Part shown: piece by piece, positions 1 to 64,000 of the stretch | How positions within the stretch are numbered: the first letter of the stretch is position 1 | How the letters are laid out: the number at the start of each line of letters is the position of its first letter | Virus record (IMG/VR): IMGVR_UViG_3300020204_004241 | Location: 1-64,000 of that record | Reading direction: 5' to 3' (one strand) | From: a virus | DNA: 64,000 bases | The notes under the pieces: generated by a model | Told to the model about the DNA's origin: nothing | Seen by the model: the letters and a program-made list of their open reading frames with translations, nothing else | Databases searched by the model: none | Position numbers and translations under genes: made by a program

Positions 1-19
1 GTGGTGTGAGGGGGTGTGC

Positions 20-86
20 GAGGGCGCGAGGGCACGAGGGCGCGAGGGCACGAGGGGGAGACGACGAGGGGGCGAGGGGGCGAGTC
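20..86. repeat. Short G-rich direct repeats
   Basis: Octamers GAGGGCGC and GAGGGCAC alternate at 20-51, giving two full copies of a 16-base unit. They are followed at 64-86 by a GACGAGGGGG / GCGAGGGGG pair. The many closely spaced runs of three to five G on one strand could in principle form G-quadruplexes. Function unknown. Confidence 0.6.
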
Positions 87-178
87 CAGGCTGGCTTCCT
101 GACTGGCTGTACCCGCCTTCCACCCGCCATGCTGGCGACGAACTGGGGCTGGGTCTGGCTGGAGGGGGGTGTCGACCC

Positions 179-226
179 GGGCACCCCGGGCACCCCAGGC
201 ACCCTGGGCACCCTGGCACCCCAGGC
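179..226. repeat. Tandem GGCACCC-type repeat
   Basis: About five near-identical 9-10 base units of the form GGCACCCC(G/A)G or GGCACCCTG lie head to tail. They translate to collagen-like Gly-Thr-Pro or His-Pro-Gly strings depending on frame, but no frame here has a credible start and length, so I treat it as a non-coding repeat. Confidence 0.6.
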
Positions 227-404
227 GAGCAGGGCAACGAGGCATGCCCAAGCACCCTGCAGGCCGCGACGTCCAAATTTTTCGCACCGACCCGCGGTGG
301 GTGGGCAGCCCTACGGGACACACTATAGGCCACTTCATATTAGATTTATCTGAACGCCCCCTATTGTGCTGCTGTAATGTCAATCTCCGTGCTAACTTTG
401 TCCC

Positions 405-1196
405 ATGGCAACCTTCGAAGACCTGACAGTTCCAGCACCTGACTTCAGTACCGCTGATTGGAACGCTGATGGCGTCGTCATTATGCGCGACTTCTTCCCC
501 GAGGACCTGATGGTTGCCTACGAGCAGTGCTGGCAGGAGTACAACACCGATCGCGTTGGCGGTTGGCCGGACTGTACCCCCTATCGCCGGCACCCTGAGT
601 TGTTCAATATCTTGACATACGGGCCGCTAGGGAACCTCCTAGAGGGTTTGATTGGCGAGCCGGCGAGAGTCCACCTGAACCTGACCGGATGGGTCTCGAC
701 CGAGCGCGACTGGCACCAGGATTCGTACCTGAACCCCGCGCACGTGGGCGATTACTACGCGGCTGTGTGGATTGCTCTGGACGACATTCATCCCGACTCT
801 GGCCCCTTCCAGTACGTCCCTGGCTCGCACCGCTGGCGGCAGGTGACTCGTGACAAGATTGTGAACGCCCTAGAGCCGCACGAGCGTGATCATCGCTGGC
901 CGAAATACTCTGAGCGCATTCTGACTCCCCTCTTCGAGGAGGAGATCGAGCGGCAGGGAATTCCCCCGGTGTCCCACATCGCGTCGCGTGGCGATCTTCT
1001 CGTGTGGCATGGCCGGCTCATGCATCGCGGCTCGAAGGCCAATGTGCACCACATGGAGCGTCGCGCTTTGATTGCCCACTATTCGGGCATCAATCATCGT
1101 GGGGACATGCCTAAAGCGAAGAAGTCACAAAATGGCGGCTGGTTCTTTCCTATCGATGACGCGATTGACTACGCAAAAGTAGCCCCCAGGATTTGA
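405..1196 (+). CDS. Phytanoyl-CoA dioxygenase (PhyH) family Fe(II)/2-oxoglutarate oxygenase
   Basis: This 263-residue protein is close to the usual PhyH length. The iron-binding facial triad is visible: His104-x-Asp106 in WHQD and distal His207 in WHGRLMHRGS, with a downstream Arg-Arg (about 218-219) suited to hold 2-oxoglutarate. The intervening stretch with PGSH (about 139-142) is typical of the double-stranded beta-helix fold. PhyH enzymes hydroxylate small molecules or modified bases using O2 and 2-oxoglutarate; the substrate cannot be read from sequence. It heads the early + strand operon and is followed after three bases by a small membrane gene. An auxiliary metabolic role or a nucleotide/DNA modification role are both possible. 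Confidence 0.85.
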   Translation: MATFEDLTVPAPDFSTADWNADGVVIMRDFFPEDLMVAYEQCWQEYNTDRVGGWPDCTPYRRHPELFNILTYGPLGNLLEGLIGEPARVHLNLTGWVSTERDWHQDSYLNPAHVGDYYAAVWIALDDIHPDSGPFQYVPGSHRWRQVTRDKIVNALEPHERDHRWPKYSERILTPLFEEEIERQGIPPVSHIASRGDLLVWHGRLMHRGSKANVHHMERRALIAHYSGINHRGDMPKAKKSQNGGWFFPIDDAIDYAKVAPRI

Positions 1197-1199
1197 TAG

Positions 1200-1346
1200 A
1201 TGATTGAGTTCGCGTTAGGGTTACTCCTGTACCTTGCGTGCGGTATGGCGGTGTCATTCGTGATGCTGCACATCATCGACGCTACGAGCAGGAGGTGCAA
1301 GAATGGGGATAACGGATCAGCCGTGGAGAGAGAAGGCGTCCTGTAA
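1200..1346 (+). CDS. Small single-span membrane protein
   Basis: A 48-residue reading frame starts with ATG three bases after the dioxygenase stop and overlaps the start of whiB by 44 bases. Residues 3-27 are strongly hydrophobic (FALGLLLYLACGMAVSFVML) and are followed by a basic segment (SRRCK), the pattern of one membrane helix with a positively charged end. No ribosome binding site is obvious, so translational coupling to the upstream gene is likely. Function unknown; the tight packing with neighbours supports it being real. Confidence 0.55.
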   Translation: MIEFALGLLLYLACGMAVSFVMLHIIDATSRRCKNGDNGSAVEREGVL

Positions 1347-1614
1347 GGGCAAGCCTTCCCACATGTGGTTCCCCAACTTTCCGGTGACCCGGGAAGACCG
1401 GAGTAATATCCGAGAGTCAGTGCGAATCTGCGGGATTTGCCCAGTATCGACTGAGTGCTTGGACTACTCCCTGGAGTGGGAGGCCGCTGGCACCTGGGGC
1501 GGGATGACCGAGCGTGCGCGCAATGCTTTACGCAAGGAGCGCAACATCATTCTGAAGTCGACGGTGGATGCAGTGCAGATGCCGACCCGAAGGACGGCAC
1601 CCAAAATACTATGA
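1303..1614 (+). CDS. whiB: WhiB-family Fe-S transcriptional regulator
   Basis: The 103-residue product has the four-cysteine 4Fe-4S signature of the Wbl family: Cys14, then Cys43-x2-Cys46-x5-Cys52, followed by the GTWGG turn (63-67; G[VI]WGG in the family) and a basic tail (RARNALRKER). Wbl proteins bind the primary sigma factor and modulate promoters; phage versions such as that of mycobacteriophage TM4 can interfere with the host WhiB. It is preceded by AGGAGG at good spacing, and its stop overlaps the ruvC start in ATGA. It is the strongest evidence for an actinobacterial host. Confidence 0.93.
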   Translation: MGITDQPWREKASCKGKPSHMWFPNFPVTREDRSNIRESVRICGICPVSTECLDYSLEWEAAGTWGGMTERARNALRKERNIILKSTVDAVQMPTRRTAPKIL

Positions 1615-2132
1615 AGGACATCATTGGTTTAGATTTATCTCTAACGTCTACTGGTGTGGCGCATGGGGACACTCAATACACGATCAATAGCAAGTTCACC
1701 GATGTACGGCGCTTGAACGAGATCAGCACGAACATTGCCGCTCTGGTGAGTGACTTCGCGGAGCCGGCCGTGGTGATGGAGGGTTACTCCTTCGGGTCGC
1801 GGAACAGCCAGTCTCACTCGATTGGTGAGTTGGGCGGGGTGGTCAAACTTGCCCTGTGGCGATTGAAGGTGCCGGTTGTGATTGTGCCTCCGACGAGCCG
1901 AGCCAAATTCGCGACTGGTCGAGGTAATGCCTCGAAGTCTGAGGTGGTGTCTGCGGTGTCTGCCCGGACTGGGATTGTCTGGGAGGGCAAGGGTGCTGAC
2001 GACAAATGCGACGCCTGGTTGCTACAGGAGATCGGCCTGTACTACTTTGGTGCGCCTAGGTACGAGTGGCCGGCCAGCCATGTGGTCGGTTTAGAAAAAA
2101 TCGATTTTGACCCCTTCGGGGTGGAGGAATGA
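1611..2132 (+). CDS. ruvC: RuvC-like Holliday junction resolvase
   Basis: I place the start at the ATG overlapping the whiB stop (ATGA), giving 173 residues; a longer frame extends upstream inside whiB but is a shadow. The RNase H-fold acidic residues are visible: the Asp of GLDLSLTSTG near the N-terminus, the Glu of VMEGYSFGS in the middle, and the C-terminal GADDKCDAWLL Asp pair. This is the RuvC family, which resolves four-way junctions during recombination and before packaging. The tail ends 4 bases into the next gene. Confidence 0.85.
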   Translation: MKDIIGLDLSLTSTGVAHGDTQYTINSKFTDVRRLNEISTNIAALVSDFAEPAVVMEGYSFGSRNSQSHSIGELGGVVKLALWRLKVPVVIVPPTSRAKFATGRGNASKSEVVSAVSARTGIVWEGKGADDKCDAWLLQEIGLYYFGAPRYEWPASHVVGLEKIDFDPFGVEE

Positions 2133-2134
2133 CT

Positions 2135-2473
2135 ATGAATAGATCGAGGCCTATAAGCCAGGTTGAAATTGAATCTGAGATTATGAGGATGATCTCGTTG
2201 CTGGAAACCGAAACGGAGAACTTTGAGCAACTAGCCCAGGACTCCGCAGCGAAGGAGGCGGCCTACAAGTCCGAGTGGGCGAAGCGCTATCTCATTGCCG
2301 ATGGTGCGGTGCGCGAGCGTGAGGCCAAGGCTGAGGTATTCCTGGCCGACATGATGTACGACCATAAGATCGCGGAGGCGCTCGTCAAGGCTAAGCGGGA
2401 GCGCCTGCTGTCGTTGCGGTCGAGTATCGACGCGCTGCGCACTTTGAATGCGAACGTGAGGGCCCAGGTATGA
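2135..2473 (+). CDS. Conserved small phage protein, predicted coiled coil
   Basis: A 112-residue, helix-rich, highly charged protein with no Cys, Trp-poor, and an end (LRTLNANVRAQV) of a type that recurs in small proteins of actinophages. Two ATGs are possible: 2129, overlapping the ruvC stop, and 2135. The GGAGG at 2123-2127 sits one base from the first and seven bases from the second, so I choose 2135. Its place between ruvC and other small early genes suggests a DNA-metabolism accessory, but no function is known to me. Confidence 0.75.
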   Translation: MNRSRPISQVEIESEIMRMISLLETETENFEQLAQDSAAKEAAYKSEWAKRYLIADGAVREREAKAEVFLADMMYDHKIAEALVKAKRERLLSLRSSIDALRTLNANVRAQV

Positions 2474-2733
2474 CCGACGACATCGTGACCCGACTACGGA
2501 ACAGGGTCGCCTTCCCACGGGAATATGTGTTTGAGAACTCAACAGGAGATTTGATTCTCAAAGCCGCCGACGAGATCGAACGACTACGCAAGACGTTGGC
2601 GCTCGCCGTTGACGAACGCGATAAACTGCTGGCCGAACGCGAGGCGGCAGATAAGCCATCACCAGCAACAGTTGACCGCGTGGCTGATCTGCATGATCAG
2701 ATCGTTCAACTTGTCAGTGGATACAATGACTGA
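2470..2733 (+). CDS. Small hypothetical protein, coiled coil
   Basis: An 87-residue product starting MTDDIVTRLR and containing AADEIERLR and a long charged helix (about 30-62). Short proteins of this pattern are common in phage early regions. The start overlaps the upstream stop in ATGA, suggesting coupled translation. No catalytic motif is visible. Confidence 0.7.
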   Translation: MTDDIVTRLRNRVAFPREYVFENSTGDLILKAADEIERLRKTLALAVDERDKLLAEREAADKPSPATVDRVADLHDQIVQLVSGYND

Positions 2734-2744
2734 ACAGGAACCCG

Positions 2745-3500
2745 GTGCACAAGATGAACGCAAACATTAATCAAACAATTCAACACCTAAGTGTACCCAT
2801 TGATTCTTTAGTTCCACTAGATAACAATCCCCGACGAGGGAATGTTGATGCGATTATGGCCTCACTCAAGGAGTTCGGCCAGGTAACCCCAATTGTGGTT
2901 CGCCCCAATGGCGACGGAACATCAACTGTTTTAGCAGGCAATCACCGCGTAGAGGCCGCCCGCCGGCTTGGATGGTCGCACATAGCCGTCGTTGAATACG
3001 ATGCCGATGATACAACTGCCGTGGCATTCGCACTAACGGACAACCGCTCGTCCGACCTGGGAACAGTCGATAGTGAAATGTTGTACGACGTCATTGTGGA
3101 GGTTCTCGATGAGCACGCGGAACTGTTTGAGAAACTCGGCTGGGACGACTTTGAACTAGCGTCAATGGATCAGGTCGCAGAAACTCCACCGATTTCGTCG
3201 GCCTATATCCCCCCTGTTATTACGCCTGACCCAGTAAGTCCATCTCCCGCAGAAAGCCGGCCACCGATTACTGCTGGCCCAATCGTTGGCGACACATCAG
3301 ATATTGCGGTTCGTGGAGCATCGACTGTTGGCGCTGCTGGGGCTAAGGGTGTTGTTCAGTACACACTCATCTTTGATGATTCGGACCAGCAGAAGCGCTG
3401 GTACGACTTTGTGCGATGGCTCCGCCTTGACCCGGGCACCGACGGGGAAACGACAGCCCGAAGGCTGATCAATTTCCTCGAAGCACACGCGAACTTCTGA
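2745..3500 (+). CDS. ParB/Srx-fold nuclease-like protein (IbrB-like)
   Basis: A 251-residue protein whose first 130 residues match the ParB N-terminal fold: a strand with PIDSLVPLDNNPR, a helix with ASLKEFGQVTPIVVRP, and the phosphate-binding motif AGNHRVEAARRLGW. The C-terminal half is a Pro/Ser-rich linker plus a short domain (YTLIFDDSDQQKRWYDFVRWL). ParB-like proteins paired with PAPS-reductase-like enzymes form the IbrB/IbrA pair of enterobacterial prophages, and the next gene is such an enzyme. The start is GTG 2745, with AGGA five bases upstream; ATG 2754 is the alternative. It more likely acts with its partner than in chromosome segregation. Confidence 0.8.
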   Translation: MHKMNANINQTIQHLSVPIDSLVPLDNNPRRGNVDAIMASLKEFGQVTPIVVRPNGDGTSTVLAGNHRVEAARRLGWSHIAVVEYDADDTTAVAFALTDNRSSDLGTVDSEMLYDVIVEVLDEHAELFEKLGWDDFELASMDQVAETPPISSAYIPPVITPDPVSPSPAESRPPITAGPIVGDTSDIAVRGASTVGAAGAKGVVQYTLIFDDSDQQKRWYDFVRWLRLDPGTDGETTARRLINFLEAHANF

Positions 3501-4615
3501 TGACGAGGCAACGCCTATTCCTGGACATGTCGTGCGTCGATGCTGCGCGCGAGCGAGTGCGGCACGTGTACGACACGTTCGACACCGTATGTGTTCAGTT
3601 CTCTGGCGGCAAGGATTCAACTGCTGTCCTGTACCTGGCCAAAGAGATTCACGACGAACGGGGTCTCGGCCCGGTCAAGGTGATTTTCCGAGATGAGGAA
3701 ATGGTTTCCCCGAGCGTTGTTCGCTTCCTGGAGGAAGTGCGTAACTATAACTGGGTGGACATGGAGTGGTACTGCTTACCGACAGCGACAGAGGTATGGG
3801 TCCTGGGCCGGCGCGAGTATTGTCTCTTGTGGTCAACGGCGCGAGAGCAAGAGGGCCGCCTCGTTCGCGACATTCCTGAGTACGCAATTACCGCTGAACA
3901 CTTCGGACTGACTAGGGATAAGCCGGTTCCAGAGGCCGTGGACTACTACACAATGCAGGGTAAGGTTGGCAGGACGGCATTCATCATGGGCGTTCGTGCC
4001 AACGAATCAATGTTGCGTTATCGCTCGTGTGTGCAGAAGTTGCATGAGAACTACATCACCGCCCCGTATAAACTTAACCGAAACATCCCACTCCGCTTTG
4101 TGAAGCCGATTTATGATTGGACCACCGATGATGTTCTTAAATACGTTACTGAAGAGCATGGCGGTTCATATTGTGAGTATTACGACCTTGCTGCCCTTGT
4201 TGGTGGGAATACTCGCGTTGGTATTCCACTTCATTCCGTAGCGGCTCGCCGGCTCAATGACATCGTTGAAACTGAACCCGAGTTCTACGATCGGCTAGTG
4301 GAATGTTTTCCACACATTGATGCCCAGAGACGACTATGGAAAGACTTCGACATCGAGGGCTTGATCAAGTCCTATAGCCGCAATAGTTGGGACGGGGTGC
4401 GTGAATGCATCAATGACAACATGATGACGAAGGGCATGAAGAAGGAAGCCATGGCATACGCGGCTGAATTCAGGAAGAAGCATGTTCTAGACCAGCGCGC
4501 GTACCCAATTCATCTGCTCGTTCGTACACTTCTTCTCAATGAGTTTCATTCGACTGCGATTAACCCAATCGGGCCCAAGACCAAGGCGTACAACATTTCT
4601 ATGGCGGAGGAATAA
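3500..4615 (+). CDS. PAPS reductase / adenylyl-sulfate reductase-fold protein (IbrA-like)
   Basis: A 371-residue ATP-pyrophosphatase-fold protein. The PP-loop SGGKDST is at 35-41, and the surrounding helices and strands (VLYLAKEI, VKVIFRDEEM) fit the PAPS reductase/DndC/IbrA superfamily. GVRANESMLRYR (about 177-188) and a long C-terminal helical part match the larger IbrA-like branch rather than the roughly 240-residue assimilatory enzymes. Members activate a substrate with ATP; in DndC-type proteins this serves DNA phosphorothioation, while the role of IbrA is regulatory and biochemically unclear. It overlaps both flanking ParB-like genes by one base, so the three are co-translated. There is no cysteine desulfurase in the window. 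Confidence 0.85.
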   Translation: MTRQRLFLDMSCVDAARERVRHVYDTFDTVCVQFSGGKDSTAVLYLAKEIHDERGLGPVKVIFRDEEMVSPSVVRFLEEVRNYNWVDMEWYCLPTATEVWVLGRREYCLLWSTAREQEGRLVRDIPEYAITAEHFGLTRDKPVPEAVDYYTMQGKVGRTAFIMGVRANESMLRYRSCVQKLHENYITAPYKLNRNIPLRFVKPIYDWTTDDVLKYVTEEHGGSYCEYYDLAALVGGNTRVGIPLHSVAARRLNDIVETEPEFYDRLVECFPHIDAQRRLWKDFDIEGLIKSYSRNSWDGVRECINDNMMTKGMKKEAMAYAAEFRKKHVLDQRAYPIHLLVRTLLLNEFHSTAINPIGPKTKAYNISMAEE

Positions 4616-5145
4616 TGGAAATTGAATTTGTGAAATGTGGAGACCTAAAGCCAGGCTCGTGGCGATCGACGTACATCTTGAAGCCCGACCTAAAGTCTTT
4701 GGCTGCCAGCATCACTCGTTTCGGATGGACTCAGCCAATCGTTGTGCGAAAAGAGACAATGGAGATCATTGACGGCCACGAGCGCGTCGGGCTGTTTGGC
4801 GCACAGTCGAGCAAGGTAGTGCCGGCATTCATGTTTGCCGGTGATTCAGTTGACTCCGCCCTACTGCACCTGCAGTTGAACCGGTCGCGTGGGATGATTG
4901 TGTCCAAGCACCTATCACGAACCGTCAAGACAATTATGCGATCACGCAAATATACGGAGTCGCACATCATGACCGATCTATCCATGTCTCAGGATGAATT
5001 GGACTTGCTACTAGATGGCACATTGCTGAAGCAAAGAAATGTTGCCTCACATAATTACAGCCGCGCCTGGGTTCCGATTGAGGCCGAGTCAGGCAAGTAT
5101 GATGAAGTTGTTTTTGAGCGTCCACCGAACGGAGACCAGGAATGA
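4615..5145 (+). CDS. Second ParB-like protein
   Basis: A 176-residue protein with the ParB-type order: FVKCGDLKPGSW, LAASITRFGWTQPIVVRK, then DGHERVGLFGA, where GHERV replaces the GxHR motif. The remaining 100 residues are helical (HLQLNRSRGMIVSKHLSRTVKTIMRSRKYTESHIMTDL) and look like a helix-turn-helix region. The start shares one base with the stop of the PAPS-reductase-like gene (TAATG), and the stop overlaps thyX. That places two divergent ParB-fold proteins on either side of one ATP-pyrophosphatase, which suggests a complex. Confidence 0.75.
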   Translation: MEIEFVKCGDLKPGSWRSTYILKPDLKSLAASITRFGWTQPIVVRKETMEIIDGHERVGLFGAQSSKVVPAFMFAGDSVDSALLHLQLNRSRGMIVSKHLSRTVKTIMRSRKYTESHIMTDLSMSQDELDLLLDGTLLKQRNVASHNYSRAWVPIEAESGKYDEVVFERPPNGDQE

Positions 5146-5846
5146 ATGAACTTGAGCGAGATATCCTAAAGAACACCTACAAAACAACGGCCGGCTCTGT
5201 TCGTCTCGACGGCTACATGGCCGATGACCTTTCTGTGGTTAATTCAGCGCGGGTTAGTTTTGGCAAGCGCTCAGAGGAGATCACGGATGCCGACAGGGCG
5301 CTAATCAACTTTTTGATGCGCGAGCGCCATGGAACTCCGTTTGAGCACAACAGTTTCCGCTTTCATATTCAATGCCCAATCTTTGTTGCCCGTGAGTGGT
5401 TCAGGCATCGCATCGGCTCGTTCAATGAGTTCTCGGGTCGCTATGCAGAATTCAATCCCGTGGGGTATTTGCCCGAAGTTGAGGAAATGCGTACCCAGGT
5501 CGGCAAGCCCGGAAGTTACACCTTTGAGCCAATCGATAAACAGATTGCTGAAAAAGCAATTGTTGAAATCTACGAGGTGTATGCGGATACCTTCGAGGCA
5601 TACCGCAAACTGCTCGATGCCGGCGTCGCAAAAGAAGTAGCCCGGATCGTGCTGCCCGTCGGAGTGATGACTGAGTTTTATTGGACTGTTAATGCTAGAA
5701 GTCTAATGAATTTTATTTCATTACGCAATGCCCTCGCTGCGCAGTATGAAATCCGTACTCTGGCTTTTGGTGTCGAGGCGCTGTTTTCACAAATCATGCC
5801 AGTGACCTACGAGGCATTCATCCGCAATAACCGCATTGCACCCTGA
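5142..5846 (+). CDS. thyX: Flavin-dependent thymidylate synthase
   Basis: A 234-residue protein of normal ThyX length. The signature RHRxxSxNExSxRY is intact: RHRIGSFNEFSGRY at about 88-101. ERHGTPFEHNSF upstream and the C-terminal YWTVNARSLMNFISLRN (family consensus N.R.L.HF..LR) are also typical. ThyX makes dTMP from dUMP using FAD and methylenetetrahydrofolate. Together with the ribonucleotide reductase and MazG-like enzyme it gives the phage its own supply and control of deoxynucleotides. The start overlaps the upstream stop in ATGA. Confidence 0.96.
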   Translation: MNELERDILKNTYKTTAGSVRLDGYMADDLSVVNSARVSFGKRSEEITDADRALINFLMRERHGTPFEHNSFRFHIQCPIFVAREWFRHRIGSFNEFSGRYAEFNPVGYLPEVEEMRTQVGKPGSYTFEPIDKQIAEKAIVEIYEVYADTFEAYRKLLDAGVAKEVARIVLPVGVMTEFYWTVNARSLMNFISLRNALAAQYEIRTLAFGVEALFSQIMPVTYEAFIRNNRIAP

Positions 5847-5858
5847 GGGTAGTGCCGC

Positions 5859-5871
5859 GCCACCTAGTGGC
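5859..5871 (+). promoter_or_regulatory. Short hairpin after thyX
   Basis: A perfect 5-bp stem GCCAC/GTGGC with a three-base loop lies 13 bases after the thyX stop, in the 59-base gap before the next gene. It has no T tract, so it is not a convincing intrinsic terminator; it may be an operator or mRNA 3'-end element. Confidence 0.3.
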
Positions 5872-5905
5872 ATTGGAGAAACTATTAGTGTGTTAGCGTG
5901 CGGTT

Positions 5906-6514
5906 ATGGAATCGTACTTGAGCGACTTTAACAAAATGGTGCTCGTAGTTGAGTCGCTAAAAGAGTGCAAACAAACTCTTGTCGATGAAGAGGGTATTGG
6001 CGAAGACCTGACCTTCAACTTGTTCGGCTGGCGCGGCAGCCAGATGACTGTTGTTGCTCAACTGAATTCAGCCCTGATGGAGGACAAGAAAAGCCGGATC
6101 AAAAGGCTCCTTGCCGCTGCGACCGTTTTTAGAACTGGGTTTGCGTGCGATGCCCTGAGTTTTGGGACAGAAGGATTCTGCGTAGTCGGAGACGGTAAGT
6201 CGGTCGAGGGAGTGCCACTAAAGGAGCAGTTCGCCACAAATAAAGACGTGCGCGAATGCATCACGGTACTGCAGGTGGGCAAGGAAGTCGACATGACGGC
6301 AGTGCCCTATCGTTATGACGTTGGCCGAAAGGTCATCTTCGGTAATCCGGCCCGCAACCCAGAGCCAAAAAAGTTCGGCATCGTGACCGAGTCGTTCATG
6401 GAAATTGTTACAATGCCAGTTGAGTCGACAAACATTGGCAAGCCATACTTTGTCGAAATGCTGGTAGCCGGCCTGGAGTCTTTCGGATTTCAGGTAACAG
6501 TAATAGGAGAATGA
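5906..6514 (+). CDS. Hypothetical protein
   Basis: I do not recognise this 202-residue protein. It has mixed alpha/beta character, no membrane segment, and no obvious nucleotide-binding loop. The N-terminal half is helical (LVVESLKECKQTLVDEE), and the centre has TEGFCVVGDGKSVEG. It lies between thyX and a MazG-like gene, so a role in nucleotide metabolism or early takeover is plausible but unproven. The 59-base upstream gap is the largest in this operon and could hold a promoter. Confidence 0.7.
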   Translation: MESYLSDFNKMVLVVESLKECKQTLVDEEGIGEDLTFNLFGWRGSQMTVVAQLNSALMEDKKSRIKRLLAAATVFRTGFACDALSFGTEGFCVVGDGKSVEGVPLKEQFATNKDVRECITVLQVGKEVDMTAVPYRYDVGRKVIFGNPARNPEPKKFGIVTESFMEIVTMPVESTNIGKPYFVEMLVAGLESFGFQVTVIGE

Positions 6515-6840
6515 TGGATTTCAGCGTTTATCAGTCCGCCACGTCTCATACGGCAATCTACCCAGAGGATGTGGCCCTGGTCTATACCACCATGGGCCTG
6601 GCTTCAGAGGCCGGCGAAGTGGCGGGCAAGGTCAAGAAGGCAATCCGCGATAACGGTGGCGTCGTCGACGAGGATCGCCGCAACCAGATCATTGACGAAC
6701 TGGGCGATGTCCTCTGGTACGCAGCCCGACTTGCCGATGCCCTCGGGGTAGACATGAATGACGTGGCTCGTTTAAATCTGGAAAAATTGTCGAGCCGCAA
6801 ACAACGAGGCGTTATTTCTGGAGATGGCGACAAAAGGTGA
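6514..6840 (+). CDS. MazG-like nucleotide pyrophosphohydrolase
   Basis: A protein of about 108 residues with the MazG/all-alpha NTP-PPase signature: GLASEAGEVAGKVKKAIRD (the ExxE part) and later DELGDVLWYAARLADALG (the ExxD part), which together bind the metal ions. The enzyme hydrolyses NTPs or dNTPs to monophosphates plus pyrophosphate; phage forms are thought to alter nucleotide or ppGpp pools. Two tandem ATGs exist at 6511 and 6514. AGGAG at 6505-6509 is too close to the first, so I take 6514; either start overlaps the upstream stop. Confidence 0.9.
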   Translation: MDFSVYQSATSHTAIYPEDVALVYTTMGLASEAGEVAGKVKKAIRDNGGVVDEDRRNQIIDELGDVLWYAARLADALGVDMNDVARLNLEKLSSRKQRGVISGDGDKR

Positions 6841-6854
6841 GATAATGATCACCT

Positions 6855-7034
6855 ATGGGAAAAAGCAAAAAGGGTAAGGGCTCCGGCGCCAGTGCCGGTC
6901 GCACTCGGTTAAATCCCTTGACGGGACAGGAAGAGAATGTCAGCGGAACTAAAGCAGGAAAGAAGCGCGTCCGCCTGCCCGAAGGTCACCCATTGCGCAC
7001 CCACGAGACTCTCAAAAAGAAGTCCTCTAACTAG
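6855..7034 (+). CDS. Small basic protein
   Basis: A 59-residue frame between the MazG-like gene and the first HExxH giant. It begins MGKSKKGKGSG and is rich in Lys, Arg and Gly, with a second basic patch KKRVRLPEGHPLRTH. There are no hydrophobic segments. It could bind nucleic acid or be a structural peptide; function unknown. It fills an otherwise empty 200-base gap, which supports it. Confidence 0.55.
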   Translation: MGKSKKGKGSGASAGRTRLNPLTGQEENVSGTKAGKKRVRLPEGHPLRTHETLKKKSSN

Positions 7035-7046
7035 CAGGTTCTGCTG

Positions 7047-10000
7047 ATGCCCACCACACCGCGTTGGGGTGGATTGCGCCCGGAGCCATACGACAGCAAT
7101 GCTCGCGATGCCGACGGTGACGGCATTGTTCAGGAAGGCACGGCCTTTGAGCGCCCGGCCGGCACGCGGCTAATCAGTATTTTTGGCGAAGCCCCAACCG
7201 ATGGATTAGTTACCCTTGACCGCGATACGGACTGGATAGTCGTTGGCGAGGATGGTCAGAGTGTTCAATATACGCCGTCCTATGGCGCTGCTGATGAGGC
7301 CCCGCTTCCGAAGACGCTCAGCGAGAGCGTAGGAACTATTGGTTCGCTCACGGGCACTATTGGCGATCAGCAAGAGACCATTGGCAGTCGAGGAACGCTT
7401 GAGAACATCGTTGGCACGATTAGTAAGCCGCCAACACCACTACCACCACCGCGCAGAGAAAGAGAAGTATCTCCTGCGGCGACGCCAGCACCAGCCACAA
7501 TTTCTGAGGCAGCGCGAGCACGAATGCCGAAGGGGTACATCCCTGGAGAAATCAAGCCAGAGATGATGGACGATTTCCGTGAAGCGGTCAGTCAAAAAAA
7601 TAAAAGCCTCGAATCCGATCACCTCTACCAACTGGATAATCTTCTCAGCCTTGCTGGCTACCGGCGAGAAGACCGTATGGCTATCCTAGCCAAATTTCGC
7701 AGCGAGCCAGAATTTAGAAAAATTATTGAAGACTCAATTGAAAGAGAAAAAGAATCACTGAGGCAGGAAATCGCTTCTGCATTCGAAGCGCCCCTTGTCA
7801 TCCACATTCCCGAATTCTTCATTCCTGGCCTCATGGAAGATGGGCGCTACAAAACACAGTTTGAGGGGACCAGGTCTGGCGGCAACTACAACCCAGGGCT
7901 GCGATCTAGTGTTGAACAAAAGCAAATGGGCGTCGATCCAACTATCGCCCCAGAAATGCGTCCCGTGTATGGTTTGGCAGATCAACAGGTCGACGGCCAG
8001 GCTGCTGATCCAGGTGAGATGTATGGCGATACAAAAATTCACCTGAAGGATTCAGTAAAAGAGCGCGCTACGGTGACCATTGGTGACTCATTCGGTGGTC
8101 AATTCCCAGTTGCATACCGTTCGGACCTTCCAGTTGATCGAGTGCTCGCCGCCAGCGGAAAGACAGACATCAATAACGTGCGCCAACGCACAGCGGTACG
8201 TGGCGCGATACTTGATGCCCTGAATGATGAAAACTTGCCGGATGAAGTCAGGCAATATATCCAAGCATTACCTGAGGCTTTTCAGAAACAAGACGATTTT
8301 CCGATGCCAGAGAGTGTCTACTACACTGAGAGTCAAATACACGGTCAGGTAAAACTTGAGGATATTGACTTTGTTGAACTTCCTGAAGGCGGCGACCCCG
8401 ACAATGCTGAGCGAGCAAAGGAAGCACTAGATAGGGCCGGCATTCGATGGAAGCATAAGGGCGTAGAAAGCACTCCTGCCGGAACAGTAAGTTCACCTAT
8501 CGCGGCAACCCCCGAAGCACAGCCAAATGTTGCGGAGCCAACTGAAAGAATTCCCTCGCCGGCAACGCCATCGCTACGAACACCAAGAGCAACACCAAGA
8601 GCAACACCAACGTCAAAACGCAGCCAAGAATTCACTGCAATGGCTGCGAACCCAGACGAAGTAGATGAGTTGCGCGAACGGTTAGTCACGAACCTTATGG
8701 ATGCCTACTTGAGTGAAGACGAAAAAAGTCTTCCCGTTGTCGACCGGTTGCGCCTCATCCCAGATCGCATGGGCGTAACCATGGATGCTCCGGTAGACGA
8801 ATTACTTGATCAGGCCTTGTTGCAATTTGAGGCAGATAACGAATATATCGACAGACTTCTTGTCACACTTTCCAAAGTGACCCCAGATGTGCCACAGTAC
8901 AACAGGACGCAAAAGTTAATTGAGCAGATTCAAGAAGCCAAATTACTAACCAAAACAGAAGAGGGAAGGCAGGTACTGCGTGACCGCATGGCGCAAGGAT
9001 TCATAAATAGTCTCGCAACCCAGGAGGAGATTTACAACGAGTTCCCCATACTGCGCGCAAACGCGACTATGGGAATTATTGAATCAGGCGAGGACCACCC
9101 TGGTGCAGCCGGTTATGCAGGACCCGTAACTGATAAAAACGGCATGTTGGCAACGCGATATAGAATTGGCTCCCACGCCCTTGTTTCGGGTGGCATGAGT
9201 GATGACATTATGGAGGATGGTGACGTCTTCAGCGACACTGTTCGTGTTGTTGGCACTGACTCATATCAGGTCACTTTGGCGTCTCACGAGTTGGGGCATA
9301 ATGCGCATATGATCGCTGCATGGAGCCGGCTAGGGTTAAGGCCTTCAAAGACAGAGTCAATTGTCGACCAATTGAAAAAACAGGGCCCGCTATTGGGGGA
9401 TACATTTATAGGGCAATCAGCCTCTGGAAAATTTAATATCGACCCATCAACTCCTCTTGACAGTTTGACAAACGAATCCCTGGATTTGCTATATCGAGAA
9501 ATTAAGGGAATATGGAATCAGGACAGCGATCCAGAAACCCCGCTGGGTATCTTGTTCAGGATTGCTCCGCGTTGGCACAGCAGGGCGGAGCAAGAACTTT
9601 TGGACAGTGTTGCGGAAGGGCGAGGGTTCAGTGTGGATGACTGGAGTGGAGTTCCTCCGGAACTTCAAACCCCGGAAGGACTTTCTGCCTTCGTAACTCA
9701 AAAACTAGGTATGCCTTTCAGCGACTTTGTTGTTCAATTGAGAACGTCAGTCCAGCAAGACACTGGGGTTGATCCAGTGCGACTCTCCACAAATGGACTC
9801 AAGGTCGAAGATGCTAAATCTAGCCTGGGAACGATTTCGCAATACGGGTCAACCAAGTTGGTGGAGGGGGTTGCAGAAACATTCTCAATGCAATTCCTCA
9901 AAAAGCAGTTGTCTTCGTTACAAATTGATGACGCCACTGCTCAGCGCTATGATTCCACAATGGGAGTCATTCTCGAAGGAATACTCGGAGAAATTCGACA

Positions 10001-10103
10001 GCAGCGCCTTTCTGATGAAACTAAACAACTTTACCGCAGTATGCGTGAACTCTTAAATGATCCAATTTTTGAAGCGATCGAATGGGAAGGTTCAATATCG
10101 TGA
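7047..10103 (+). CDS. Large HExxH (zincin-like) multidomain protein, paralogue of the gene at 11228-14146
   Basis: A 1018-residue protein. Near the N-terminus is an Asp/Gly-rich, calcium-loop-like motif, DADGDGIVQEGTAFERP (about 21-37), with a matching motif in the minus-strand paralogue. A Pro/Thr linker follows, then a region with KIHLKDSVKERATVTIGDSF and YTESQIHG (about 332-440) that I cannot assign. A second Pro/Thr linker comes at about 480-525. The metallopeptidase-like motif SHELGHNAHMI has its HExxH at 747-751. EGVAETFSMQF (about 940) may supply a third ligand. Zincins of this kind occur in phage 'polyvalent' proteins thought to be packaged and ejected. It starts the + strand half of an inverted pair of modules. 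Function inferred only. Confidence 0.75.
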   Translation: MPTTPRWGGLRPEPYDSNARDADGDGIVQEGTAFERPAGTRLISIFGEAPTDGLVTLDRDTDWIVVGEDGQSVQYTPSYGAADEAPLPKTLSESVGTIGSLTGTIGDQQETIGSRGTLENIVGTISKPPTPLPPPRREREVSPAATPAPATISEAARARMPKGYIPGEIKPEMMDDFREAVSQKNKSLESDHLYQLDNLLSLAGYRREDRMAILAKFRSEPEFRKIIEDSIEREKESLRQEIASAFEAPLVIHIPEFFIPGLMEDGRYKTQFEGTRSGGNYNPGLRSSVEQKQMGVDPTIAPEMRPVYGLADQQVDGQAADPGEMYGDTKIHLKDSVKERATVTIGDSFGGQFPVAYRSDLPVDRVLAASGKTDINNVRQRTAVRGAILDALNDENLPDEVRQYIQALPEAFQKQDDFPMPESVYYTESQIHGQVKLEDIDFVELPEGGDPDNAERAKEALDRAGIRWKHKGVESTPAGTVSSPIAATPEAQPNVAEPTERIPSPATPSLRTPRATPRATPTSKRSQEFTAMAANPDEVDELRERLVTNLMDAYLSEDEKSLPVVDRLRLIPDRMGVTMDAPVDELLDQALLQFEADNEYIDRLLVTLSKVTPDVPQYNRTQKLIEQIQEAKLLTKTEEGRQVLRDRMAQGFINSLATQEEIYNEFPILRANATMGIIESGEDHPGAAGYAGPVTDKNGMLATRYRIGSHALVSGGMSDDIMEDGDVFSDTVRVVGTDSYQVTLASHELGHNAHMIAAWSRLGLRPSKTESIVDQLKKQGPLLGDTFIGQSASGKFNIDPSTPLDSLTNESLDLLYREIKGIWNQDSDPETPLGILFRIAPRWHSRAEQELLDSVAEGRGFSVDDWSGVPPELQTPEGLSAFVTQKLGMPFSDFVVQLRTSVQQDTGVDPVRLSTNGLKVEDAKSSLGTISQYGSTKLVEGVAETFSMQFLKKQLSSLQIDDATAQRYDSTMGVILEGILGEIRQQRLSDETKQLYRSMRELLNDPIFEAIEWEGSIS

Positions 10104-10333
10104 ATGAATCAGATGAAAAAATCTTTGTTGATGCAGCCGGCAACATTTCTGTCTATGGACCCGAAGGCGCAGAGTGGTACTTTGTAACCACCCAGAATGC
10201 AAATTCCTCGGATTACGCCATGATGGAAAGACTTGATCCGGGCGAAAGACCATACATGATTACTGACCAAAACATCGGTGCGTGGCGTACGTGGGCCAAG
10301 GAGTCGATGAGTCAACTAGGGGAACAAGAGTGA
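10100..10333 (+). CDS. Small partner protein of the HExxH giant, paralogue of 10870-11223
   Basis: I choose GTG 10100, whose GTGA overlaps the giant's stop and which has GGAAGG about ten bases upstream; ATG 10082 in the same frame would add six residues. The product (77 residues) has the pattern VDAAGNISVYGP and NIGAWRTWAK. The minus-strand gene 10870-11223 has SDPAGNFYVYLG and DLRAWRATHK in the same order, and it too directly follows a HExxH giant. The two therefore look homologous. Possibly a chaperone, inhibitor or immunity-type partner; not recognised otherwise. Confidence 0.65.
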   Translation: MNESDEKIFVDAAGNISVYGPEGAEWYFVTTQNANSSDYAMMERLDPGERPYMITDQNIGAWRTWAKESMSQLGEQE

Positions 10334-10512
10334 GTAACGTCAATCTGGCTGATGCGAAACTTATTGCGACCAAGGACTACCTGAAGTTGTATCGTCTGCC
10401 GTCCGGCGAGGGTGTACTTGTTAACGGTAAGCGCAACACAATGAGTGAAGTAAACATTGACTCAATCCTGAGCCACGACGGCTACTGGACGTTAGAACCA
10501 GTAAATGAATAG
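10330..10512 (+). CDS. Small hypothetical protein
   Basis: A 60-residue product starting at GTG 10330, which overlaps the previous stop in GTGA; a longer in-frame start at 10282 lies inside the upstream gene and is less likely. Content is mixed, with ATKDYLKLYRLPSGEGVLVNG and a Trp-containing end. It may form a single beta-rich domain. Third gene of the + strand module; function unknown. Confidence 0.55.
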   Translation: MSNVNLADAKLIATKDYLKLYRLPSGEGVLVNGKRNTMSEVNIDSILSHDGYWTLEPVNE

Positions 10513-10717
10513 CAAGACTGTTGCCAAGTACGTAGGGGCTACCGTCGCCTATGTGGTGTTTGCCTACCTGGCCTCGGTTGGTGCAATAATTGCTGTAGGT
10601 GCGCTGGCATTTTTCGCCAGCAGACCTAGGCCTCTGGGGCCGGCTCAGCAGGATCGCCAGGGGTCTGCTCGACGAAGAATTCGGCGTAGTCCTTCTTCCA
10701 GTCGGCCTTCCCTGTAG
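10505..10717 (+). CDS. Possible small membrane protein
   Basis: A 70-residue frame overlapping the previous stop. Residues 8-38 are hydrophobic (YVGATVAYVVFAYLASVGAI and onwards), giving one membrane helix. The C-terminal 30 residues are Arg/Ser/Pro-rich and run antisense through the 3' end of the minus-strand gene 10626-10886, so that tail may be an artefact of overlap. A 6-bp hairpin with a T-rich loop lies at 10603-10621. Confidence 0.4.
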   Translation: MNSKTVAKYVGATVAYVVFAYLASVGAIIAVGALAFFASRPRPLGPAQQDRQGSARRRIRRSPSSSRPSL

Positions 10718-10886
10718 CGTACGCAAACATCGTCTCGACGAAAGCCTCTTCTCCCTCGCCGGCAGAAAGAAAGTCAGCAAGTCGGGCAATGCGAGCAAAG
10801 TCGCCATCGCTGATCTTGCCCTCCAGAAAGGCGTCGTAGGTCGCCTGCTTCTGCTGTTCCAGAATTGATTTACTTTCGTTTTGCAT
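10626..10886 (-). CDS. Small helical protein, last gene of the minus-strand HExxH module
   Basis: I start at the ATG at 10886 (MQNESKSILEQQ), overlapping the upstream gene by 17 bases; a longer frame from 10958 would overlap it by nearly 90. The 86-residue product is helical: ATYDAFLEGKISDGDFARIARLADFL, then an acidic segment and FAYATGKADWKKDYAEFF. The order of conserved-looking positions resembles the 98-residue gene at 26408-26704, which also ends a giant-protein module. Function unknown. Confidence 0.6.
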   Translation of the reverse strand: MQNESKSILEQQKQATYDAFLEGKISDGDFARIARLADFLSAGEGEEAFVETMFAYATGKADWKKDYAEFFVEQTPGDPAEPAPEA

Positions 10887-11223
10887 TTGCACGAGCGATC
10901 CTTGCCTTTCTGCTTGCGCGGCCTCTCGGGGCCGGCTGCTCCTGAATACGGTAGCCATTTATGTCAAGTTTATGGGTTGCACGCCAGGCACGCAAGTCGT
11001 CAAGATTGCGAAGGATTCTCCCACCTTCTCCAGACGAGTTGTTCTGCATGGCAATGATGTCATCAGGAGTTACGTCCGAGATGTCTCCGAGATAAACATA
11101 GAAGTTACCTGCGGGATCACTTACGGATAGCCTTCCACCAAAGACGCTGATGCTCTCCCATGACGAAAGGGCATCCATCTGATTCAGGAGTGCACGCTGG
11201 ATTGCCTCTTTTTTATCTTGCAT
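10870..11223 (-). CDS. Small partner protein of the minus-strand HExxH giant
   Basis: A 117-residue protein that begins five bases after the giant 11228-14146. It contains SDPAGNFYVYLG and LDDLRAWRATHKLDING, matching the 77-residue gene of the + strand module, and ends in a basic tail (GRASRKARIARANAKRK) that could contact nucleic acid or an acidic partner. The equivalent position after a related giant on the opposite strand argues for a conserved two-gene unit. Confidence 0.65.
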   Translation of the reverse strand: MQDKKEAIQRALLNQMDALSSWESISVFGGRLSVSDPAGNFYVYLGDISDVTPDDIIAMQNNSSGEGGRILRNLDDLRAWRATHKLDINGYRIQEQPAPRGRASRKARIARANAKRK

Positions 11224-11227
11224 GTTC

Positions 11228-14146
11228 TTATCCTACCGTGATGCCTAGGTCTTTTTGCAAATCGCGGGCCAGTGCATTGGCCTCAATGACCGCAGCCGCC
11301 AATCGCTTCTTGACTGCATCCGGTACCCTGAGGTCAATATCTCTGTTCTGGGTATCAAGCATGTACTCATACAGGGTTCGAACTTTTTGAATCATTGCCG
11401 CGTGCGCCGGGTTCGCCTTCATCGCTGGATTATTTTCTAGCATGTCAATCATTGCGTGCGCTTCGGCAAGGAACTCGTGCGGCGCAGTGTTGGCGTACAT
11501 GGTAAGGCCACGTGTTCTTTTGAGTAGTTCATCGTAGGAGTCTCCACGACTCTGCATGTAAATCCCCAGCCCATCCGTTGCTTCGTGCAGCAATGTCTGG
11601 AGCCGTTCGCTGAGGCCTTTTGCGTAATTCTTCAGATCAGGAACAGGCTTGAGTGCTCGTTTGGCTACTTCCTCGTTGACCGATTTACTTGGGGCGCCAA
11701 AGCCGGCTGGGTCGCTCAAAATCATTGCGAACTCTGGACTAAAAGCCATGTCATAAATACTTGGCTCTGTATCGGTGATGTTTTCTCCTGGAATCCTTAC
11801 AGGCCTAAGTTTTACTGTTGGCGTAATCAGGGCCAGCAGAGTGTTGGCCATCGATGTCTGGGTGTTTTCGCCCGGGTTGAGTGATGCCGCAGCCCGAGCC
11901 ATAAGGCTGACCGGTGCAGCATTGATGGAACCCCTGGGAATATCAGAAATTTTTGTTGCTGGGTCTGTAATTTGTGGGGTTTGCAAAGAATAGATAACTC
12001 CCAAAATGCTGTCTTGAAGTTGTGGGTAATCTTTTGCAATATCCCCGATCAAATCATCGGTGCGTGGATTAATGCCGGCCCGCACTAGCGATGCCTCGGT
12101 ATCGAGCGCATGTCCGAATTCGTGAGCAATCGTGCCGACCGCTGTTCCCGGGTCGATTCCATCGTTGCCATCGAGAATTCCAGATTCGGCTAAAACGCGC
12201 GGTACGCCAACCGTGGAGCCAAGACTCAAGCCATACCCAACGGAAATCGGGCTATCATCAACTCGCTGCACGGGCATCACTATTACTGATGCGCCAATAT
12301 TAATTGGCGAGTTCGGCCTCGGCCCATTGATTGCGATACGACCCTCAAACTCGGGATGACGCCTAATATTGTCGCGAATAGATGCTACGTGATCCATTAG
12401 TGACCTAGCAACGATCGCCCTGATTTCCCCATCCCTGTCCTCTGGGTTTGCGTTCTTCAAGCGATCAGCCAATGCTGCGAAGTCCAACAATTCCGCTTGA
12501 TATTTTTTATCTTTGAGTCTGTTTTGTTTTGCCTGCTCAATGTCCCGAGACATCAACTGCTTGTAATATTCGGCCTGTTCGAGCCAGCGTCCCCTAAAAG
12601 TTTTCATTAGTTCTTCCGCACTGGTTCGACCATTTAAAGTGCGGCTTCCAGCAACTGCCTTAAAGTCGCCCTTGATTGATACCACATCAAGGAGTGCTTC
12701 GCCATACTGCTCCCAGGCGGCGGCCCATCCGTTTGTGCGGTCCAGTTCGTCAACGTCAAGTTGGATGCCGGCATCACTAAATAGGTCCTTCAATAACTGT
12801 CGTTCTTGCTGTTGTGCTATTTCGGGATCAACCACTAGCGGTCGTGCGGCTGGCTTGGAGATGTCTCCATTTCTAACGCTTTTAACTGACTCGTATTTGT
12901 CTGGTGTGCCAGCGCCGGTAGAAATGACCTGATCGACATCCTGAATATTAGATTCCCTATTGGGAATTGAGTAGTTACGAACTTGGCGCTGAGCACGGTA
13001 ACGAACCCCAGACCCCTTCCTGGCATCATTCATGATGTCCTTGAAGGCTGGGGATAGAGCGAAGTGAACTGGCCGCAGGCGATCGGGGTCATCAAAATCT
13101 TCGTTCAGTGCCTCCTCGATCATTTTCCGATATGCCTTGCGCTCTATCAGGCGTAGGGGGAGCGGGCCGCTGAAGTATTTATTAGGGTTTGCATTAATTT
13201 GGCGGAGTATGCCTAGCAAGAAATTCTGGCGGTCATCGGGTGTCTGCCAGTCATAGTCGTCACGAGCCCAAACTCGTGGGCCATCAGCGAGGGCAGCAGT
13301 CAAGTGAATGCGACCAAAGCCGTGAGCCGCATACTCAAGTTCGCTAGCCAGGGTGAAAGAACTACCGATTCCAAGACCGCGAGCATCTTCTGAGCCAGAC
13401 TTCATGTCTAGTTCTTCGTGATAAATCGCCGGCTCTTCGTTCTCATCGTCACCGAAGGGCTCGATATTGCGGATGAAGTACCCGACCTCTTCGCCAGAGT
13501 CGTCGTAGATAAGCCCCTCGACAACTATGCGCTGATAGCCGGCATCGGAGTTCTCGGTCGATACGTCAGTCACCTCCGACCTGTATGTACCATCCCTGCC
13601 AAGGCCTTCGTGCTCGAACATCTGGCGAGCAACGGCATCAATAAAATCGATGTCGTAATTTTGAAGGGCATCACGAATCTCTCGCACATTAGGACGCGGG
13701 CCCGATGCGAGACCTCGTTTGCGAGCCGCCTCTCGGCGCCTGTCAAGGCCGTCCTGATGAATCTTGCTCCACGTTTCCGAAAGTTGCTCTGGGACAAAGC
13801 CAGGGAAATTAATCGAGCCAGGGAAATTAATCGGCGCTGGCCGTTCACGCGGAGTGTTGTCGTAAATAAGGCCGTCGCCGTCGCCGTCCTTGGGCTGGTC
13901 TCCTGGGTCTGGAGCGCCCATCGAGCCAATAGTGCGCAGTTTCTTGATTGCCAAGACTGGCTTATCAATCTTGACTGCCGAAACCTTGATTTCCGAGACT
14001 GACTTTTCAACTTTGACTTCCGAAACAGAGGCTGGTACTTCCTGCTTTGGTTCAGGAGAAGGCTCCACCGCAGGACGGGTAGATTTGCCCATTATCTTGA
14101 CATCCAAGATGGGCAGGTCCACCCGTACTGCGCTGGATTTATCCAT
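11228..14146 (-). CDS. Large HExxH (zincin-like) multidomain protein with GNAT-like region
   Basis: A 972-residue protein. After an N-terminal Val/Lys/Glu-rich segment comes the motif DGDGDGLIYDNTPRERP (about 87-103), like that of the + strand paralogue. Residues about 200-310 carry RGLGIGSSFTLASELEYAAHG and PRVWARDDYDW, an arrangement resembling the cofactor loop and C-terminal part of GNAT acetyltransferases; the 2603-residue protein has a similar stretch. The metallopeptidase-like motif is IAHEFGHALD, with HEFGH at 675-679. Near the C-terminus, APHEFLAEAHAMIDML may give further ligands. A capsid-packaged, ejected effector is my inference. Confidence 0.75.
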   Translation of the reverse strand: MDKSSAVRVDLPILDVKIMGKSTRPAVEPSPEPKQEVPASVSEVKVEKSVSEIKVSAVKIDKPVLAIKKLRTIGSMGAPDPGDQPKDGDGDGLIYDNTPRERPAPINFPGSINFPGFVPEQLSETWSKIHQDGLDRRREAARKRGLASGPRPNVREIRDALQNYDIDFIDAVARQMFEHEGLGRDGTYRSEVTDVSTENSDAGYQRIVVEGLIYDDSGEEVGYFIRNIEPFGDDENEEPAIYHEELDMKSGSEDARGLGIGSSFTLASELEYAAHGFGRIHLTAALADGPRVWARDDYDWQTPDDRQNFLLGILRQINANPNKYFSGPLPLRLIERKAYRKMIEEALNEDFDDPDRLRPVHFALSPAFKDIMNDARKGSGVRYRAQRQVRNYSIPNRESNIQDVDQVISTGAGTPDKYESVKSVRNGDISKPAARPLVVDPEIAQQQERQLLKDLFSDAGIQLDVDELDRTNGWAAAWEQYGEALLDVVSIKGDFKAVAGSRTLNGRTSAEELMKTFRGRWLEQAEYYKQLMSRDIEQAKQNRLKDKKYQAELLDFAALADRLKNANPEDRDGEIRAIVARSLMDHVASIRDNIRRHPEFEGRIAINGPRPNSPINIGASVIVMPVQRVDDSPISVGYGLSLGSTVGVPRVLAESGILDGNDGIDPGTAVGTIAHEFGHALDTEASLVRAGINPRTDDLIGDIAKDYPQLQDSILGVIYSLQTPQITDPATKISDIPRGSINAAPVSLMARAAASLNPGENTQTSMANTLLALITPTVKLRPVRIPGENITDTEPSIYDMAFSPEFAMILSDPAGFGAPSKSVNEEVAKRALKPVPDLKNYAKGLSERLQTLLHEATDGLGIYMQSRGDSYDELLKRTRGLTMYANTAPHEFLAEAHAMIDMLENNPAMKANPAHAAMIQKVRTLYEYMLDTQNRDIDLRVPDAVKKRLAAAVIEANALARDLQKDLGITVG

Positions 14147-14155
14147 CCCAACAGT

Positions 14156-15049
14156 TTAGTCTTTTGCCAGGGTACTTTCAGCAAATGACCTGATAGTTAG
14201 TCGGTGAAGTTCTACAAGTTCATCCATGCTGGTGGAGCCCCATGTATACCCACCAGCGAGAGCAAAGATCGTCGGGACCTGAAGAGCCAGGCACGCCTCG
14301 GCTACCAATTCCTCACGATAGGCCAGGCTATGGCGTGAATACCCAGCATTGATCGGGTCCATGCCAGCGTTGTAGATGATGAAATCGGGCTGATTCTTGG
14401 CAACAATCCCTAGCGCCTCGGTGATGGCATTCATGTAGTCCCGATCCGAGGCAGAGCCCAGGATGTTGATATTGGACTTGGGGTCTGAAACGGCGTAGGT
14501 GTCGAATGGCGAAACGACAACATCTACCTGGAAGGTTGTATCTGGCAAGAACTTCCGCGTGATGGAGTACGTCCCCCCGCCGGCATGAGCGTCGAAGTCG
14601 ATGATTGCGATATTCCGATAGCCAAGATCGGTCGCTCGCATGGCGGCGACTGCCAGCCCATTGAAGGTGCAGAAACCAGCACCACCGCTGTGATCAGCAT
14701 GGTGTAGCCCACTGGACAACGAGCCGGCAACTGGCGCCCCGGCGTGAACGGCCTCTACGGCCCCTACAAGGCCCGATGCATGAGCCAGGGCCATCGTGTA
14801 GATGCCCGGGTCCCAAGTGAAGCCCTGCGAGCCACCAAGGGGTCCTCCGGTCTTGACGTCCTTGACGTACTGTTCGGCATGAACGATGCCCACGAGTTCC
14901 TCGGCAATCGGCTCGTACTCAGTCGGGTCCGTCAGGGTTGCGTTGCTGATGGCGAACTTATCCATCGACTCTGCGATATGGACCGACTTGCGAGTCGTAT
15001 CGAATGCGTACTTGCTAGCCGCATATTTACTGTTGTAAAAAATTTTCAC
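14156..15049 (-). CDS. Histone deacetylase / acetylpolyamine amidohydrolase-fold protein
   Basis: A 297-residue protein of the arginase-deacetylase superfamily. Numbered from the GTG start: paired active-site histidines at 116-117 (GLHHADHSGGAGFCTFNG), zinc ligands Asp153 and His155 in IDFDAHAGGG, Asp231 in NAGMDP, and the catalytic-type Tyr268 in LAGGYTW. The usual HH of DxHHGNGT is HA here. I choose GTG 15049 because the upstream ATG (15061) lies in GGAGGAAATA, which reads as its ribosome binding site. Bacterial relatives deacetylate polyamines, acetoin-type substrates or proteins. In a phage it may deacetylate polyamines used for DNA packing or host proteins; the substrate is unknown. It ends nine bases before the HExxH giant, in the same operon. 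Confidence 0.85.
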   Translation of the reverse strand: MKIFYNSKYAASKYAFDTTRKSVHIAESMDKFAISNATLTDPTEYEPIAEELVGIVHAEQYVKDVKTGGPLGGSQGFTWDPGIYTMALAHASGLVGAVEAVHAGAPVAGSLSSGLHHADHSGGAGFCTFNGLAVAAMRATDLGYRNIAIIDFDAHAGGGTYSITRKFLPDTTFQVDVVVSPFDTYAVSDPKSNINILGSASDRDYMNAITEALGIVAKNQPDFIIYNAGMDPINAGYSRHSLAYREELVAEACLALQVPTIFALAGGYTWGSTSMDELVELHRLTIRSFAESTLAKD

Positions 15050-15088
15050 TATTTCCTCCATTTATGCGCCACCCCTGTTGGGCGGCTA

Positions 15089-15120
15089 TTGCCATTCCGG
15101 CTATGTGGCTAGTCTATACT
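15089..15120 (+). promoter_or_regulatory. Possible promoter for the 115-residue gene
   Basis: TATACT at 15115-15120 matches the -10 consensus at five of six positions and lies 22 bases before the start codon. TTGCCA at 15089-15094 matches -35 at five positions, but the 20-base spacer is longer than usual. The site is in the divergent gap between the deacetylase-fold gene and the + strand gene. Confidence 0.35.
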
Positions 15121-15142
15121 TGTATTGAGTGAAAGGCAAATT

Positions 15143-15490
15143 ATGGCTTCCCGAATACACGGCACCCTCAGCGCCAACACAGTCGCTACCGCGACAGTAA
15201 CCGCGCCCACCAAGACTCTGAACCTCAATACCATCTGGGGCCCAGACACCAAGGTCGTCAGCGACGGGATCAAGGCCGTTCGGGTCTCGATCTACGCAAC
15301 TAACGCTGCTCATACTGGTGCCGGCTTTTTCACCATTGACGGAACAGTCCCCACCGTAAGCGGCAATGATACGTATCTTGCCATCAGCGGCAACCCCGGT
15401 AAAGTTGTTCATGTTGGGGGCCTTGATGAGGTGGTTGTCAAGATCATCAGCCCTGGTGCCTTCGCCTATTCGGTTGAGGTTGTTGACTAA
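15143..15490 (+). CDS. Small beta-rich protein, possible head decoration or fibre protein
   Basis: I start at ATG 15143 with AAAGG seven bases upstream; an in-frame TTG at 15125 is possible. The 115-residue product is rich in Thr, Val, Ala and Gly and predicted mostly beta (NTVATATVTAPTKTLNL, FFTIDGTVPTVSGNDTYLAI, AFAYSVEVVD). It has no signal peptide or Cys. The composition suits a secreted or virion-surface domain such as a capsid decoration protein, but no family is recognised. It is an isolated + strand gene with its own probable promoter. Confidence 0.65.
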   Translation: MASRIHGTLSANTVATATVTAPTKTLNLNTIWGPDTKVVSDGIKAVRVSIYATNAAHTGAGFFTIDGTVPTVSGNDTYLAISGNPGKVVHVGGLDEVVVKIISPGAFAYSVEVVD

Positions 15491-15499
15491 TAGACTTGA

Positions 15500-15511
15500 G
15501 GGCTATAGCCC
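15500..15511. promoter_or_regulatory. 12-bp perfect palindrome
   Basis: GGGCTATAGCCC reads the same on both strands and lies ten bases after the stop of the 115-residue gene. It has no T tract. It could bind a dimeric regulator or fold in the mRNA. Confidence 0.3.
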
Positions 15512-15590
15512 CCCATAAGGCCGTACTCTAAAATTAGAAATCTAACTGAAATGCCCACACGAGTTGCGGAGCCGATTCCTGTCCGCTACA

Positions 15591-15625
15591 TTGTCTCTCG
15601 CCGGAAATAAGCCGGCAACAGACAA
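15591..15625 (+). promoter_or_regulatory. Strong stem-loop just upstream of the AT-hook gene
   Basis: Two nested inverted repeats: outer TTGTCT (15591-15596) / AGACAA (15620-15625) and inner GCCGG (15600-15604) / CCGGC (15612-15616), separated by 3-base internal loops around a 7-base loop. The GGAGGA ribosome binding site starts four bases later. TTGCGG, 17 bases, TACATT (ending 15592) could be a promoter, which would place the start of transcription inside the element. It may be an operator, possibly for autoregulation, or a 5'-UTR structure stabilising the message. Confidence 0.45.
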
Positions 15626-15637
15626 TACGGAGGAATC

Positions 15638-15880
15638 ATGTCAGCAAGCGAATACCGCACGATCGTGGCAAGCACCAATCGCCGCCGAGGCCGTCCGCGC
15701 CTCAGCGACGAAGAGCGCGTCATTCGTGCCGAGCAGCGCAAGGAAGCCAATCGCCTCAAGCAAGAGGCTCGTCGCCGCGCAGCAATCGTTCTTCAGCATC
15801 GTCACCAGGACGAGTTTCAGGTTCTCCTGCGGAGCGAGTACGACGCGCTCATCGCAGAAGCGCCCAGCGCTACTGTCTGA
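15638..15880 (+). CDS. AT-hook-like small DNA-binding protein
   Basis: An 80-residue, strongly basic protein with RRRGRPRLS at about 16-24, the Arg-Gly-Arg-Pro core of an AT-hook that inserts in the minor groove of AT-rich DNA. A long charged helix follows (EQRKEANRLKQEARRRAAIV). It has an excellent ribosome binding site (GGAGGA), a stem-loop upstream and an intrinsic terminator just downstream, so it is a self-contained transcription unit. A role as nucleoid-type protein or regulator is likely; targets are unknown. Confidence 0.7.
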   Translation: MSASEYRTIVASTNRRRGRPRLSDEERVIRAEQRKEANRLKQEARRRAAIVLQHRHQDEFQVLLRSEYDALIAEAPSATV

Positions 15881-16172
15881 ACAGACGCCCACCTGATCGC
15901 GATGGCGCCCCTTCGGGGGCGCCATTTGCTTTTCCTGGGGCGGTGCGAGCCTTGCCCTCGGACTTGTTGAACACGGCGTTGATTTCTTCCTTTGTCAACT
16001 TGCCATCATCCATGTAGGCATTTGCTAGGCCCTCGACCACAAAGGCGACGCCACCAACTCCAGCCATAAGCACGGCCTTCCAGATCGGGATGCCGGCTAC
16101 AGCACCAGCGCCGATAACCCCAAGCCCGCTAGAGGCAAACTTTGCCAAAATGCGAAGAATGATGTGGTTCAC
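15870..16172 (-). CDS. Putative holin (r1t-like)
   Basis: A 100-residue protein starting at GTG. Residues about 10-50 are hydrophobic with small residues (SSGLGVIGAGAVAGIPIWKA and VLMAGVGGVAFVVEGLANAY), enough for one or two membrane spans. It then has DDGKLTKEEINAVF, a pattern I know from r1t-type phage holins, followed by a Gly/Pro/Arg-rich hydrophilic tail. Holins accumulate in the membrane and form lesions that trigger lysis. The gene is convergent with the AT-hook gene and overlaps its 3' end by 11 bases. No endolysin is adjacent. Confidence 0.7.
   Translation of the reverse strand: MNHIILRILAKFASSGLGVIGAGAVAGIPIWKAVLMAGVGGVAFVVEGLANAYMDDGKLTKEEINAVFNKSEGKARTAPGKANGAPEGAPSRSGGRLFRQ
15902..15933 (+). 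terminator. Intrinsic terminator after the AT-hook gene
   Basis: A perfect 10-bp stem ATGGCGCCCC / GGGGCGCCAT closed by a TTCG tetraloop is followed by TTGCTTTT. It lies 22 bases after the AT-hook stop and would end + strand transcription. It sits inside the C-terminal coding part of the convergent holin gene, so the holin's Gly/Ala/Pro-rich tail is partly written by the terminator. Confidence 0.85.
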
Positions 16173-16206
16173 CTATACATGATAGTTCATCAAGTACTCT
16201 TTCTAG

Positions 16207-16500
16207 ATGAACCCCGACAACAGGACAATATACGGAAATATCGAACTAGTTGGTTCGTATCGCGAGCCATGCATTGTTTGTGGCCACCCGACTGGCGACT
16301 GCGCTCCGAGTGATGATAACCATTTCACCGTGGCAGGAGCGGGGGTGTTTCCATCATTGAACCACGAAGAAATTTTCGTCGTAAAAGAGGACATTTTTGA
16401 AGAACGCCAGATTACTCCGTTCACTCGTTCCCGAGTGCTCGTGCACCCGGCGGGCAAAACGATGCCGATTAGCGAAGCCAAGAAATTGGGTCTCTGCTAG
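16207..16500 (+). CDS. Small Cys-containing hypothetical phage protein
   Basis: A 97-residue protein with CIVCGHPTGDC at about 22-32, which could bind a metal with three Cys and a His, and a C-terminal ERQITPFTRSRVLVHPAGKT of a kind I associate with small actinophage proteins. Divergent from the holin by 34 bases. Function unknown. It precedes the ribonucleotide reductase by 65 bases. Confidence 0.7.
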   Translation: MNPDNRTIYGNIELVGSYREPCIVCGHPTGDCAPSDDNHFTVAGAGVFPSLNHEEIFVVKEDIFEERQITPFTRSRVLVHPAGKTMPISEAKKLGLC

Positions 16501-16565
16501 ACGATTTCAGTATTGCCCCCATGATGTATCTTTGATGTTCCACCCAATTACGCGACGGAGTTTGT

Positions 16566-18491
16566 ATGTCATTGTCCCGGGAATTTGTTGATTCATATCG
16601 CACCAAGCAGGCACCATGGGGTTTCAGCGGATTGGGCGAGATTGTTTACCTTCGTACCTATAGCCGGCCAATGGAGGGTCTCGGGCGAAACGAGACGTGG
16701 CCGGAGACTCTCCGGCGCGTAGTGAATGGAGCGCTTGAAATCGGCACCGAATGGACCGACGAAGAGGCCGAGAAGATTTTCGATCACATGTTCAATTTGC
16801 GCTGCTCCGTGTCGGGGCGCGCGCTGTGGCAACTTGGGACTGATCTGGTCCGCAAGTTCAATGCGGCCAGCCTCAATAACTGTTACTTCGTCAATGTCGA
16901 GACGGTAGACGACTTCGAGTTTTTGTTTGACTACCTCATGCTCGGTGGCGGTGTCGGATTTTCGGTGGAGCGCTCGAAGATTCATGAGTTGCCCAAGATC
17001 AAGGCCGGCGTCACCATCACCCATGAGCGCAGCAATGACGCTGACATTATTGTCCCCGACAGTCGCGGTGGATGGCGGCGGCTTCTTCACTCGGTGCTCA
17101 AGTCATACTTTTACACCGGCAAGTCGTTCACCTACTCGACCATGCTCATTCGTGAGTTCGGTGCTCCCCTCAAGACGTTCGGTGGAACTGCATCAGGGCC
17201 TGGTGCTTTGATTGAGGGCATCAATGACATCTGCAAGGTCATGGACAACCGGGTCGGCAAGAAACTCCGCTCGGTAGACGTCCTTGACATTTGCAACATC
17301 ATCGGCCGAATTGTTGTCTCGGGTTCAAGCCGGCGCTCGGCTCAGATCGCCATTGGTGATCCCGACGACATTCTGTTCCTTCGCGCCAAGAACTGGGGAA
17401 CCGGCAATGTGCCCGGCTGGCGAGCCAACTCCAACAACTCAATCTACGCCGATGCGTGGGAAGAAATTCAGCCCGAACTGTGGAAGGGCTACGACGGCTC
17501 TGGTGAGCCATACGGCTTGCTCAACCGCAAACTCGCCCGAAGCATGGGGCGTGTCGGTGAGAAAAAGTCTGACCCCAGCATCGAGGGATTCAACCCCTGT
17601 GCCGAAATCGCACTTGCCGATGGTGAGTCCTGCAACCTCGCTACGCTGTTCCTCCCGAACATCCGAAGCGAAAAGGAAATGCACGAGGTTTCAGTGCTTC
17701 TGTACAAGTTGCAGAAGGCGATCACCGGCATGGACTATCCATATGAAAAGACCACTCGCACCGTTCACAAGAACCGACGCCTTGGTCAGTCGGTGACCGG
17801 AATCCTCCAGGCCAGCGAAGAGCAGTTGTCGTGGCTCGACAGCACCTACCGCAACCTCGTTGACTTTGACGTCGCTTTCTCAAAGGAGCGTGGCATCCCG
17901 GCCTCGATTCGACTGACAACCGTTCAGCCGTCGGGAACACTCTCGCTCCTGCCCGGAGTCACTCCCGGGATTCATCCGGCCTACGCGCGCTATTACATCC
18001 GCCGTGTACGCTTCAGCGCTGCCGATCCGCTGGTGGAGGCGTGCCGGCGACGTGGCTACAAGGTCGTGCCGGAGATTCTTATCGATGGCCGCGAAGACCA
18101 CACCAAGTGGGTCGTGGAGTTCCCCTGTAAGTCCCCGGAGAACGCCGTCCTTGCCAAGGAGATGACAGCAGTTCAGCAACTGGAGTGGGTCAAGAAGATG
18201 CAGGTCCAGTGGGCCGACAACGCAGTTTCGGTGACGGTCTATTACAAGAAGGAAGAACTTACCGAGATCAAGTCCTGGCTTGAGGCGAACTACACCAACA
18301 GCGTCAAGAGCGTAAGTTTCCTTCTGCACAGCGACCACAACTTCCCCCTTCCCCCATACGAGGAAATCACGGAAGAGGCATACGACAAGTTGGTCGCAAA
18401 GGTCGACGACTCGGCGCCATTGGTCCTGGATGCCACCGGTTCATCCCTCGATGATGCTGACTGCGCTACGGGAGCCTGCCCGATCCGATGA
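16566..18491 (+). CDS. nrdJ: Class II (adenosylcobalamin-dependent) ribonucleotide reductase
   Basis: A 641-residue monomer-type enzyme that reduces ribonucleotides to deoxyribonucleotides. The active-site cysteines fit the Lactobacillus leichmannii type: Cys106 in NNCYF, Cys344 in FNPCAEI as the thiyl-radical site, and Cys355 in ESCNLATL, the last two 11 residues apart as in that enzyme. The C-terminal swinging pair is Cys633 and Cys638 in CATGACPIR. QPSGTLSLLPGVTPGIHPAYA is the expected phosphate-binding region. There is no NrdB partner, as expected for class II. It needs host B12 but no oxygen. The stop overlaps the next gene by 4 bases. Confidence 0.95.
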   Translation: MSLSREFVDSYRTKQAPWGFSGLGEIVYLRTYSRPMEGLGRNETWPETLRRVVNGALEIGTEWTDEEAEKIFDHMFNLRCSVSGRALWQLGTDLVRKFNAASLNNCYFVNVETVDDFEFLFDYLMLGGGVGFSVERSKIHELPKIKAGVTITHERSNDADIIVPDSRGGWRRLLHSVLKSYFYTGKSFTYSTMLIREFGAPLKTFGGTASGPGALIEGINDICKVMDNRVGKKLRSVDVLDICNIIGRIVVSGSSRRSAQIAIGDPDDILFLRAKNWGTGNVPGWRANSNNSIYADAWEEIQPELWKGYDGSGEPYGLLNRKLARSMGRVGEKKSDPSIEGFNPCAEIALADGESCNLATLFLPNIRSEKEMHEVSVLLYKLQKAITGMDYPYEKTTRTVHKNRRLGQSVTGILQASEEQLSWLDSTYRNLVDFDVAFSKERGIPASIRLTTVQPSGTLSLLPGVTPGIHPAYARYYIRRVRFSAADPLVEACRRRGYKVVPEILIDGREDHTKWVVEFPCKSPENAVLAKEMTAVQQLEWVKKMQVQWADNAVSVTVYYKKEELTEIKSWLEANYTNSVKSVSFLLHSDHNFPLPPYEEITEEAYDKLVAKVDDSAPLVLDATGSSLDDADCATGACPIR

Positions 18492-18760
18492 GTCTCGAAG
18501 GAGTAACCCCAGAAACGATCGCTGACACGATCAATGTGTTCGTCGAGAACAAGATGCTCATCCCCGTGGGACACGGATTTTGCTGGACATGCGAAAACGA
18601 AAAGCCGGTATACGACGTCTCGACGGATCACTTCCCGTCACAGGAGCCCAAGTGCGGCGACTGCATTATCAATACGGCAATGGCTGCGATGAAGTTGCCA
18701 GGATTTATCGCCAAGGTGGAGCACGAGTATAAGCGACTGTATGGCGACGAGACTAAGTGA
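18488..18760 (+). CDS. Small CxxC protein next to ribonucleotide reductase
   Basis: A 90-residue protein starting in the reductase stop (ATGA). Two CxxC pairs, CWTC (about 33-36) and CGDC (about 57-60), suit a zinc ribbon. The first pair resembles a redox motif, but there is no thioredoxin fold. A role in re-reducing NrdJ is possible from position only. Confidence 0.65.
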   Translation: MSLEGVTPETIADTINVFVENKMLIPVGHGFCWTCENEKPVYDVSTDHFPSQEPKCGDCIINTAMAAMKLPGFIAKVEHEYKRLYGDETK

Positions 18761-19115
18761 TCTCAGGCGGCTAGGCGCTGACAAGTTCCTCGACCATGCT
18801 CAATTTCTGCTGGTCAAGTTTGGCCATTGCAAGGGCTTGATGCGAGCACCATCCGGGGCGCTTAGTTGTACGGCTGCCCTCTATGCGGGATGCGGGGCAA
18901 AACCAGACAAGATTCCCTGGGACGCTGATAGCGCTGAAGTTGCCGGCGTTACCGCTAAGAACTGCGCTGTTGCCGATGAGTTGCTATTGTTTCTGGAAGG
19001 TCTTGCAAGAACGGACTGCCTAGAAGAGTGGAATGATCGAGATGGCATCGAAATCGGACAGTGCCTGGGTCTGCTTCAAAAAGCAGCGGACATGATCCGT
19101 ATCAGCCTCGACTAA
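18741..19115 (+). CDS. DUF6197-like protein
   Basis: A 124-residue helical protein. GADKFLDHAQFLLVKFGHCKG, CTAALYAGCG, and LEEWNDRDGIEIGQCLGLLQKAADMI follow the order of an actinobacterial family of unknown function that I recall as DUF6197 (WND then a final helix). It overlaps the upstream gene by 20 bases with no strong ribosome binding site of its own, and its 3' end meets the convergent methyltransferase gene. No biochemical role is known. Confidence 0.65.
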   Translation: MATRLSDLRRLGADKFLDHAQFLLVKFGHCKGLMRAPSGALSCTAALYAGCGAKPDKIPWDADSAEVAGVTAKNCAVADELLLFLEGLARTDCLEEWNDRDGIEIGQCLGLLQKAADMIRISLD

Positions 19116-19684
19116 TTGGTGCAGGCAATAGCAAACTGCCAGTAGTACTTCCCGACGACCGGCCAAGTGATCCCGGTGCCCTTGTCATGCCAAGAGGTTC
19201 CTAATGGATTGTTGGGAATTATTTCATACATATCAGCAAGATTTGTGAATTTGCATGACTCAAGCAGTTTCCATACTCGTTCATGGTGACAGTTCCAGTG
19301 GTGTGCTGCACCATCCCACCAAGACGCATTTGAGGTATCCCTGATGTCCTGGTGTTCGAGGGCGCTTAGCACCATTTCCCACGGTTCCTGTTTCTTTGCC
19401 CATCTCTCAATGGTCTTGAGAACATCTGGGCCAACTACTAGCAGTCGAGCGCCGGGTTTGCTGATGCGTTTGATTTCTTCAAGAAAGGCCGGCACCTCTG
19501 GCCAACTAATGTGCTCAAGTACGTGCCCCATATATACCGCATCAAAGGTGTCGTCCTCGAATGGGTATGGCTCGCCGGGCTTTACAAGCACGTCAGGCTT
19601 GGTGAGTTCGTTCTCCCAGACATCAGTGTTTACCCAGCCCTTGGCGTAGTGGGTTCCACATCCGGCATTTAGATATTTGGCCAT
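19112..19684 (-). CDS. SAM-dependent methyltransferase (class I)
   Basis: A 190-residue protein with the Rossmann-type motif I LNAGCGTHYAKGWVNTD at the N-terminus, an acidic post-I region, PFEDDTFDAVYMGHVLEHI (motif II region) and KPGARLLVVGPD. These place it in the Methyltransf_11 group. The closing helix HHERVWKLLESCKF is usual for the family. The substrate is unknown; small-molecule, lipid/sugar or protein targets are all possible. It lies downstream of the capsid gene's terminator, so it relies on read-through or its own promoter. Confidence 0.85.
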   Translation of the reverse strand: MAKYLNAGCGTHYAKGWVNTDVWENELTKPDVLVKPGEPYPFEDDTFDAVYMGHVLEHISWPEVPAFLEEIKRISKPGARLLVVGPDVLKTIERWAKKQEPWEMVLSALEHQDIRDTSNASWWDGAAHHWNCHHERVWKLLESCKFTNLADMYEIIPNNPLGTSWHDKGTGITWPVVGKYYWQFAIACTN

Positions 19685-19711
19685 TCCGTGAAGACTAGCA
19701 GCACACTCACC

Positions 19712-19749
19712 GGAGAAAAGGAAAAGCCCCCGAGTTTCCCCGGGGGCCA
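19712..19749 (-). terminator. Intrinsic terminator after the major capsid gene
   Basis: On the minus strand a GC-rich 7-bp stem (CGGGGGC pairing across 19726-19732 and 19741-19747) with an 8-base loop is followed by TTTTCCTTTTC. It starts 22 bases after the capsid stop and ends the long minus-strand structural operon. Confidence 0.85.
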
Positions 19750-19770
19750 GTCCTTTGAGCCTTTGCAGGA

Positions 19771-21066
19771 TCAGGACTCGAAGTCGACCTTCACGAACGC
19801 CTCGGGCCGCTTGACAGCGAGACCCAGACGCTGCTCGGCCAGAATGACGATGGCATTCCGGACGAAGAAGTCGCTGTGCTGCTCGCTGATGCGGATGCTG
19901 GCCTGCTCGCGGTCGTACAACTGCGCGCCACTTCCGAACGCGCCGACGAGGGCGGTTCCTTCAGTGATGGCAGGTGTGTCGACTACGGGGAGACGCCACA
20001 ACCGGGGCTCGCTGCCCATGGCAACCGAGATCGCCACGAGGTACTGGCCGTTGTCGTCCTTCGCGAGTTCGATGCGCTCCCAGTCGTTGGGGTGGAGAAC
20101 CACACCAGTGGGCTCGTAGTAGGCGAGGAACGACAGGGTGGCCGCACGACGGATCGAGTCGGCGTAGTTGTCGCTTGCTTCACCCTCGGACTTGTCGAAG
20201 GTCTGAATGCCGGCGGTCTGGAGAATACCGGTGAGGTTTTCGCCCAGGCCGTTGCCGTTCAGAATCTGCTCATCTTCCTGGAGACGCAGACCGTAGAGCA
20301 ACTCGTTGTCGATGATCGAGCGCAACTGTGGCTCGTCGGCAAGTACGTTGCGGTGGGCCGCTTCCCAGTGAGCCAGGGTCCGGATGGGAGCCTGCTGACC
20401 GGTGAAGGTGAATCCCGACTGGGGCTTCGCAGCGAAGGCGCTGTTGCCCGAGTTGCGCTCAGCGACGCTGGAGGCAGCGTTGGTGAAGCCGGTCATCGAG
20501 AAGTACTCGATTACCGCCGCAGTGGTGGTGCGGGCGGGGAACAGGTCGCGAACGCGACGGGTACGCATCGGGGGAACGATGATCGGGTCACGCTGGATGG
20601 TGCCGAACGAGCCGGGGGTGCCGGAGGGCAGGGCCGAGTAAACGTCCTTGCGTCCCAACATACCAGCAACGTCAGCCCTCTGAAGCATGAAGGGGCTGGG
20701 CATGTTGGCGCCATTACGGCCACCGTTCAGGGCCTTGAACTCAGCGGACTCGATGAACAGGTCACCGAGGCTCTTGCCGAGGGCTCCCGAAACCACAGTG
20801 AGGCCGGCGGCGGCAGCCGAAGCAACGCTGTCCGAGGCGGGCGACATGCCCCACTCGTCAGCGGCCTTCATGGCCTCCATGGCCTCGATGAGGCTCTTGA
20901 TTTCCTTGATGTCGGCCATGTTCCGGTCGAACGCGGACTTCTGCTCCGGGCTGACAACGACAGTGCCGTTCTCAATGCGGAAGGAGTCAGCGATCTCCTT
21001 GTTGTTGGCCATCTTTGCCCGGAGCGCACTCTGGAGTTCGCGCAGGCGGCTTTCGTCGAATGACAT
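19771..21066 (-). CDS. Major capsid protein (HK97 fold)
   Basis: A 431-residue protein. The first 110 residues are helical and charged (SRLRELQSALRAKMANNKEI, KEIKSLIEAMEAMKAADEWG), like the N-terminal scaffolding (delta) domain removed by the prohead protease. Then comes the HK97 core: IVPPMRTRRVRDLFPARTTT, WEAAHRNVLADEPQLRSIID, EQILNGNGLGENLTGIL, GVVLHPNDWERIELAKDDNG, PVVDTPAI, and LAEQRLGLAVKRPEAFVKVDF. The start has AGGAG about eight bases upstream. Being last in the minus-strand operon and directly before a terminator suits high expression. Confidence 0.95.
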   Translation of the reverse strand: MSFDESRLRELQSALRAKMANNKEIADSFRIENGTVVVSPEQKSAFDRNMADIKEIKSLIEAMEAMKAADEWGMSPASDSVASAAAAGLTVVSGALGKSLGDLFIESAEFKALNGGRNGANMPSPFMLQRADVAGMLGRKDVYSALPSGTPGSFGTIQRDPIIVPPMRTRRVRDLFPARTTTAAVIEYFSMTGFTNAASSVAERNSGNSAFAAKPQSGFTFTGQQAPIRTLAHWEAAHRNVLADEPQLRSIIDNELLYGLRLQEDEQILNGNGLGENLTGILQTAGIQTFDKSEGEASDNYADSIRRAATLSFLAYYEPTGVVLHPNDWERIELAKDDNGQYLVAISVAMGSEPRLWRLPVVDTPAITEGTALVGAFGSGAQLYDREQASIRISEQHSDFFVRNAIVILAEQRLGLAVKRPEAFVKVDFES

Positions 21067-21217
21067 TTGTCTTCTCCTGTTGGATGATGTCGGATGGATC
21101 GGCAGGTGAGCACCAGACCGCTGTATTACAACATAACAAAAGAAGATCGAATGTAAGGTAACTCTTTGTTACTTATTAGTTGTGACTTGTTGCGTATAGC
21201 ACTTGTATATCCCCTGG
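21067..21217 (-). promoter_or_regulatory. Leader region of the capsid gene with hairpin
   Basis: This 151-base AT-rich gap precedes the capsid gene. It holds a 7-bp hairpin AGGTAAC / GTTACTT with a 5-base loop (21156-21174, one G-T pair) and several TATACx or TAATAC hexamers on the minus strand that could be -10 elements, but no -35 match I trust. A dedicated capsid promoter is likely, since capsid protein is needed in far larger amounts than the upstream giants. Confidence 0.4.
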
Positions 21218-21436
21218 TCAGAGGATTTCAGTATTTGTTTGTTCGTCTAATTCCTGGTCATCAGGGGTATTTTCTTGACTCATCTGCTCTTCTTCAGGGG
21301 TTTCCGTATATTCCCCATCTTCGTCATCAACAAAAATATTTTGTAACAACGACTTTACAAAAGCCCGTTTGTCGTCGTCAGAGGCAGTTTTGAGCCCTTC
21401 GGGGACTGGGGCAACGGTCATTCGCATCTCATTCAT
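21218..21436 (-). CDS. Small acidic protein upstream of the capsid gene
   Basis: A 72-residue product; GTG 21439 and ATG 21436 are both possible and overlap the previous stop. It is very acidic toward the C-terminus (VDDEDGEYTETPEEEQMSQE), with a short helical start (DDKRAFVKSLLQNIF). Its size, acidity and place before the capsid gene suggest a scaffold-associated or capsid-assembly helper. Not recognised. Confidence 0.6.
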   Translation of the reverse strand: MNEMRMTVAPVPEGLKTASDDDKRAFVKSLLQNIFVDDEDGEYTETPEEEQMSQENTPDDQELDEQTNTEIL

Positions 21437-21695
21437 CACTGGTCAGCACCTCGTCAATAGCGGCTTCCCGCTCTTCGTCACTGATGTATTCGCCGGCGAT
21501 CTCCAGTGCCCGGTCCCGATTCCGCTCGAATCCGTCCATGTAATCCCCCAATTCATCCTGGGTCATTCCATACTCTTCGGGGTCCATATCTTCCGGCGGA
21601 GAATCAATCAAGCCATAAATATCCGCGTAGTTAAATTCTTTTTCTTCGTTGTCGAAGGTGTCAGACTGAATGTGGTAGGCAAATGTAGGTCTCAT
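21429..21695 (-). CDS. Small acidic protein
   Basis: An 88-residue acidic protein (many Asp/Glu; motifs SPPEDMDPEEYGMTQDELGDY and ISDEEREAAIDEVLTSDE). AGGAG precedes the start. It sits between the 1566-residue protein and the capsid gene, forming a pair with the next small acidic gene, which it overlaps. Function unknown. Confidence 0.65.
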   Translation of the reverse strand: MRPTFAYHIQSDTFDNEEKEFNYADIYGLIDSPPEDMDPEEYGMTQDELGDYMDGFERNRDRALEIAGEYISDEEREAAIDEVLTSDE

Positions 21696-21710
21696 GCAGT
21701 TCTCCTGGCC

Positions 21711-24700
21711 TTAAACCTTTTCGACAATCGGGATCGGGCCCTTAAATAGCGGCCGGCCACGACTGTCCTTCATGACGCTTAGGATCATTTGGATTCTGTC
21801 CTGTACCGACATTTTGGACATCTTAGTGATGTCCGTGTCCACACCACGGGCCTTGAGGAACTCAACAATTCCCCCACCCCAATTTCCGAATTCGGCCTTT
21901 CCATATGTAGCGGTGCGCAGGTAGCCCAACATTTCATGACGGTCATCAAGCGAAAACTCTGACCGACCTGACGAAATAGCATCTGCTAATTCTCTTGACG
22001 CCGCCAGGGCTTCTGTCTTGTTGCCTGGCAGCCATTCACGTCGCGCCAGTTCCCACAGAACGCTTTGCATTGCTCGGGGATGCTGGGTGAAGTCCTCTCC
22101 AGTCAACTGCTTCCACTCTTCAGCAACATTCATGATTGCCGCCGAAACTAGTCCATATCCTCGGCCGTGACCGAGACTTTCAAGACTATTGAATAGAACG
22201 TCGGTTTCGTTGAATGCCCCGTCATTACGTCTGGTTTTTTGTGATATCGCCGGCAGGGCGAAACCGGCAACAGCCATCCATGTGTCGTTGGTTATGTCCC
22301 TAAAATAGGAGTCCATTGGATTGTTGAGGTTATTGTAGAACGACCTGACCTTGCTCTCGTCGCCAAGCAAATTAGAAATCATTGACGACATGAATGCCGC
22401 ATGCTCGGGTGAATCAACATCACCAGCAAGGGCGGCCAGTCGATCTCCGTCCCGCAGCATTTGAATAGCCTTGATGTCATTCACCAAGTATGCGCCAGCA
22501 GCCTTTTTCTTTCCTCTAATCGGATTGGCTTTGCCGGTTGCAGGGTCTGGGTTGAGGTCCAACTCCATCAATGGTCCTTCGCTACCATCAATGTACTTCA
22601 TACCATTTACTGATGCGTGTGCCCTATGAGCAACTGCAACCTCAAAGTTTGACATACCCTGAATTCGCTTGCCAGTAAATTGCTGTGCCAATTGATCTGC
22701 GTCAAGGCCGGCAATAGACCGGAAGAATTCCATGTCATTTTCTAGTGACTTAAGTTGGTACTTAAGGGCTGCGATAGTTCCCTCGCGACGCTTCTGCAAT
22801 GCCTTGGAACCCTGGTTGCGCTGCTTACCTAATTTTTCAAGGCGGCGCCGTAGTTCATTAGCGGCTGCGCTGCTGCTGTTAGTCACCTGATTCCAGTTTT
22901 TGCCGCCGCCCGATGCGCGAGCCTTCATGATTCCTTGGGCCATCGCCTTGGCGACCTCATCGCTAACCTCAAAATCTGGGTCAGCAATCATCTTGGCCAT
23001 ATGCTCCCCAAGCACAACATTCGAGTCCCATGGCAGTTGGGGAGAGATTGTTGCCATTGCGGCCGCCACCAGACTTGGATGAATATCTGTTTCTGCGGCA
23101 ATTGACCCAATGTATTCATTGGCTACTGGGTACCAATGCTTGGCGCGTGCGCGGAACTCCTTGTCGGCTGGCGAGTCATACTGAGCCAGAAGCCGCAACA
23201 TGTTGTCTTTGATGTAGTCATTGATCTGCATTACCGCATCATCAATTTGCTTCAACTGATCGGCGGAATAGTCCTTATCACCGGCCTTTAGGATTGGCAC
23301 CGGCTCAACGTGACGAAGGCCAGGCACGCCTCCGATCATTGCATTAACCATCGCTGCTTTTTGTCCTGGCGTGTAGTTGCGTCCTCCAACTTTATCCTGG
23401 CCGGCAAGGCGTGATACCTGTCCGCTGGGATCAGTCTTTCGTGTGCGGCGCACACGGATGTCCGTAGTCGGCCGTGATGGTGAGTAGGTGCTGCCCGCTT
23501 GCTCAGCGCCGGTATCAATAAAAGCCCCATTCATATCACGATCAGCGAGACGATCCATGTCAAGTACTGACGCCACGCCGCGACCTCGGCCGATATTCGT
23601 GACGGAGTCAAGGGACTGCTCGGACTTGTCGTAAACATCCGCAATATCGAAGGTCACAGTACCGGTAGCATCATCATATACGGCATTGATTACTGTGCCG
23701 ATCGAGCCACTCTTCACTGATGTGATTTCATCAATGTTGTCAGAAAGCCAACGGAACACACCTTCTTCGCCGTCCAGGGTTAGTGCGTCGTTCTCATCAA
23801 AGATGTCATCCGCATCAAATGTGACAGCCACGTTTCGCGGGACCGCATAGGTGTTGTCAAGTCCGGCTCCCATAATTTGGATAGACCGCATACTTGACTC
23901 AAGGTCGTCAATTTCCTGACGAAGTTTAAGGAGTTTTGCGGTCTGAAGTTTAGACCAAACTGACTGACCCTTTGCGTTGGTTAGTGCCAGGATTTGGTCG
24001 AGTTCATCAGTTGTTACTGACGACAGGTCACGATCTCCCAGGCGAGACGAAAGCGCTTTCCGCGATGCCGTATCAAACTTTTTAATTGCTTCAAGTCTGT
24101 CGGCAGTGCGGGTCCGCGGATTGATTTTGCGGAAGACATCCTTCCGGTATCCGATTGAACTCCTGCCACCCTCGGTGAGCCGGCTGGCCACCACTCCCTG
24201 CCGGGCGATTTGTGCCGCCTGAGCATTCGTAATCCGGCGAGTTTCAGGGATGGCGTCGAAAGCATCTTGCGAAACCCGCTGAGCAATTACACGAACAGCA
24301 CCGGTCGGGTCATTGCATCCTTCAAGTTTCCAGTTCGTGAACTGCCCTCCGTTGATTGTTGTTGGAGGGCAACGAAGCATTCCATCTTCGTCAACAAGGG
24401 CTCCACCTCGTTTGGCGATTTCCTGACTGATGGTTCGGAGTTTTGCGCCGCCCCTACGCTTGGCTGCCTTGAACTCCACCAGATGCTGGTCAAAAGACTT
24501 AGTTGCCTCAGACCAGTATTCACCGAAGCCTTTTAAATTATCGACCACTCCAGGCATCATCACCCGGTGGATGAGGGACTTCTCTCGCTTCTTCCACGGA
24601 TGACCTTCCGGGAGTAGATCGTTGTCGGTGACATAACTGGGGTTACTGGGCTGCCCATTTGACAGAATCTGAAGGAAGGCATTTACTCGCCCCATCGCCC

Positions 24701-26411
24701 ACTGGTTGCGTGGCATTCCAGACTTCTGGGAGCGCGAAGACGAACCTCCGCCACGACGGTAAACAGACTTGAGGGCCCTGAGGTTGACGTACGACCAGTT
24801 CGGGTTGCCCGCCTTTTGCATGCGCTCGTTGTGCAACTTGACCTTGTCACTGAGCGAGCGCAGGACTGCTTCATTCAGTTCTACTGAAATGGCATCAGAA
24901 GTAGGTAAGGCGTTCTTCTTGCGATTCAACTTGCTGACAGCAATGGCTACGCGGCGCACAAAGTTCTTGTCGCGCTCGGCGTTACGCCGGCGAGCCAATG
25001 GACTAGAGCCCATCCGCAGGCGGTAGTCGGATTCATTAGTGCATGGCATCCAGGCTTCTCCACCATCGTCTGAGCGATAACGGCGAATTCCAATGCAGCC
25101 GAGTTGGCGCGACCGAACGCGGGCCGAATCTGGCGACGTGAACACATCTGGGTCAGTCTTGCGGATTCGGCGCTCAGCCTTTTCTTCGACTGGCTTTTCC
25201 TCAGTTATCGGGCCACCGACAACCCATGCCCGGCAGGTGCGCTTCGCGGCACACTTGAAGTCGAAGGCTTCGCAGTAGCCAAGTTCGCCCACGGCATCAA
25301 TGGCATCCCACTCATCGGTACGCTCACCACCGGTGACGCCTTGCTCGATGCAGTCCTTCATCTTGTCTGTGACAATGAACAGTGCGCAGTTCCCGCACCG
25401 CTGCTTCTTGGCGGTAGCAACATCAACATCCCACTCATCAGCAAGTTTTGACCAATAGGCGGTGTTCTTTTCATTCGGATTCAGTGGGCCGTAAGACGCA
25501 CTGTCGATCGCCTTTTTGCGGTTGCGCAGGTTGACGGCAATGTCTTTGGTGGCTGTCGGGCAGGCAGACTCAGCCTTTTCGTTTTGCTCGATCCAGTCGA
25601 TAAAGTCCGACAACTGCATCTCGGTGAGGTTTTCTACGAAATCCTCGTACTCACCGTCGTCGGCCTTGCCAGAGCGGTACTTTCCGCCACGCTTTTTGTA
25701 TTCGCGGACCAGCCAGGCGTTTGCGTAGGCAGATGGGTAGACATCAAACTTTCGTTTCGCCTCCTCCTTGACCCGGGCATATAGTTCCGGGTTAGTGGGG
25801 ATGGCGGCCTTCTCCTCAAGGGCAGATTCGTCGTCCTTCTTTTTGGTTGGAACATAGATCGGCTTTTTGTCAACCCGCGTCTCGGTCGACTCTGCTCGAC
25901 GCTTTCTGGTGACCGCGTCACGAATTTCTTCTGCCGTCATTGAACGCGCTCGTGAAGCCGGCACACACTTCGGGTACTTACCCTTGTCGGCATCGTCCCG
26001 CCCGCATGGCTCGAATCCGCCGCCCTTCTTCGGGCGCGAGATGTCTACCCAGCGTTCCTTGAACCATTGAGTGAGCGACTTTTGCAAAGCCGCCGAGACA
26101 AGACCTCCATCTGCGAGTGTGTCAATGCCAAGGATGGGCCTTTCGCTAAGTTGCTCCCAGCCAATTGGCTTCTTTCCGCGACGCTTCCGCTTACGAATTT
26201 CAGCCGACTTACCCTGCGAGCACGGAAGACACTCATCGTCTTTTTCATCTAGGGAATTGATTTGGTCGAGGATGCGCGTTAGTTCTTCGTGTGATTCACA
26301 GGGCATCCATGCGCCATCGACTTCATGGGCACCGCTGCATCCAAGCCGGCGTGACATGCGCATAGCCTGAGCCCTGTTTGGGCGCAGAACATCATCGTCT
26401 TCGTTGTTCAT
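21711..26411 (-). CDS. Giant multidomain virion-associated protein (1566 residues)
   Basis: Domains visible in order: a Cys motif LGCSGAHEVDGAWMPCESH (about 24-42), repeated later as LGCIGIRRYRSDDGGEAWMPC (about 435-455). A segment VDISRPKKGGGFEPCGRDDA with KYPKCVPASRARSMT and then YPSAYANAWLVREYKKRGGKY is a pattern I associate with viral domains of unknown function. A Cys-rich patch RCGNCALF...GYCEAFDFKCAAKRTC may bind metal. The shared CPPTTINGGQFT...GC motif lies near 690-710. The C-terminal 500 residues are helical (HPSLVAAAMATISPQLPWDS, KVRSFYNNLNNPMDSY) with an enzyme-like look but no motif I can name. It starts in the stop of the 98-residue gene (ATGA). Its place between protease and capsid suggests packaging in the head. 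Confidence 0.7.
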   Translation of the reverse strand: MNNEDDDVLRPNRAQAMRMSRRLGCSGAHEVDGAWMPCESHEELTRILDQINSLDEKDDECLPCSQGKSAEIRKRKRRGKKPIGWEQLSERPILGIDTLADGGLVSAALQKSLTQWFKERWVDISRPKKGGGFEPCGRDDADKGKYPKCVPASRARSMTAEEIRDAVTRKRRAESTETRVDKKPIYVPTKKKDDESALEEKAAIPTNPELYARVKEEAKRKFDVYPSAYANAWLVREYKKRGGKYRSGKADDGEYEDFVENLTEMQLSDFIDWIEQNEKAESACPTATKDIAVNLRNRKKAIDSASYGPLNPNEKNTAYWSKLADEWDVDVATAKKQRCGNCALFIVTDKMKDCIEQGVTGGERTDEWDAIDAVGELGYCEAFDFKCAAKRTCRAWVVGGPITEEKPVEEKAERRIRKTDPDVFTSPDSARVRSRQLGCIGIRRYRSDDGGEAWMPCTNESDYRLRMGSSPLARRRNAERDKNFVRRVAIAVSKLNRKKNALPTSDAISVELNEAVLRSLSDKVKLHNERMQKAGNPNWSYVNLRALKSVYRRGGGSSSRSQKSGMPRNQWAMGRVNAFLQILSNGQPSNPSYVTDNDLLPEGHPWKKREKSLIHRVMMPGVVDNLKGFGEYWSEATKSFDQHLVEFKAAKRRGGAKLRTISQEIAKRGGALVDEDGMLRCPPTTINGGQFTNWKLEGCNDPTGAVRVIAQRVSQDAFDAIPETRRITNAQAAQIARQGVVASRLTEGGRSSIGYRKDVFRKINPRTRTADRLEAIKKFDTASRKALSSRLGDRDLSSVTTDELDQILALTNAKGQSVWSKLQTAKLLKLRQEIDDLESSMRSIQIMGAGLDNTYAVPRNVAVTFDADDIFDENDALTLDGEEGVFRWLSDNIDEITSVKSGSIGTVINAVYDDATGTVTFDIADVYDKSEQSLDSVTNIGRGRGVASVLDMDRLADRDMNGAFIDTGAEQAGSTYSPSRPTTDIRVRRTRKTDPSGQVSRLAGQDKVGGRNYTPGQKAAMVNAMIGGVPGLRHVEPVPILKAGDKDYSADQLKQIDDAVMQINDYIKDNMLRLLAQYDSPADKEFRARAKHWYPVANEYIGSIAAETDIHPSLVAAAMATISPQLPWDSNVVLGEHMAKMIADPDFEVSDEVAKAMAQGIMKARASGGGKNWNQVTNSSSAAANELRRRLEKLGKQRNQGSKALQKRREGTIAALKYQLKSLENDMEFFRSIAGLDADQLAQQFTGKRIQGMSNFEVAVAHRAHASVNGMKYIDGSEGPLMELDLNPDPATGKANPIRGKKKAAGAYLVNDIKAIQMLRDGDRLAALAGDVDSPEHAAFMSSMISNLLGDESKVRSFYNNLNNPMDSYFRDITNDTWMAVAGFALPAISQKTRRNDGAFNETDVLFNSLESLGHGRGYGLVSAAIMNVAEEWKQLTGEDFTQHPRAMQSVLWELARREWLPGNKTEALAASRELADAISSGRSEFSLDDRHEMLGYLRTATYGKAEFGNWGGGIVEFLKARGVDTDITKMSKMSVQDRIQMILSVMKDSRGRPLFKGPIPIVEKV

Positions 26412-26704
26412 TTGCTGCCCTTACGCTTGCGCGGTGCCTTTGTTTTCCCTGGATCAGTATTGTCCTCTGGGATACCCAGAACTCCATCGTCCTTCAGTTC
26501 TTGATACATCTCCCGGAACTTCTCACGATTTTTTGGCTGCGAGCAGTACCAGATTGTTGACCAGTAAATGGCATCCCGTTCAGCGCCAGTTTCATCGCTG
26601 GCCAGGGTTTCTGCGTATTGCACAATTCGGCTGCGTTCTTCCCCGGAATCGACGTATTTGTAAAAGGCGTTTCGGATGTTTTGCAGTTGCTTCTCATCAA
26701 ACAT
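26408..26704 (-). CDS. Small helical protein of the giant-protein module
   Basis: A 98-residue protein with helices IRNAFYKYVDSGEERSRIVQYAETL and REKFREMYQELKDDG and a basic tail (KTKAPRKRKGSK). The helical part resembles, position by position, the 86-residue gene 10626-10886 that ends the HExxH module. It overlaps both neighbours by a few bases, so all are co-translated. Function unknown. Confidence 0.65.
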   Translation of the reverse strand: MFDEKQLQNIRNAFYKYVDSGEERSRIVQYAETLASDETGAERDAIYWSTIWYCSQPKNREKFREMYQELKDDGVLGIPEDNTDPGKTKAPRKRKGSK

Positions 26705-27008
26705 TTTTGAGCCACCTGTTTGTCATTCTCTCAACATCCTCAGCCCTTGGGTCGGCGCTATTTGGGTCCCATAGTGAAGGCGCGAGATTCTCATTAATAG
26801 CAGGCTTCCAGTATGGGTTCTGGGAGATGGCGATATGTAGTGGAAGCGTCAAGCGCTTTTTGACGCGATTCTTTTTTGCCCCAGGGCTGGGGTCATACCG
26901 ATAAATGAATCCCATTGCCGGCCCATTGAGGTAGCCAGTCATGTATAACTCTTCATATTGACCAAGCGAATTAGGGTCAGTTCGGGCGATCAGAACTTCT
27001 TTTCTCAC
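26697..27008 (-). CDS. Small hypothetical protein after the 2603-residue gene
   Basis: A 103-residue product whose start overlaps the giant's stop by 4 bases. It includes a Tyr-rich segment (YEELYMTGYLNGPAMGFIYRYD), a basic stretch (KKNRVKKRL) and a C-terminal helix. It occupies the position that the small AGN-motif proteins have in the HExxH modules but does not clearly share their motif. Not recognised. Confidence 0.6.
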   Translation of the reverse strand: MRKEVLIARTDPNSLGQYEELYMTGYLNGPAMGFIYRYDPSPGAKKNRVKKRLTLPLHIAISQNPYWKPAINENLAPSLWDPNSADPRAEDVERMTNRWLKNV

Positions 27009-30000
27009 GGCTGGGCCTCGGTTTGCATTCTAGCGATGATCGCATCTACGCTATCAACAATTCGCTGGGCCTGAGCGCGACGATCTTCGGTGCTTTCGAC
27101 ATTTAGCATGTCCTGAATGTAGGAGTATAGCCTACCAAGAGAGTAGTCATTATCCCATTCTTTTTCAGGGTCCCCGCCGGTCTCGGCATTCATTGTGTCT
27201 CCGAAGAATTCCTTGACCGCACGGGCTACGGCTGAGCCGGCCAATAGTTCCGTGTCGTAGGTATTCGGATCAAGGGACGGGAGCATCTCGAATACTCGGT
27301 CCAGGGCAGGACTCTCGTATTCGTTGTCAACATTGAATGGCTTGCGGTAGTTAGCAAAGTTGCTCTCAACCTCTTCCAATCCGTCACGATCAAGTGTCAC
27401 GGCCGGACGAACTGGTCCGATCCGTGGTGTGCCGGCTTCTTCCTGTCGCGCTCTACCACCGACGCGACTACGTCGGCGTGCCGCGCTTCGTGCTGCACGT
27501 TCTGCTCGCCCTGCCTCGAACTCAGCAATTGCTTCCTCGTTCCGCTGCTGCTCTTCTTCGCTAACAACCGCCTGAGACCCGATCCCGATTTCCTCCTGCC
27601 GCTGGTTCAAATCATCTTCGTCCCCAGTTGCAGGTCCCTCAACCTGTGCTTCGCGACGGTTTCGCGGACGAGGAGAGCGCGGTGTCGCGGGCCTTCGTCG
27701 GGTTCGTGGTGCTGGGGTTTCTTCTTCGTCGGCGTCTAGGTTTTCTGATTCAGCAAGAATCGCATCATCGTTCGGATCATCTGGGTCTGGATTGCTTCGT
27801 CTACGTGCTCGCTCCTCTGCCTGTGCGGCCCTTGTTCGTGCAGCCTCAGCAGCCCTATTCATTTCTGCACTGTTTGGCGCAAGTTCATCAACACGGTTAC
27901 GGGCAGTCGGATAGGCGAGCAATCGATCGGGTGGGATCGGCAAGCCAGTTGGAGTGAGTGTTTCTGACTGCTGTGTACCAAACACTGTAGACGCAAATCC
28001 TTCTGACGAGCCATACTTGCCGTCATAAATGCGCTTCAGAGCGCTGTCAATTTCCTGCTGCTCTAATTCAATTCCAATAACGCGCACTCTGGCTTGCTCA
28101 ATGTCAGCAGCGTCGGTGTCGCCAAGTTCATCATCGCTACTAAGGACGGTGCCCCGGTTCTCGCTAAGATCATCAACTTCTCGTCGTGCCATTTCAAGTC
28201 GTGCATCATTGGCGGTTCGTCGGTCACGAAGAGCGGCCTCGGCCTCAACAAGAAACGCAGCGGCCTCTGCTTCCGTGCCGGGGTTTTCCGGATCGATATA
28301 CCATTCGCCTGGGTCACGGGTGAATCGTTGCCCAGTTGGGCCAACTGCTTCTTCCCCGCCCACGGCGCGGCGAGGCCTGTAGTTGGCATTTATTCTAGGA
28401 GTACCACTGGGGCCAGAGTACTTTTGGGCGGGGGCCTGTGGAACTTCATCTATAGCCTCAGACCCAAGAGGTGCTTCGGGCGCTTCGCCGCGCTCTGTTG
28501 CGAGGGCGTCCGCAAGACCCGTGACGTTTTCGGCAGTTGCTACCGCGTCTGCCGCTGCGTCAACTTCTTCAACAACCTCGGGCGTTGTATCGCCAATTAC
28601 TTCTGGGGTTGCCTCTTCGGCTGATGGGGCCTGTTCTGGCTCACCGACAATACGGAGCGGAATGCCACGATTCTCCAGGATTCTAGTAACTTCATCGCGA
28701 TAACTCTGCGGATGGAGTTCCCATGTCATGCGGTCAACTTCAGCAGCCTCAATGTCGCTTGGCTCAAGTGGACTCTCTGGGATAAATGTATTTCTAAAGT
28801 CACCATCTGGGAATTGTCGCGAATCGCGGAAGCCTTGCCAGTTGACTGTTTCCGGTAGGAAGTATCCGTTTTGCTGCAATGGAAAGATAGTCCCACGTGT
28901 GTTGCCAAAGTTCATCACCGGCTGTCCCGACACGTCGTTCTTTAGCACAAGGCGAATGCCACGATTTTCTGTTCCGTCTGGCGTAATTCTGGCCAACTGC
29001 GTCTCTACCGAGCCGGCGATGAACGAGTTTGACAATAGCGGGCCATTTAAACCGGCTCCCCCGAAGTTGGGTGCCCTCAGTTGGTCTAAGTTGCGAATGT
29101 CAACCGTTGGCCGGCCACGCAATGACTGCAAAGCCTCAGCAACGTCGTTGGGACCAAGACCAGAGAAGTTGCGAAGATTAAGTTTAAATTCATAAAGAAC
29201 TTCAGCAACAGTATCTCCAACTCGCTCAGCATCCATAACTGCCATCAGGCCTTCACCAGTTAGGTTTGGGGGGGATGCCAGTCTGATGTCTGCTTCAACC
29301 GCTTCAGAAATTCTGCGGGCCAGGTTCGTCCCAGTAAGTTCAAAAGGAAGATCGGTGTTACTTAAATCGACGCGGAGACTTTGCAAAAGTTCCTCTAGCG
29401 CCGGGGTTTGGCTAGAGCGCGTCAGCGCATAGAAGGGCTCAAGATTATCGTCAACGCGGCCGGCATCTCGCATGTTCGGAGGTAGTGATCGAAGATCAGA
29501 CACGATGCCATTGGCCAAGTCAATCGCGCTTGAGTTTTCAAGATTATCTGCGAAGCCACGATCTGGGTCAACAGATGGAAGTGCATTGAGTGCCTGTGTT
29601 GCCCCCTGCGCCCGTCGTGATATTGGCTTAGCGCGAACAGCCAGAGGCTTGCCGAGAACCTCTTCAAGGTCCATTCTTCCACTAAACGAGAGTTTCTTGA
29701 ACCAGCGCTTGATTTCGGCCTCTCGCCGCCCGCGTTCAACCGGGTCAGAAATTGCTGCTGCGTCATCGATCGCCATAATTGCTTCGATGTGCGACGGGGT
29801 CGAGGGGTCAATTGGCTGATTTTCGTAAGCGGAGTTGCCTGTCGCTGTATCTAATTCATCAACGATCCACTGCCAAGCATTCGCTTGTTCCTGGTTGCGA
29901 ATTAGGGATGGGCGTCCTCTTTGCCAATTTATGAGTTCGTCAGTCATCGCAATTTTAAGTTCAGTTACCTGGTATATTCTCGTAACCCTAAATCCGAGGC

Positions 30001-33000
30001 GAGGCCAAACGTATGGGCCGTCTGATGTTGCGCCCACTCCAACCTTGTTATGACCAGCCAATTGTAAGTGGCGTAAGGCATGAGTATTAAATACCGTGGC
30101 GACGCCGGCGCCTTTATAGGTTTCGCCCTGGTCTTCCAAGTACATGTTAGCGTGTTCAATATAACTCGGTTGACCATCAACATCACGGGTAATGTAACGA
30201 GAGAACCTTCCGAGTGTTCCTTCTTCCCCGGTTGTCAGATTTCTAAATCTTACTACTCCGGAACAGTTGGAATTGTAAACACTAACGCCGTCCGTGAAGA
30301 CTTCGATCTCTTCGATTCGCGGGCTGCCGTCGCTATTGAATAGTTTTTCGCCAGTTGATCGATCTCGCCTGTGAACTTTCATCTTCACTGGCGGCATTGT
30401 GTAGGCCAACTCGCGAAGTTCTCTGTCGCGGATGTCTATTTGATCATCGATGTCACCACGCTCTAGGTCGTCGGTCGCCCCGCGACGAGCATCAACAAGC
30501 CCACGAATTTCTGCTACAAGTTGCGCTGCCCTGGAGTCTGGGTCTTCCCACGGAAGAGGTTCGGTTTCGCCCAATCCGTATGCTTGACGCAACTGCGTAT
30601 CTGTTTGCTTACGACGGCGCAGGTGTGTTTCTTCTACAAGTGAGCGGATTCTTTCCTCAACATTATCGGAAAACGGCTGAACGTCAAATTGTGAAGGGCT
30701 CGTAATTGTGCGTTCGCCGCTGTCGTGCAGGGATGGTGTGTTGCCAGAAAATTCGGGATTATCCAAATCCCGTACCTGGGTGGCGTCCATCAAACCAGAA
30801 GCCGGCGCCGAGTCGCGCAGGCCACGCCCCTCTTCCGTCGCCCTAATTAGCGCAAGGCGCTGGGCAACCCACTCTCGGGCCTCGAAGTCGTGCATGTCGG
30901 CAACCCTGCTGCGTCCCTGGCTAGTCGGACCAACATTGGGCGAGGACACTTCAACATCACGGATGAATCCATCAGGGTCGTCGATGAGTGCTCGGACAGC
31001 GGCATTGACGTTTTTGTCCAGTTGACGTGCGGTGTTCGCTAGTTCGATAGCCAGTCCATCGTCATACCCAGTTTCGGACATGCGCTGGAAAATTGGCGCA
31101 TAAAACTGATCAAAGAAGTTGCTCTCTAGTTGCCCTTCTGTTGGATCATAGTAATACAGCGCATTGCTGTCAAGAACACCTTCTGGCACGCGCGGACGTC
31201 CGTCAAAGTATGTGCTGTCGAAAATGTTGCGTAGGCGCCTAGCAACCAGGTCCTTCACGTCATCGGGGGTGAAGTCTCCTGATTGGGCCAAATTGAGAAG
31301 TGCATTAGCATCATCCCTAAGCATTTCAATCTGGCCCGGGAACAGGCTTGACATGTCCTCGTAGGTGCGGTCAATCTCGCTTAGTTCGCGGCGGGCAAAA
31401 TCTTCCAATTGATCTGCGTCAAGGTCTGGGCCGACTTCAATAAGGGCCTGCACAAAGACCATCCGCTGCTGGGTAAGCGTTCTGTCCCCAAACCCTGGGT
31501 GCTCTGGGTTTTCGAACGTAAGCCACGGATGCCTGTTTAGGACGTCAGTTCTTACAGCATCTCTAATAAACTCTTGAGCGCTAGTATCGGTTTCATTTGG
31601 CGTAATATCATCTACTTCAAAACGACCTTCGAAGAATGAGGGTTCGAGCCTACGAGCAGTGTAGTAATTCGCCAGATCGACATCGTCTTTCACTTGGCCT
31701 CTAACCAGCGCATCCAGTTTGTCCATCGATGTTTCTTCTGAGATTTCCCCCCTGTCGAATGCCTCAGCCAGTGCCTCGGCACGCTGCATTCTGTACTCTC
31801 GGCGCTCTGCATGAACTTCGCTAATATTCCGGTCACCTGGTTCAAACTGGCGCCACGCCCGTGACGATGCAACATAATCCTTGTCTTCTGGATCGCCTTC
31901 CAGAGCCAGGAATCCCAATGGCCTTGTCTGCAGTTCGGCAGTTTTTTCGTCGACACTGTCGGCAAATTCCCGTCGGCCGAAAAGGCCGAACTGGCCTTCG
32001 CGACGAATGCGATCAACAACAACTCCGACAGCCTCTGCTGCCGCATCTTCATCAGGAGTTCCTACTGCCTTGTCGGCTCGCCGCACGGCGGCATCAAATT
32101 CTTTTTCAAGTTGCCGGCGCAGGTCTGTTCCGACAATTCCCTCTTCTTGAACAATTTCTTCGGCAACTCGAATGCGCTCGTCTGCCTCTACGCCAGCCTG
32201 AGTGGTTGGGTTGGTTACTGGCGGGCTAATATCATCCGCCTCTGGGCGCGCCGGGATGACGTCACTTGAAGTGCCATCCTCGTTATCAAGCAAGCGATCA
32301 GAAACGGTACCACGGTTTCGGAAGGTTGTATATGTTTCGCCTTCCACCGGGCGGAAACCAGATGGAATCTTTTCTTGAGGCACTGAGATGAACTCGTCGA
32401 AGTCGGCTTCATTTGCCGGCGCCTTGTATGGCCGGTTGCCGCTGTTATTGCCACCAAATCGTCCTGGAGGGAATCGTGATACGGAGCCGGTCGTACGTTC
32501 GCCCGGACCAATCGTTCGACGAGTATTGGCGTTTTCAATCATGCGAAGCCCGCGCCACGCAAGTTCACGGCGCTCCAGCGACTCATTCTCGTCTACCATG
32601 ATGTTGTACAAGTTCTCGAACATGTCGTCGAGCGTCTTGTCATCAATGACATCCCAGTTGCGGTAGCCGCCGTAGCCAAACTCATCGCGAATGCGTCGAC
32701 CGACTCGTTGCCAGCGCGGTTGGGGGAGTTCACCGCCACGTCGATAATCCCTGAGGTACTCAAGGAGTTCCCCGACAGTCATCTCTGTTTCTTCGTCCGG
32801 GAAGCCTTCCTCCCGTCCGGTTTCGTCATCACGTCTTGCGGTTCCACGTGAACGACCGAATGAACCCGGCCGCCCTCGTCCGCCAGCCTCAGTAGTGTCT
32901 CCAGGGGTCCTAGGACGCTCGGCGCCAGCCGGACTTGTTGGGGCCGGCTCATCTCCGCGACGGCGACGGCGCTTGGGCTTTGCCTCGCCCTCTGGTGCTC

Positions 33001-34816
33001 CCTCTGGCGCGGCCTCGGGAGTCGCGTCTGGTGTTGCGCGCTCCTCTGGTGCTGCTTCTTCTGTCGGCTTTGGCTTGCGTGGCTTACGCGGCTTTTTGCC
33101 AGCAGGAGTTTCTGGGCTTGCGGGTTCTGCTTCTGGTGCTTCAGTCGGCGTTGCCTCACCCTCTGGTGTGGTGTCCGCTTCTGGCACATCGATTACGTCT
33201 TCTACCGCTTCTTCTGTTTCTGCTCCGCGCTCACGCTGCTCGGTGTCAAAAACCCAGTCACGCCATGCGCGGGCAGACTGAGCGTAGTTGGGCAGGTCTT
33301 TGTCAGGTACTTCTCGTTCTGATGGAACACCCTGTTCGCGATCGAGTTCTGCTAGATCACTCTCGTAGAATTCATTGATCATTTCCCGTTCTTCGTCGGT
33401 TGTTGCAGCCTCTAGACGGCGATCACGCTCTGCCTTAAGTTCGGCACGCCTCTTGAGGATTCTTTTATTATGACGGTCGATCTCAACCATGGACTTGGCG
33501 GCAAGGATGCGCCGCGTAAAGTCTTCGTTTGGATCAAGAGCGATTCGACGCAGTTCGTCGTAAAAGTTATCTAGTTCATCGGGAGTCATCCGACTCAATG
33601 GCTTGTTGAACAAGTCGGGAAACTGCTCCCGAACTATCCGCTCCCAATCAGACCGGTTGGGGGCATATGTGGCTCCTCCTTCGGCTCCAAATACATACCA
33701 AGCCAAGCGTTCTTCGGGTGATAATCCATCGATGAACTCTTGGCGCGGACTTAGTGGGCGCGGACGCGGCTCTCTTGGGGTGCGACCACCAGGCCGAGGC
33801 GCTGGTCGTGGTGTTGGGGTTGGCGCTGGGCGAGGACGAACTGGAGTGCGTCCACCCGGACGAGGTGACGGGGTTCCTGGCGTAGGCGTGCCGGGGGTGG
33901 GCGTCGTGGGGATCGTTGGTCTTGTGCCAGGGGTTGGCGTAGGGGTGCCAGGGGTTGGGGTTGTTGGAACCGTCGGCCTCGTGCCAGGGGTTGGCGTAGG
34001 GGTGCCAGGGGTCGGCGTGGTCGGAACTGTTGGCCTTGTGCCAGGCGTTGGTGTTGGAGTACCAGGGGTTGGGGTTGTTGGAACTGTCGGCCTCGTGCCA
34101 GGGGTTGGCGTGGGCGTTGGGGTGGTGGGGACCGTAGGCCTTGTGCCGGGGGTCGGAGCGGGACCCGGTCCTGGAGTTGGCGATGCCGGAGGATTCCCTG
34201 GTGCCATCCCCGGACCTGTCGTCCCGGTAGGAATTCCCTGTTCTTCACGTGCCTGCTCGTCTTCTCGATCACCCCAGCCCCAGTCAATGCGACGGCCGAC
34301 CTCTCGCAAGCGAGAGAGGCGTTCCAGGAGTCGCTGACCACGCTCTGCTCTACGTAGTGCCCGCTCACGCCGGCGCGCCATCTGCGGGGTGTCAACACCC
34401 TCTTGAGCAAAGTCCTGAAGTCGTTCTCCGCCGCGACCGATAAGTCCGCGCAGCCCACCTCGGCCGCCGCCGATTCGAGATAGCCCTCGACCAAGGCGCG
34501 CAGCAAGTCGTCGCACGAAACCAGTCGTACAACCTTCACCAAGTCTGTTGGTGAACTGACCGGCCGCGGGCGTTTCGGGGGGACAGCGGAACTGCCCGGC
34601 CACCGAGTCCCAGACTGCTTTCTTGACACGAATCTCAAGTTCAAGAGCGCGAGCCTTGGACTCTGACTCAAAGGCCTGCGCCTTGTAGTTGACTGAGTCG
34701 CGCCATGCAGTAATCGACGAGTGATCAATTCGCTCTAGGCGTACACGTCGCGTCGGAGCGGTATTCGCTGTTTTATGCCGAATACCACTGCTCGACAACT
34801 GCTTGGTTTCAATCAT
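27005..34816 (-). CDS. Giant 2603-residue multidomain protein with Pro/Thr repeats and GNAT-like region
   Basis: The largest gene in the window (7.8 kb). Order: N-terminal helical part; shared motif FRCPPETPAAGQFT...GC (about 78-96); an Arg/Gly-rich stretch; a Pro/Thr repeat linker (about 210-350); two similar helical modules (LDNFYDELRRIALDPNEDF near 420 and LDDMFENLYNIMVDENESL near 740) and a related third near the C-terminus (LGRLYSYIQDMLNVESTED). Then come long acidic Pro/Glu/Ala linkers. A GNAT-like stretch follows around 1560-1620 (GAGVATVFNTHALRHLQLAG, YVWPRLGF). Near 1900-1950, IRLVLKNDVSG may be an enzymatic domain. It may be a packaged, ejected polyprotein-like factor; the HK97-type protease upstream could process it. 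All of this is inference. Confidence 0.7.
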   Translation of the reverse strand: MIETKQLSSSGIRHKTANTAPTRRVRLERIDHSSITAWRDSVNYKAQAFESESKARALELEIRVKKAVWDSVAGQFRCPPETPAAGQFTNRLGEGCTTGFVRRLAARLGRGLSRIGGGRGGLRGLIGRGGERLQDFAQEGVDTPQMARRRERALRRAERGQRLLERLSRLREVGRRIDWGWGDREDEQAREEQGIPTGTTGPGMAPGNPPASPTPGPGPAPTPGTRPTVPTTPTPTPTPGTRPTVPTTPTPGTPTPTPGTRPTVPTTPTPGTPTPTPGTRPTVPTTPTPGTPTPTPGTRPTIPTTPTPGTPTPGTPSPRPGGRTPVRPRPAPTPTPRPAPRPGGRTPREPRPRPLSPRQEFIDGLSPEERLAWYVFGAEGGATYAPNRSDWERIVREQFPDLFNKPLSRMTPDELDNFYDELRRIALDPNEDFTRRILAAKSMVEIDRHNKRILKRRAELKAERDRRLEAATTDEEREMINEFYESDLAELDREQGVPSEREVPDKDLPNYAQSARAWRDWVFDTEQRERGAETEEAVEDVIDVPEADTTPEGEATPTEAPEAEPASPETPAGKKPRKPRKPKPTEEAAPEERATPDATPEAAPEGAPEGEAKPKRRRRRGDEPAPTSPAGAERPRTPGDTTEAGGRGRPGSFGRSRGTARRDDETGREEGFPDEETEMTVGELLEYLRDYRRGGELPQPRWQRVGRRIRDEFGYGGYRNWDVIDDKTLDDMFENLYNIMVDENESLERRELAWRGLRMIENANTRRTIGPGERTTGSVSRFPPGRFGGNNSGNRPYKAPANEADFDEFISVPQEKIPSGFRPVEGETYTTFRNRGTVSDRLLDNEDGTSSDVIPARPEADDISPPVTNPTTQAGVEADERIRVAEEIVQEEGIVGTDLRRQLEKEFDAAVRRADKAVGTPDEDAAAEAVGVVVDRIRREGQFGLFGRREFADSVDEKTAELQTRPLGFLALEGDPEDKDYVASSRAWRQFEPGDRNISEVHAERREYRMQRAEALAEAFDRGEISEETSMDKLDALVRGQVKDDVDLANYYTARRLEPSFFEGRFEVDDITPNETDTSAQEFIRDAVRTDVLNRHPWLTFENPEHPGFGDRTLTQQRMVFVQALIEVGPDLDADQLEDFARRELSEIDRTYEDMSSLFPGQIEMLRDDANALLNLAQSGDFTPDDVKDLVARRLRNIFDSTYFDGRPRVPEGVLDSNALYYYDPTEGQLESNFFDQFYAPIFQRMSETGYDDGLAIELANTARQLDKNVNAAVRALIDDPDGFIRDVEVSSPNVGPTSQGRSRVADMHDFEAREWVAQRLALIRATEEGRGLRDSAPASGLMDATQVRDLDNPEFSGNTPSLHDSGERTITSPSQFDVQPFSDNVEERIRSLVEETHLRRRKQTDTQLRQAYGLGETEPLPWEDPDSRAAQLVAEIRGLVDARRGATDDLERGDIDDQIDIRDRELRELAYTMPPVKMKVHRRDRSTGEKLFNSDGSPRIEEIEVFTDGVSVYNSNCSGVVRFRNLTTGEEGTLGRFSRYITRDVDGQPSYIEHANMYLEDQGETYKGAGVATVFNTHALRHLQLAGHNKVGVGATSDGPYVWPRLGFRVTRIYQVTELKIAMTDELINWQRGRPSLIRNQEQANAWQWIVDELDTATGNSAYENQPIDPSTPSHIEAIMAIDDAAAISDPVERGRREAEIKRWFKKLSFSGRMDLEEVLGKPLAVRAKPISRRAQGATQALNALPSVDPDRGFADNLENSSAIDLANGIVSDLRSLPPNMRDAGRVDDNLEPFYALTRSSQTPALEELLQSLRVDLSNTDLPFELTGTNLARRISEAVEADIRLASPPNLTGEGLMAVMDAERVGDTVAEVLYEFKLNLRNFSGLGPNDVAEALQSLRGRPTVDIRNLDQLRAPNFGGAGLNGPLLSNSFIAGSVETQLARITPDGTENRGIRLVLKNDVSGQPVMNFGNTRGTIFPLQQNGYFLPETVNWQGFRDSRQFPDGDFRNTFIPESPLEPSDIEAAEVDRMTWELHPQSYRDEVTRILENRGIPLRIVGEPEQAPSAEEATPEVIGDTTPEVVEEVDAAADAVATAENVTGLADALATERGEAPEAPLGSEAIDEVPQAPAQKYSGPSGTPRINANYRPRRAVGGEEAVGPTGQRFTRDPGEWYIDPENPGTEAEAAAFLVEAEAALRDRRTANDARLEMARREVDDLSENRGTVLSSDDELGDTDAADIEQARVRVIGIELEQQEIDSALKRIYDGKYGSSEGFASTVFGTQQSETLTPTGLPIPPDRLLAYPTARNRVDELAPNSAEMNRAAEAARTRAAQAEERARRRSNPDPDDPNDDAILAESENLDADEEETPAPRTRRRPATPRSPRPRNRREAQVEGPATGDEDDLNQRQEEIGIGSQAVVSEEEQQRNEEAIAEFEAGRAERAARSAARRRSRVGGRARQEEAGTPRIGPVRPAVTLDRDGLEEVESNFANYRKPFNVDNEYESPALDRVFEMLPSLDPNTYDTELLAGSAVARAVKEFFGDTMNAETGGDPEKEWDNDYSLGRLYSYIQDMLNVESTEDRRAQAQRIVDSVDAIIARMQTEAQP
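33900..34165. repeat. 57-bp tandem repeats coding Pro/Thr linker
   Basis: About five head-to-tail copies of a 57-base unit lie within the 2603-residue gene. On the minus strand each encodes roughly PTPTPGTRPTVPTTPTPGT (19 residues), with one copy having Ile for Val and one shortened. Third-position differences between copies show the array is not newly expanded. Such linkers are extended and flexible, and the array is a likely site of length variation between relatives. Confidence 0.85.
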
Positions 34817-36897
34817 TCTGACATTCCCACAAACTCAAATAGGCGGGCCTTGGATGCTCGGAGCGTACTGAGCCGACGATTAAACACGTCCTTCATCAGT
34901 TCCATGCGCACTTGCTCTGGCTTTGTCAGTTTACCATCGACAAGGAGTCGCTTCATGTACTCCTCCCAGCGAAAATCCTCGGCTCGCTTAATTGTGTCGT
35001 TGTACATTTCGAGCAATACTTGACGCTGACGCTGGGACACATTGGTGAAAATGCCCTTGTAGGCCGCGCCATTTCTGTCATACCAGGCGCCCAGAACATC
35101 GACTCGACGGGATCGCAGTTCGTCCGCCGACAGTCCAGCGCCACCCGCCAATGAGTCGCCCAAAGAGAAGGTGCGCTTTGATTTTCCGACGCTTGCGGTG
35201 GCCAGGTTTTCTAGAGTTCGTCCACGATTGTCAAGCAAAAAGTCCGACATGGCCAAGACCATAAGGTCCTTCATATTTGCCGATTTGATCGGATCAGCAG
35301 AAATGGCGCCGTCAATAATATTGCGCGGGTCTTCGATAAACGAATCACGCATTTCGTTCTTTCCGGAACCAACGACCTTTCCGGCCTTGAGGCCGAGGAA
35401 GTTCTGAATATCCGACGACAGGCGACGGGACAAGAACTCGAAGTCATTTTTGGCTGGAGTTTTAATCCACTTATTCCCGCGCCCACCGTCATACAACGTG
35501 GTGCGATTCTTGCCTTTTGATTCCTTGTACTTCTTGGAGCCAGCAACAGCACGCGCAATAAGTTCAGGGGCAATATCAGCAAGCGAGCCACCCCCATTGA
35601 GGTGGGCGATGGCATCCTCTAGCGAGATGATTTCCTTCTCTGGGGCGGTGCTGGCCGACTGCTCAGCAACACGCTCGATCTTCCAGGGCTCGGCCCCCTC
35701 CTGCCGGCCTGGAGCATCGACGGACATGAACTTCTCATAGACCCATCGGCGCACTTGTGCAGTTTCTGCGCCACGGCTGGCGGTTATCAGATCATTGGCA
35801 TTATCTACGTCTGCGATATTCTCGCGGTAAATAAGCGAGCCGTTCGACATGTCTGCGATTTCGCGAAGTCGATCTCCTCCGTCAAATGGCTTCGGCTGAG
35901 TGCGACTAATCTTCTGGGCCCACAAGCGCCCAAGGCGTCGACGATCTCCGTTAGTCAGTTCCTTAGTTGCCTCTAGCGTAATAGTTCCTCCGCCGGGGAG
36001 GACGTTGTGTAGTGAGCGAACCTTGTTCTGCCAGATGAGCGGCGCGTGATCTGAGCCAATGTTGTTCGGGCTTGGCACTCCGGCGAAGAATGACGCGCCC
36101 TCCATGTCCAGGCTTCGTCGTACTTGCGCCAAGGACCGCGAGGTCACTGCCGGCGCCAGAATCAAGCCATCGCGGCGGGCCATAAATCGAGCATTGGGGT
36201 TTGTCTCCAGAACGGACACAATTCCGTCAAATGCACGCTTCAATTTCTTGGGGTCTGGGCCGGCGACTCGTGGAATCTGTGCCTGTCGCTGAATCTGAAT
36301 CGTCTGCGATGTGAGTGCTCCTCCGCCTAGTGCGCGCATCATTGCCTCAGACATTGGCGCGCGCAGGAACGGACGGTTCAGGTCAAGCAGTCCGCGAAGC
36401 CTTGAGTTGGGGAGTTCGAAGAGAATACGACCACAATTGGCAAATCCACTTGAAGCGAACCGCCCGCCGTTTTCGTAACCGGCAGGACAGCGTAGTTGTG
36501 CTCGGTAAGCACGTCGGGCAGCGCCAGTGATGGCACCTCCGCCGCCGATTCCTCCCAGCCCTCGGCCCAGTCGTCCGCCCCCACCGCCACCAGGGGTAAT
36601 CAGGCCGAATGCAGCAGCGCGTGGGCTCGTGTACCGAGAAAGGTTTCCAGGGGTAAGTAGCGAACCGACAGCCTGAATACGCCGACCAACAGCAGAGTCA
36701 TCCCTTAGGACGCCAGCCTTTACTTGCTGCTCTTCAAGGAGCCGCATGGTGATGATCGCCTTGTAGTTGATGACATCGCGGGTAGGCAATCCTGCCTGCT
36801 TAAACAGGTGCGGAGTTGCCTCGTGCGCGAAGATACGACGAACTACAAGCGGCTCGTTGCCGAGCACAGCGTCTTCCCGCTCCTGATCATCCCCCAT
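34813..36897 (-). CDS. 694-residue head-associated protein with possible kinase-like fold
   Basis: The N-terminal 130 residues are helical with a Gly-rich stretch (GGGGGGRLGRGLGGIGGGGAI); then the shared LRCPAGYENGGRFASSGFANC motif (about 136-156). The C-terminal half has RGNKWIKTP, FLSRRLSSDIQNFLGLKAGKVV, then LVLAMSDFLLDNRGRTLENLA and FSLGDSLAGG. The last two recall the catalytic loop (D..LDNxxR...N) and metal-binding Asp of HipA/PI3K-like kinases, though the usual DRH is GRT. It follows the zinc-ribbon protein by 12 bases with AGGAG before the start, and its stop overlaps the 2603-residue start. Function unproven. Confidence 0.65.
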   Translation of the reverse strand: MGDDQEREDAVLGNEPLVVRRIFAHEATPHLFKQAGLPTRDVINYKAIITMRLLEEQQVKAGVLRDDSAVGRRIQAVGSLLTPGNLSRYTSPRAAAFGLITPGGGGGGRLGRGLGGIGGGGAITGAARRAYRAQLRCPAGYENGGRFASSGFANCGRILFELPNSRLRGLLDLNRPFLRAPMSEAMMRALGGGALTSQTIQIQRQAQIPRVAGPDPKKLKRAFDGIVSVLETNPNARFMARRDGLILAPAVTSRSLAQVRRSLDMEGASFFAGVPSPNNIGSDHAPLIWQNKVRSLHNVLPGGGTITLEATKELTNGDRRRLGRLWAQKISRTQPKPFDGGDRLREIADMSNGSLIYRENIADVDNANDLITASRGAETAQVRRWVYEKFMSVDAPGRQEGAEPWKIERVAEQSASTAPEKEIISLEDAIAHLNGGGSLADIAPELIARAVAGSKKYKESKGKNRTTLYDGGRGNKWIKTPAKNDFEFLSRRLSSDIQNFLGLKAGKVVGSGKNEMRDSFIEDPRNIIDGAISADPIKSANMKDLMVLAMSDFLLDNRGRTLENLATASVGKSKRTFSLGDSLAGGAGLSADELRSRRVDVLGAWYDRNGAAYKGIFTNVSQRQRQVLLEMYNDTIKRAEDFRWEEYMKRLLVDGKLTKPEQVRMELMKDVFNRRLSTLRASKARLFEFVGMSE

Positions 36898-36909
36898 AGG
36901 GACTCCTAC

Positions 36910-38652
36910 TTAGTTGAGTGGTTCTTCGTCCAGGGCCATCAACTCAAACTCCATGAGTTTGGCCATCAGTTCTGGATCATCATTGACCGCTACAGCAGAC
37001 TCGGACTTCTCTCCGTCGGCCACGGGCTTGGACCATTCCTCGGGAATCATGTCTTCAAGGCCGAGTTCCTTGGCGCGCTTGGTGATGTGGCGCTTAGCCG
37101 CCTCAACATCCTTAGCACGGCCGTGAGCCATGATGGCATTACGCAGGTCCTCAGAGTCCTTGATTGGGAAGGAGCCGTCTTCCATGGCCTCGCCACGCTT
37201 TGACATCTCTTCACGCTGATCAATTCCGTATGCGCGCTTGAGAGCGATCTCGGCAATTTCCGAATCGATCTCCATCGCCTGAACCGCGTCGTACTCGTCG
37301 TAGCCGAGAACCTGTCCATCGAGGCTCACGTAGACATCGTACGAGCGACCATCGACGCCATTGATCTCAACTGCGTAGGCCTCACTGCCCTCGAACTCGT
37401 CTGCATCAACCGACACGATGTCGCCCTCAATTGACTTGACGGCGATGAGGCCGGCATCCTCGAAGGAGATAATTCCGCCATAGTGCTCTGCTGACTTAAC
37501 GTCGAGCACCGAGGAATCGAGTTCGTGCCAGCCGCGACAACGAGCATCCTGGCCATCGAAAACGGCCTCGATGACCGTATCGTCACGCTTTACCTGAACG
37601 ATGAAGACATCCTTGACGTCGGAGTATCCACCCGAGAGGGTCTTGCCGGCGAACATACCTTCAGCAAGTCCCTGAACCTCGATGAGGGTTGGCAGGCCCT
37701 GCTCTGGAGCACATCCGCCGGGGCAGGCCGCGCAAGGGCTAGCGGAGCCGGCCAGCATCTTCTGCTGGAATCCGCAGACATAAGCATCCTCGTCCCAGTC
37801 AGCGCTCTTAACACCCATGGTCTGCATACGGGCAGCGCGAGCAGCGCGACGACGCTTCATTTCTTCTTCGGCCATGCGCTGCATTTCGGACATGTCGCCC
37901 TCGCTCATGCCCATGCCACCCTTTTCGGGCATCTCATCGCTCATCATCTTTGTACCGCACTGCGAGCAGAACTTCGCGCCGGGAGCATTCTTGTACGAAC
38001 ACTTGGGGCATACGCCCTTCACGTCAGACTCTTCCTGCATTTCTTCTTCTTCGGGCTTGTCCGCCATGGCCGCAGGCATCATGCCGTTGGGCATCATGTT
38101 TTCCTTCCTGCGCATACGGTTGCGCAAGGCCCGGAACATGCCCTTCTCATATTCGTCGAGCATCTCGTCGTCTTCAATCATTTCGCCGTTCTCGCCCTTA
38201 CGACGACGACGGCCCATGAGCATGCGGAGCAGGCCCTTCTCTTCCTCGGTCAAAAGATTCTCGTCGTACTCTTCTTCCGACATTTTCTCTTCATCCTCAC
38301 CGGGGCCCATGCCATACTTCTGCTGAACAGCCATAGCGCCGCACGCGCCGCAGACCTTGGAACCGCTTTCGTAGCCGCACTCACTAGCCTCAAGGCCCTT
38401 GGCGCACGCAACTACGTCGCCTTCGGCGCTGATCTTTACTACTGCTTTTTCGTCCATTTGGTCGTTCTCCTTGTATTGCATAGCCCTTGTTGTGCATGCA
38501 TTTGGTGATGAACATCCAGAGCAGGGTGACATTCGTTTGTCGCCTGTAACCATACACTGGAACTTCGGTTGAATTTTGTGGATTGCTTTGACAGCATCGT
38601 ACTCGACCGAATTTATATCATCCGCAATAAACGCACTCTCCTGACTAGTCAT
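36910..38652 (-). CDS. 580-residue acidic protein with zinc ribbons, probable head-assembly protein
   Basis: The N-terminal third is Cys-rich (CSGCSSPNAC, CGYESGSKVCGACG). A Met/Glu/Arg-rich, scaffold-like section follows, with the double zinc ribbon CPKCSYKNAPGAKFCSQCG near 222-240, and a further CPGGC cluster. The C-terminal part has MEDGSFPIKDSEDLRNAIMA and AAKRHITKRAKELGLEDMIPEEW, a helical element that recurs at the ends of phage prohead or scaffold-region proteins. Its start overlaps the protease stop (ATGA). A scaffolding or head-maturation role fits; the zinc ribbons are unusual there. Confidence 0.7.
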   Translation of the reverse strand: MTSQESAFIADDINSVEYDAVKAIHKIQPKFQCMVTGDKRMSPCSGCSSPNACTTRAMQYKENDQMDEKAVVKISAEGDVVACAKGLEASECGYESGSKVCGACGAMAVQQKYGMGPGEDEEKMSEEEYDENLLTEEEKGLLRMLMGRRRRKGENGEMIEDDEMLDEYEKGMFRALRNRMRRKENMMPNGMMPAAMADKPEEEEMQEESDVKGVCPKCSYKNAPGAKFCSQCGTKMMSDEMPEKGGMGMSEGDMSEMQRMAEEEMKRRRAARAARMQTMGVKSADWDEDAYVCGFQQKMLAGSASPCAACPGGCAPEQGLPTLIEVQGLAEGMFAGKTLSGGYSDVKDVFIVQVKRDDTVIEAVFDGQDARCRGWHELDSSVLDVKSAEHYGGIISFEDAGLIAVKSIEGDIVSVDADEFEGSEAYAVEINGVDGRSYDVYVSLDGQVLGYDEYDAVQAMEIDSEIAEIALKRAYGIDQREEMSKRGEAMEDGSFPIKDSEDLRNAIMAHGRAKDVEAAKRHITKRAKELGLEDMIPEEWSKPVADGEKSESAVAVNDDPELMAKLMEFELMALDEEPLN

Positions 38653-40811
38653 TACTTTTGGGTGATCTTGAGGCTTGCTGTTTGAGCCGACTTACTACCA
38701 TAAGCAGCACTAAACGATTTTAGAGCATTGTTAATAGCCTTTTCGGCATCTACCGAAAGTGTTTCCTTGGCAAAAACCAGGCCATCCTCGGTCGCCTTGC
38801 AGTCAACCTTGTGATGTGAGAGCACCGGGTCGATGTGATTCTTGATGGCGAACAGGTCGGAAATCGGCGCCTTAATGATGGGCGCACTCTTCTCCTCCTT
38901 CGAGGCTTCAGAAATTACCTGGTTAAGAAGGTCAGCAATTTGTCGTAGCCGGACCATATTGCGGGTGGAAATTATTCGCCCGGCCTTGAACAAAATCTCG
39001 TCGTCATCGGACTTCATCCCGCCGCAACCGCAGCCACATCCACCCGAAGACATCGGGGGCTTCATGTATTCGTACTCGACCTCATTGCCGTCATCGTCGT
39101 CCCCAACGTGAACCCAGTTGGAGTCGTCGCCAATGAACTGCATGAACTCTGGCTCCATTTCCATGAATTCCTTAAGCACCATGTTGGCAAACTTGATGTC
39201 GGTATCTGTTACCTCATCTAGGTTGTCGTTCTCGTATCCCTCGACAAACGGGTCAGCCTTTTTGGGATTGGCAAGCCGTGACATCCGCTCATTAAATTGC
39301 CTGTCAGAAATAATCGAGCCGCGAACAACTCCGCGGATTTTACGACGGCAGTTCTTCATGCCCGGGTGGTGACAGCCCTCATTGGGCCATAGTCCGGTTG
39401 TCTCGTGGTGTAGCCACGCACAGATGCGCTCAAGTGGGTACAATTCTGGGTGGTCGGCCAGAATGACTAGGCAACGACGGAATCCGCCGGGCTTACGCAT
39501 GATGGGCCGCCAGTAGCGGAGCAGACGCTCCAGGTTGCCACGGCGAGGTCCATACCCACGAAGAATGTCGCCAGTAATATTTTCCTGGGGAATGACATCC
39601 ACTGGAGCCGGAGCCTTGGCTTCACCATTCGGCCACATTCCACCAACAGTTCCGCCCGCTGCCGGCGTGTAAACAGTTTGAGCCTGAACCTTCTCTGGCT
39701 CACCGAGCATGTACTTCTGAATATCGTCCTCATAGTGGTACGACACGCGGAATGTGTTCATTTGGTCATCTTCCGAGATGTGATCAAAGATCACAATGTT
39801 CTCGTCCATGACGCGAATACGGACGCTGCCCTTGAACTTTTCGACTAGCGCCTGAGCAAGTTCTTCTGGGTCCTTGGACTCCGCCGGCGATGCGTTGCCA
39901 TAGCCAGAGTCGTCATCCTCGTAGGGCAGGCCCTTCTTCTTGCGGTCATTGAGTTTCTTGATCTCCTCCCGGACCAAGTCCTTCATGTGCCCTTCCCCAC
40001 GGCTGCCAACCGCCAACCACTTTATCTGGGCGATTACGCCGGGAAGACGGAAGTCCTGCTCGTGGCGGGCGACCCATGCCTCTCTTAATTCGAGCGCTGC
40101 GATTTGAGCGTCGGTTGTTGCTACACCATTTTGCTTGGCAATTTTTGTCAGTATTTCGTACTGAGCGTTGCCCTTGATGTTTCCGCCCTTGCGCCAAAGT
40201 TCCGGATACTCCGTTCGGACCATCTCGGCAAAACCGCGGTCAAACATCGGCCACTTGCTTTTGCCGAAAGAGGTTACTTTATCTTCAGCCTTATCGGCCT
40301 TGATTGAAATTGTAGCGGTTAACTGGTTGGCGCCATGAAGCACTGGCGAGACTTCGTAAAGTTCCACCTCACGCAGGATGTTTGCCTGACGAGACGAGTC
40401 GTAGATCGAGTCAAGCGTCTTGTAGCCAATCGACCATTCTTGGTCTGGGCCGAAGAAAGCAACGTCAGCAAAGGCTTGCCGCCCGCGCTCGCTCTTGAGG
40501 TTGAACTGAACGCGAGCATAGAGCCCACCAACGCCGACGTTGCGCATCTTGGCTGGTAGGCGAGGGTCATTGGGCTTGACTTCGTAGATTTCAAGGACCT
40601 TGCCGATGGGACTATTCCAGTCATGACCCCAAACGACTCGGGGATTACGGCGCTTCAGGCTTCCGTCGAAAGCCCCAGGAACGATGATGTCGCCAACAGC
40701 GTCCTTATTACCGAAGGCGGCGACGAAGCACTCAACAATGCCCTGCGCTTCATCGATGCTGATTTGACCAGTGTTGGCCTTGAACTCATAGTCGCGAGTC
40801 TGCGTAGGCAT
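38652..40811 (-). CDS. HK97-family prohead protease with long C-terminal extension
   Basis: The first 170 residues match the U35 prohead protease: GIVECFVAAFGNKDAVGDII, catalytic His63 in VVWGHDW, catalytic Ser127 in EWSIGYK, and LREVELYEVSPVLHGAN with the third catalytic acidic residue nearby. Family members are usually about 200 residues; this one is 719. The extension includes helical parts, a metal-binding-like CAWLHHETTGLWPNEGCHHPG...NC segment (about 455-490) and a Gly/Cys cluster SSGGCGCGCGG near 600. It is fused to unrecognised domains and may combine protease and scaffold. It should cleave the capsid delta domain and perhaps the giant proteins. Confidence 0.88.
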   Translation of the reverse strand: MPTQTRDYEFKANTGQISIDEAQGIVECFVAAFGNKDAVGDIIVPGAFDGSLKRRNPRVVWGHDWNSPIGKVLEIYEVKPNDPRLPAKMRNVGVGGLYARVQFNLKSERGRQAFADVAFFGPDQEWSIGYKTLDSIYDSSRQANILREVELYEVSPVLHGANQLTATISIKADKAEDKVTSFGKSKWPMFDRGFAEMVRTEYPELWRKGGNIKGNAQYEILTKIAKQNGVATTDAQIAALELREAWVARHEQDFRLPGVIAQIKWLAVGSRGEGHMKDLVREEIKKLNDRKKKGLPYEDDDSGYGNASPAESKDPEELAQALVEKFKGSVRIRVMDENIVIFDHISEDDQMNTFRVSYHYEDDIQKYMLGEPEKVQAQTVYTPAAGGTVGGMWPNGEAKAPAPVDVIPQENITGDILRGYGPRRGNLERLLRYWRPIMRKPGGFRRCLVILADHPELYPLERICAWLHHETTGLWPNEGCHHPGMKNCRRKIRGVVRGSIISDRQFNERMSRLANPKKADPFVEGYENDNLDEVTDTDIKFANMVLKEFMEMEPEFMQFIGDDSNWVHVGDDDDGNEVEYEYMKPPMSSGGCGCGCGGMKSDDDEILFKAGRIISTRNMVRLRQIADLLNQVISEASKEEKSAPIIKAPISDLFAIKNHIDPVLSHHKVDCKATEDGLVFAKETLSVDAEKAINNALKSFSAAYGSKSAQTASLKITQK

Positions 40812-40859
40812 TTACGTATCTCCAAAAGTCGATTACAGTTTATGATACTCGGCGCATTA

Positions 40860-40894
40860 CCCCAGTAGGGGAATGTTTCAGTAATGGCATTACT
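40860..40894. promoter_or_regulatory. Two inverted repeats between portal and protease genes
   Basis: CCCC-AGTA-GGGG at 40860-40871 and AGTAAT-GGC-ATTACT at 40880-40894, the latter touching the portal stop codon, lie in the 82-base gap. Neither is followed by T-rich sequence on the minus strand, so they look like operators or mRNA-processing/stability elements rather than terminators. Confidence 0.35.
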
Positions 40895-43161
40895 TATTCA
40901 GTCGGCTGAATACGCAAGCGGCAGCGACAGTTGATTGTTAGCCCTGGTGGAGCAAGCGGGTCTCCGGGGAAGCGAAGGATAACACCCTCGTCAGTAAACG
41001 AATCCTTGAGTGGTACTGCCTTGCCCTCAAGAACCCTGTGCTCATTGCGCACCGATGAGTCTTTGCGAGTGACCCACTGCTTACTAAACCGCAGTGAGCC
41101 GTTTTCTTTTTTGCCCACAAAATACAGGCCGGCGTTATAGGCAGACTGCGCTTCATGCTCAGCGATCTGTCGCTTCCGCTTGTTAAGCAAATACGCGAAG
41201 ATTGCAATCAATGCCGCTTTAAGCAGGGCATTTCTTTCGTCCTGGTCACGAATACTCATGCCAACGAGGAGCGCCGCTGCAATTTCCTCACGAGTCGTAT
41301 CATTGACTTGCTGCATTCTCGCAACCTGACTGTCAAGATATTGCTGCAACTCTTCCTGATCGACTGGCTCTGATGCCTGTGGGTATTGCTCGCGAGCCTG
41401 CCTGACTGCATCATTAACAATCCCAGCAATTAGCGGCCGCATGTCGTCGTTGATCTGCTTATCCCAGACCTTCTTGTCGAACACCGACCCGACGTCAAGA
41501 GTTCCGCCAATCATCAACTTGCGCGCCTTGGGGCCGAGGGCCTTCTCCAAAATTACACGCTGTTGGCGCTCAAAAAGATTATCTAGTTTTGCGTCGAGAA
41601 TGTCTGCCCAACGGTCGGCAGACTCATCTGCCTTGACGTCAGTTTGTACGAAAGGGGTATCAGCCCCCTTGAGGCTGATAAAGGACCCTTCGGCTGAAAG
41701 TTGACCAGAGGGTGGTGGGGTAACCTGGGCTTCCGGTGGTACGGCATTTTGCTCTGGGACAACAATCCCCATTCCTGGTTCAACTCCAGGAGGAGTTTGA
41801 GGCGCCGCTGCCGGCATCGGCTCAACCCCTGGAACTGCGCCGGCCTGAACCGCCTGAGTCATTACGGTCTGGGGCGCCGCTCCTGGAGCCTGCCCCTGGG
41901 GCGGGGTCTCCATTGGCTTCTCGGGGTTGCCAATTGGAGCCAGGTTCGGGTTGGCCAGCATGGAGTCGGCCAGGTCAGACACAACATTCTTGCGTCCGGT
42001 GTGTGAGCGGTATTCGTTGGCGGAGATAAGGCCAGCCTGGAATTCTTGGAGCAGGTGACCTTCGCGCTCTTGCTTGGCAAGAATCAGAGCGGGGACATCG
42101 GTCGTATCGAAGTCGATATAGTAAACCGGATGCAGGCTGTCCAGTGCGCGAGCGATTGGCTCAAGGTGGGGGAGCATGGTCTCCATCCAGAACACCTTGA
42201 TCTCTTCGCCTGCGTTCGAGAACGTACGTCCAGCGGCATTACCTATCACTGACTCGGGCACACCAAAGGCCGCCAGGATTTCTTCCTTGGTGATTTGCCG
42301 CATGGAGGTGTAGGCCGCATCACGGGGGCTGGCACCAGTGTCAAGAAAATCAACACCATCTTCGGAGGCAATAACCGTAGTTCCGCCAGCGCGGTTGATG
42401 TTGCCCCGGAATCGTGAGCGCAACTCGTCCTTGTCGTCGTCATCCATTTCGCCACGGACAACGAGCAAGCCGCCCGGACGACCATCATTGATGAGGAAGT
42501 TGCGGTTATAGATTTTGGCCAGGTTCTCAATTTCGATAGCCACTCCCGCCGCCTCCATGGGGGTTAGCGAAAGATAGGGATCGAGTGGGTGCGGCCGGCG
42601 AATCCAAATTACGTCGTCGGCCTTGACGAAGACCTTTTTGCCATTTGGCATGTCCACCTCGAACCCAGAAACAAATTTCTTGGGGTCCGGGACAGGGGCT
42701 GTGAACTGGGGCGGAAGAAGATGAAGGGCAATCAACTCACCATTACGCCCACGAATCTTTTCAATAAATACCCCTCGGGTGCTCATCAGCAACTGCGAGG
42801 ACAGGCGGTAGCGGAAGACGAAAGAATCTTCGCCTTCGTTCGCCTTTGAGTTCAGTATGTCAAGAATCTGGTTGTTTTCCTTGACAACTGTTCCGTTAGG
42901 GGAGTTGTCTTCACGGAGAATAATTGGTAGCCGGGCCTGGTTGCCGGCGATGGCGTCGATACAACGGAATACCCAGGTAACCTTTTGCATGCCTTCGCGA
43001 TAAGCGCGCTGCATGTCCCAGCCGTCCTTATAGGCCTTGCCGGTTCGAGCGATATCAAAAGACACTGGTGCGCCAGGATTGAGGCCCGATGCCTTGATCG
43101 ATTCGGAGACGATGTCCTTCGTCTCTTCCATTGTTTTTGTCTGTGGCTTATTCCAGGCCAT
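40894..43161 (-). CDS. Portal protein fused to MuF-type head morphogenesis domain
   Basis: Residues about 40-420 match HK97-type portals: VTWVFRCIDAIAGNQARLPII, FRYRLSSQLLMSTRGVFIEKI, LHLLPPQ, DVIWIRRPHPLDPYLSLTPM, PGGLLVVRGEMDDDDKDELRS, ILAAFGVPESVIGNAAGRTFS. A Pro/Ala/Gln-rich linker (about 425-490) leads to a helical segment and a C-terminal MuF-like end: QWVTRKDSSVRNEHRVLEGKA, LRFPGDPLAPPGLTINCRCRL. Portals form the dodecameric DNA channel; MuF domains lie inside the head and are often fused to effectors. The fusion makes 755 residues. Start overlaps the upstream small membrane gene by one base. Confidence 0.93.
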   Translation of the reverse strand: MAWNKPQTKTMEETKDIVSESIKASGLNPGAPVSFDIARTGKAYKDGWDMQRAYREGMQKVTWVFRCIDAIAGNQARLPIILREDNSPNGTVVKENNQILDILNSKANEGEDSFVFRYRLSSQLLMSTRGVFIEKIRGRNGELIALHLLPPQFTAPVPDPKKFVSGFEVDMPNGKKVFVKADDVIWIRRPHPLDPYLSLTPMEAAGVAIEIENLAKIYNRNFLINDGRPGGLLVVRGEMDDDDKDELRSRFRGNINRAGGTTVIASEDGVDFLDTGASPRDAAYTSMRQITKEEILAAFGVPESVIGNAAGRTFSNAGEEIKVFWMETMLPHLEPIARALDSLHPVYYIDFDTTDVPALILAKQEREGHLLQEFQAGLISANEYRSHTGRKNVVSDLADSMLANPNLAPIGNPEKPMETPPQGQAPGAAPQTVMTQAVQAGAVPGVEPMPAAAPQTPPGVEPGMGIVVPEQNAVPPEAQVTPPPSGQLSAEGSFISLKGADTPFVQTDVKADESADRWADILDAKLDNLFERQQRVILEKALGPKARKLMIGGTLDVGSVFDKKVWDKQINDDMRPLIAGIVNDAVRQAREQYPQASEPVDQEELQQYLDSQVARMQQVNDTTREEIAAALLVGMSIRDQDERNALLKAALIAIFAYLLNKRKRQIAEHEAQSAYNAGLYFVGKKENGSLRFSKQWVTRKDSSVRNEHRVLEGKAVPLKDSFTDEGVILRFPGDPLAPPGLTINCRCRLRIQPTE

Positions 43162-43364
43162 TAGTCACGTCCCAAAAGGTATCCATATAGTCCAGCATTT
43201 GCACCTGCTACTATTAAACCAGCCCCAGGCCATCCCAGCATGGAAACTCCTATGGCGGGAAGAACGACAAAACAACCCATCAAAAAGTACGCCGAGGTTT
43301 GACGCGAAGTAAGTATACCAATAAATCTTTTCGGTTTACTGGGATTATTCTCAGATTCTGCCAT
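43161..43364 (-). CDS. Small membrane protein upstream of portal
   Basis: A 67-residue protein with a basic N-terminus (NNPSKPKRF) and two hydrophobic segments (SAYFLMGCFVVLPAIGVSML and AGLIVAGANAGLYGYLL). It is the first gene of the minus-strand structural operon, with GGAG nine bases upstream. The size and topology would fit a holin or membrane-associated assembly protein, but position suggests a head-related role. Not recognised. Confidence 0.65.
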   Translation of the reverse strand: MAESENNPSKPKRFIGILTSRQTSAYFLMGCFVVLPAIGVSMLGWPGAGLIVAGANAGLYGYLLGRD

Positions 43365-43427
43365 TGCTGCGTTCTCCGTGGGGTAAGCACCCTAACATCA
43401 TCATCCTACACACAACGGAGCCCCCCA

Positions 43428-44732
43428 GTGACCGATTGGTCCAGTATCCTCGAATATCTTCAGCCCAAGCAGCCCGAGTTCTGCCCTGAAGAACCGTCAT
43501 TGACGCAGAAGGTATTTCTGCGGACCTATCAACTCGAAGCACTATTTGGCGGAGCGGCCGGTGGGGGAAAATCCTCGGCACTACTGATGTCGGCCCTTCA
43601 GTATGTTGATGTGCCCGGATATTCAGCCATCCTATTTCGTAGGACGTTCGCTGACTTGGCCCTGCCGGGAGCCTTGATGGACCGTGCCCGTGAATGGATG
43701 TCCCGCCACGACGATGTCAAGTGGAATGGCGTACAAAATACATTTACCTTCCCATCAGGAGCCAGAATCACTTTCGGTTATTTGAACAATACAAATGACT
43801 ATCTTCGCTACAAGGGTGCTGAATTTCAATTCATCGGCATGGATGAAGTTACAGAAATCCGTGAGAACGACTATCGTTACCTGTTCTCCCGACTGCGCCG
43901 TCCGGCCTCTGGCCCGCTGTCCAAGGTGCCCCTACGGATGCGAGCCGCGTCGAACCCAGCCCCGAACTGGGTGCGTCAGCGCTTCATTGTCGAAGGAATG
44001 AAAAACAACCGCATTTTCGTGCCATCCAAATTGACTGACAACCCTGGCATCGACGCTGAGTCCTACCGTTCAGCGTTGAGTTCGCTAGACCCGATTGAGC
44101 GCCGGCGCCTCGAAGAGGGCGACTGGTGGTCGACTACACTCGGCTCGCTGTTCGAGCGAGAGAATTTTATTCTGATCGACCCAGCGGAAATCCCTCAGTT
44201 GACATCCTCGGCTCGCGCGATTCGATTCTGGGACCTTGCGGCGACCGAACCCTCTCACTCGAACCCTGATCCCGACTGGACCGTTGGCACTCTTATGCTA
44301 TTTGACCAGGGAGTGGCCTATGTTGTTGACGTCAAGCGGGCCAGGGTCAAGGCCGAAAAGGTCGAGCAACTCATTGCAAATACCGCAATGGAAGACGGCC
44401 GCCAAGTCTCGATTCGGATGGAGCAGGAGCCCGGATCGTCCGGCAAGGCGCTGGCCGACCAATATGCTAGGTATGTTCTCCCCGGCTATGACTTCTCAGC
44501 AATGAGGGCAACCGGAGACAAAGTGACCCGGGCCAGGCCTTTCGCCGCGGCCGTGGCTAATGGGAACGTCCGTGTAGTCAGGGGGTCATGGCTAACCCCA
44601 TGGCTTGATGAGTTTGCCTCATTCCCCGAAGCCACTGACCACGACGACCAGGTCGACTCCGCAGTCGGGGCATTTACCTATTTGGCCGGCCTCGGTTTGC
44701 CTCAGCGAAAGCGGGCGGCTATCATCGTCTGA
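43428..44732 (+). CDS. terL: Terminase large subunit
   Basis: I start at GTG 43428 (VTDWSSILEYL), with CGGAG seven bases upstream; the open frame extends 129 bases further into the divergent promoter gap. The 434-residue product has Walker A GGAAGGGKSSA, Walker B-type FQFIGMDEVTEI, and a nuclease domain beginning FWDLAATEPS with Asp residues in PDPDWTVGTL and DHDDQVDSAVGAF. It pumps DNA into the prohead and cuts it. It lies back-to-back with the portal operon, 63 bases apart, so packaging and head genes are divergently transcribed. No small subunit is obvious. Confidence 0.95.
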   Translation: MTDWSSILEYLQPKQPEFCPEEPSLTQKVFLRTYQLEALFGGAAGGGKSSALLMSALQYVDVPGYSAILFRRTFADLALPGALMDRAREWMSRHDDVKWNGVQNTFTFPSGARITFGYLNNTNDYLRYKGAEFQFIGMDEVTEIRENDYRYLFSRLRRPASGPLSKVPLRMRAASNPAPNWVRQRFIVEGMKNNRIFVPSKLTDNPGIDAESYRSALSSLDPIERRRLEEGDWWSTTLGSLFERENFILIDPAEIPQLTSSARAIRFWDLAATEPSHSNPDPDWTVGTLMLFDQGVAYVVDVKRARVKAEKVEQLIANTAMEDGRQVSIRMEQEPGSSGKALADQYARYVLPGYDFSAMRATGDKVTRARPFAAAVANGNVRVVRGSWLTPWLDEFASFPEATDHDDQVDSAVGAFTYLAGLGLPQRKRAAIIV

Positions 44733-44756
44733 CACGTACTAACCACTGGAGGAACT

Positions 44757-45248
44757 GTGGGTATTTCAGACGAAATTGCCAATCTGCGTAAAGCGATTAT
44801 GCACCTTGATGTCGCCATCTCGGCTGAAGCGCCAGGGCTTGATGCCAAGGAAGCGTGCCAGTTGCTTGTGAGCCTTCATGAGGCCAAGGCAGAACTTGGC
44901 GTGGTGTATGCCGGCATGGAGAAAGCCGCTGCCGATGCCATGGGCCGGGACGAAGAGATTGTTCTCGACGATGGCTCACGGATTGAGAAGAAGTTCGATC
45001 CGGGCCGCAAGGGCTGGAAGCACAAGGACCTGGCCTCTGTGGTGTCGGAAAAATTGTCGATGCTCGCAATTGACATGGACACGGGTGAGGTAGTAATGTC
45101 ACCCCAAGAGGTCGCAGAGCGGGTTCTTGACTACGTACAGCCTTCATATTGGAGAATCAAGAAGTTGGCTGAACTAGGCATCAATGCTGACAACTACTGC
45201 GAACTTGGTGAACCGAAAACAAGCATTGCCGTCAGGAGAGCAAAGTAA
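44757..45248 (+). CDS. Hypothetical phage protein upstream of Rad52-like gene
   Basis: A 163-residue protein starting at GTG with an ideal GGAGGA. The N-terminal half is helical (LRKAIMHLDVAISAE, LLVSLHEAKAELGVVYAGMEKA), and the C-terminal half is charged with KKFDPGRKGWKHKDLASVV and PSYWRIKKLAELGI. Proteins of this pattern commonly sit beside recombination genes in actinophages, so a recombination accessory role is plausible. No motif identified. Confidence 0.65.
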   Translation: MGISDEIANLRKAIMHLDVAISAEAPGLDAKEACQLLVSLHEAKAELGVVYAGMEKAAADAMGRDEEIVLDDGSRIEKKFDPGRKGWKHKDLASVVSEKLSMLAIDMDTGEVVMSPQEVAERVLDYVQPSYWRIKKLAELGINADNYCELGEPKTSIAVRRAK

Positions 45249-46021
45249 TGGCTACTAGCAAAAATACGACAGAGACTGAGATCGCGGAGGAATATCCAAT
45301 AGCGTTCCCAGCAGAAGTGACCAATGACTGGGAGCAGGTTGAGCGCAGGCGCAAGCAGGAGCGTGCGGATAACTCGGCAAAGGCCATGAAGGACCTTTAT
45401 GAGCCCTTCCACCCCAGCGTCGAACGTCAACTCAAAAAGAGTGGCACTAGCCTGACCTATATCCCCGTCAGCGAAGTCATCACCCGACTCAACCAGGTAT
45501 TCGGCATTGACGGCTGGAGTTCGGAAATCATCCGCTGCGAGCGCGACGCTCTCGATCCGGATTTCATCGTTGCCCATGTCCGCCTATCGCTGTCGCATTT
45601 CGGTGATTTTGGCAACCTACATAAGGACGGATTTGGCGGCCAGAAGATCAAGCGAACAAAGGCCGGCGACATTGTCGATCTTGGCGATGAGTTCAAGGGC
45701 GCTGTGTCGGATGCCTTGAAGAAGGCGGCTCAGCAATTCGGTATCGGCCTATACCTTGCCCGATCCGAAGAGGCGCTCAGCATGGAAGCGCAGGCCAGCG
45801 CTGATCCAGAACTCGACAACCTGTGGAATAAGTTCATGGACAAAACCAAGAAACTCGACGCCGATGGAAAACTTGCCCTGAAGAATTACTGGGCAAAGAT
45901 CAGCGGTGGAGCGCCTACGCCCAAGCGTGAGACCGCTACCGCCGACGCCCTTCGTGCGCTCATCGCAGAATGCGCCCTCATCACTACTGGTGGGACATTC
46001 GAAGATGAGTTCAGCGAATGA
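45248..46021 (+). CDS. Rad52/Rad22-family single-strand annealing protein
   Basis: A 257-residue protein. Residues about 65-180 match the Rad52 N-terminal fold: LTYIPVSEVITRLNQVFGID, GWSSEI, RLSLSHFGDFGNLHKDGFG and DEFKGAVSDALKKAAQQFGIG, the last being the most conserved part of the family. Such proteins anneal complementary single strands during phage recombination. It pairs with the downstream nuclease like other phage annealase/exonuclease sets. The start overlaps the upstream stop by one base and the stop overlaps the nuclease gene. Confidence 0.85.
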   Translation: MATSKNTTETEIAEEYPIAFPAEVTNDWEQVERRRKQERADNSAKAMKDLYEPFHPSVERQLKKSGTSLTYIPVSEVITRLNQVFGIDGWSSEIIRCERDALDPDFIVAHVRLSLSHFGDFGNLHKDGFGGQKIKRTKAGDIVDLGDEFKGAVSDALKKAAQQFGIGLYLARSEEALSMEAQASADPELDNLWNKFMDKTKKLDADGKLALKNYWAKISGGAPTPKRETATADALRALIAECALITTGGTFEDEFSE

Positions 46022-46788
46022 GTTTTAATCCCCCCGAGTACCTTTCGCCATCTTCGCTATCGACATTCAAGCAATGCCCCCTTCGATTCAAGTACACAAA
46101 AATCGATGGGGTGCGTGAGCCAGATACCGAAGCAACCGTTCTCGGCTCCTTCATACACGAAATCCTAGAATTCTTATTCGCTCTACCAGCCGACGAAAGA
46201 ACCTTGCCGGCAGCAAGAGCAATCGCCAATGCGGCGTGGAATGAGAATGGATGGCGCAACCGAGTGATCGGCGTGATTGGCGCAGACGAGACCATCCTGC
46301 GTAAATTCAGATGGGATGCCTGGTGGCGCGTCGAAAACTATTTCGGTATGGAAAGCCCATCAGAGATTGAGCCAGTTGGCCTTGAGTATGAAGTGACTGG
46401 GGAAATCGAGGGCGTGCGAATCAAGGGCTTTGTTGATCGCTGGTCAGAAGGACCAAACGGGATTATCGTCTCCGACTACAAGACTGGCAAGACGCCCGCC
46501 CCAAGGTATAGGGACGACAAGTTCACCCAATTGTTTATTTATGCTCTCATGATCAACCATAAGTTGTCACGAGTGCCGGCATCGGTTGAATTGCTTTACC
46601 TAAAGGATGGCACACGCTTGACATCCGAAGTAACCGAAGATACACTGAAATCAACAACAGAAATGCTCATCACCACGAACAACGAAATTATGCAGCGTTG
46701 TGAGTCTGGTGATTTTGAATACAAAACATCAAAACTATGTAAATTTTGCACGTTCAAAAGTGTGTGCCCTGCCTGGAGGAAGCAATGA
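46018..46788 (+). CDS. Cas4/RecB-like PD-(D/E)XK nuclease with Fe-S cysteines
   Basis: A 256-residue protein starting in the annealase stop (ATGA). The nuclease core is visible: LSPSSLSTFKQCPLRF, GSFIHEILE, IKGFVDRW with the metal-binding Asp, and IIVSDYKTGK with Asp and Lys of the D-x-K motif. Four cysteines suited to a 4Fe-4S cluster are Cys20 and Cys241, Cys244, Cys250 (CKFCTFKSVC), as in Cas4 and AddB-type enzymes. It most likely resects DNA ends for the adjacent Rad52-like protein. No CRISPR array is present. Confidence 0.9.
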   Translation: MSFNPPEYLSPSSLSTFKQCPLRFKYTKIDGVREPDTEATVLGSFIHEILEFLFALPADERTLPAARAIANAAWNENGWRNRVIGVIGADETILRKFRWDAWWRVENYFGMESPSEIEPVGLEYEVTGEIEGVRIKGFVDRWSEGPNGIIVSDYKTGKTPAPRYRDDKFTQLFIYALMINHKLSRVPASVELLYLKDGTRLTSEVTEDTLKSTTEMLITTNNEIMQRCESGDFEYKTSKLCKFCTFKSVCPAWRKQ

Positions 46789-47288
46789 ACGACGACGCCT
46801 TTGCCCGTCTCGTGGCCGAAGAGGTCAAGAACAATGTCTCTGATTCGCAGAGGCAGTACCTGCTCCTGCCAGAAAACTGGGGCCGCTGGCGCCGGGCATT
46901 GTCGGCCCTTGTTGACAACCTGAGTGATCAGTTGACGCGAATTGAGAAGGAAACAGCCGAGCAAATCGCTCGCTACGAAATGCTTGGCGATGACGGATTT
47001 TCGATGGTTGCCGAACTGGCATCAGAGTCTGACCACAAGACGAAGAAAATTAGCCGGTTCAAGTTTTATGTTGAATCGAAACTCGAAGAGGTCAACCGCA
47101 TGATTGCCCTCGGCACGGACCATATCGACGAAAAGGTCAAGGTCGTAGAGTTCCTGCGTCGCGCAATTTTGATGCACAAGCAGATGATGGAAGACAACGA
47201 CCTGGAACCGACCGGAATCGATCTCGCTCTATGGGACTCGCTCGACGGCTCGTGGTCATTTGACAAGGTCGATCCCGCCACGCTATGA
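46785..47288 (+). CDS. Helical hypothetical protein
   Basis: I take ATG 46785, which has TGGAGGA upstream and overlaps the nuclease stop; the open frame extends 39 bases earlier. The 167-residue product is mostly helical and charged (NLSDQLTRIEKETAEQIARY, FYVESKLEEVNRMIALG, VVEFLRRAILMHKQMME). No motif identified. Position suggests association with recombination or DNA packaging. Confidence 0.65.
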   Translation: MNDDAFARLVAEEVKNNVSDSQRQYLLLPENWGRWRRALSALVDNLSDQLTRIEKETAEQIARYEMLGDDGFSMVAELASESDHKTKKISRFKFYVESKLEEVNRMIALGTDHIDEKVKVVEFLRRAILMHKQMMEDNDLEPTGIDLALWDSLDGSWSFDKVDPATL

Positions 47289-48355
47289 CAACTGTAGGTT
47301 TTGCATCGACCGACTGGTCTCGTAGTCTTTTTGATTCCAACGGGATGAATGTTCCTGGTGGGGCAAATTGGGTGCGCTTTCAGCAGGTGCGCCAGCACAT
47401 GAGTATGCCATCGGCAACTGGCTGGCTCACATGGACCGATGAACACGGATTTGTGATCTCAAACAACAAGGGCGATATCGCTCATAATCTTGACGTAATT
47501 GTCATGCAAAGAATTATGTTTGGCGATCTTGTTGACAAGTTGCGCGATTACCGGGAGAAAGAAAACCGAGCCCTAATCATCAACGATCTGGATGACTGGT
47601 ACTGGGGACTTGACCCGCGCAATGCCGCCTATAAATTGACTAGGCCCGAGAACAATCCAGAAGAAAACATTGACCACTATCAGAAAATCTTGGAGTTGTC
47701 TGACATTGTCACCGTCTCCACGCCATTCTTAAAAACGGCGGTAGATAATCTATGCGGCCATAAAAATGTTGTTGTCATCGAGAACCACGTTTCGACCAAT
47801 CACTTCAATGTTCGTGGATTCAATGGCAAGAGGCCTGTAGTTGGCTGGGTTGGTTCAACCAATCATCGAAGTGGCGACCTTGAGGAATTGTTCGGCATAT
47901 TCGACAACAGCATCAAGTTTCACCACAGCGGCCACTATGGTGCCGGCAATCCCTTTGCTGACGCCCTGGGCGTAAAGAAGGATCGTGTTGCCAAAAGCCC
48001 GATGAGGGCGCCATGGGACTACGCCAGAATGTCGTTCTGTTTTGACATCGGCCTGGCTCCGCTCTCAGACATTGAATTCAACCACGCCAAGTCGTGGATT
48101 AAGGCAATTGAGTATGCGGCTGCTGGTATCCCATTTGTTGCGTCACCACGCACAGAATATGTTCGTCTGGTTGAGCAACTGGGAGTAGGCCGTATTGCCC
48201 ACAGCCCATCCGACTGGGTGACTCATGTCAAGGAATTGCACGACCATGGAACCCGCGTCAATGAAGCGGCCCTACTCCGCAGCCGGGTCGAGGAACTGCT
48301 CGACGTAAAGCACATGGCTCGGCTATGGGAATCTGTGATATCTTCTAATCTGTGA
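47285..48355 (+). CDS. Glycosyltransferase, GT-B fold
   Basis: A 356-residue protein with the plan of GT4-like enzymes: N-terminal half with VRFQQVRQHM, LIINDLDDWYWGLD and SDIVTVSTPFLKTAV; then VVGWVGSTNHRSGDL; and the C-terminal nucleotide-sugar region FNHAKSWIKAIEYAAAGIPF followed by VASPRTEYVRLVEQ, the E-x7-E-like region. Such enzymes transfer sugar from an activated donor. Targets could be hypermodified phage DNA bases, virion proteins or host surface glycans. The start overlaps the upstream stop (ATGA). Confidence 0.85.
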   Translation: MTTVGFASTDWSRSLFDSNGMNVPGGANWVRFQQVRQHMSMPSATGWLTWTDEHGFVISNNKGDIAHNLDVIVMQRIMFGDLVDKLRDYREKENRALIINDLDDWYWGLDPRNAAYKLTRPENNPEENIDHYQKILELSDIVTVSTPFLKTAVDNLCGHKNVVVIENHVSTNHFNVRGFNGKRPVVGWVGSTNHRSGDLEELFGIFDNSIKFHHSGHYGAGNPFADALGVKKDRVAKSPMRAPWDYARMSFCFDIGLAPLSDIEFNHAKSWIKAIEYAAAGIPFVASPRTEYVRLVEQLGVGRIAHSPSDWVTHVKELHDHGTRVNEAALLRSRVEELLDVKHMARLWESVISSNL

Positions 48356-48654
48356 GGAAGCGTTCTGCCAAGCAGGAAGCGCTCTACCGTGAGCGCCGGC
48401 CATTGGTCAAAAGGCTGCTAGAGGAGCGAGTCTGGTGTGAGGCCTGCCCGATTTTTGCCGAGCATGATGGGCGAGTTACCTATGCCAGGAATCGCTCGAT
48501 GGACATTCATGAACTGGTCCGCAGGTCGCAGGGCGGGTCAATTCTGGACATCGACAACCTGATCGCCGTGTGCCGCCCATGTCATATTAGAATCGGTAAT
48601 TATCCTCAGTTGGCATTCGATTTAGGTTTGGCCAAGAGGTCTTGGGAGCAGTAA
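48352..48654 (+). CDS. HNH endonuclease
   Basis: A 100-residue protein starting at GTG in the upstream stop. The HNH/zinc motif is clear: CEACPIF, then DIHELVRRSQGGSILDIDNLIAVCRPCHIRIG, giving two Cys pairs plus the catalytic His and Asn. Small HNH proteins beside the terminase often assist packaging cleavage in siphophages and myophages, and this location between terminase and head-tail genes fits. A homing role is less likely because it is integrated in the operon by overlap. Confidence 0.9.
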   Translation: MRKRSAKQEALYRERRPLVKRLLEERVWCEACPIFAEHDGRVTYARNRSMDIHELVRRSQGGSILDIDNLIAVCRPCHIRIGNYPQLAFDLGLAKRSWEQ

Positions 48655-48692
48655 TACCTATTGTGCTACTCTTGACTTGACCAAGGAGAGTC

Positions 48693-48854
48693 ATGGTAGT
48701 TCCGCGTCGCACAAACACAGACGATGAAGAGCGGGGTTCTGACGTCGGCAGGCGTCGGCGTCCTGGATTTTTTCGACGCGCTGCGGGTCGTGCGCTTCGT
48801 AGTGTTTCTCGTGCCGCCGACCGTGCTCGGGTTCGAGGCCGTGGCCGCCGCTGA
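48693..48854 (+). CDS. Arginine-rich small protein
   Basis: A 53-residue frame with AAGGAGAG upstream and no overlap with neighbours. After an acidic patch (TNTDDEERGS) it is extremely Arg-rich (about 19 Arg; RRRRPGFFRRAAGRALRSVS). It resembles protamine-like or RNA/DNA-binding peptides. Candidate roles are DNA condensation in the head or a small head-tail factor; not recognised. The opposite-strand frame over it has no ribosome binding site. Confidence 0.55.
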   Translation: MVVPRRTNTDDEERGSDVGRRRRPGFFRRAAGRALRSVSRAADRARVRGRGRR

Positions 48855-48867
48855 CAGGAGGCCCTAG

Positions 48868-49497
48868 ATGCTGGTTTCTATTGACGAACTTCGTCGATAC
48901 ATGGACATTACCTTTAGTTCGCGTCAAGAAGATGCCGCCACATATGTCCTAGAGGGTCTCCAAAGCGAACTTGAGGCCTATATTCGCCGGCCCATCGAGA
49001 TTCATGAATATACGGAAACTCACGTTATTCAGGCGTCCTCCGTTGGCATGCCGACTGCATCGTTCTTTTACGATCAAAGCCTCGACACAACCCTGAATAC
49101 TGGCATTTCAATCACCCAGCCCCCGGTTGGCGTATACCTTAGAAATACGCCAGTCGTTACGGTCACCGACGTAACCATCACAAACACGACTGGAAACGTA
49201 TTGGCCCAGGTTGAAGGCATCGACTATGTAGTTCAGCGCTATGGCATTGACTGCTACAGGGGCTACCCCAATGATGTTGTCACGGTTACCTATGAAGGTG
49301 GGCTTGATGGTGACCAAATCAAGATGTTCCGACTGATGATCCTTCGGGCCGCATCTCGAGAAATGCAAAACATGCATGACGATGTTGTCGGCATCAAGGA
49401 CCTTAACTCCAGAAACGTCGCCCCACTACAGACCGGATTTTTGGACAGCGAGTTGTTGGCGCTAAAGCGCTACCGACGCAAACAGATTGCCGGCTGA
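48868..49497 (+). CDS. Head-tail connector (adaptor) protein
   Basis: A 209-residue protein with an alpha-helical start (SIDELRRYMDITFSSRQEDA, YVLEGLQSELEAYIRRPIEI), a long beta-rich middle (VGVYLRNTPVVTVTDVTITN) and a C-terminal helix (KMFRLMILRAASREMQNMHD). This is the layout of gp6/gp15-like adaptors that sit under the portal. It is the first of three head-tail joining genes before the tail sheath. Confidence 0.75.
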   Translation: MLVSIDELRRYMDITFSSRQEDAATYVLEGLQSELEAYIRRPIEIHEYTETHVIQASSVGMPTASFFYDQSLDTTLNTGISITQPPVGVYLRNTPVVTVTDVTITNTTGNVLAQVEGIDYVVQRYGIDCYRGYPNDVVTVTYEGGLDGDQIKMFRLMILRAASREMQNMHDDVVGIKDLNSRNVAPLQTGFLDSELLALKRYRRKQIAG

Positions 49498-49955
49498 TGT
49501 ATTCCAAAGTCAATGTCCGCGTATACGGCGAGAAGCAGGCTATTGTTCGTCTTGAGGGGATTAAGCAGCGTCTTGAAAACCAGCAGGTTCCCCTGCGTCA
49601 GGCTCGCGCTATGCTTGCCGCAGCCAATGCCAAGAACTTCTCCAGCAATGGCCTTCCAGTCGGTGGCTGGGCGCCACTTGATGCCGAGTACGGGGCATGG
49701 AAATCTAGGCGTTACCCTGGGGCTCCACCAATGGTTGCTAACGGTAAGTTGTTCCGTAGCCTCATTGCCCTGGATGGTGGGAGCATGAACATCGTCAGCC
49801 CCAAAAGTGCCACCTATGGCACCGATGTCGAATATGCCAAGTTCCACCAGTACGGAACTAGGAAGATGCCTAAGCGCAAAATTGTGTTTGAGCCTGTTGG
49901 GTTCGCCGCCGAACTAGGCCAGATCATGGCTAAGTGGACCGCTAGGGGTATCTGA
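49497..49955 (+). CDS. Phage virion morphogenesis / tail completion protein
   Basis: A 152-residue protein starting on the last base of the previous stop. VGGWAPLDAEYGAWKSRRYP, ANGKLFRSLI, ATYGTDVEYAKFHQYGTRKMPKR and VFEPVG match the Mu gpG / HK97 gp10-like family of neck or tail-completion proteins (YGT..YA.FHQ.GT..MP.R). It connects the tail terminator to the head connector. Confidence 0.82.
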   Translation: MYSKVNVRVYGEKQAIVRLEGIKQRLENQQVPLRQARAMLAAANAKNFSSNGLPVGGWAPLDAEYGAWKSRRYPGAPPMVANGKLFRSLIALDGGSMNIVSPKSATYGTDVEYAKFHQYGTRKMPKRKIVFEPVGFAAELGQIMAKWTARGI

Positions 49956-49957
49956 TC

Positions 49958-50566
49958 ATGCAGGGCGCACACAACGCAAAATTATTTGTCACTAATTATC
50001 TGAAGGCAGACTTCAAGCGGCGTCTTGACGATTACCGCTTCGCACGTCGTGCTGAGGGTGAATGGTTTGTTGATGATGGGGCGCTTCCAGAGCCGGTCAA
50101 GTACCTCAACTATGAGCCCCTGGCCCTGGATGAGTTCCCGACAATTATTACAGTCGCTATTTCGACAACTAGTTTTCTGCGCGATGACTATACCGGCGCC
50201 ATGGACCCGTTGTACCAGGTTACGTACAATATGAGGACATATGTATGGGTGCGCGCTGAGGGGAACGAAGCAGCGACCCTCATGCGTGACCGACTATCCA
50301 CGGTCCTGCGATCAGCCCTACTTGACTACCCATGCCTGCGGGCCAACAAGCCCGAGTACTACCTGGAAGTGATGATTGACGAGGGCACGATGCGGGAAGA
50401 GTTCTCGGACCTTACTCTCCTCAAGGGCGAACGGGCATTGGCCGGTTCATTCATTTCTTATGACCTTACAGTTATGGAGCGAATTACCAGACTGCCCATC
50501 GGCACCATGGACGAGTTTGAGATCGAACTTGAAAAAGCCGCCCTTAACGAGCCTTTGCCTGACTGA
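49958..50566 (+). CDS. Probable tail terminator / neck protein
   Basis: A 202-residue alpha/beta protein with FPTIITVAISTTSFLRDDY, VTYNMRTYVWVRAEGNEAAT and LMRDRLSTVLRSALLDYPCL, the pattern of tail-terminator-like neck proteins (a beta sheet with a long helix from the ATLMRDRL part). It is the last gene before the tail sheath and is followed by a 157-base gap containing a promoter. Confidence 0.65.
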   Translation: MQGAHNAKLFVTNYLKADFKRRLDDYRFARRAEGEWFVDDGALPEPVKYLNYEPLALDEFPTIITVAISTTSFLRDDYTGAMDPLYQVTYNMRTYVWVRAEGNEAATLMRDRLSTVLRSALLDYPCLRANKPEYYLEVMIDEGTMREEFSDLTLLKGERALAGSFISYDLTVMERITRLPIGTMDEFEIELEKAALNEPLPD

Positions 50567-50672
50567 CGATACTTGCACCGCTAAATCAGGCTGTGTTGTA
50601 GCATTGATACGAACAGCAAGCAGGCATAGTGCGAATTTCGGTAGACATTATCTGGCGAAAAACAAAAAGCGC

Positions 50673-50678
50673 TATACT
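50673..50678 (+). promoter_or_regulatory. Candidate late promoter before the tail sheath gene
   Basis: TATACT matches the -10 consensus at five of six positions and lies 46 bases before the sheath start in a 157-base intergenic gap, the longest in the + strand late operon. I see no good -35 at 16-18 bases, so a phage-specific or activator-dependent promoter is possible. GGAAGGA provides the ribosome binding site. Confidence 0.4.
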
Positions 50679-50723
50679 GACTTACAGTTCTGATCTTGGT
50701 CGCGGAATACGGAAGGACATCGA

Positions 50724-52223
50724 ATGCCCGGCGTAGTAGTCACAACAGCGGTACGTACTGGCCCCACAGTGGCCAACGTAGCCCCTTCAGCCACTTTCTT
50801 CATTGCCGGTCAGTCCGAGCGTGGACCGTCCGATGAGGCGATTCTCGTTACAAGTCTTGCCGACTACGAGGACTACTTTGGTGGGTACGTTTCGTACGGC
50901 CACACTCACCAGCAGGTGCAGGCCTTCTTCGAGGAGGGCGGCGCTCGCTGCTACGTGAGCCGCGTTGTTGGAGCCTCGCTCGGCGCCGGCTACGCCGCCA
51001 CCACCTCGACTGGCACAATCACCCTCGACAACTCCGGCGGCCTGGATGCTGTCACCCTGAACGCCAAGGGCCCGGGCGCTTGGTCGGCAAACCTCGATGT
51101 GAGCGTTGCTGCCCTCGGCTCTGGCTTTGTCATCAAGTTGTTCCTCGATGACGAGCAGGTCTACTCGACTGGCGAAGTTGCCAATGCCCAGGCTGCGGTC
51201 AACAAGATCAACAGCAGCGCTGTTGCGGATCGCTATGTTGAGGCGGTTCTTCCAAGCGGTGCCGCTGATCGCGTTCCCGCCACGATCGCCGCTACCGCAT
51301 TTTCAGCAGGCAGTGACAACCGTGCCCAAATCGTTCTCGCCAACTACGAGGCTGCACTTGCCAACTTCACCGATGACCTCGGTGCTGGTGCGGTAGCCAT
51401 CCCCGGCGCGACCGAGGATGCAGGCATGGACGTGACTAACCTTCACCAGGCAATCATCGATCACGCCGACACCAACCACCGCGTTGCTCTGTTGTCGTTT
51501 GCCTCTGGCGATTCGTCTGACGACGCGATCAGTGCTATGGCTGACTATGGCGACTACGCCGGCTCAGAGCATGCGGCCTTCTACTGGCCCTGGGTGACCG
51601 CCAACCGCGCAGTTAACACTCCAGTGACCCTGTCGCCAGAGGGCTATGTCGCGGCCAAGCGTTCGGTGGCCTTTAACGCCACTGGCCCATGGTCTCCCTA
51701 CGCTGGTCTCGCTTCGGAAGCCAAGTTCCTCACCGGCCTGGCTTCGATCGTCAGCAAGACCCTTGGCGACAGCCTTGACGAGTCTCGCGTCAATGCCCTC
51801 CGGATCATCAATGGCCGGGTCCGGGCGTACGGCGCTCGCTCGGCTTCGTCTGACGAGGACAACTTCCGCTACATCACTGCCCAGGAAATGCTGAACTACA
51901 TCGTTGTTCAGTCGCAGAACACCCTGGAAGACCTGGTGTTCTCCACCATCGACGGTCGTGGTGCGCTGTTCGGCCAGGTGGATGCCCGCCTGCGAGCCGT
52001 TCTCGAACCACTGCGTCTCGCTGGTGGCCTGTACGAGGCGTTCGATGTTCTCGGAAGCCGCATCGACTACGGCTACACCGTCGTCGTGAACGACGCAATC
52101 AACCCTGTCAGCCAGTTGGCTGGAGGCCTTATCAAGGCCAAGGTTGGCGTTCGCGTGTCCAGCATTGGTGACCAGATTGAAGTTGAAGTCACCAAGTCCA
52201 ACCTAACAGCATCAGTAGTCTGA
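50724..52223 (+). CDS. Contractile tail sheath protein
   Basis: A 499-residue protein of the sheath family. PGVVVTTAVRTGPTVANVAP with FFIAGQSERGPSDEAI is the standard N-terminal part, VTSLADYEDYFGG follows, and the C-terminal half has KTLGDSLDESRVNALRIING, VRAYGARSASSDEDNFRYIT, QNTLEDLVFSTIDG and YGYTVVVNDAINPVSQLAGG with a final strand-helix-strand that links neighbouring subunits. It forms the outer cylinder that shortens on contraction. Its presence makes the phage a myovirus. Confidence 0.95.
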   Translation: MPGVVVTTAVRTGPTVANVAPSATFFIAGQSERGPSDEAILVTSLADYEDYFGGYVSYGHTHQQVQAFFEEGGARCYVSRVVGASLGAGYAATTSTGTITLDNSGGLDAVTLNAKGPGAWSANLDVSVAALGSGFVIKLFLDDEQVYSTGEVANAQAAVNKINSSAVADRYVEAVLPSGAADRVPATIAATAFSAGSDNRAQIVLANYEAALANFTDDLGAGAVAIPGATEDAGMDVTNLHQAIIDHADTNHRVALLSFASGDSSDDAISAMADYGDYAGSEHAAFYWPWVTANRAVNTPVTLSPEGYVAAKRSVAFNATGPWSPYAGLASEAKFLTGLASIVSKTLGDSLDESRVNALRIINGRVRAYGARSASSDEDNFRYITAQEMLNYIVVQSQNTLEDLVFSTIDGRGALFGQVDARLRAVLEPLRLAGGLYEAFDVLGSRIDYGYTVVVNDAINPVSQLAGGLIKAKVGVRVSSIGDQIEVEVTKSNLTASVV

Positions 52224-52235
52224 TAAGGAGTTACC

Positions 52236-52691
52236 GTGTCAAAACTAGCGCAGAGGCAAATTCTGGCGAAGATTGTGCCTTCGGACAACATGACCCAGGA
52301 AAAGGGTCCCAACGTCGACGGCTACTTCGCACAGGTCTCTGGTGGAGAAATCACTGCTTCCGTGGAAAAAATCTACGTGGGTGGCGAGACATTCCCAGAG
52401 GTGTTGTGCGCGCCGGCTGAAGTCGGTGACATCACCCTGACCAAGCACTTCGACACTACTGACGTAGCCTCGGGAGCCTTCCTCCCCAAACTGCGCCAAC
52501 TGGTTGGCCGCGTGTACTATGACATCACGGTCTATACCCTGGACTGTGATCTCAAGGTTCCCGGCTCGGACCGCGTGTACCCCAAGTGCTTGCTCGTCGG
52601 TTTGAGCGAGCCAGACGGTGACTCGTCGTCTGGCGCCCCCGCTGTATTCGCGCTGACCTTCAGCGTGTCCAGCGTCGCGGCCCCTCGCTGA
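52236..52691 (+). CDS. Tail tube protein
   Basis: A 151-residue protein starting at GTG with AAGGAG upstream, directly after the sheath gene as in most contractile phages. DGYFAQVSGGEITASVEKIY, GDITLTKHFDT, VYYDITVYTLDCDLKVPGSD and the late strands fit the beta-barrel of T4 gp19-like tubes. It forms the inner tube for DNA passage. A terminator follows immediately. Confidence 0.9.
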   Translation: MSKLAQRQILAKIVPSDNMTQEKGPNVDGYFAQVSGGEITASVEKIYVGGETFPEVLCAPAEVGDITLTKHFDTTDVASGAFLPKLRQLVGRVYYDITVYTLDCDLKVPGSDRVYPKCLLVGLSEPDGDSSSGAPAVFALTFSVSSVAAPR

Positions 52692-52697
52692 TCTGAG

Positions 52698-52740
52698 TTT
52701 CCCGCCGTCGTTACGGTGACGGCGGCGGGAACATAATTTT
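52698..52740 (+). terminator. Intrinsic terminator after the tail tube gene
   Basis: A 9-bp perfect stem TTCCCGCCG (52699-52707) / CGGCGGGAA (52723-52731) with further pairing possible inside a GC-rich 15-base loop, followed by CATAATTTT. It lies 8 bases after the tube stop and likely limits read-through, so sheath and tube are made in excess over tape measure and baseplate proteins. Confidence 0.75.
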
Positions 52741-52788
52741 ACCGTATTCTGCAACTTACCTATTCCTACTATGCTAAGGTCCCTGATT

Positions 52789-53310
52789 ATGGCTGAATCA
52801 TTCCAACTCGATGAGTCCACCCCTGCAGCGAAAACCGCCAAGCAGGCTGACGTAACCCCATCTGTGCTCGACCAGTTGAAGGCAGTAGTCTCCAAGAAGG
52901 TTGAGCGCCAGGTCATCTACATCGAGGTGCCGGAGCGACCGGGCGTACTCCTCAAGGTGAGCCCGAATATCACTCAGCACCAGATGAAGGCCTGGCGGCG
53001 CAACGCCGGCGAGGAGACCAAGAACGGTCTTGATCCGCTTAAGTTCGCCTGCTCCGTAATTGGTCATTGCACCATCGGCTTTGAGATCAATGGTGAAGAG
53101 GTTGCTGACTCGGATGGCACCGTCCTGACCTTTGCGTCGCCGGAAATCATGGAAATGACGGAGACAACCCGCCCCCTCCCCGACTGCGTCCGCGCCTTTT
53201 TCGGCATCGACCCGCACGTCGAGGCTGCCGCTGTAGCGATCATGGAGGCGTCCGGTTACGGCGATACGGTTGAAACCGTAAACCCTACGAAGACGTCCTC
53301 GACGAACTAG
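52789..53310 (+). CDS. Tail assembly chaperone, short form (gpG-like)
   Basis: I start at ATG 52789 (MAESFQLDE); an in-frame ATG at 52771 is less well placed. The 173-residue protein has an acidic/helical N-terminus, IEVPERPGVLLKVSPNITQH, QMKAWRRNAGEETKNGLDPL, and ends TVETVNPTKTSSTN. Its place between tube and tape measure, and the overlapping second frame, identify it as the shorter of the two tail assembly chaperones that coat the tape measure during tube growth. Confidence 0.82.
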   Translation: MAESFQLDESTPAAKTAKQADVTPSVLDQLKAVVSKKVERQVIYIEVPERPGVLLKVSPNITQHQMKAWRRNAGEETKNGLDPLKFACSVIGHCTIGFEINGEEVADSDGTVLTFASPEIMEMTETTRPLPDCVRAFFGIDPHVEAAAVAIMEASGYGDTVETVNPTKTSSTN

Positions 53311-53480
53311 TTGAGGACCCGCGGATAAAGACCGCGGCCCGTCTCGGGGAATTATTCGGGACTGATCCAATTCGCATTTTGGACTCCTCCGATGAGGAGT
53401 GGTTTGTGCGTATGGCCTGCGCCAAAGTCATTGAGGCGGATCGGCTAGAGCAGCAGAAACAAATGGACAGAATGCGCTAA
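52789..53480 (+). CDS. Tail assembly chaperone, frameshifted long form (gpGT-like)
   Basis: The -1 frame is closed by TGA at 53271-53273 and then stays open from 53274 to the TAA at 53478-53480 without its own start codon. Slipping at AAACCCT (53280-53286) joins the first 166 residues to 64 more (YEDVLDELVEDPRIKTAARL, LFGTDPIRILDSS, then EEWFVRMACAKVIEADRLEQ), giving about 230 residues. This matches the conserved G/GT arrangement upstream of tape measure genes. The new C-terminal domain should bind tape measure or tube subunits. Confidence 0.8.
53280..53286 (+). promoter_or_regulatory. -1 ribosomal frameshift slippery site
   Basis: A AAC CCT follows the X XXY YYZ rule when read in the short chaperone's frame (GTA AAC CCT). 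It is the only such heptamer in the 34-base window where both frames are open (53274-53307). GC-rich sequence able to fold lies downstream around 53319-53347. Confidence 0.8.
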
Positions 53481-53520
53481 AATAGGGCATCCCTAGCGCT
53501 GCTACTTACATAGGTTGATC

Positions 53521-56500
53521 ATGGCCGACGAACGTGTTGTCGTAAAAATTGATGTCGACATCTCGGGCGTTCAAAACATCACACGCTTGCAGAAGCAGTT
53601 GGCTTCGATGAACCGAATGAACGACCGGTTCATGAAGCGCCAATCACTCATAAATGAGCGCTTCAGCGCTATTAAAAATCGCACCGACCTTGTTAGCCGC
53701 ACATTTGTAAGGATGCGCTCAATTGTTGGAACAATGATTGGGATTTTTGCCAAGTTCAATGCGATACTGACTGTTGTTGCCACAGCAGCGTTGCCTTTGC
53801 TGAATGCCACCTTTGCCACTGGTCGGCTCCTGGCAAAGGCGTATCACGGAGCCCTGCAATTAGTGGCTGCCGGCGTTGCCGCAGTTGGCGCGGCAGCAGC
53901 GGTAGCGCTCGCTGGATTCCGTGAATACAGCGCAGCCATGCAGTCGTTCAACTACACGACGAATAATAACTTCCTTGGTGCAACACAGAACGCTTCGGCA
54001 AGCCTGCGAGGCCTCCAGCGCGATGCCGAACTGGCAGTGTTTGGGCTTACTGGACTAAATGATGCGTTCGTACAAGTAAACCAGAGCAGCCGTTTCACTG
54101 GGCAGTCGCAGAACATGCTTCGCCAATTGGCAGACTTTGCCGCTGCTGGCGGAGACCCGGCCAAGAATATTGCCGCTGCTGGCGCATTTATTGGCCTGTT
54201 GCAAAAAGAAGGCAAACTTACCCAGAACGTCCTGGCCGCTGGTCAGAAGATCGGTCCCCAATTTGCCAAAGCCCTTGATGAAGCCAAGAAGCGCGGCATG
54301 TCTTCAGTTGCCGACTTCCAGAAGTTGCTGTCGAGCGGAGAACTCGCTGCCTTCGGCGGAGTAACCGGGCAGGCGGGCCGCGTACGCCAGACGCTGTTCG
54401 GCCAACTCAAGGGCTATATGAGCCAATTCTTCACCATGGGTGCAGATATCGGTGACAGCCTGTTGGGGCCAACCAAATCGGCACTTGACCAAGTTGCGCA
54501 ATCACTCATGGGTGTTCTTCGGCGCGTTGGTCCATCTATTGCTTCTTTCGGCAGGGGCCCATTCCTTGAAGGTTTCGTTGGCATGTTCCTCAAGTTGGAA
54601 GAAATTCTCATCAAGTTATTCCGCGAGTATCTTCCCAGGTCGGAGGGAATGGTTGGCCGGTTCGTTTCGTTTTGGAAAGAACTTGTCTATGTATTTGAAG
54701 ACATTGTTGATCGCCTGCGGCCATACACCGAAATCGGCCGTGCAATCATGGACATTTTCGGGCCGGCGTTCACGCAAATCTTCGAGCGGTTCGGGGCAAA
54801 GTATCAAGATATTGGCGTACTAATTGAAGACAACCGAGAGCAATTCGACAGATTCGGAAGCAATCTTGAGCGCTTCGTCAACCTGTTCTTTGACTTTGCA
54901 AAAGTGCTTGAGGAAAGTTTTGTTAAGGCTTTGCCAGTCATCAATGCGCTTGCTGAAGCATTTATGACAATTGCAGAAATGGTACTGGCAATTGTTGGTG
55001 GCATCGGACAGATGGGCTCAATGGGGGGAATGGCCGCCCTTGGCTTGATGTTTGGTGGGAAAGCAATGCTGGGCAGCAAGAGGGGCCCTGGCGGCCGGCG
55101 AACCCGGGGCAGAGCGGGCCGCGGCATGATGCGTGGGGCCCGTACCATGGGTGGAGCGATTAACAGCGCTCTAGGTCCCTTCGGGGTCCTGGGCGGTGGA
55201 TTTATGCCGGGAATGAATAGTTACGGTTCCGGCATCGGACTAGCAAACACAACAGCCTTCGCTGGCCGTGGAGCCTACAACGCTGGTATTTTTACTAGGA
55301 ATCTCGCTAGCCGCGCTAGCGTTGGGGCAAGAAACTTTGTTCAGGACCGTATTGCTGCTAGGGAACTTAGGCGGCTTGGATTTTCTCCCATGGAAGCAAG
55401 AGAAATGAATGGCGGTCTTCTGCCTGGCGGTGGAACTGCAACATACACTCCAAAGCAATACAAGAAAATGTTCCCATTCAATAGGTTTGGGACGAGTGCA
55501 ATTAGTGGGCCGCAGGCTCCGCCGTCGCACCTGATGAACTTCCAGCAGTATTCCGATGCAATCACCAAGGGGACCACACGACAGAGTTATCGGGCGTATC
55601 GTGCTGGAACAATTGGTAAAGCCGGGATGGGTATAGGCGCTTCGCTGAAGGGGGCGTTGCGCAGCAGTGCTCGTCAGGGTCGATTTACTCGTGGCTACGC
55701 TCCGACCGGACTGGGCGCCGGCTTGGCATCCATGATGGGCAGCGCCGCCCTCATGAACAACTTTCAGTTTGCCGATACCGGATTGGGAAGTGCGGGCAAC
55801 ACGATCGGATCAATGGGATCGATGGTTGCCATGTTTAATCCCATGGCCGGTCTTGGGCTGACGCTCGCTGGCGGTGCTCTTGGCGCAAAGACTCCTGGCG
55901 GTGGAGCGCTCGCCGGAGCCGGAGCCGGTGCCGCATTCGGAAGTATGGTGGGTGGCCCTGTTGGCGCCGCCGTAGGCGCGGTTATTGGTGCGGCTATTGG
56001 CGGAGTAACTGGAGCGATCAACCGCTTCAAGGGCGAAGAAAAGAAACTGAAACAGGACGCTCAAAAGGTCGGCCTTGAGGTGATGGGCGCTGTTGCGCGA
56101 TCATTCATTGGCACAGGAGACTTTTCGCAGGTTTCTGATATTGCCGGCAAACTTGGCAAGCGAGCCGACTATATTCGCGGCCTTGGTCTTGAGGGCATGG
56201 ACCGTGATGCCCGCAAGGCCGAAGTGGCACGACTGCGCGCCGAAGGCAAAATTACAAGAGAAGAGGCAGACACACTAAACGCTGGCGTCACAAAATATGT
56301 TGATGGCCTAGACCTGCAGCAAGAAAAAATTCTTGAGGTAACAGAAATTATCGAAAGGGGCTTCAATGACAAAATGGATGTCCTTAAGTCGATGACAGGT
56401 AAGTCCACGGAAGAACTTCTGGCCCTGGCAAATACTATGGGCGTTGACCTATATGAAGCAACAGAGTCAGTGCATAGTGCCGTTGTAGCACTAGGCCTCG

Positions 56501-57738
56501 CCTCAATGCGCACAGCCGAAGAAATTATTGGTTCAGTTCGCGATATTCAGATCGAAGCGCTCGATCCCCTGCGCAAGCAACTTGAAAGGGGAGACCTGTC
56601 TGACCAGTTGAGCCAAATTGAAATTGCCTTCAGGGACCTGGGAAGTACTGCAACTGCCAATGACGTAAATCAACTGCTTCTTGACTATGTAGATGTTCTT
56701 AATGTGATGAACCCCGATTCCCCATTGACAAATCTGCTTCATGCGCGAGACCTGATCAACAGAGGGATTGCCCCGGGCGGCTTTCTGGAAGGTCAGGCCG
56801 ACATTATTAGAGCGTCTGGTGTCCAGCGAACCCAAGATACGGCTATTGAAACCACCCGCACCAATGCTATTCCGAGTATCGCCAGAGACATTGTTGCTGG
56901 ACTGGCATCACAACAGAACATTGCCGCTGATTTCGGCCAGGTTTCCGCGATGCTTTCTGGCTTGTCACCAGAGCAACTTCAATCCGTAATGAATCAACTT
57001 GCCAACGGAACACTCCTAAATACATTTGGACACACTGGCGCGCGGGGGCATGGCACTGGAGTACTAGGTGGGCTTGGTTCTTTTTCGTATATGCACCTTA
57101 ATACGCAGACTAGTCCCTTCTTTGACATGCTCAGTGATGACCAGAAGACCATGTATCTCGGAATTCAGGACGCGGTCAAGGCTGGGTTCGGGGCAAACCC
57201 AGACTGGTACGCGGATGCGCCTGTCTGGTACAACCAAAATCCATCATGGTTCGATCCCTCTGATGGAACCGTTCCCGATACCAGGACGCCCCGCGGCGAC
57301 ACAACCACCCAGCGTCTTGGGCGAACCTTGAGCCGCCACAACTACTTCAACTCAATGCTTTCTGGCAAGCGTTCGATTACATCGGCCTTCCGCACAACGA
57401 ATCTTGGCTCAATTAACTCTGACCACATCACGGGCCGCGCATACGACCTAGTCGGTCAGAATCTTGGCCAGTACGCGAGTCTTGTAAATAACTCCGGTGG
57501 ATTCGCGGAGTTCCACGGTCGCGGCGGTGGCCGTCACCTTCATGTCGTTCCTGGCGAAACACCCATGGGTGACATGTCGATGCCGGCGATTAGGCCAATG
57601 TCGACACCATCGGCGTCGAGTAATGTCTACAACTATTCGGTCAATGTCAATGGCGCGAATGCAGACGCCAATGAAATCGCCTCCAAGGTAATGGATCGAA
57701 TCCAGCGCCTCGATCAGAACCGCCGCGAAAGGAGATAG
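53521..57738 (+). CDS. Tape measure protein with C-terminal M15-peptidase-like domain
   Basis: I use ATG 53521; a TTG six bases earlier is in frame. The 1405-residue protein has an N-terminal coiled coil (VQNITRLQKQLASMNRMNDR), several hydrophobic segments (near 80-130, 475-520 and 735-830, the last Gly/Ala-rich), and a helical middle. Residues about 1270-1345 look like a D-Ala-D-Ala-carboxypeptidase/VanY (M15) domain: SAFRTTNLGSINSDHITGRA, YDLVG, AEFHGRGGGRHLHVVPG, with SDHxxGxAxD and HxH as zinc ligands. It sets tail length and probably cuts peptidoglycan during DNA entry. The extreme C-terminus ends in a charged helix. Confidence 0.92.
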   Translation: MADERVVVKIDVDISGVQNITRLQKQLASMNRMNDRFMKRQSLINERFSAIKNRTDLVSRTFVRMRSIVGTMIGIFAKFNAILTVVATAALPLLNATFATGRLLAKAYHGALQLVAAGVAAVGAAAAVALAGFREYSAAMQSFNYTTNNNFLGATQNASASLRGLQRDAELAVFGLTGLNDAFVQVNQSSRFTGQSQNMLRQLADFAAAGGDPAKNIAAAGAFIGLLQKEGKLTQNVLAAGQKIGPQFAKALDEAKKRGMSSVADFQKLLSSGELAAFGGVTGQAGRVRQTLFGQLKGYMSQFFTMGADIGDSLLGPTKSALDQVAQSLMGVLRRVGPSIASFGRGPFLEGFVGMFLKLEEILIKLFREYLPRSEGMVGRFVSFWKELVYVFEDIVDRLRPYTEIGRAIMDIFGPAFTQIFERFGAKYQDIGVLIEDNREQFDRFGSNLERFVNLFFDFAKVLEESFVKALPVINALAEAFMTIAEMVLAIVGGIGQMGSMGGMAALGLMFGGKAMLGSKRGPGGRRTRGRAGRGMMRGARTMGGAINSALGPFGVLGGGFMPGMNSYGSGIGLANTTAFAGRGAYNAGIFTRNLASRASVGARNFVQDRIAARELRRLGFSPMEAREMNGGLLPGGGTATYTPKQYKKMFPFNRFGTSAISGPQAPPSHLMNFQQYSDAITKGTTRQSYRAYRAGTIGKAGMGIGASLKGALRSSARQGRFTRGYAPTGLGAGLASMMGSAALMNNFQFADTGLGSAGNTIGSMGSMVAMFNPMAGLGLTLAGGALGAKTPGGGALAGAGAGAAFGSMVGGPVGAAVGAVIGAAIGGVTGAINRFKGEEKKLKQDAQKVGLEVMGAVARSFIGTGDFSQVSDIAGKLGKRADYIRGLGLEGMDRDARKAEVARLRAEGKITREEADTLNAGVTKYVDGLDLQQEKILEVTEIIERGFNDKMDVLKSMTGKSTEELLALANTMGVDLYEATESVHSAVVALGLASMRTAEEIIGSVRDIQIEALDPLRKQLERGDLSDQLSQIEIAFRDLGSTATANDVNQLLLDYVDVLNVMNPDSPLTNLLHARDLINRGIAPGGFLEGQADIIRASGVQRTQDTAIETTRTNAIPSIARDIVAGLASQQNIAADFGQVSAMLSGLSPEQLQSVMNQLANGTLLNTFGHTGARGHGTGVLGGLGSFSYMHLNTQTSPFFDMLSDDQKTMYLGIQDAVKAGFGANPDWYADAPVWYNQNPSWFDPSDGTVPDTRTPRGDTTTQRLGRTLSRHNYFNSMLSGKRSITSAFRTTNLGSINSDHITGRAYDLVGQNLGQYASLVNNSGGFAEFHGRGGGRHLHVVPGETPMGDMSMPAIRPMSTPSASSNVYNYSVNVNGANADANEIASKVMDRIQRLDQNRRERR

Positions 57739-57740
57739 TC

Positions 57741-58490
57741 ATGTCAACTTCAGACCTTCGGTCACTGCGGTTCACCATTAAAAACACCAGCGATAGGCGA
57801 GCCCTTTCTGTGGGTCAAATCTCTGGCGCTGTGGCAGTTCAGTCCCAGAACATCACCGCGAAAATGGTTCTGAATCTTTCAACTATTCAGGACCAGCCGT
57901 ACGAGTTCTTTTTCCCCTATGCGCCGATTGATGTTCAATACTCCAACATGGCCGCTGAATGGACGGAAATCAACCGCCCTGGGCGCACCCCATTAATTGA
58001 CTACTCACAAAGCAAGTTGCTCGACGTTTCATTCAACTTTTTGGTTGCTCGGCCTGGGGACGGAATCACATACAGCGTCGACGATGACTTAGTAACACTG
58101 AGATACATGGCATCCTCGAAGCGAACCGTCAGTGTTTTTGGCATGGATGGAATGCTGACCAATCCATTCCAGATTCCCGGCCAGCCAAGCAGGACATCTA
58201 GCGGTTTCTTTTTCCACATTACAGACTTCACGGTTCGCTCAGTCCGACGAAATAAGGACAATCAAATTACAGCGGCGGAGTGCTCGATCACTTTGCGTGA
58301 AGTGAATAACCCGGATATTGGGGTCGTGCGCTTTCCTGCAATCACGTATCCGCGGCAGGTGCCGCCAGTTAAAAAGAAAAGTCCGCCCCCCGATACCCAC
58401 AAGGAATTGACCACAAATCAAAGAATTGCTTTAGACCAAGCCGTCGAACAAGGCATAACTGTGCTTATTCCCATACCTGCATCTGGATGA
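57741..58490 (+). CDS. Tail tube-baseplate adaptor (XkdP/LysM-position protein)
   Basis: A 249-residue protein with AGGAGATAG before the start. The N-terminal 190 residues are beta-rich (ITAKMVLNLSTIQDQPYEFF, NMAAEWTEINRPGRTPLIDY, KLLDVSFNFLVARPGDGI, GFFFHITDFTVRSVRRNKDN) and resemble the part of T4 gp53/PBSX XkdP that links tube and hub. A C-terminal Pro/Lys linker and short tail replace a clear LysM domain. Its order after the tape measure is that of PBSX. Confidence 0.7.
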   Translation: MSTSDLRSLRFTIKNTSDRRALSVGQISGAVAVQSQNITAKMVLNLSTIQDQPYEFFFPYAPIDVQYSNMAAEWTEINRPGRTPLIDYSQSKLLDVSFNFLVARPGDGITYSVDDDLVTLRYMASSKRTVSVFGMDGMLTNPFQIPGQPSRTSSGFFFHITDFTVRSVRRNKDNQITAAECSITLREVNNPDIGVVRFPAITYPRQVPPVKKKSPPPDTHKELTTNQRIALDQAVEQGITVLIPIPASG

Positions 58491-58496
58491 CCCGTG

Positions 58497-59414
58497 ATGA
58501 TCGATTCATCATTAATTACCATCAATGACCTGACCACAAAACAGGTCGGCCAAATTGCCGAATACATCACAGACTTTTCTGTGAGTTACCGCATCGACGG
58601 CGCAAGCGAAATCTCATTTAGTGTTATCGATCCAGATTTCTCCATGATGAAGGGCAACTACTTTCAAATTCGTCGCAATCTGGTATACCGCAACATGCCA
58701 TTTGAAATTGCGGCAGTCGAGGTGGGTCGTGGCCCGGGGTCGTCGCCCCAGATTAATATTCAGGCTCGATCCACATTCATCCAGTTGATGAAACGCGACA
58801 AGCAGCCCAGGGCCATCGGTGGCGCCTCGGCCTATGACTTTGCCCGGCTCACGGCCAATCGCTTCTTCCTGAAGTTCTACGGACAGTCAAATCCCACCGT
58901 TCAGTCCTCCTTCCAGGTCTCTAGCGGCAACAACGACGAATCCGTCTGGGACGTACTGGGTAGGGCGGCTGCATCACTTCAGTATGCGCTGTTCGAAAGC
59001 GACGGTTCGCTATTTTTTGCGTCTCAGGCGTTTTTGCTTGGCAAGATCGGCATCGACACTGATCCGTCAAATATCTTTACAGCCGAGGGATCGATCACTG
59101 CATTCGGCATCAACAACCTTCAATACATTCCAATCACCTATCCGACCCCGTCCACTGACTCTCGATTTGTTTGTCTTGACATGCCACGTATTCGTCGATC
59201 AGAGAATGACCCTCTTGAGGGGTCGGGCAGTGTTGTCCTTGACAGAACAAATGCGGTCAATATCCGGCCGGGAATGACGATTGGACTTAAGGGCTTGCCA
59301 AATTTTGATGGGCTGTATTTGGTTACTGCCGTCGAGTTCATGGAAGGCGTACCAGACCCGGTTAATGTCACCTTCCAAACTGCAGTGGTCCCTGACCCCA
59401 AGAAGGTGAACTGA
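58497..59414 (+). CDS. Baseplate hub protein (gpD/gp27/XkdQ-like)
   Basis: A 305-residue protein; GTG 58494 one codon earlier is also possible. Two beta-barrel-like parts are suggested by FSVSYRIDGASEISFSVIDP, YFQIRRNLVYRNMPFEIAAV, INIQARSTFIQLMKRDKQP and the end VNIRPGMTIGLKGLPNFDGL followed by YLVTAVEF. AYDFARLTANRFFLKFYG and VWDVLGRAAASLQYALFESD are typical of hub proteins (the domain that resembles a protease-like helical insert). It forms the trimeric platform between the tube and the spike. Confidence 0.78.
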   Translation: MIDSSLITINDLTTKQVGQIAEYITDFSVSYRIDGASEISFSVIDPDFSMMKGNYFQIRRNLVYRNMPFEIAAVEVGRGPGSSPQINIQARSTFIQLMKRDKQPRAIGGASAYDFARLTANRFFLKFYGQSNPTVQSSFQVSSGNNDESVWDVLGRAAASLQYALFESDGSLFFASQAFLLGKIGIDTDPSNIFTAEGSITAFGINNLQYIPITYPTPSTDSRFVCLDMPRIRRSENDPLEGSGSVVLDRTNAVNIRPGMTIGLKGLPNFDGLYLVTAVEFMEGVPDPVNVTFQTAVVPDPKKVN

Positions 59415-60058
59415 TGAACCTGATTTCCTATAGCAAGGCCTCATCAGTCCCCGTCCAGGGCGGCGGCGTTTACATCGGCATTGTCGTTCGGGTAGACGGG
59501 AATGCCTGCTACGTGCAGTTGCCGCGGCTCAGCGGTGAAGCGGCCTATGGCCCATGCCCGACCTTTTTCGGGGCAAATGGGCTGGCTGCCGGCGACACCG
59601 TGTTCTGCGCCTTTATTGGCCACTTATCGGACCAATTGGTGGTTCTGTCAAGCACGACGAACAAAATGCCTCGCGGCCTCATGACTGAGGTGGAGGCATC
59701 TACTACCGACACATCTGTCACCGCTGAAGAGGTGGCGCTGACGGCCACATGGACAGCCGAAGCCAGCCGAATTTATCGAATCGTCTACATCGAACCCGCG
59801 TTGTCTGGCACGTCGGCGGCAACCGCTACATTACGGCTTCGGCAGACCAACCTCGCCGGCACCATTCTGAACTCGTCGACCACCGCCATTGCGTCGACGC
59901 TACCATCATCCCTTGGGCGAGTTGAGTCGATCGCCCAGATAAGCGCAGGATCGCAAACGGTCGTTGCCACTCTCCAGTTTTCAGCCGGTACTGGCACCGC
60001 AACTCGATCCGGAACCGGGCTCGCCATGCTTTACGTCGAGGATATCGGGGCAGCATGA
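59414..60058 (+). CDS. Baseplate spike-like protein with OB fold
   Basis: A 214-residue protein starting on the last base of the hub stop. Residues about 15-80 form an OB-fold pattern (GGGVYIGIVVRVDGNACYVQ, LPRLSG, AAGDTVFCAFIGHLSDQLVVL) like the N-terminus of gpV/gp5 spikes. The rest is a Thr/Ala/Ser-rich beta domain (EVALTATWTAEASRIYRIVY) rather than a long beta-helix, so the needle is short or in another gene. Confidence 0.7.
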   Translation: MNLISYSKASSVPVQGGGVYIGIVVRVDGNACYVQLPRLSGEAAYGPCPTFFGANGLAAGDTVFCAFIGHLSDQLVVLSSTTNKMPRGLMTEVEASTTDTSVTAEEVALTATWTAEASRIYRIVYIEPALSGTSAATATLRLRQTNLAGTILNSSTTAIASTLPSSLGRVESIAQISAGSQTVVATLQFSAGTGTATRSGTGLAMLYVEDIGAA

Positions 60059-60130
60059 GAAACGATAAATTCTATATTCTCTCTGTGGGCGCAAGTATTG
60101 ATTTACAATGGTACGAATAAAGGAATTGAC

Positions 60131-60427
60131 ATGGATGCCCTAAAACTGCCGCTAAAATTTGTTGAGGGTTCTGCTGATGTTTGGGCAGATCAGTCTGACC
60201 AATATTATGCACATCTATTATTTTGCTTTGCCTCAACTCGTCGCGGCGAATTGGTGCTGATGCCCCAGGTGGGCGTTGGCGATATTCCCTTCGACGTCAA
60301 GTCGATTGAAAGCCTTTCATACAACGTCGCTCAGTTCATCCCCGAAATTGATATTGCCGATATTGAGGCTTATGCGAGCGATAGCGGGCAGACAGAAATC
60401 AAACTGAGTTTTCTAAAGAGAGATTGA
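60131..60427 (+). CDS. Baseplate wedge protein (gp25/gpW-like)
   Basis: I take ATG 60131, with AAAGGA at good spacing; the open frame begins 33 bases earlier. The 98-residue protein has LLFCFASTRRGELVLMPQVG, VGDIPFD, YNVAQFIPEIDIADIEAYAS and EIKLSFLKRD, matching the gp25 family (core of the wedge, lysozyme-like in fold only). It belongs between spike and gpJ-like genes, as here. Confidence 0.8.
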   Translation: MDALKLPLKFVEGSADVWADQSDQYYAHLLFCFASTRRGELVLMPQVGVGDIPFDVKSIESLSYNVAQFIPEIDIADIEAYASDSGQTEIKLSFLKRD

Positions 60428-60428
60428 C

Positions 60429-61877
60429 ATGGCCTCACCAGACTTCCGAGAGTACGTAGACCTAACCATCTACGACAAGCAGCCCGGCGACCTGTACACA
60501 GAGGCCGTCGACTATGCATCCACGGCGCTCCCTGAGTTTTCTCCTCGTACCGGAACAGTGGAAGATGCCCTCCTGCAGGCAACGTCCTATGTTGGTGGGC
60601 AACTCATTGCAGCCATCAACCGACTCCCCGATGGCCTGATGGACGGGATCATGGGCCTTTTTGGCCTAGTTCGCAAAGAGGCTTCGTTCGCCACCGGCAC
60701 AGTAATTTTCACTGCTGTCGACAATGCCGGCGCAAATATCCCATCCGGAACTCAGGTTGGCCACATCGAGACCACAACATCTGGAACGATTCTTCATGTG
60801 TTCGAAACGATTGAACCAGGAACCATCACTGCTGGCAGCACCATCTCAAGCCAAATTGATATTCGAGCAGTAAGCACCGGCACCGTGCCATCCCTGGTTG
60901 TTGATGATCCCCTTATTATCTTAACACAGACAAATCGCCTACTGTCCGCGAAGATTGGGGCTGACGTTACTCAGGGACTTTCCGCCGAGAGCGATGCGGA
61001 ATACTTCACCCGTGGAGCCACATTCCTTTCTGGACTAACTCAGGGCCTCGTAACCGCTACGCAGATCAAGAACAGAGTCCTGTCGTTGCTTGCTGGAACA
61101 AGCACCCCGGACACAGACTTCACCGCGGTGACCACCTCGACTGGCTGGCGGTGCAATGTGTATGACTTGACTGATCTCAGCACCATTGAGCCGACCGGCA
61201 ACTTTGTCCGGTCCAGCGGAACTGTAACTGTAACCGTGCCAAGTGGTCATGGTATTGGCGTCAATGACGAGATTCAGGTATTCACTCCCGGCGCGGGCTC
61301 GGCATTTGATGGCTATTTCAGTGTAACTGCATCGAACGCCACCAACATTTCTTGGGCTTCGGCCGGGACCAATGCTTCTGCTACGGCCGAGAACTCGTTC
61401 ATTTACCATCTTGACGGGATGGACACAGCCGCCGCCGATGCTCAAGGAAATGCTACCATTGTCATTTGTGACGAACATGGCGACTCGCTCACTACGGCTG
61501 ACAGCACCGTAATCGTTAATGATGTATCAGACAGGACAATCGCCGGCCTGACAATTAACTACATGCCAGCCATGGTTGTGAACATCTCATGCTCCATCGA
61601 CATTGTGGTGAAAGCCGGCTATTCAAGTTTTGAAGTTCTCGACGCCGTTGAGGAATACATTGATAGTGTTGTGTCTCCGGCGAACTGGGATTGGGCTAGC
61701 GAGGTTAAGGCAAACCTGATTATTGCCCGCGTAGCCCAGGTGGAGGGCGTCGACTACGTCGATTCGGTCACGTTTGATTCACCAACATCCGCTATTGCTA
61801 GCCTTTCTGGTGGCGACATTGTTTTCCCCTACAAGGGCACCCTGCCGCTCCTAACAGCCACCGTTGGTGAGGCCTAA
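60429..61877 (+). CDS. Baseplate J-like wedge protein with inserted beta module
   Basis: A 482-residue protein. LYTEAVDYASTALPEFSPRT, EDALLQATSYVGGQLIAAIN, RLPDGLMDGIMGLFGLVRKE and GTVIFTAVDNAGANIPSGTQ are the gpJ/gp6 N-terminal and core pattern, and VKAGYSSFEVLDAVEEYIDS with ARVAQVEGVDYVDSVTFDSP the C-terminal one. Between about 255 and 325 is an inserted beta module (SGTVTVTVPSGHGIGVNDEI, FDGYFSVTASNATNISWASA) that also occurs twice in the next protein. gpJ-like proteins form the ring of the baseplate. Confidence 0.85.
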   Translation: MASPDFREYVDLTIYDKQPGDLYTEAVDYASTALPEFSPRTGTVEDALLQATSYVGGQLIAAINRLPDGLMDGIMGLFGLVRKEASFATGTVIFTAVDNAGANIPSGTQVGHIETTTSGTILHVFETIEPGTITAGSTISSQIDIRAVSTGTVPSLVVDDPLIILTQTNRLLSAKIGADVTQGLSAESDAEYFTRGATFLSGLTQGLVTATQIKNRVLSLLAGTSTPDTDFTAVTTSTGWRCNVYDLTDLSTIEPTGNFVRSSGTVTVTVPSGHGIGVNDEIQVFTPGAGSAFDGYFSVTASNATNISWASAGTNASATAENSFIYHLDGMDTAAADAQGNATIVICDEHGDSLTTADSTVIVNDVSDRTIAGLTINYMPAMVVNISCSIDIVVKAGYSSFEVLDAVEEYIDSVVSPANWDWASEVKANLIIARVAQVEGVDYVDSVTFDSPTSAIASLSGGDIVFPYKGTLPLLTATVGEA

Positions 61878-61880
61878 AGT

Positions 61881-63533
61881 ATGGCCGTCACCACCAATGT
61901 CCTGAGCGGTAGCAACGCAACCTTTATGGTTGGCGGCGTATCTGGTGGTCTTTCTGCCGGCGATTGGTCCGCCACCACTGGCACGATCACGCCATCAATG
62001 GCTTATGTTCGAAATTATGAATATGATTCGCTGTTCGTGCAGCCAAGCGCTAACTCATTTGAGTTTGAACTTGCTGATGTAGAAGTTCCTGGCGATAGTT
62101 TCGAGTACGAATTCCACGCATGGGTGTTGGTGCCTGGGACATCTCCAGTGGGCGGGGAGACAAGCATTCAGATTGATGTCGGAATTGAATCAGCAGTAAA
62201 TGTTGACATGACTCCAACTGCCATGTCGCGCCTTAACGGCGTTGTCACTGCGACAGTCGACACTTCCAATATCCGCGCGGATGAATACATCACAGTTACG
62301 GGTTGCTCAGCAAGTTTTAACGGCTCGTTTAGAATTACCCGTGTTTTCCAAAACACCATTTCTTGGGCCGACAGTGGCGCAGATGAAACAAGCGCAACGC
62401 TTGGCAGTATTTCTGTTTATGCGCCGGACAAAACAAATCGAGCCAGCATTACGGCTGACCCCAAAAACTGGACGCTGATTCGCTCAAACCGTCTTTTCTT
62501 GCGAAACGATGGTTTGTCTAAATCATTGACGATAACCATCTCAGGCACTGGGGCGAACTTCTCTTTTTACATGACTCGACCTACCCTGGTTGCTAGCAAT
62601 GCCTGGCTGAATAATCGCTTTGTACTTCGGACGATGAACGTGTTGCCCGAGTACATTCTTGACGCTGACGAAAAGGCTGTCGAGCCAGGGGAATTACCTG
62701 ACTACCCGTTTGCCCGGTACATGGATGTCGCCCTGTCGGGACACAACGACGTTCTTGCTGACTTCTTCCAGTTCGCGTACACAGATACCGAAGATGGCAA
62801 AGACCCTGCAGATGAAGAAACACTCAGTCAACTTGTCGATCCAACTGCAGTCAGGACTGGGTATTTCCCATGGCTGCTTTCAATTACCGGAAATGACTTT
62901 TCGAACCCAGGCCTAACATCGACCCCATGGGGTAATTTGCCATCTAGTTGGCTCTCCTTGATGACGACGATTGATGCTGCCTCAACTACGGCATCCCCAT
63001 CCGACCTTACTCGTGCTTCGGGAACAGTTACGGCAACGGTCACTTCGTCAACTGGATTCGCCACAAATGACTATGTCGTGGTGTCTGGGGCGACGCCATC
63101 TTCCTTCAACGGCACATTCAGGGTAACAGGAACTAGCGGCACAACGATTACCTGGAATCAGGCTGGCAGCAATGAGTCGACAACGGTTGACGGCCTGATA
63201 ACACTCGTCGATACTGAGTGGGGCGAAATCGTCGACTACGCGCCAGACCTCCTGGGGCTAATCGCCTATCTTCGGTGGATTGCTCAATACGGTGCATTCG
63301 GGAACTGGGCTGGCACCAAGCGCGGGCTCGACGATGCCATCCAGCAAAACCTCATTAATGACAAGGTATTTAGCCTTACCTATGCGTACGGCGGCGATCC
63401 ATGGGCTATTCGCATTAGTAGTGATACGGCAGACACCCAGGGGGGAGTTATTGGTAATTCTAACCAAGGGCTACTAGATGCTGTAGAATTGTCTCGGCCC
63501 TGTGGTTTTGTCCTTAGCCACATCTGCACATAG
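61881..63533 (+). CDS. Tail protein I-like baseplate protein with two beta modules
   Basis: A 550-residue protein starting three bases after the gpJ-like gene. The gpI-like part (about 245-400 and 440-545) has VLPEYILDADEKAVEPGELP, YPFARYMDVALSGHNDVLAD, FFQF, GYFPWLLSI, and YLRWIAQYGAFGNWAGTKRG, the last being the diagnostic AGTK region. Two copies of the short beta module found in the gpJ-like protein lie at about 110-170 and 375-435. It links wedge proteins to tail fibres. Usual gpI proteins are about 200 residues, so this one is much enlarged. Confidence 0.75.
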   Translation: MAVTTNVLSGSNATFMVGGVSGGLSAGDWSATTGTITPSMAYVRNYEYDSLFVQPSANSFEFELADVEVPGDSFEYEFHAWVLVPGTSPVGGETSIQIDVGIESAVNVDMTPTAMSRLNGVVTATVDTSNIRADEYITVTGCSASFNGSFRITRVFQNTISWADSGADETSATLGSISVYAPDKTNRASITADPKNWTLIRSNRLFLRNDGLSKSLTITISGTGANFSFYMTRPTLVASNAWLNNRFVLRTMNVLPEYILDADEKAVEPGELPDYPFARYMDVALSGHNDVLADFFQFAYTDTEDGKDPADEETLSQLVDPTAVRTGYFPWLLSITGNDFSNPGLTSTPWGNLPSSWLSLMTTIDAASTTASPSDLTRASGTVTATVTSSTGFATNDYVVVSGATPSSFNGTFRVTGTSGTTITWNQAGSNESTTVDGLITLVDTEWGEIVDYAPDLLGLIAYLRWIAQYGAFGNWAGTKRGLDDAIQQNLINDKVFSLTYAYGGDPWAIRISSDTADTQGGVIGNSNQGLLDAVELSRPCGFVLSHICT

Positions 63534-63545
63534 TAGGAACCAATA

Positions 63546-64000
63546 ATGGCTATTACAACCACAACTAGATTTGGTATCTACCGGTGGAGTTCGGATGCTG
63601 ATGCATTCACTCGAACCCAGATGGACACCAGCCATGAGTACATCGAGGAGTACGCAGGCAAAATGATCCGCGGCGCTGGTGCGCCATCAGCAGTTGGTGC
63701 TGAGTACAAAAACACCATTTACCTCAACACGACCAATAACAAACTGTATTACTACTCCGCAACGGACGGTTCTGGCTCGTGGCAAATCCTTGAGACGGCA
63801 GTTGTTCAGAACTCACTAGCCGACGCCAAGGGCGACATGATTGTCGCAAGCGCCAATGACACCTGGGCAAAACTCAGCGTTGGAACCCAGGGCACAATCC
63901 TTACAGTTGGCGCTTCGGCCACCGTTGGGTGGGCGACCCCCGCTATTCAAACTCCCGCTGGAACCATCAGCGCAACGATCGCTGCATCTGCACCATCAGG
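63546..64000 (+). CDS. Tail fibre protein, N-terminal part (cut by window edge)
   Basis: The frame opens with ATG 63546, 12 bases after the gpI-like stop, and stays open to the window end (at least 151 residues). It starts MAITTTTRFGIYRWSSDADA, then FTRTQMDTSHEYIEEYAGK. It later has NTIYLNTTNNKLYYYSATDG and LADAKGDMIVASANDTWAKL followed by SVGTQGTILTVGASATVGWA, a pattern very common in phage tail fibre shafts. It should carry receptor binding further downstream. Confidence 0.85.
   Translation, partial: MAITTTTRFGIYRWSSDADAFTRTQMDTSHEYIEEYAGKMIRGAGAPSAVGAEYKNTIYLNTTNNKLYYYSATDGSGSWQILETAVVQNSLADAKGDMIVASANDTWAKLSVGTQGTILTVGASATVGWATPAIQTPAGTISATIAASAPS

What the first reader, a model, noticed from the sequence alone, without database searches (positions are those of the whole stretch)
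21711..36897. Cassette of giant multidomain proteins between prohead protease and capsid
Three proteins of 694, 2603 and 1566 residues with small partners occupy about 15 kb where phages normally have a scaffold gene or nothing. They carry separate, partly recognisable enzymatic modules (kinase-like, GNAT-like, Cys clusters), flexible linkers and a shared Cys motif. Established knowledge: MuF-linked polyvalent proteins can be packaged in heads and injected. Inference: these are ejected early-takeover proteins, perhaps cut by the adjacent protease. This is the best candidate for an undescribed system in the window.
Basis: partly seen in the sequence, partly recalled or inferred. Interest (0 to 1): 0.8.

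Follow-up and report, generated by a model that had tools for sequence, protein, structure and literature searches.

The report
Tagged giant proteins in phage heads
A widespread but uncultured group of viruses of actinobacteria keeps 16-47 kb of huge multi-enzyme genes between two head genes, and most of these proteins start with the same short two-cysteine tag, which suggests a common address label for loading takeover and anti-defence proteins into the virus head.

Summary
Three co-directional giants (694, 2603 and 1566 aa) with 103- and 98-aa partners lie between the S78 prohead protease and the HK97-type capsid gene. They share a two-Cys motif. The window is an IMG/VR record with WhiB, so an actinophage.

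The cassette is a clade trait. In 21 related records, 15.7-46.9 kb of giant ORFs (up to 4736 aa) sits between portal and capsid. In 12 of the 21 the prohead protease is itself the N-terminus of a giant. Relatives' giants carry known polyvalent-protein modules: ArdC-N/MPTase, zeta-like kinase, ART, sigma-70 region 4, helicase, exonuclease.

The new element is a ~90-aa N-terminal module: invariant Lys in a YKA-type motif, then RCPxGTPxANQFTDxxGxNC. It was found in 25/25 records; all 57 placeable hits lie between portal and capsid. Neighbouring cargo is replaced wholesale. It was not detected in 50,697 GenBank phages.

The universal 694-aa protein has a HipA/CtkA/PI3K-like kinase fold without a conserved catalytic Asp: probably a pseudokinase. 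The 2603-aa protein has a GNAT-like domain.

Best reading: head-packaged, ejected polyvalent proteins loaded through a shared tag. Packaging, cleavage and injection are inferred, not shown. New variant of a known kind.

The parts
40894..43161 (-). portal protein fused to a C-terminal MuF domain (755 aa)
   Evidence: Phage_portal E=7e-49, Phage_Mu_F E=1e-11
38652..40811 (-). S78 prohead protease (719 aa; protease at residues 20-172; residues 395-582 are a separate gene in most relatives)
   Evidence: Peptidase_S78 E=1e-13
36910..38652 (-). 580-aa zinc-ribbon / scaffold-like head protein; its C-terminal module is part of the protease ORF in cultured phage GMA6
   Evidence: Zn_Ribbon_1 E=1e-7; homologous to the C-terminus of the GMA6 protease ORF
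34813..36897 (-). 694-aa conserved tagged protein, probable pseudokinase hub
   Evidence: found in all 21 relatives; AlphaFold and Foldseek
36388..36783 (-). tag region of the 694-aa protein (K46-A47 and RCPAGYENGGRF...NCG)
34816..35637 (-). HipA/CtkA/PI3K-like kinase fold of the 694-aa protein, catalytic Asp not conserved
27005..34816 (-). 2603-aa giant: N-terminal tag, Pro-rich repeats, GNAT-like domain, otherwise unassigned cargo
34472..34756 (-). tag of the 2603-aa giant (VNYKAQAF ... RCPPETPAAGQFTNRLGEGC)
33767..34231 (-). Pro-rich TPTPGTRPTVPTTP-type linker (approximate limits)
   Evidence: read from the translation
29660..30217 (-). GNAT-like domain of the 2603-aa giant (residues 1534-1719), recurrent in relatives
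26697..27008 (-). 103-aa partner ORF, no family
26408..26704 (-). 98-aa partner ORF with homologs at the same place in relatives
21711..26411 (-). 1566-aa giant: conserved head-module half (1-620), internal tag (625-716), cargo (750-1566)
26289..26381 (-). DUF3721 copy 1 (residues 11-41); a second copy is near residues 417-450
   Evidence: homologous block 417-610 precedes the capsid gene in relatives
25632..25799 (-). DUF5872 (residues 205-260)
25197..25565 (-). HiPIP-like Cys-rich module (residues 283-405); a separate gene downstream of the capsid gene in several relatives
24264..24539 (-). tag of the 1566-aa giant (LVEFKAAKR ... RCPPTTINGGQFTNWKLEGC)
22944..23186 (-). DUF7178 in the cargo half of the 1566-aa giant
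   Evidence: E=2e-9
19771..21066 (-). HK97-type major capsid protein; invariant FK111[A/S/T] near the end of its N-terminal segment
   Evidence: phrog_10 E=3e-65

Best explanation
The cassette encodes head-internal, ejected polyvalent proteins. During prohead assembly the 694-aa protein and the giants are recruited inside the shell through a shared N-terminal module (YKA-type site plus a two-Cys RCPxGTxxxNQFTDxxGxNC motif). The S78 protease in the same operon probably trims them, most simply at the invariant YKA/FKA site, which resembles the FK(A/S/T) site at the scaffold-domain boundary of the capsid protein. The variable C-terminal parts (GNAT-like and DUF7178 here; anti-restriction ArdC/metallopeptidase, zeta-like kinase, ART, sigma factor, helicase or nuclease in relatives) enter the actinobacterial host with the DNA and act in the first minutes. 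The 694-aa protein, always present and a probable pseudokinase, is likely the structural hub rather than an effector. Shown: architecture, conservation, tag, cargo replacement, domain content. Inferred: packaging, cleavage, injection, activities.
For: Cassette at the same head-gene position in 21/21 related records, 15.7-46.9 kb, all co-directional. Protease fused to 1645-4736-aa giants in 12/21, with ArdC/MPTase, sigma-70 region 4, helicase and exonuclease in one such protein. MPTase-PolyVal in 7/25 records, every hit inside a cassette giant; 11 of 12 zeta-like kinase hits also inside. Tag profile: 25/25 whole records, 59 hits, all 57 placeable ones between portal and capsid. Paired giants of one genome share little beyond the tag region in most pairs, and two same-slot giants (2454 and 2419 aa) align over only ~278 N-terminal residues. 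[FYV]K[AGS] enriched in tags, 54 against 12.2 shuffled (maximum 26), and invariant at the capsid boundary site, 22/22. Portal-MuF fusion next door. Literature: PMC5512222, PMC9503650, PMC12810830.
Against: No virion proteomics is known to me for this clade. In the window itself only a GNAT-like fold (moderate support), DUF7178 and Cys-rich modules are recognisable; most of the 2603 aa is unassigned. About 680 kDa of encoded cassette protein per set is large for a phage whose known record is 68.7 kb, unless copy numbers are low. The tag could serve assembly or anchoring to portal or membrane rather than head loading. The cleavage site is motif-level inference only.
Confidence: 0.66

Rival explanations
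1. The giants are mainly structural: an elaborate scaffold or inner-head/portal-vertex structure, with enzyme-like domains reused as folds. The tag binds capsid or portal, and nothing is injected as an effector.
For: 694 is universal and its kinase-like fold has lost the catalytic Asp. The 580-aa neighbour shares a module with the protease ORF of GMA6. Zn-ribbon, HiPIP-like and DUF3721 modules are shared head-region parts.
Against: Cargo regions are replaced wholesale between relatives, unlike a structural core. ArdC/MPTase, ART, helicase and exonuclease domains have obvious early-infection roles.
Confidence: 0.17
2. The giants are late cytoplasmic proteins, not packaged. They help assembly, counter host defences late, or act on grazers after lysis; position in the head operon only sets timing.
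For: An ART domain is present in one relative; freshwater actinophage ARTs have been proposed as weapons against grazers (PMC6802176).
Against: Fusion to the prohead protease in 12/21 relatives and one tag shared with the structural-looking 694 argue for a head location. Sigma-factor, helicase and anti-restriction domains fit early action.
Confidence: 0.1
3. The short two-Cys motif is a metal-binding or disulfide knuckle that spread with recombining giant genes and has no addressing function.
For: Some second giants in one subclade keep the upstream part but have lost the Cys motif, so the Cys pair is dispensable there.
Against: Found only between portal and capsid in 25/25 records. Fixed order and similar spacing of the invariant Lys and the Cys pair. 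Both Cys invariant in 30/30 homologs of 694.
Confidence: 0.12

Closest known systems
Polyvalent proteins of phages and conjugative elements (Iyer et al. 2017, PMC5512222)
   Same: Very large multidomain proteins beside virion genes; shared modules MPTase-PolyVal, ArdC-N, ART, GNAT, zeta-like kinase; portal-MuF fusion next door
   Different: Here several giants per phage share a dedicated N-terminal tag and a conserved pseudokinase partner, and the prohead protease itself is often fused to the giant. That paper calls ArdC-N rare in phages; it occurs here with MPTase
Phage T4 internal proteins and Alt with an N-terminal capsid targeting sequence cut by gp21 (review PMC9026906; details from general knowledge)
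   Same: Proposed logic: one short N-terminal address on unrelated cargo, trimmed by the prohead protease
   Different: The tag here is longer, contains a two-Cys motif, shows no sequence relation that I know of, and goes with an S78-type protease; cleavage not shown
Phage P1 DarA/Hdf anti-restriction head proteins (PMC12810830)
   Same: Anti-defence proteins attached inside the capsid and absent once the DNA has left
   Different: Different protein families and size; no shared tag known to me
Streptomyces phage Gilgamesh gp48 (MN234216)
   Same: 4624-aa gene between a portal-MuF fusion and the capsid gene of a cultured actinophage
   Different: No tag, no 694 homolog, no Pfam domain
HipA / CtkA / PI3K-like kinases
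   Same: Fold of residues ~421-694 of the 694-aa protein
   Different: Catalytic Asp position is D in only 7 of 22 homologs and the following His/Asn are not kept
Nudix domains fused to MuF, portal or the capsid-processing peptidase (PMC9503650)
   Same: Precedent for an effector fused to the capsid protease
   Different: Nudix domains there; 1645-4736-aa multi-enzyme proteins here

Membership tests
Polyvalent proteins | two or more unrelated activities in one large polypeptide | tested here: met
   Met in relatives: G032 4736 aa (S78 protease, sigma-70 r4, KTSC, UvrD-type helicase, RNase_T, ArdC-N, MPTase), G035 3280 aa (NUDIX, ART, DnaJ, zeta-like), G011 2281 aa (zeta-like, pentapeptide, ArdC-N, MPTase). 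In the window itself only weakly: GNAT-like in 2603, DUF7178 and Cys-rich modules in 1566
Polyvalent proteins | encoded among virion genes | tested here: met
   Between portal/protease and capsid in the window and 21 relatives
Polyvalent proteins | hallmark domains MPTase-PolyVal / ArdC-N | tested here: inconclusive
   7 of 25 records over the cut-off, all inside cassette giants; absent from the window
Polyvalent proteins | packaged in the virion and injected | not testable with these tools
   needs virion proteomics and an injection assay
T4-type capsid targeting sequence system | common N-terminal segment on otherwise unrelated head-internal proteins | tested here: inconclusive
   Shared segment on unalignable cargo is met; head-internal location is inferred, not tested
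T4-type capsid targeting sequence system | cleavage by the prohead protease | not testable with these tools
   Only a shared YKA/FKA-type motif with the capsid boundary site
HipA/PI3K-like kinase superfamily (694-aa protein) | fold | tested here: met
   Foldseek against CtkA E=4e-5, probability 1.00; HipA and PI4K next
HipA/PI3K-like kinase superfamily (694-aa protein) | catalytic Asp/His/Asn loop | tested here: not met
   Position 559 is D in 7/22, G in the window; position 561 is never His; position 564 is mostly Ser
GNAT acetyltransferases (2603-aa protein) | GNAT fold and acetyl-CoA motif | tested here: inconclusive
   Foldseek top hits are acetyltransferases but best E=3.7e-3; PDB profile hits GNAT E=0.04; one homolog hits Acetyltransf_1 E=8e-4
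Actinobacteriophage | whiB gene | tested here: met
   Window 1324-1530 E=4e-16; 17 of 25 virus records

The most novel reading that the evidence does not exclude
An undescribed, clade-wide cargo-loading system. A ~90-aa two-Cys tag addresses arbitrary giant proteins into the phage head, a universal pseudokinase acts as the docking hub, and the prohead protease (often fused to cargo) releases them, so that 16-47 kb of each genome is a swappable arsenal delivered with the DNA.
Probability: 0.42. Interest if true: 0.82.

Novelty: new variant of a known kind. Interest (0 to 1): 0.63.

Why it matters
If the tag is an address label, it makes testable how phages choose which proteins to pack into the head, a question answered in detail for few systems such as T4. 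It also gives a sequence handle (tag search) to find injected effectors and anti-defence proteins in uncultured actinophages, including the large unassigned cargo regions, and could be a tool for loading proteins into phage heads. The scale is unusual: 0.56-1.7 MDa of cassette protein encoded per genome.

Tried and rejected
Direct search for relatives of the 1566-aa protein in viral contigs by patterns found none; the capsid and portal routes worked instead. Pfam/PHROGs on the 2603 and 694 proteins: no significant family. PDB sequence search for 694: noise only. My guess that DUF7178 is an HhH-glycosylase-like domain could not be tested (no PDB hit; weak phage hits) and is not used. A tail-length or tail-fibre role was rejected: the ORFs lie between protease and capsid, and a separate 1407-aa glycine-zipper ORF at 53515-57738 is a better tape-measure candidate. 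A frameshift artefact or chance ORF was rejected by conservation. Host from MAG-linked relatives (Phycisphaerae, Gammaproteobacteria, Verrucomicrobiales) was set aside as likely binning error in favour of whiB. A first DNA pattern in the window was mis-specified and gave zero hits; it is not evidence. Zeta-toxin hits are of limited specificity: the family rings in all 14 control genomes. The first tag query against phages was a consensus I composed; it was repeated with real sequences and gave no match.
Full report
WHAT IS THERE. The window belongs to a 68.7-kb IMG/VR virus record. On the minus strand, one run of closely packed genes reads: portal-MuF fusion, S78 prohead protease, 580-aa zinc-ribbon protein, 694 aa, 2603 aa, 103 aa, 98 aa, 1566 aa, two small ORFs, major capsid protein. 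The 580-aa gene between protease and cassette was left out of the finding.

IT IS A CLADE TRAIT. Neither the 2603 nor the 694 protein has any match in 50,697 GenBank phage records. Searches of IMG/VR with portal and capsid found many related contigs. In 21 of them I could read the whole portal-to-capsid stretch. Every one is filled with co-directional giants: median span with the window 23.7 kb, range 15.7-46.9 kb, ORFs up to 4736 aa, about 0.56-1.7 MDa of encoded protein per set. The order is stable: portal; protease; zinc-ribbon protein; giant 1; a small protein homologous to residues 395-582 of the window protease (part of the protease ORF in some); the 694 homolog; giant 2; DUF3721-type protein; capsid. 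In 12 of 21 the protease domain is the N-terminus of a giant of 1645-4736 aa. The window and 16 of the 24 related virus records searched carry whiB, a taxonomically restricted actinobacterial gene used to assign actinophages (PMC6802176).

CARGO. Pfam on 20 giants of relatives found MPTase-PolyVal, ArdC-N, zeta-toxin-like kinase, pentapeptide repeats, KTSC, RNase_T, sigma-70 region 4, UvrD-type helicase, DnaJ, NUDIX, ADP-ribosyltransferase and PI3K/HipA-like domains. One 4736-aa protein joins protease, sigma region 4, helicase, exonuclease and ArdC/MPTase; its helicase is 37% identical to the stand-alone helicase of Arthrobacter phage Racecar. This is the repertoire of polyvalent proteins (PMC5512222). 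Across 25 whole records, MPTase-PolyVal occurs in 7, always inside cassette giants. Zeta-like kinase occurs in 12, 11 of them in the cassette, but that model is unspecific. The window's own cargo is less legible: a GNAT-like domain in 2603 and DUF7178 in 1566.

THE TAG. A profile of the shared Cys region hits giant 1 and the 694 homolog in the 21 relatives, hits all three giants of the window, and hits giant 2 in many; in one subclade giant 2 has lost the Cys pair but keeps the upstream part. Aligned tags keep only six invariant residues: one Lys (mostly in a [YFV]K[AG] context) and, about 33 residues later, R-C-P ... T ... C. A scan of 25 whole records gave 59 hits in 25/25 records. All 57 hits in the 24 records with both ends located lie between portal and capsid; the other two lie beside the portal at a contig end (with positions). 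Two tag patterns each reached the 120-stretch reporting limit in IMG/VR. Real tag and 694 sequences found no match in GenBank phages. Tag and cargo evolve separately: in several genomes the paired second giants share the tag region at 52-72% identity and nothing else that BLASTP can align, and two same-slot giants of 2454 and 2419 aa align only over the first ~278 residues; other pairs from close relatives do keep alignable cargo. In the 2603 protein only the tag and the GNAT-like domain have detectable relatives. In the 1566 protein residues 1-620 are conserved head-region modules, the tag is internal, and the remaining cargo is nearly unique.

POSSIBLE CLEAVAGE SITE. [FYV]K[AGS] occurs 54 times in tag segments against 12.2 expected (maximum 26 in 500 shuffles) and is 6.6 times denser than in the rest of the same proteins. 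The same kind of site is invariant in the capsid protein, FK111[A/S/T], 22/22, and nearly invariant at the protease N-terminus. The HK97 capsid protein has a 103-residue N-terminal scaffold domain (PMC10275583), so position 111 is near the expected boundary. That HK97 is cut after a Lys is my recollection, not checked. This is a lead, not proof of cleavage.

THE 694-aa PROTEIN. It is present in all 21 relatives, down to ~22-24% identity (shortened in one), with both Cys invariant in 30 aligned sequences. AlphaFold gives a disordered N-terminus, a small tag region and two folded domains (mean pLDDT 70). The C-terminal domain matches CtkA (E=4e-5, probability 1.00), HipA and PI3/PI4 kinases. Proteins of other phages named as ADP-ribosyltransferase, portal or minor capsid protein also match. 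The catalytic Asp position is D in only 7 of 22 and Gly in the window; the His and Asn that follow are not kept. I read it as a pseudokinase with a structural role.

BEST MECHANISM. Tagged giants and the 694 hub are built into the prohead, trimmed by the S78 protease, and leave the head with the DNA, delivering anti-defence and takeover activities. Shown here: anatomy, conservation, tag, cargo swapping, domain content, fusion to the protease. Inferred: head location, trimming, ejection, activity of each domain.

WHAT IS KNOWN. Polyvalent proteins encoded near virion genes and fused to MuF or portal (PMC5512222), and Nudix domains fused to the capsid-processing peptidase (PMC9503650), are described. 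P1 carries anti-restriction proteins inside its capsid (PMC12810830). Cultured or deposited actinophages have giants at the same spot (Gilgamesh gp48, 4624 aa; DSL-LC01, 3289 aa), without the tag or a 694 homolog. In the papers searched I found no description of the tag, the universal pseudokinase or the multi-enzyme protease-fused giants. I therefore file it as a new variant of a known kind.

LIMITS. All relatives are metagenomic assemblies, no completeness is given, and I know of no virion data. E-values for loci from pattern searches are relative to candidates only. Shuffling tests ignore relatedness. The GNAT call is moderate. Most cargo is unassigned.

Noticed in passing
window 1324-1530 (+): WhiB gene, pointing to an actinobacterial host
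   Followed up: yes
window 14156-15061 (-), 3500-4615 (+) and 405-1196 (+): Histone-deacetylase-like amidohydrolase, PAPS-reductase-like and phytanoyl-CoA dioxygenase-like genes, unusual auxiliary genes in a phage
   Followed up: no
window 16566-18491 (+): Class II (B12) ribonucleotide reductase of only 641 aa, matching pieces of the barrel domain; it may be a compact or partial version
   Followed up: no
window 7047-10103 (+) and 11228-14146 (-): Two more long ORFs (1018 aa with DUF3626; 972 aa with no Pfam match) outside the cassette
   Followed up: no
G015:3472-4008, G024:47210-47773, G026:30426-30572, G029:114086-114649: Giant ORFs (1216-3061 aa) with an RNase_T exonuclease domain outside the portal-capsid interval of relatives, so giants are not confined to the cassette
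   Followed up: no
L053:11781-12560, L101:14008-14481, L091:11938-12951 and others: The HiPIP-like Cys module of the 1566-aa protein (residues 279-411) is a separate conserved gene just downstream of the capsid gene, 54-79% identical
   Followed up: partly
L401:15585-17039 (Gordonia phage GMA6): The protease ORF of GMA6 ends with the module that ends the 580-aa protein here, as if the giant genes had been inserted into an ancestral protease-scaffold gene
   Followed up: partly
L042:777-2063: The 694 homolog of this record is cut short at 428 aa and lacks the kinase-like domain, while kinase-like stretches recur inside neighbouring giants of relatives
   Followed up: no
PV211011 and related Roseobacter phages: A stretch homologous to 1566 residues 492-613 lies under a feature annotated as major capsid protein
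   Followed up: no
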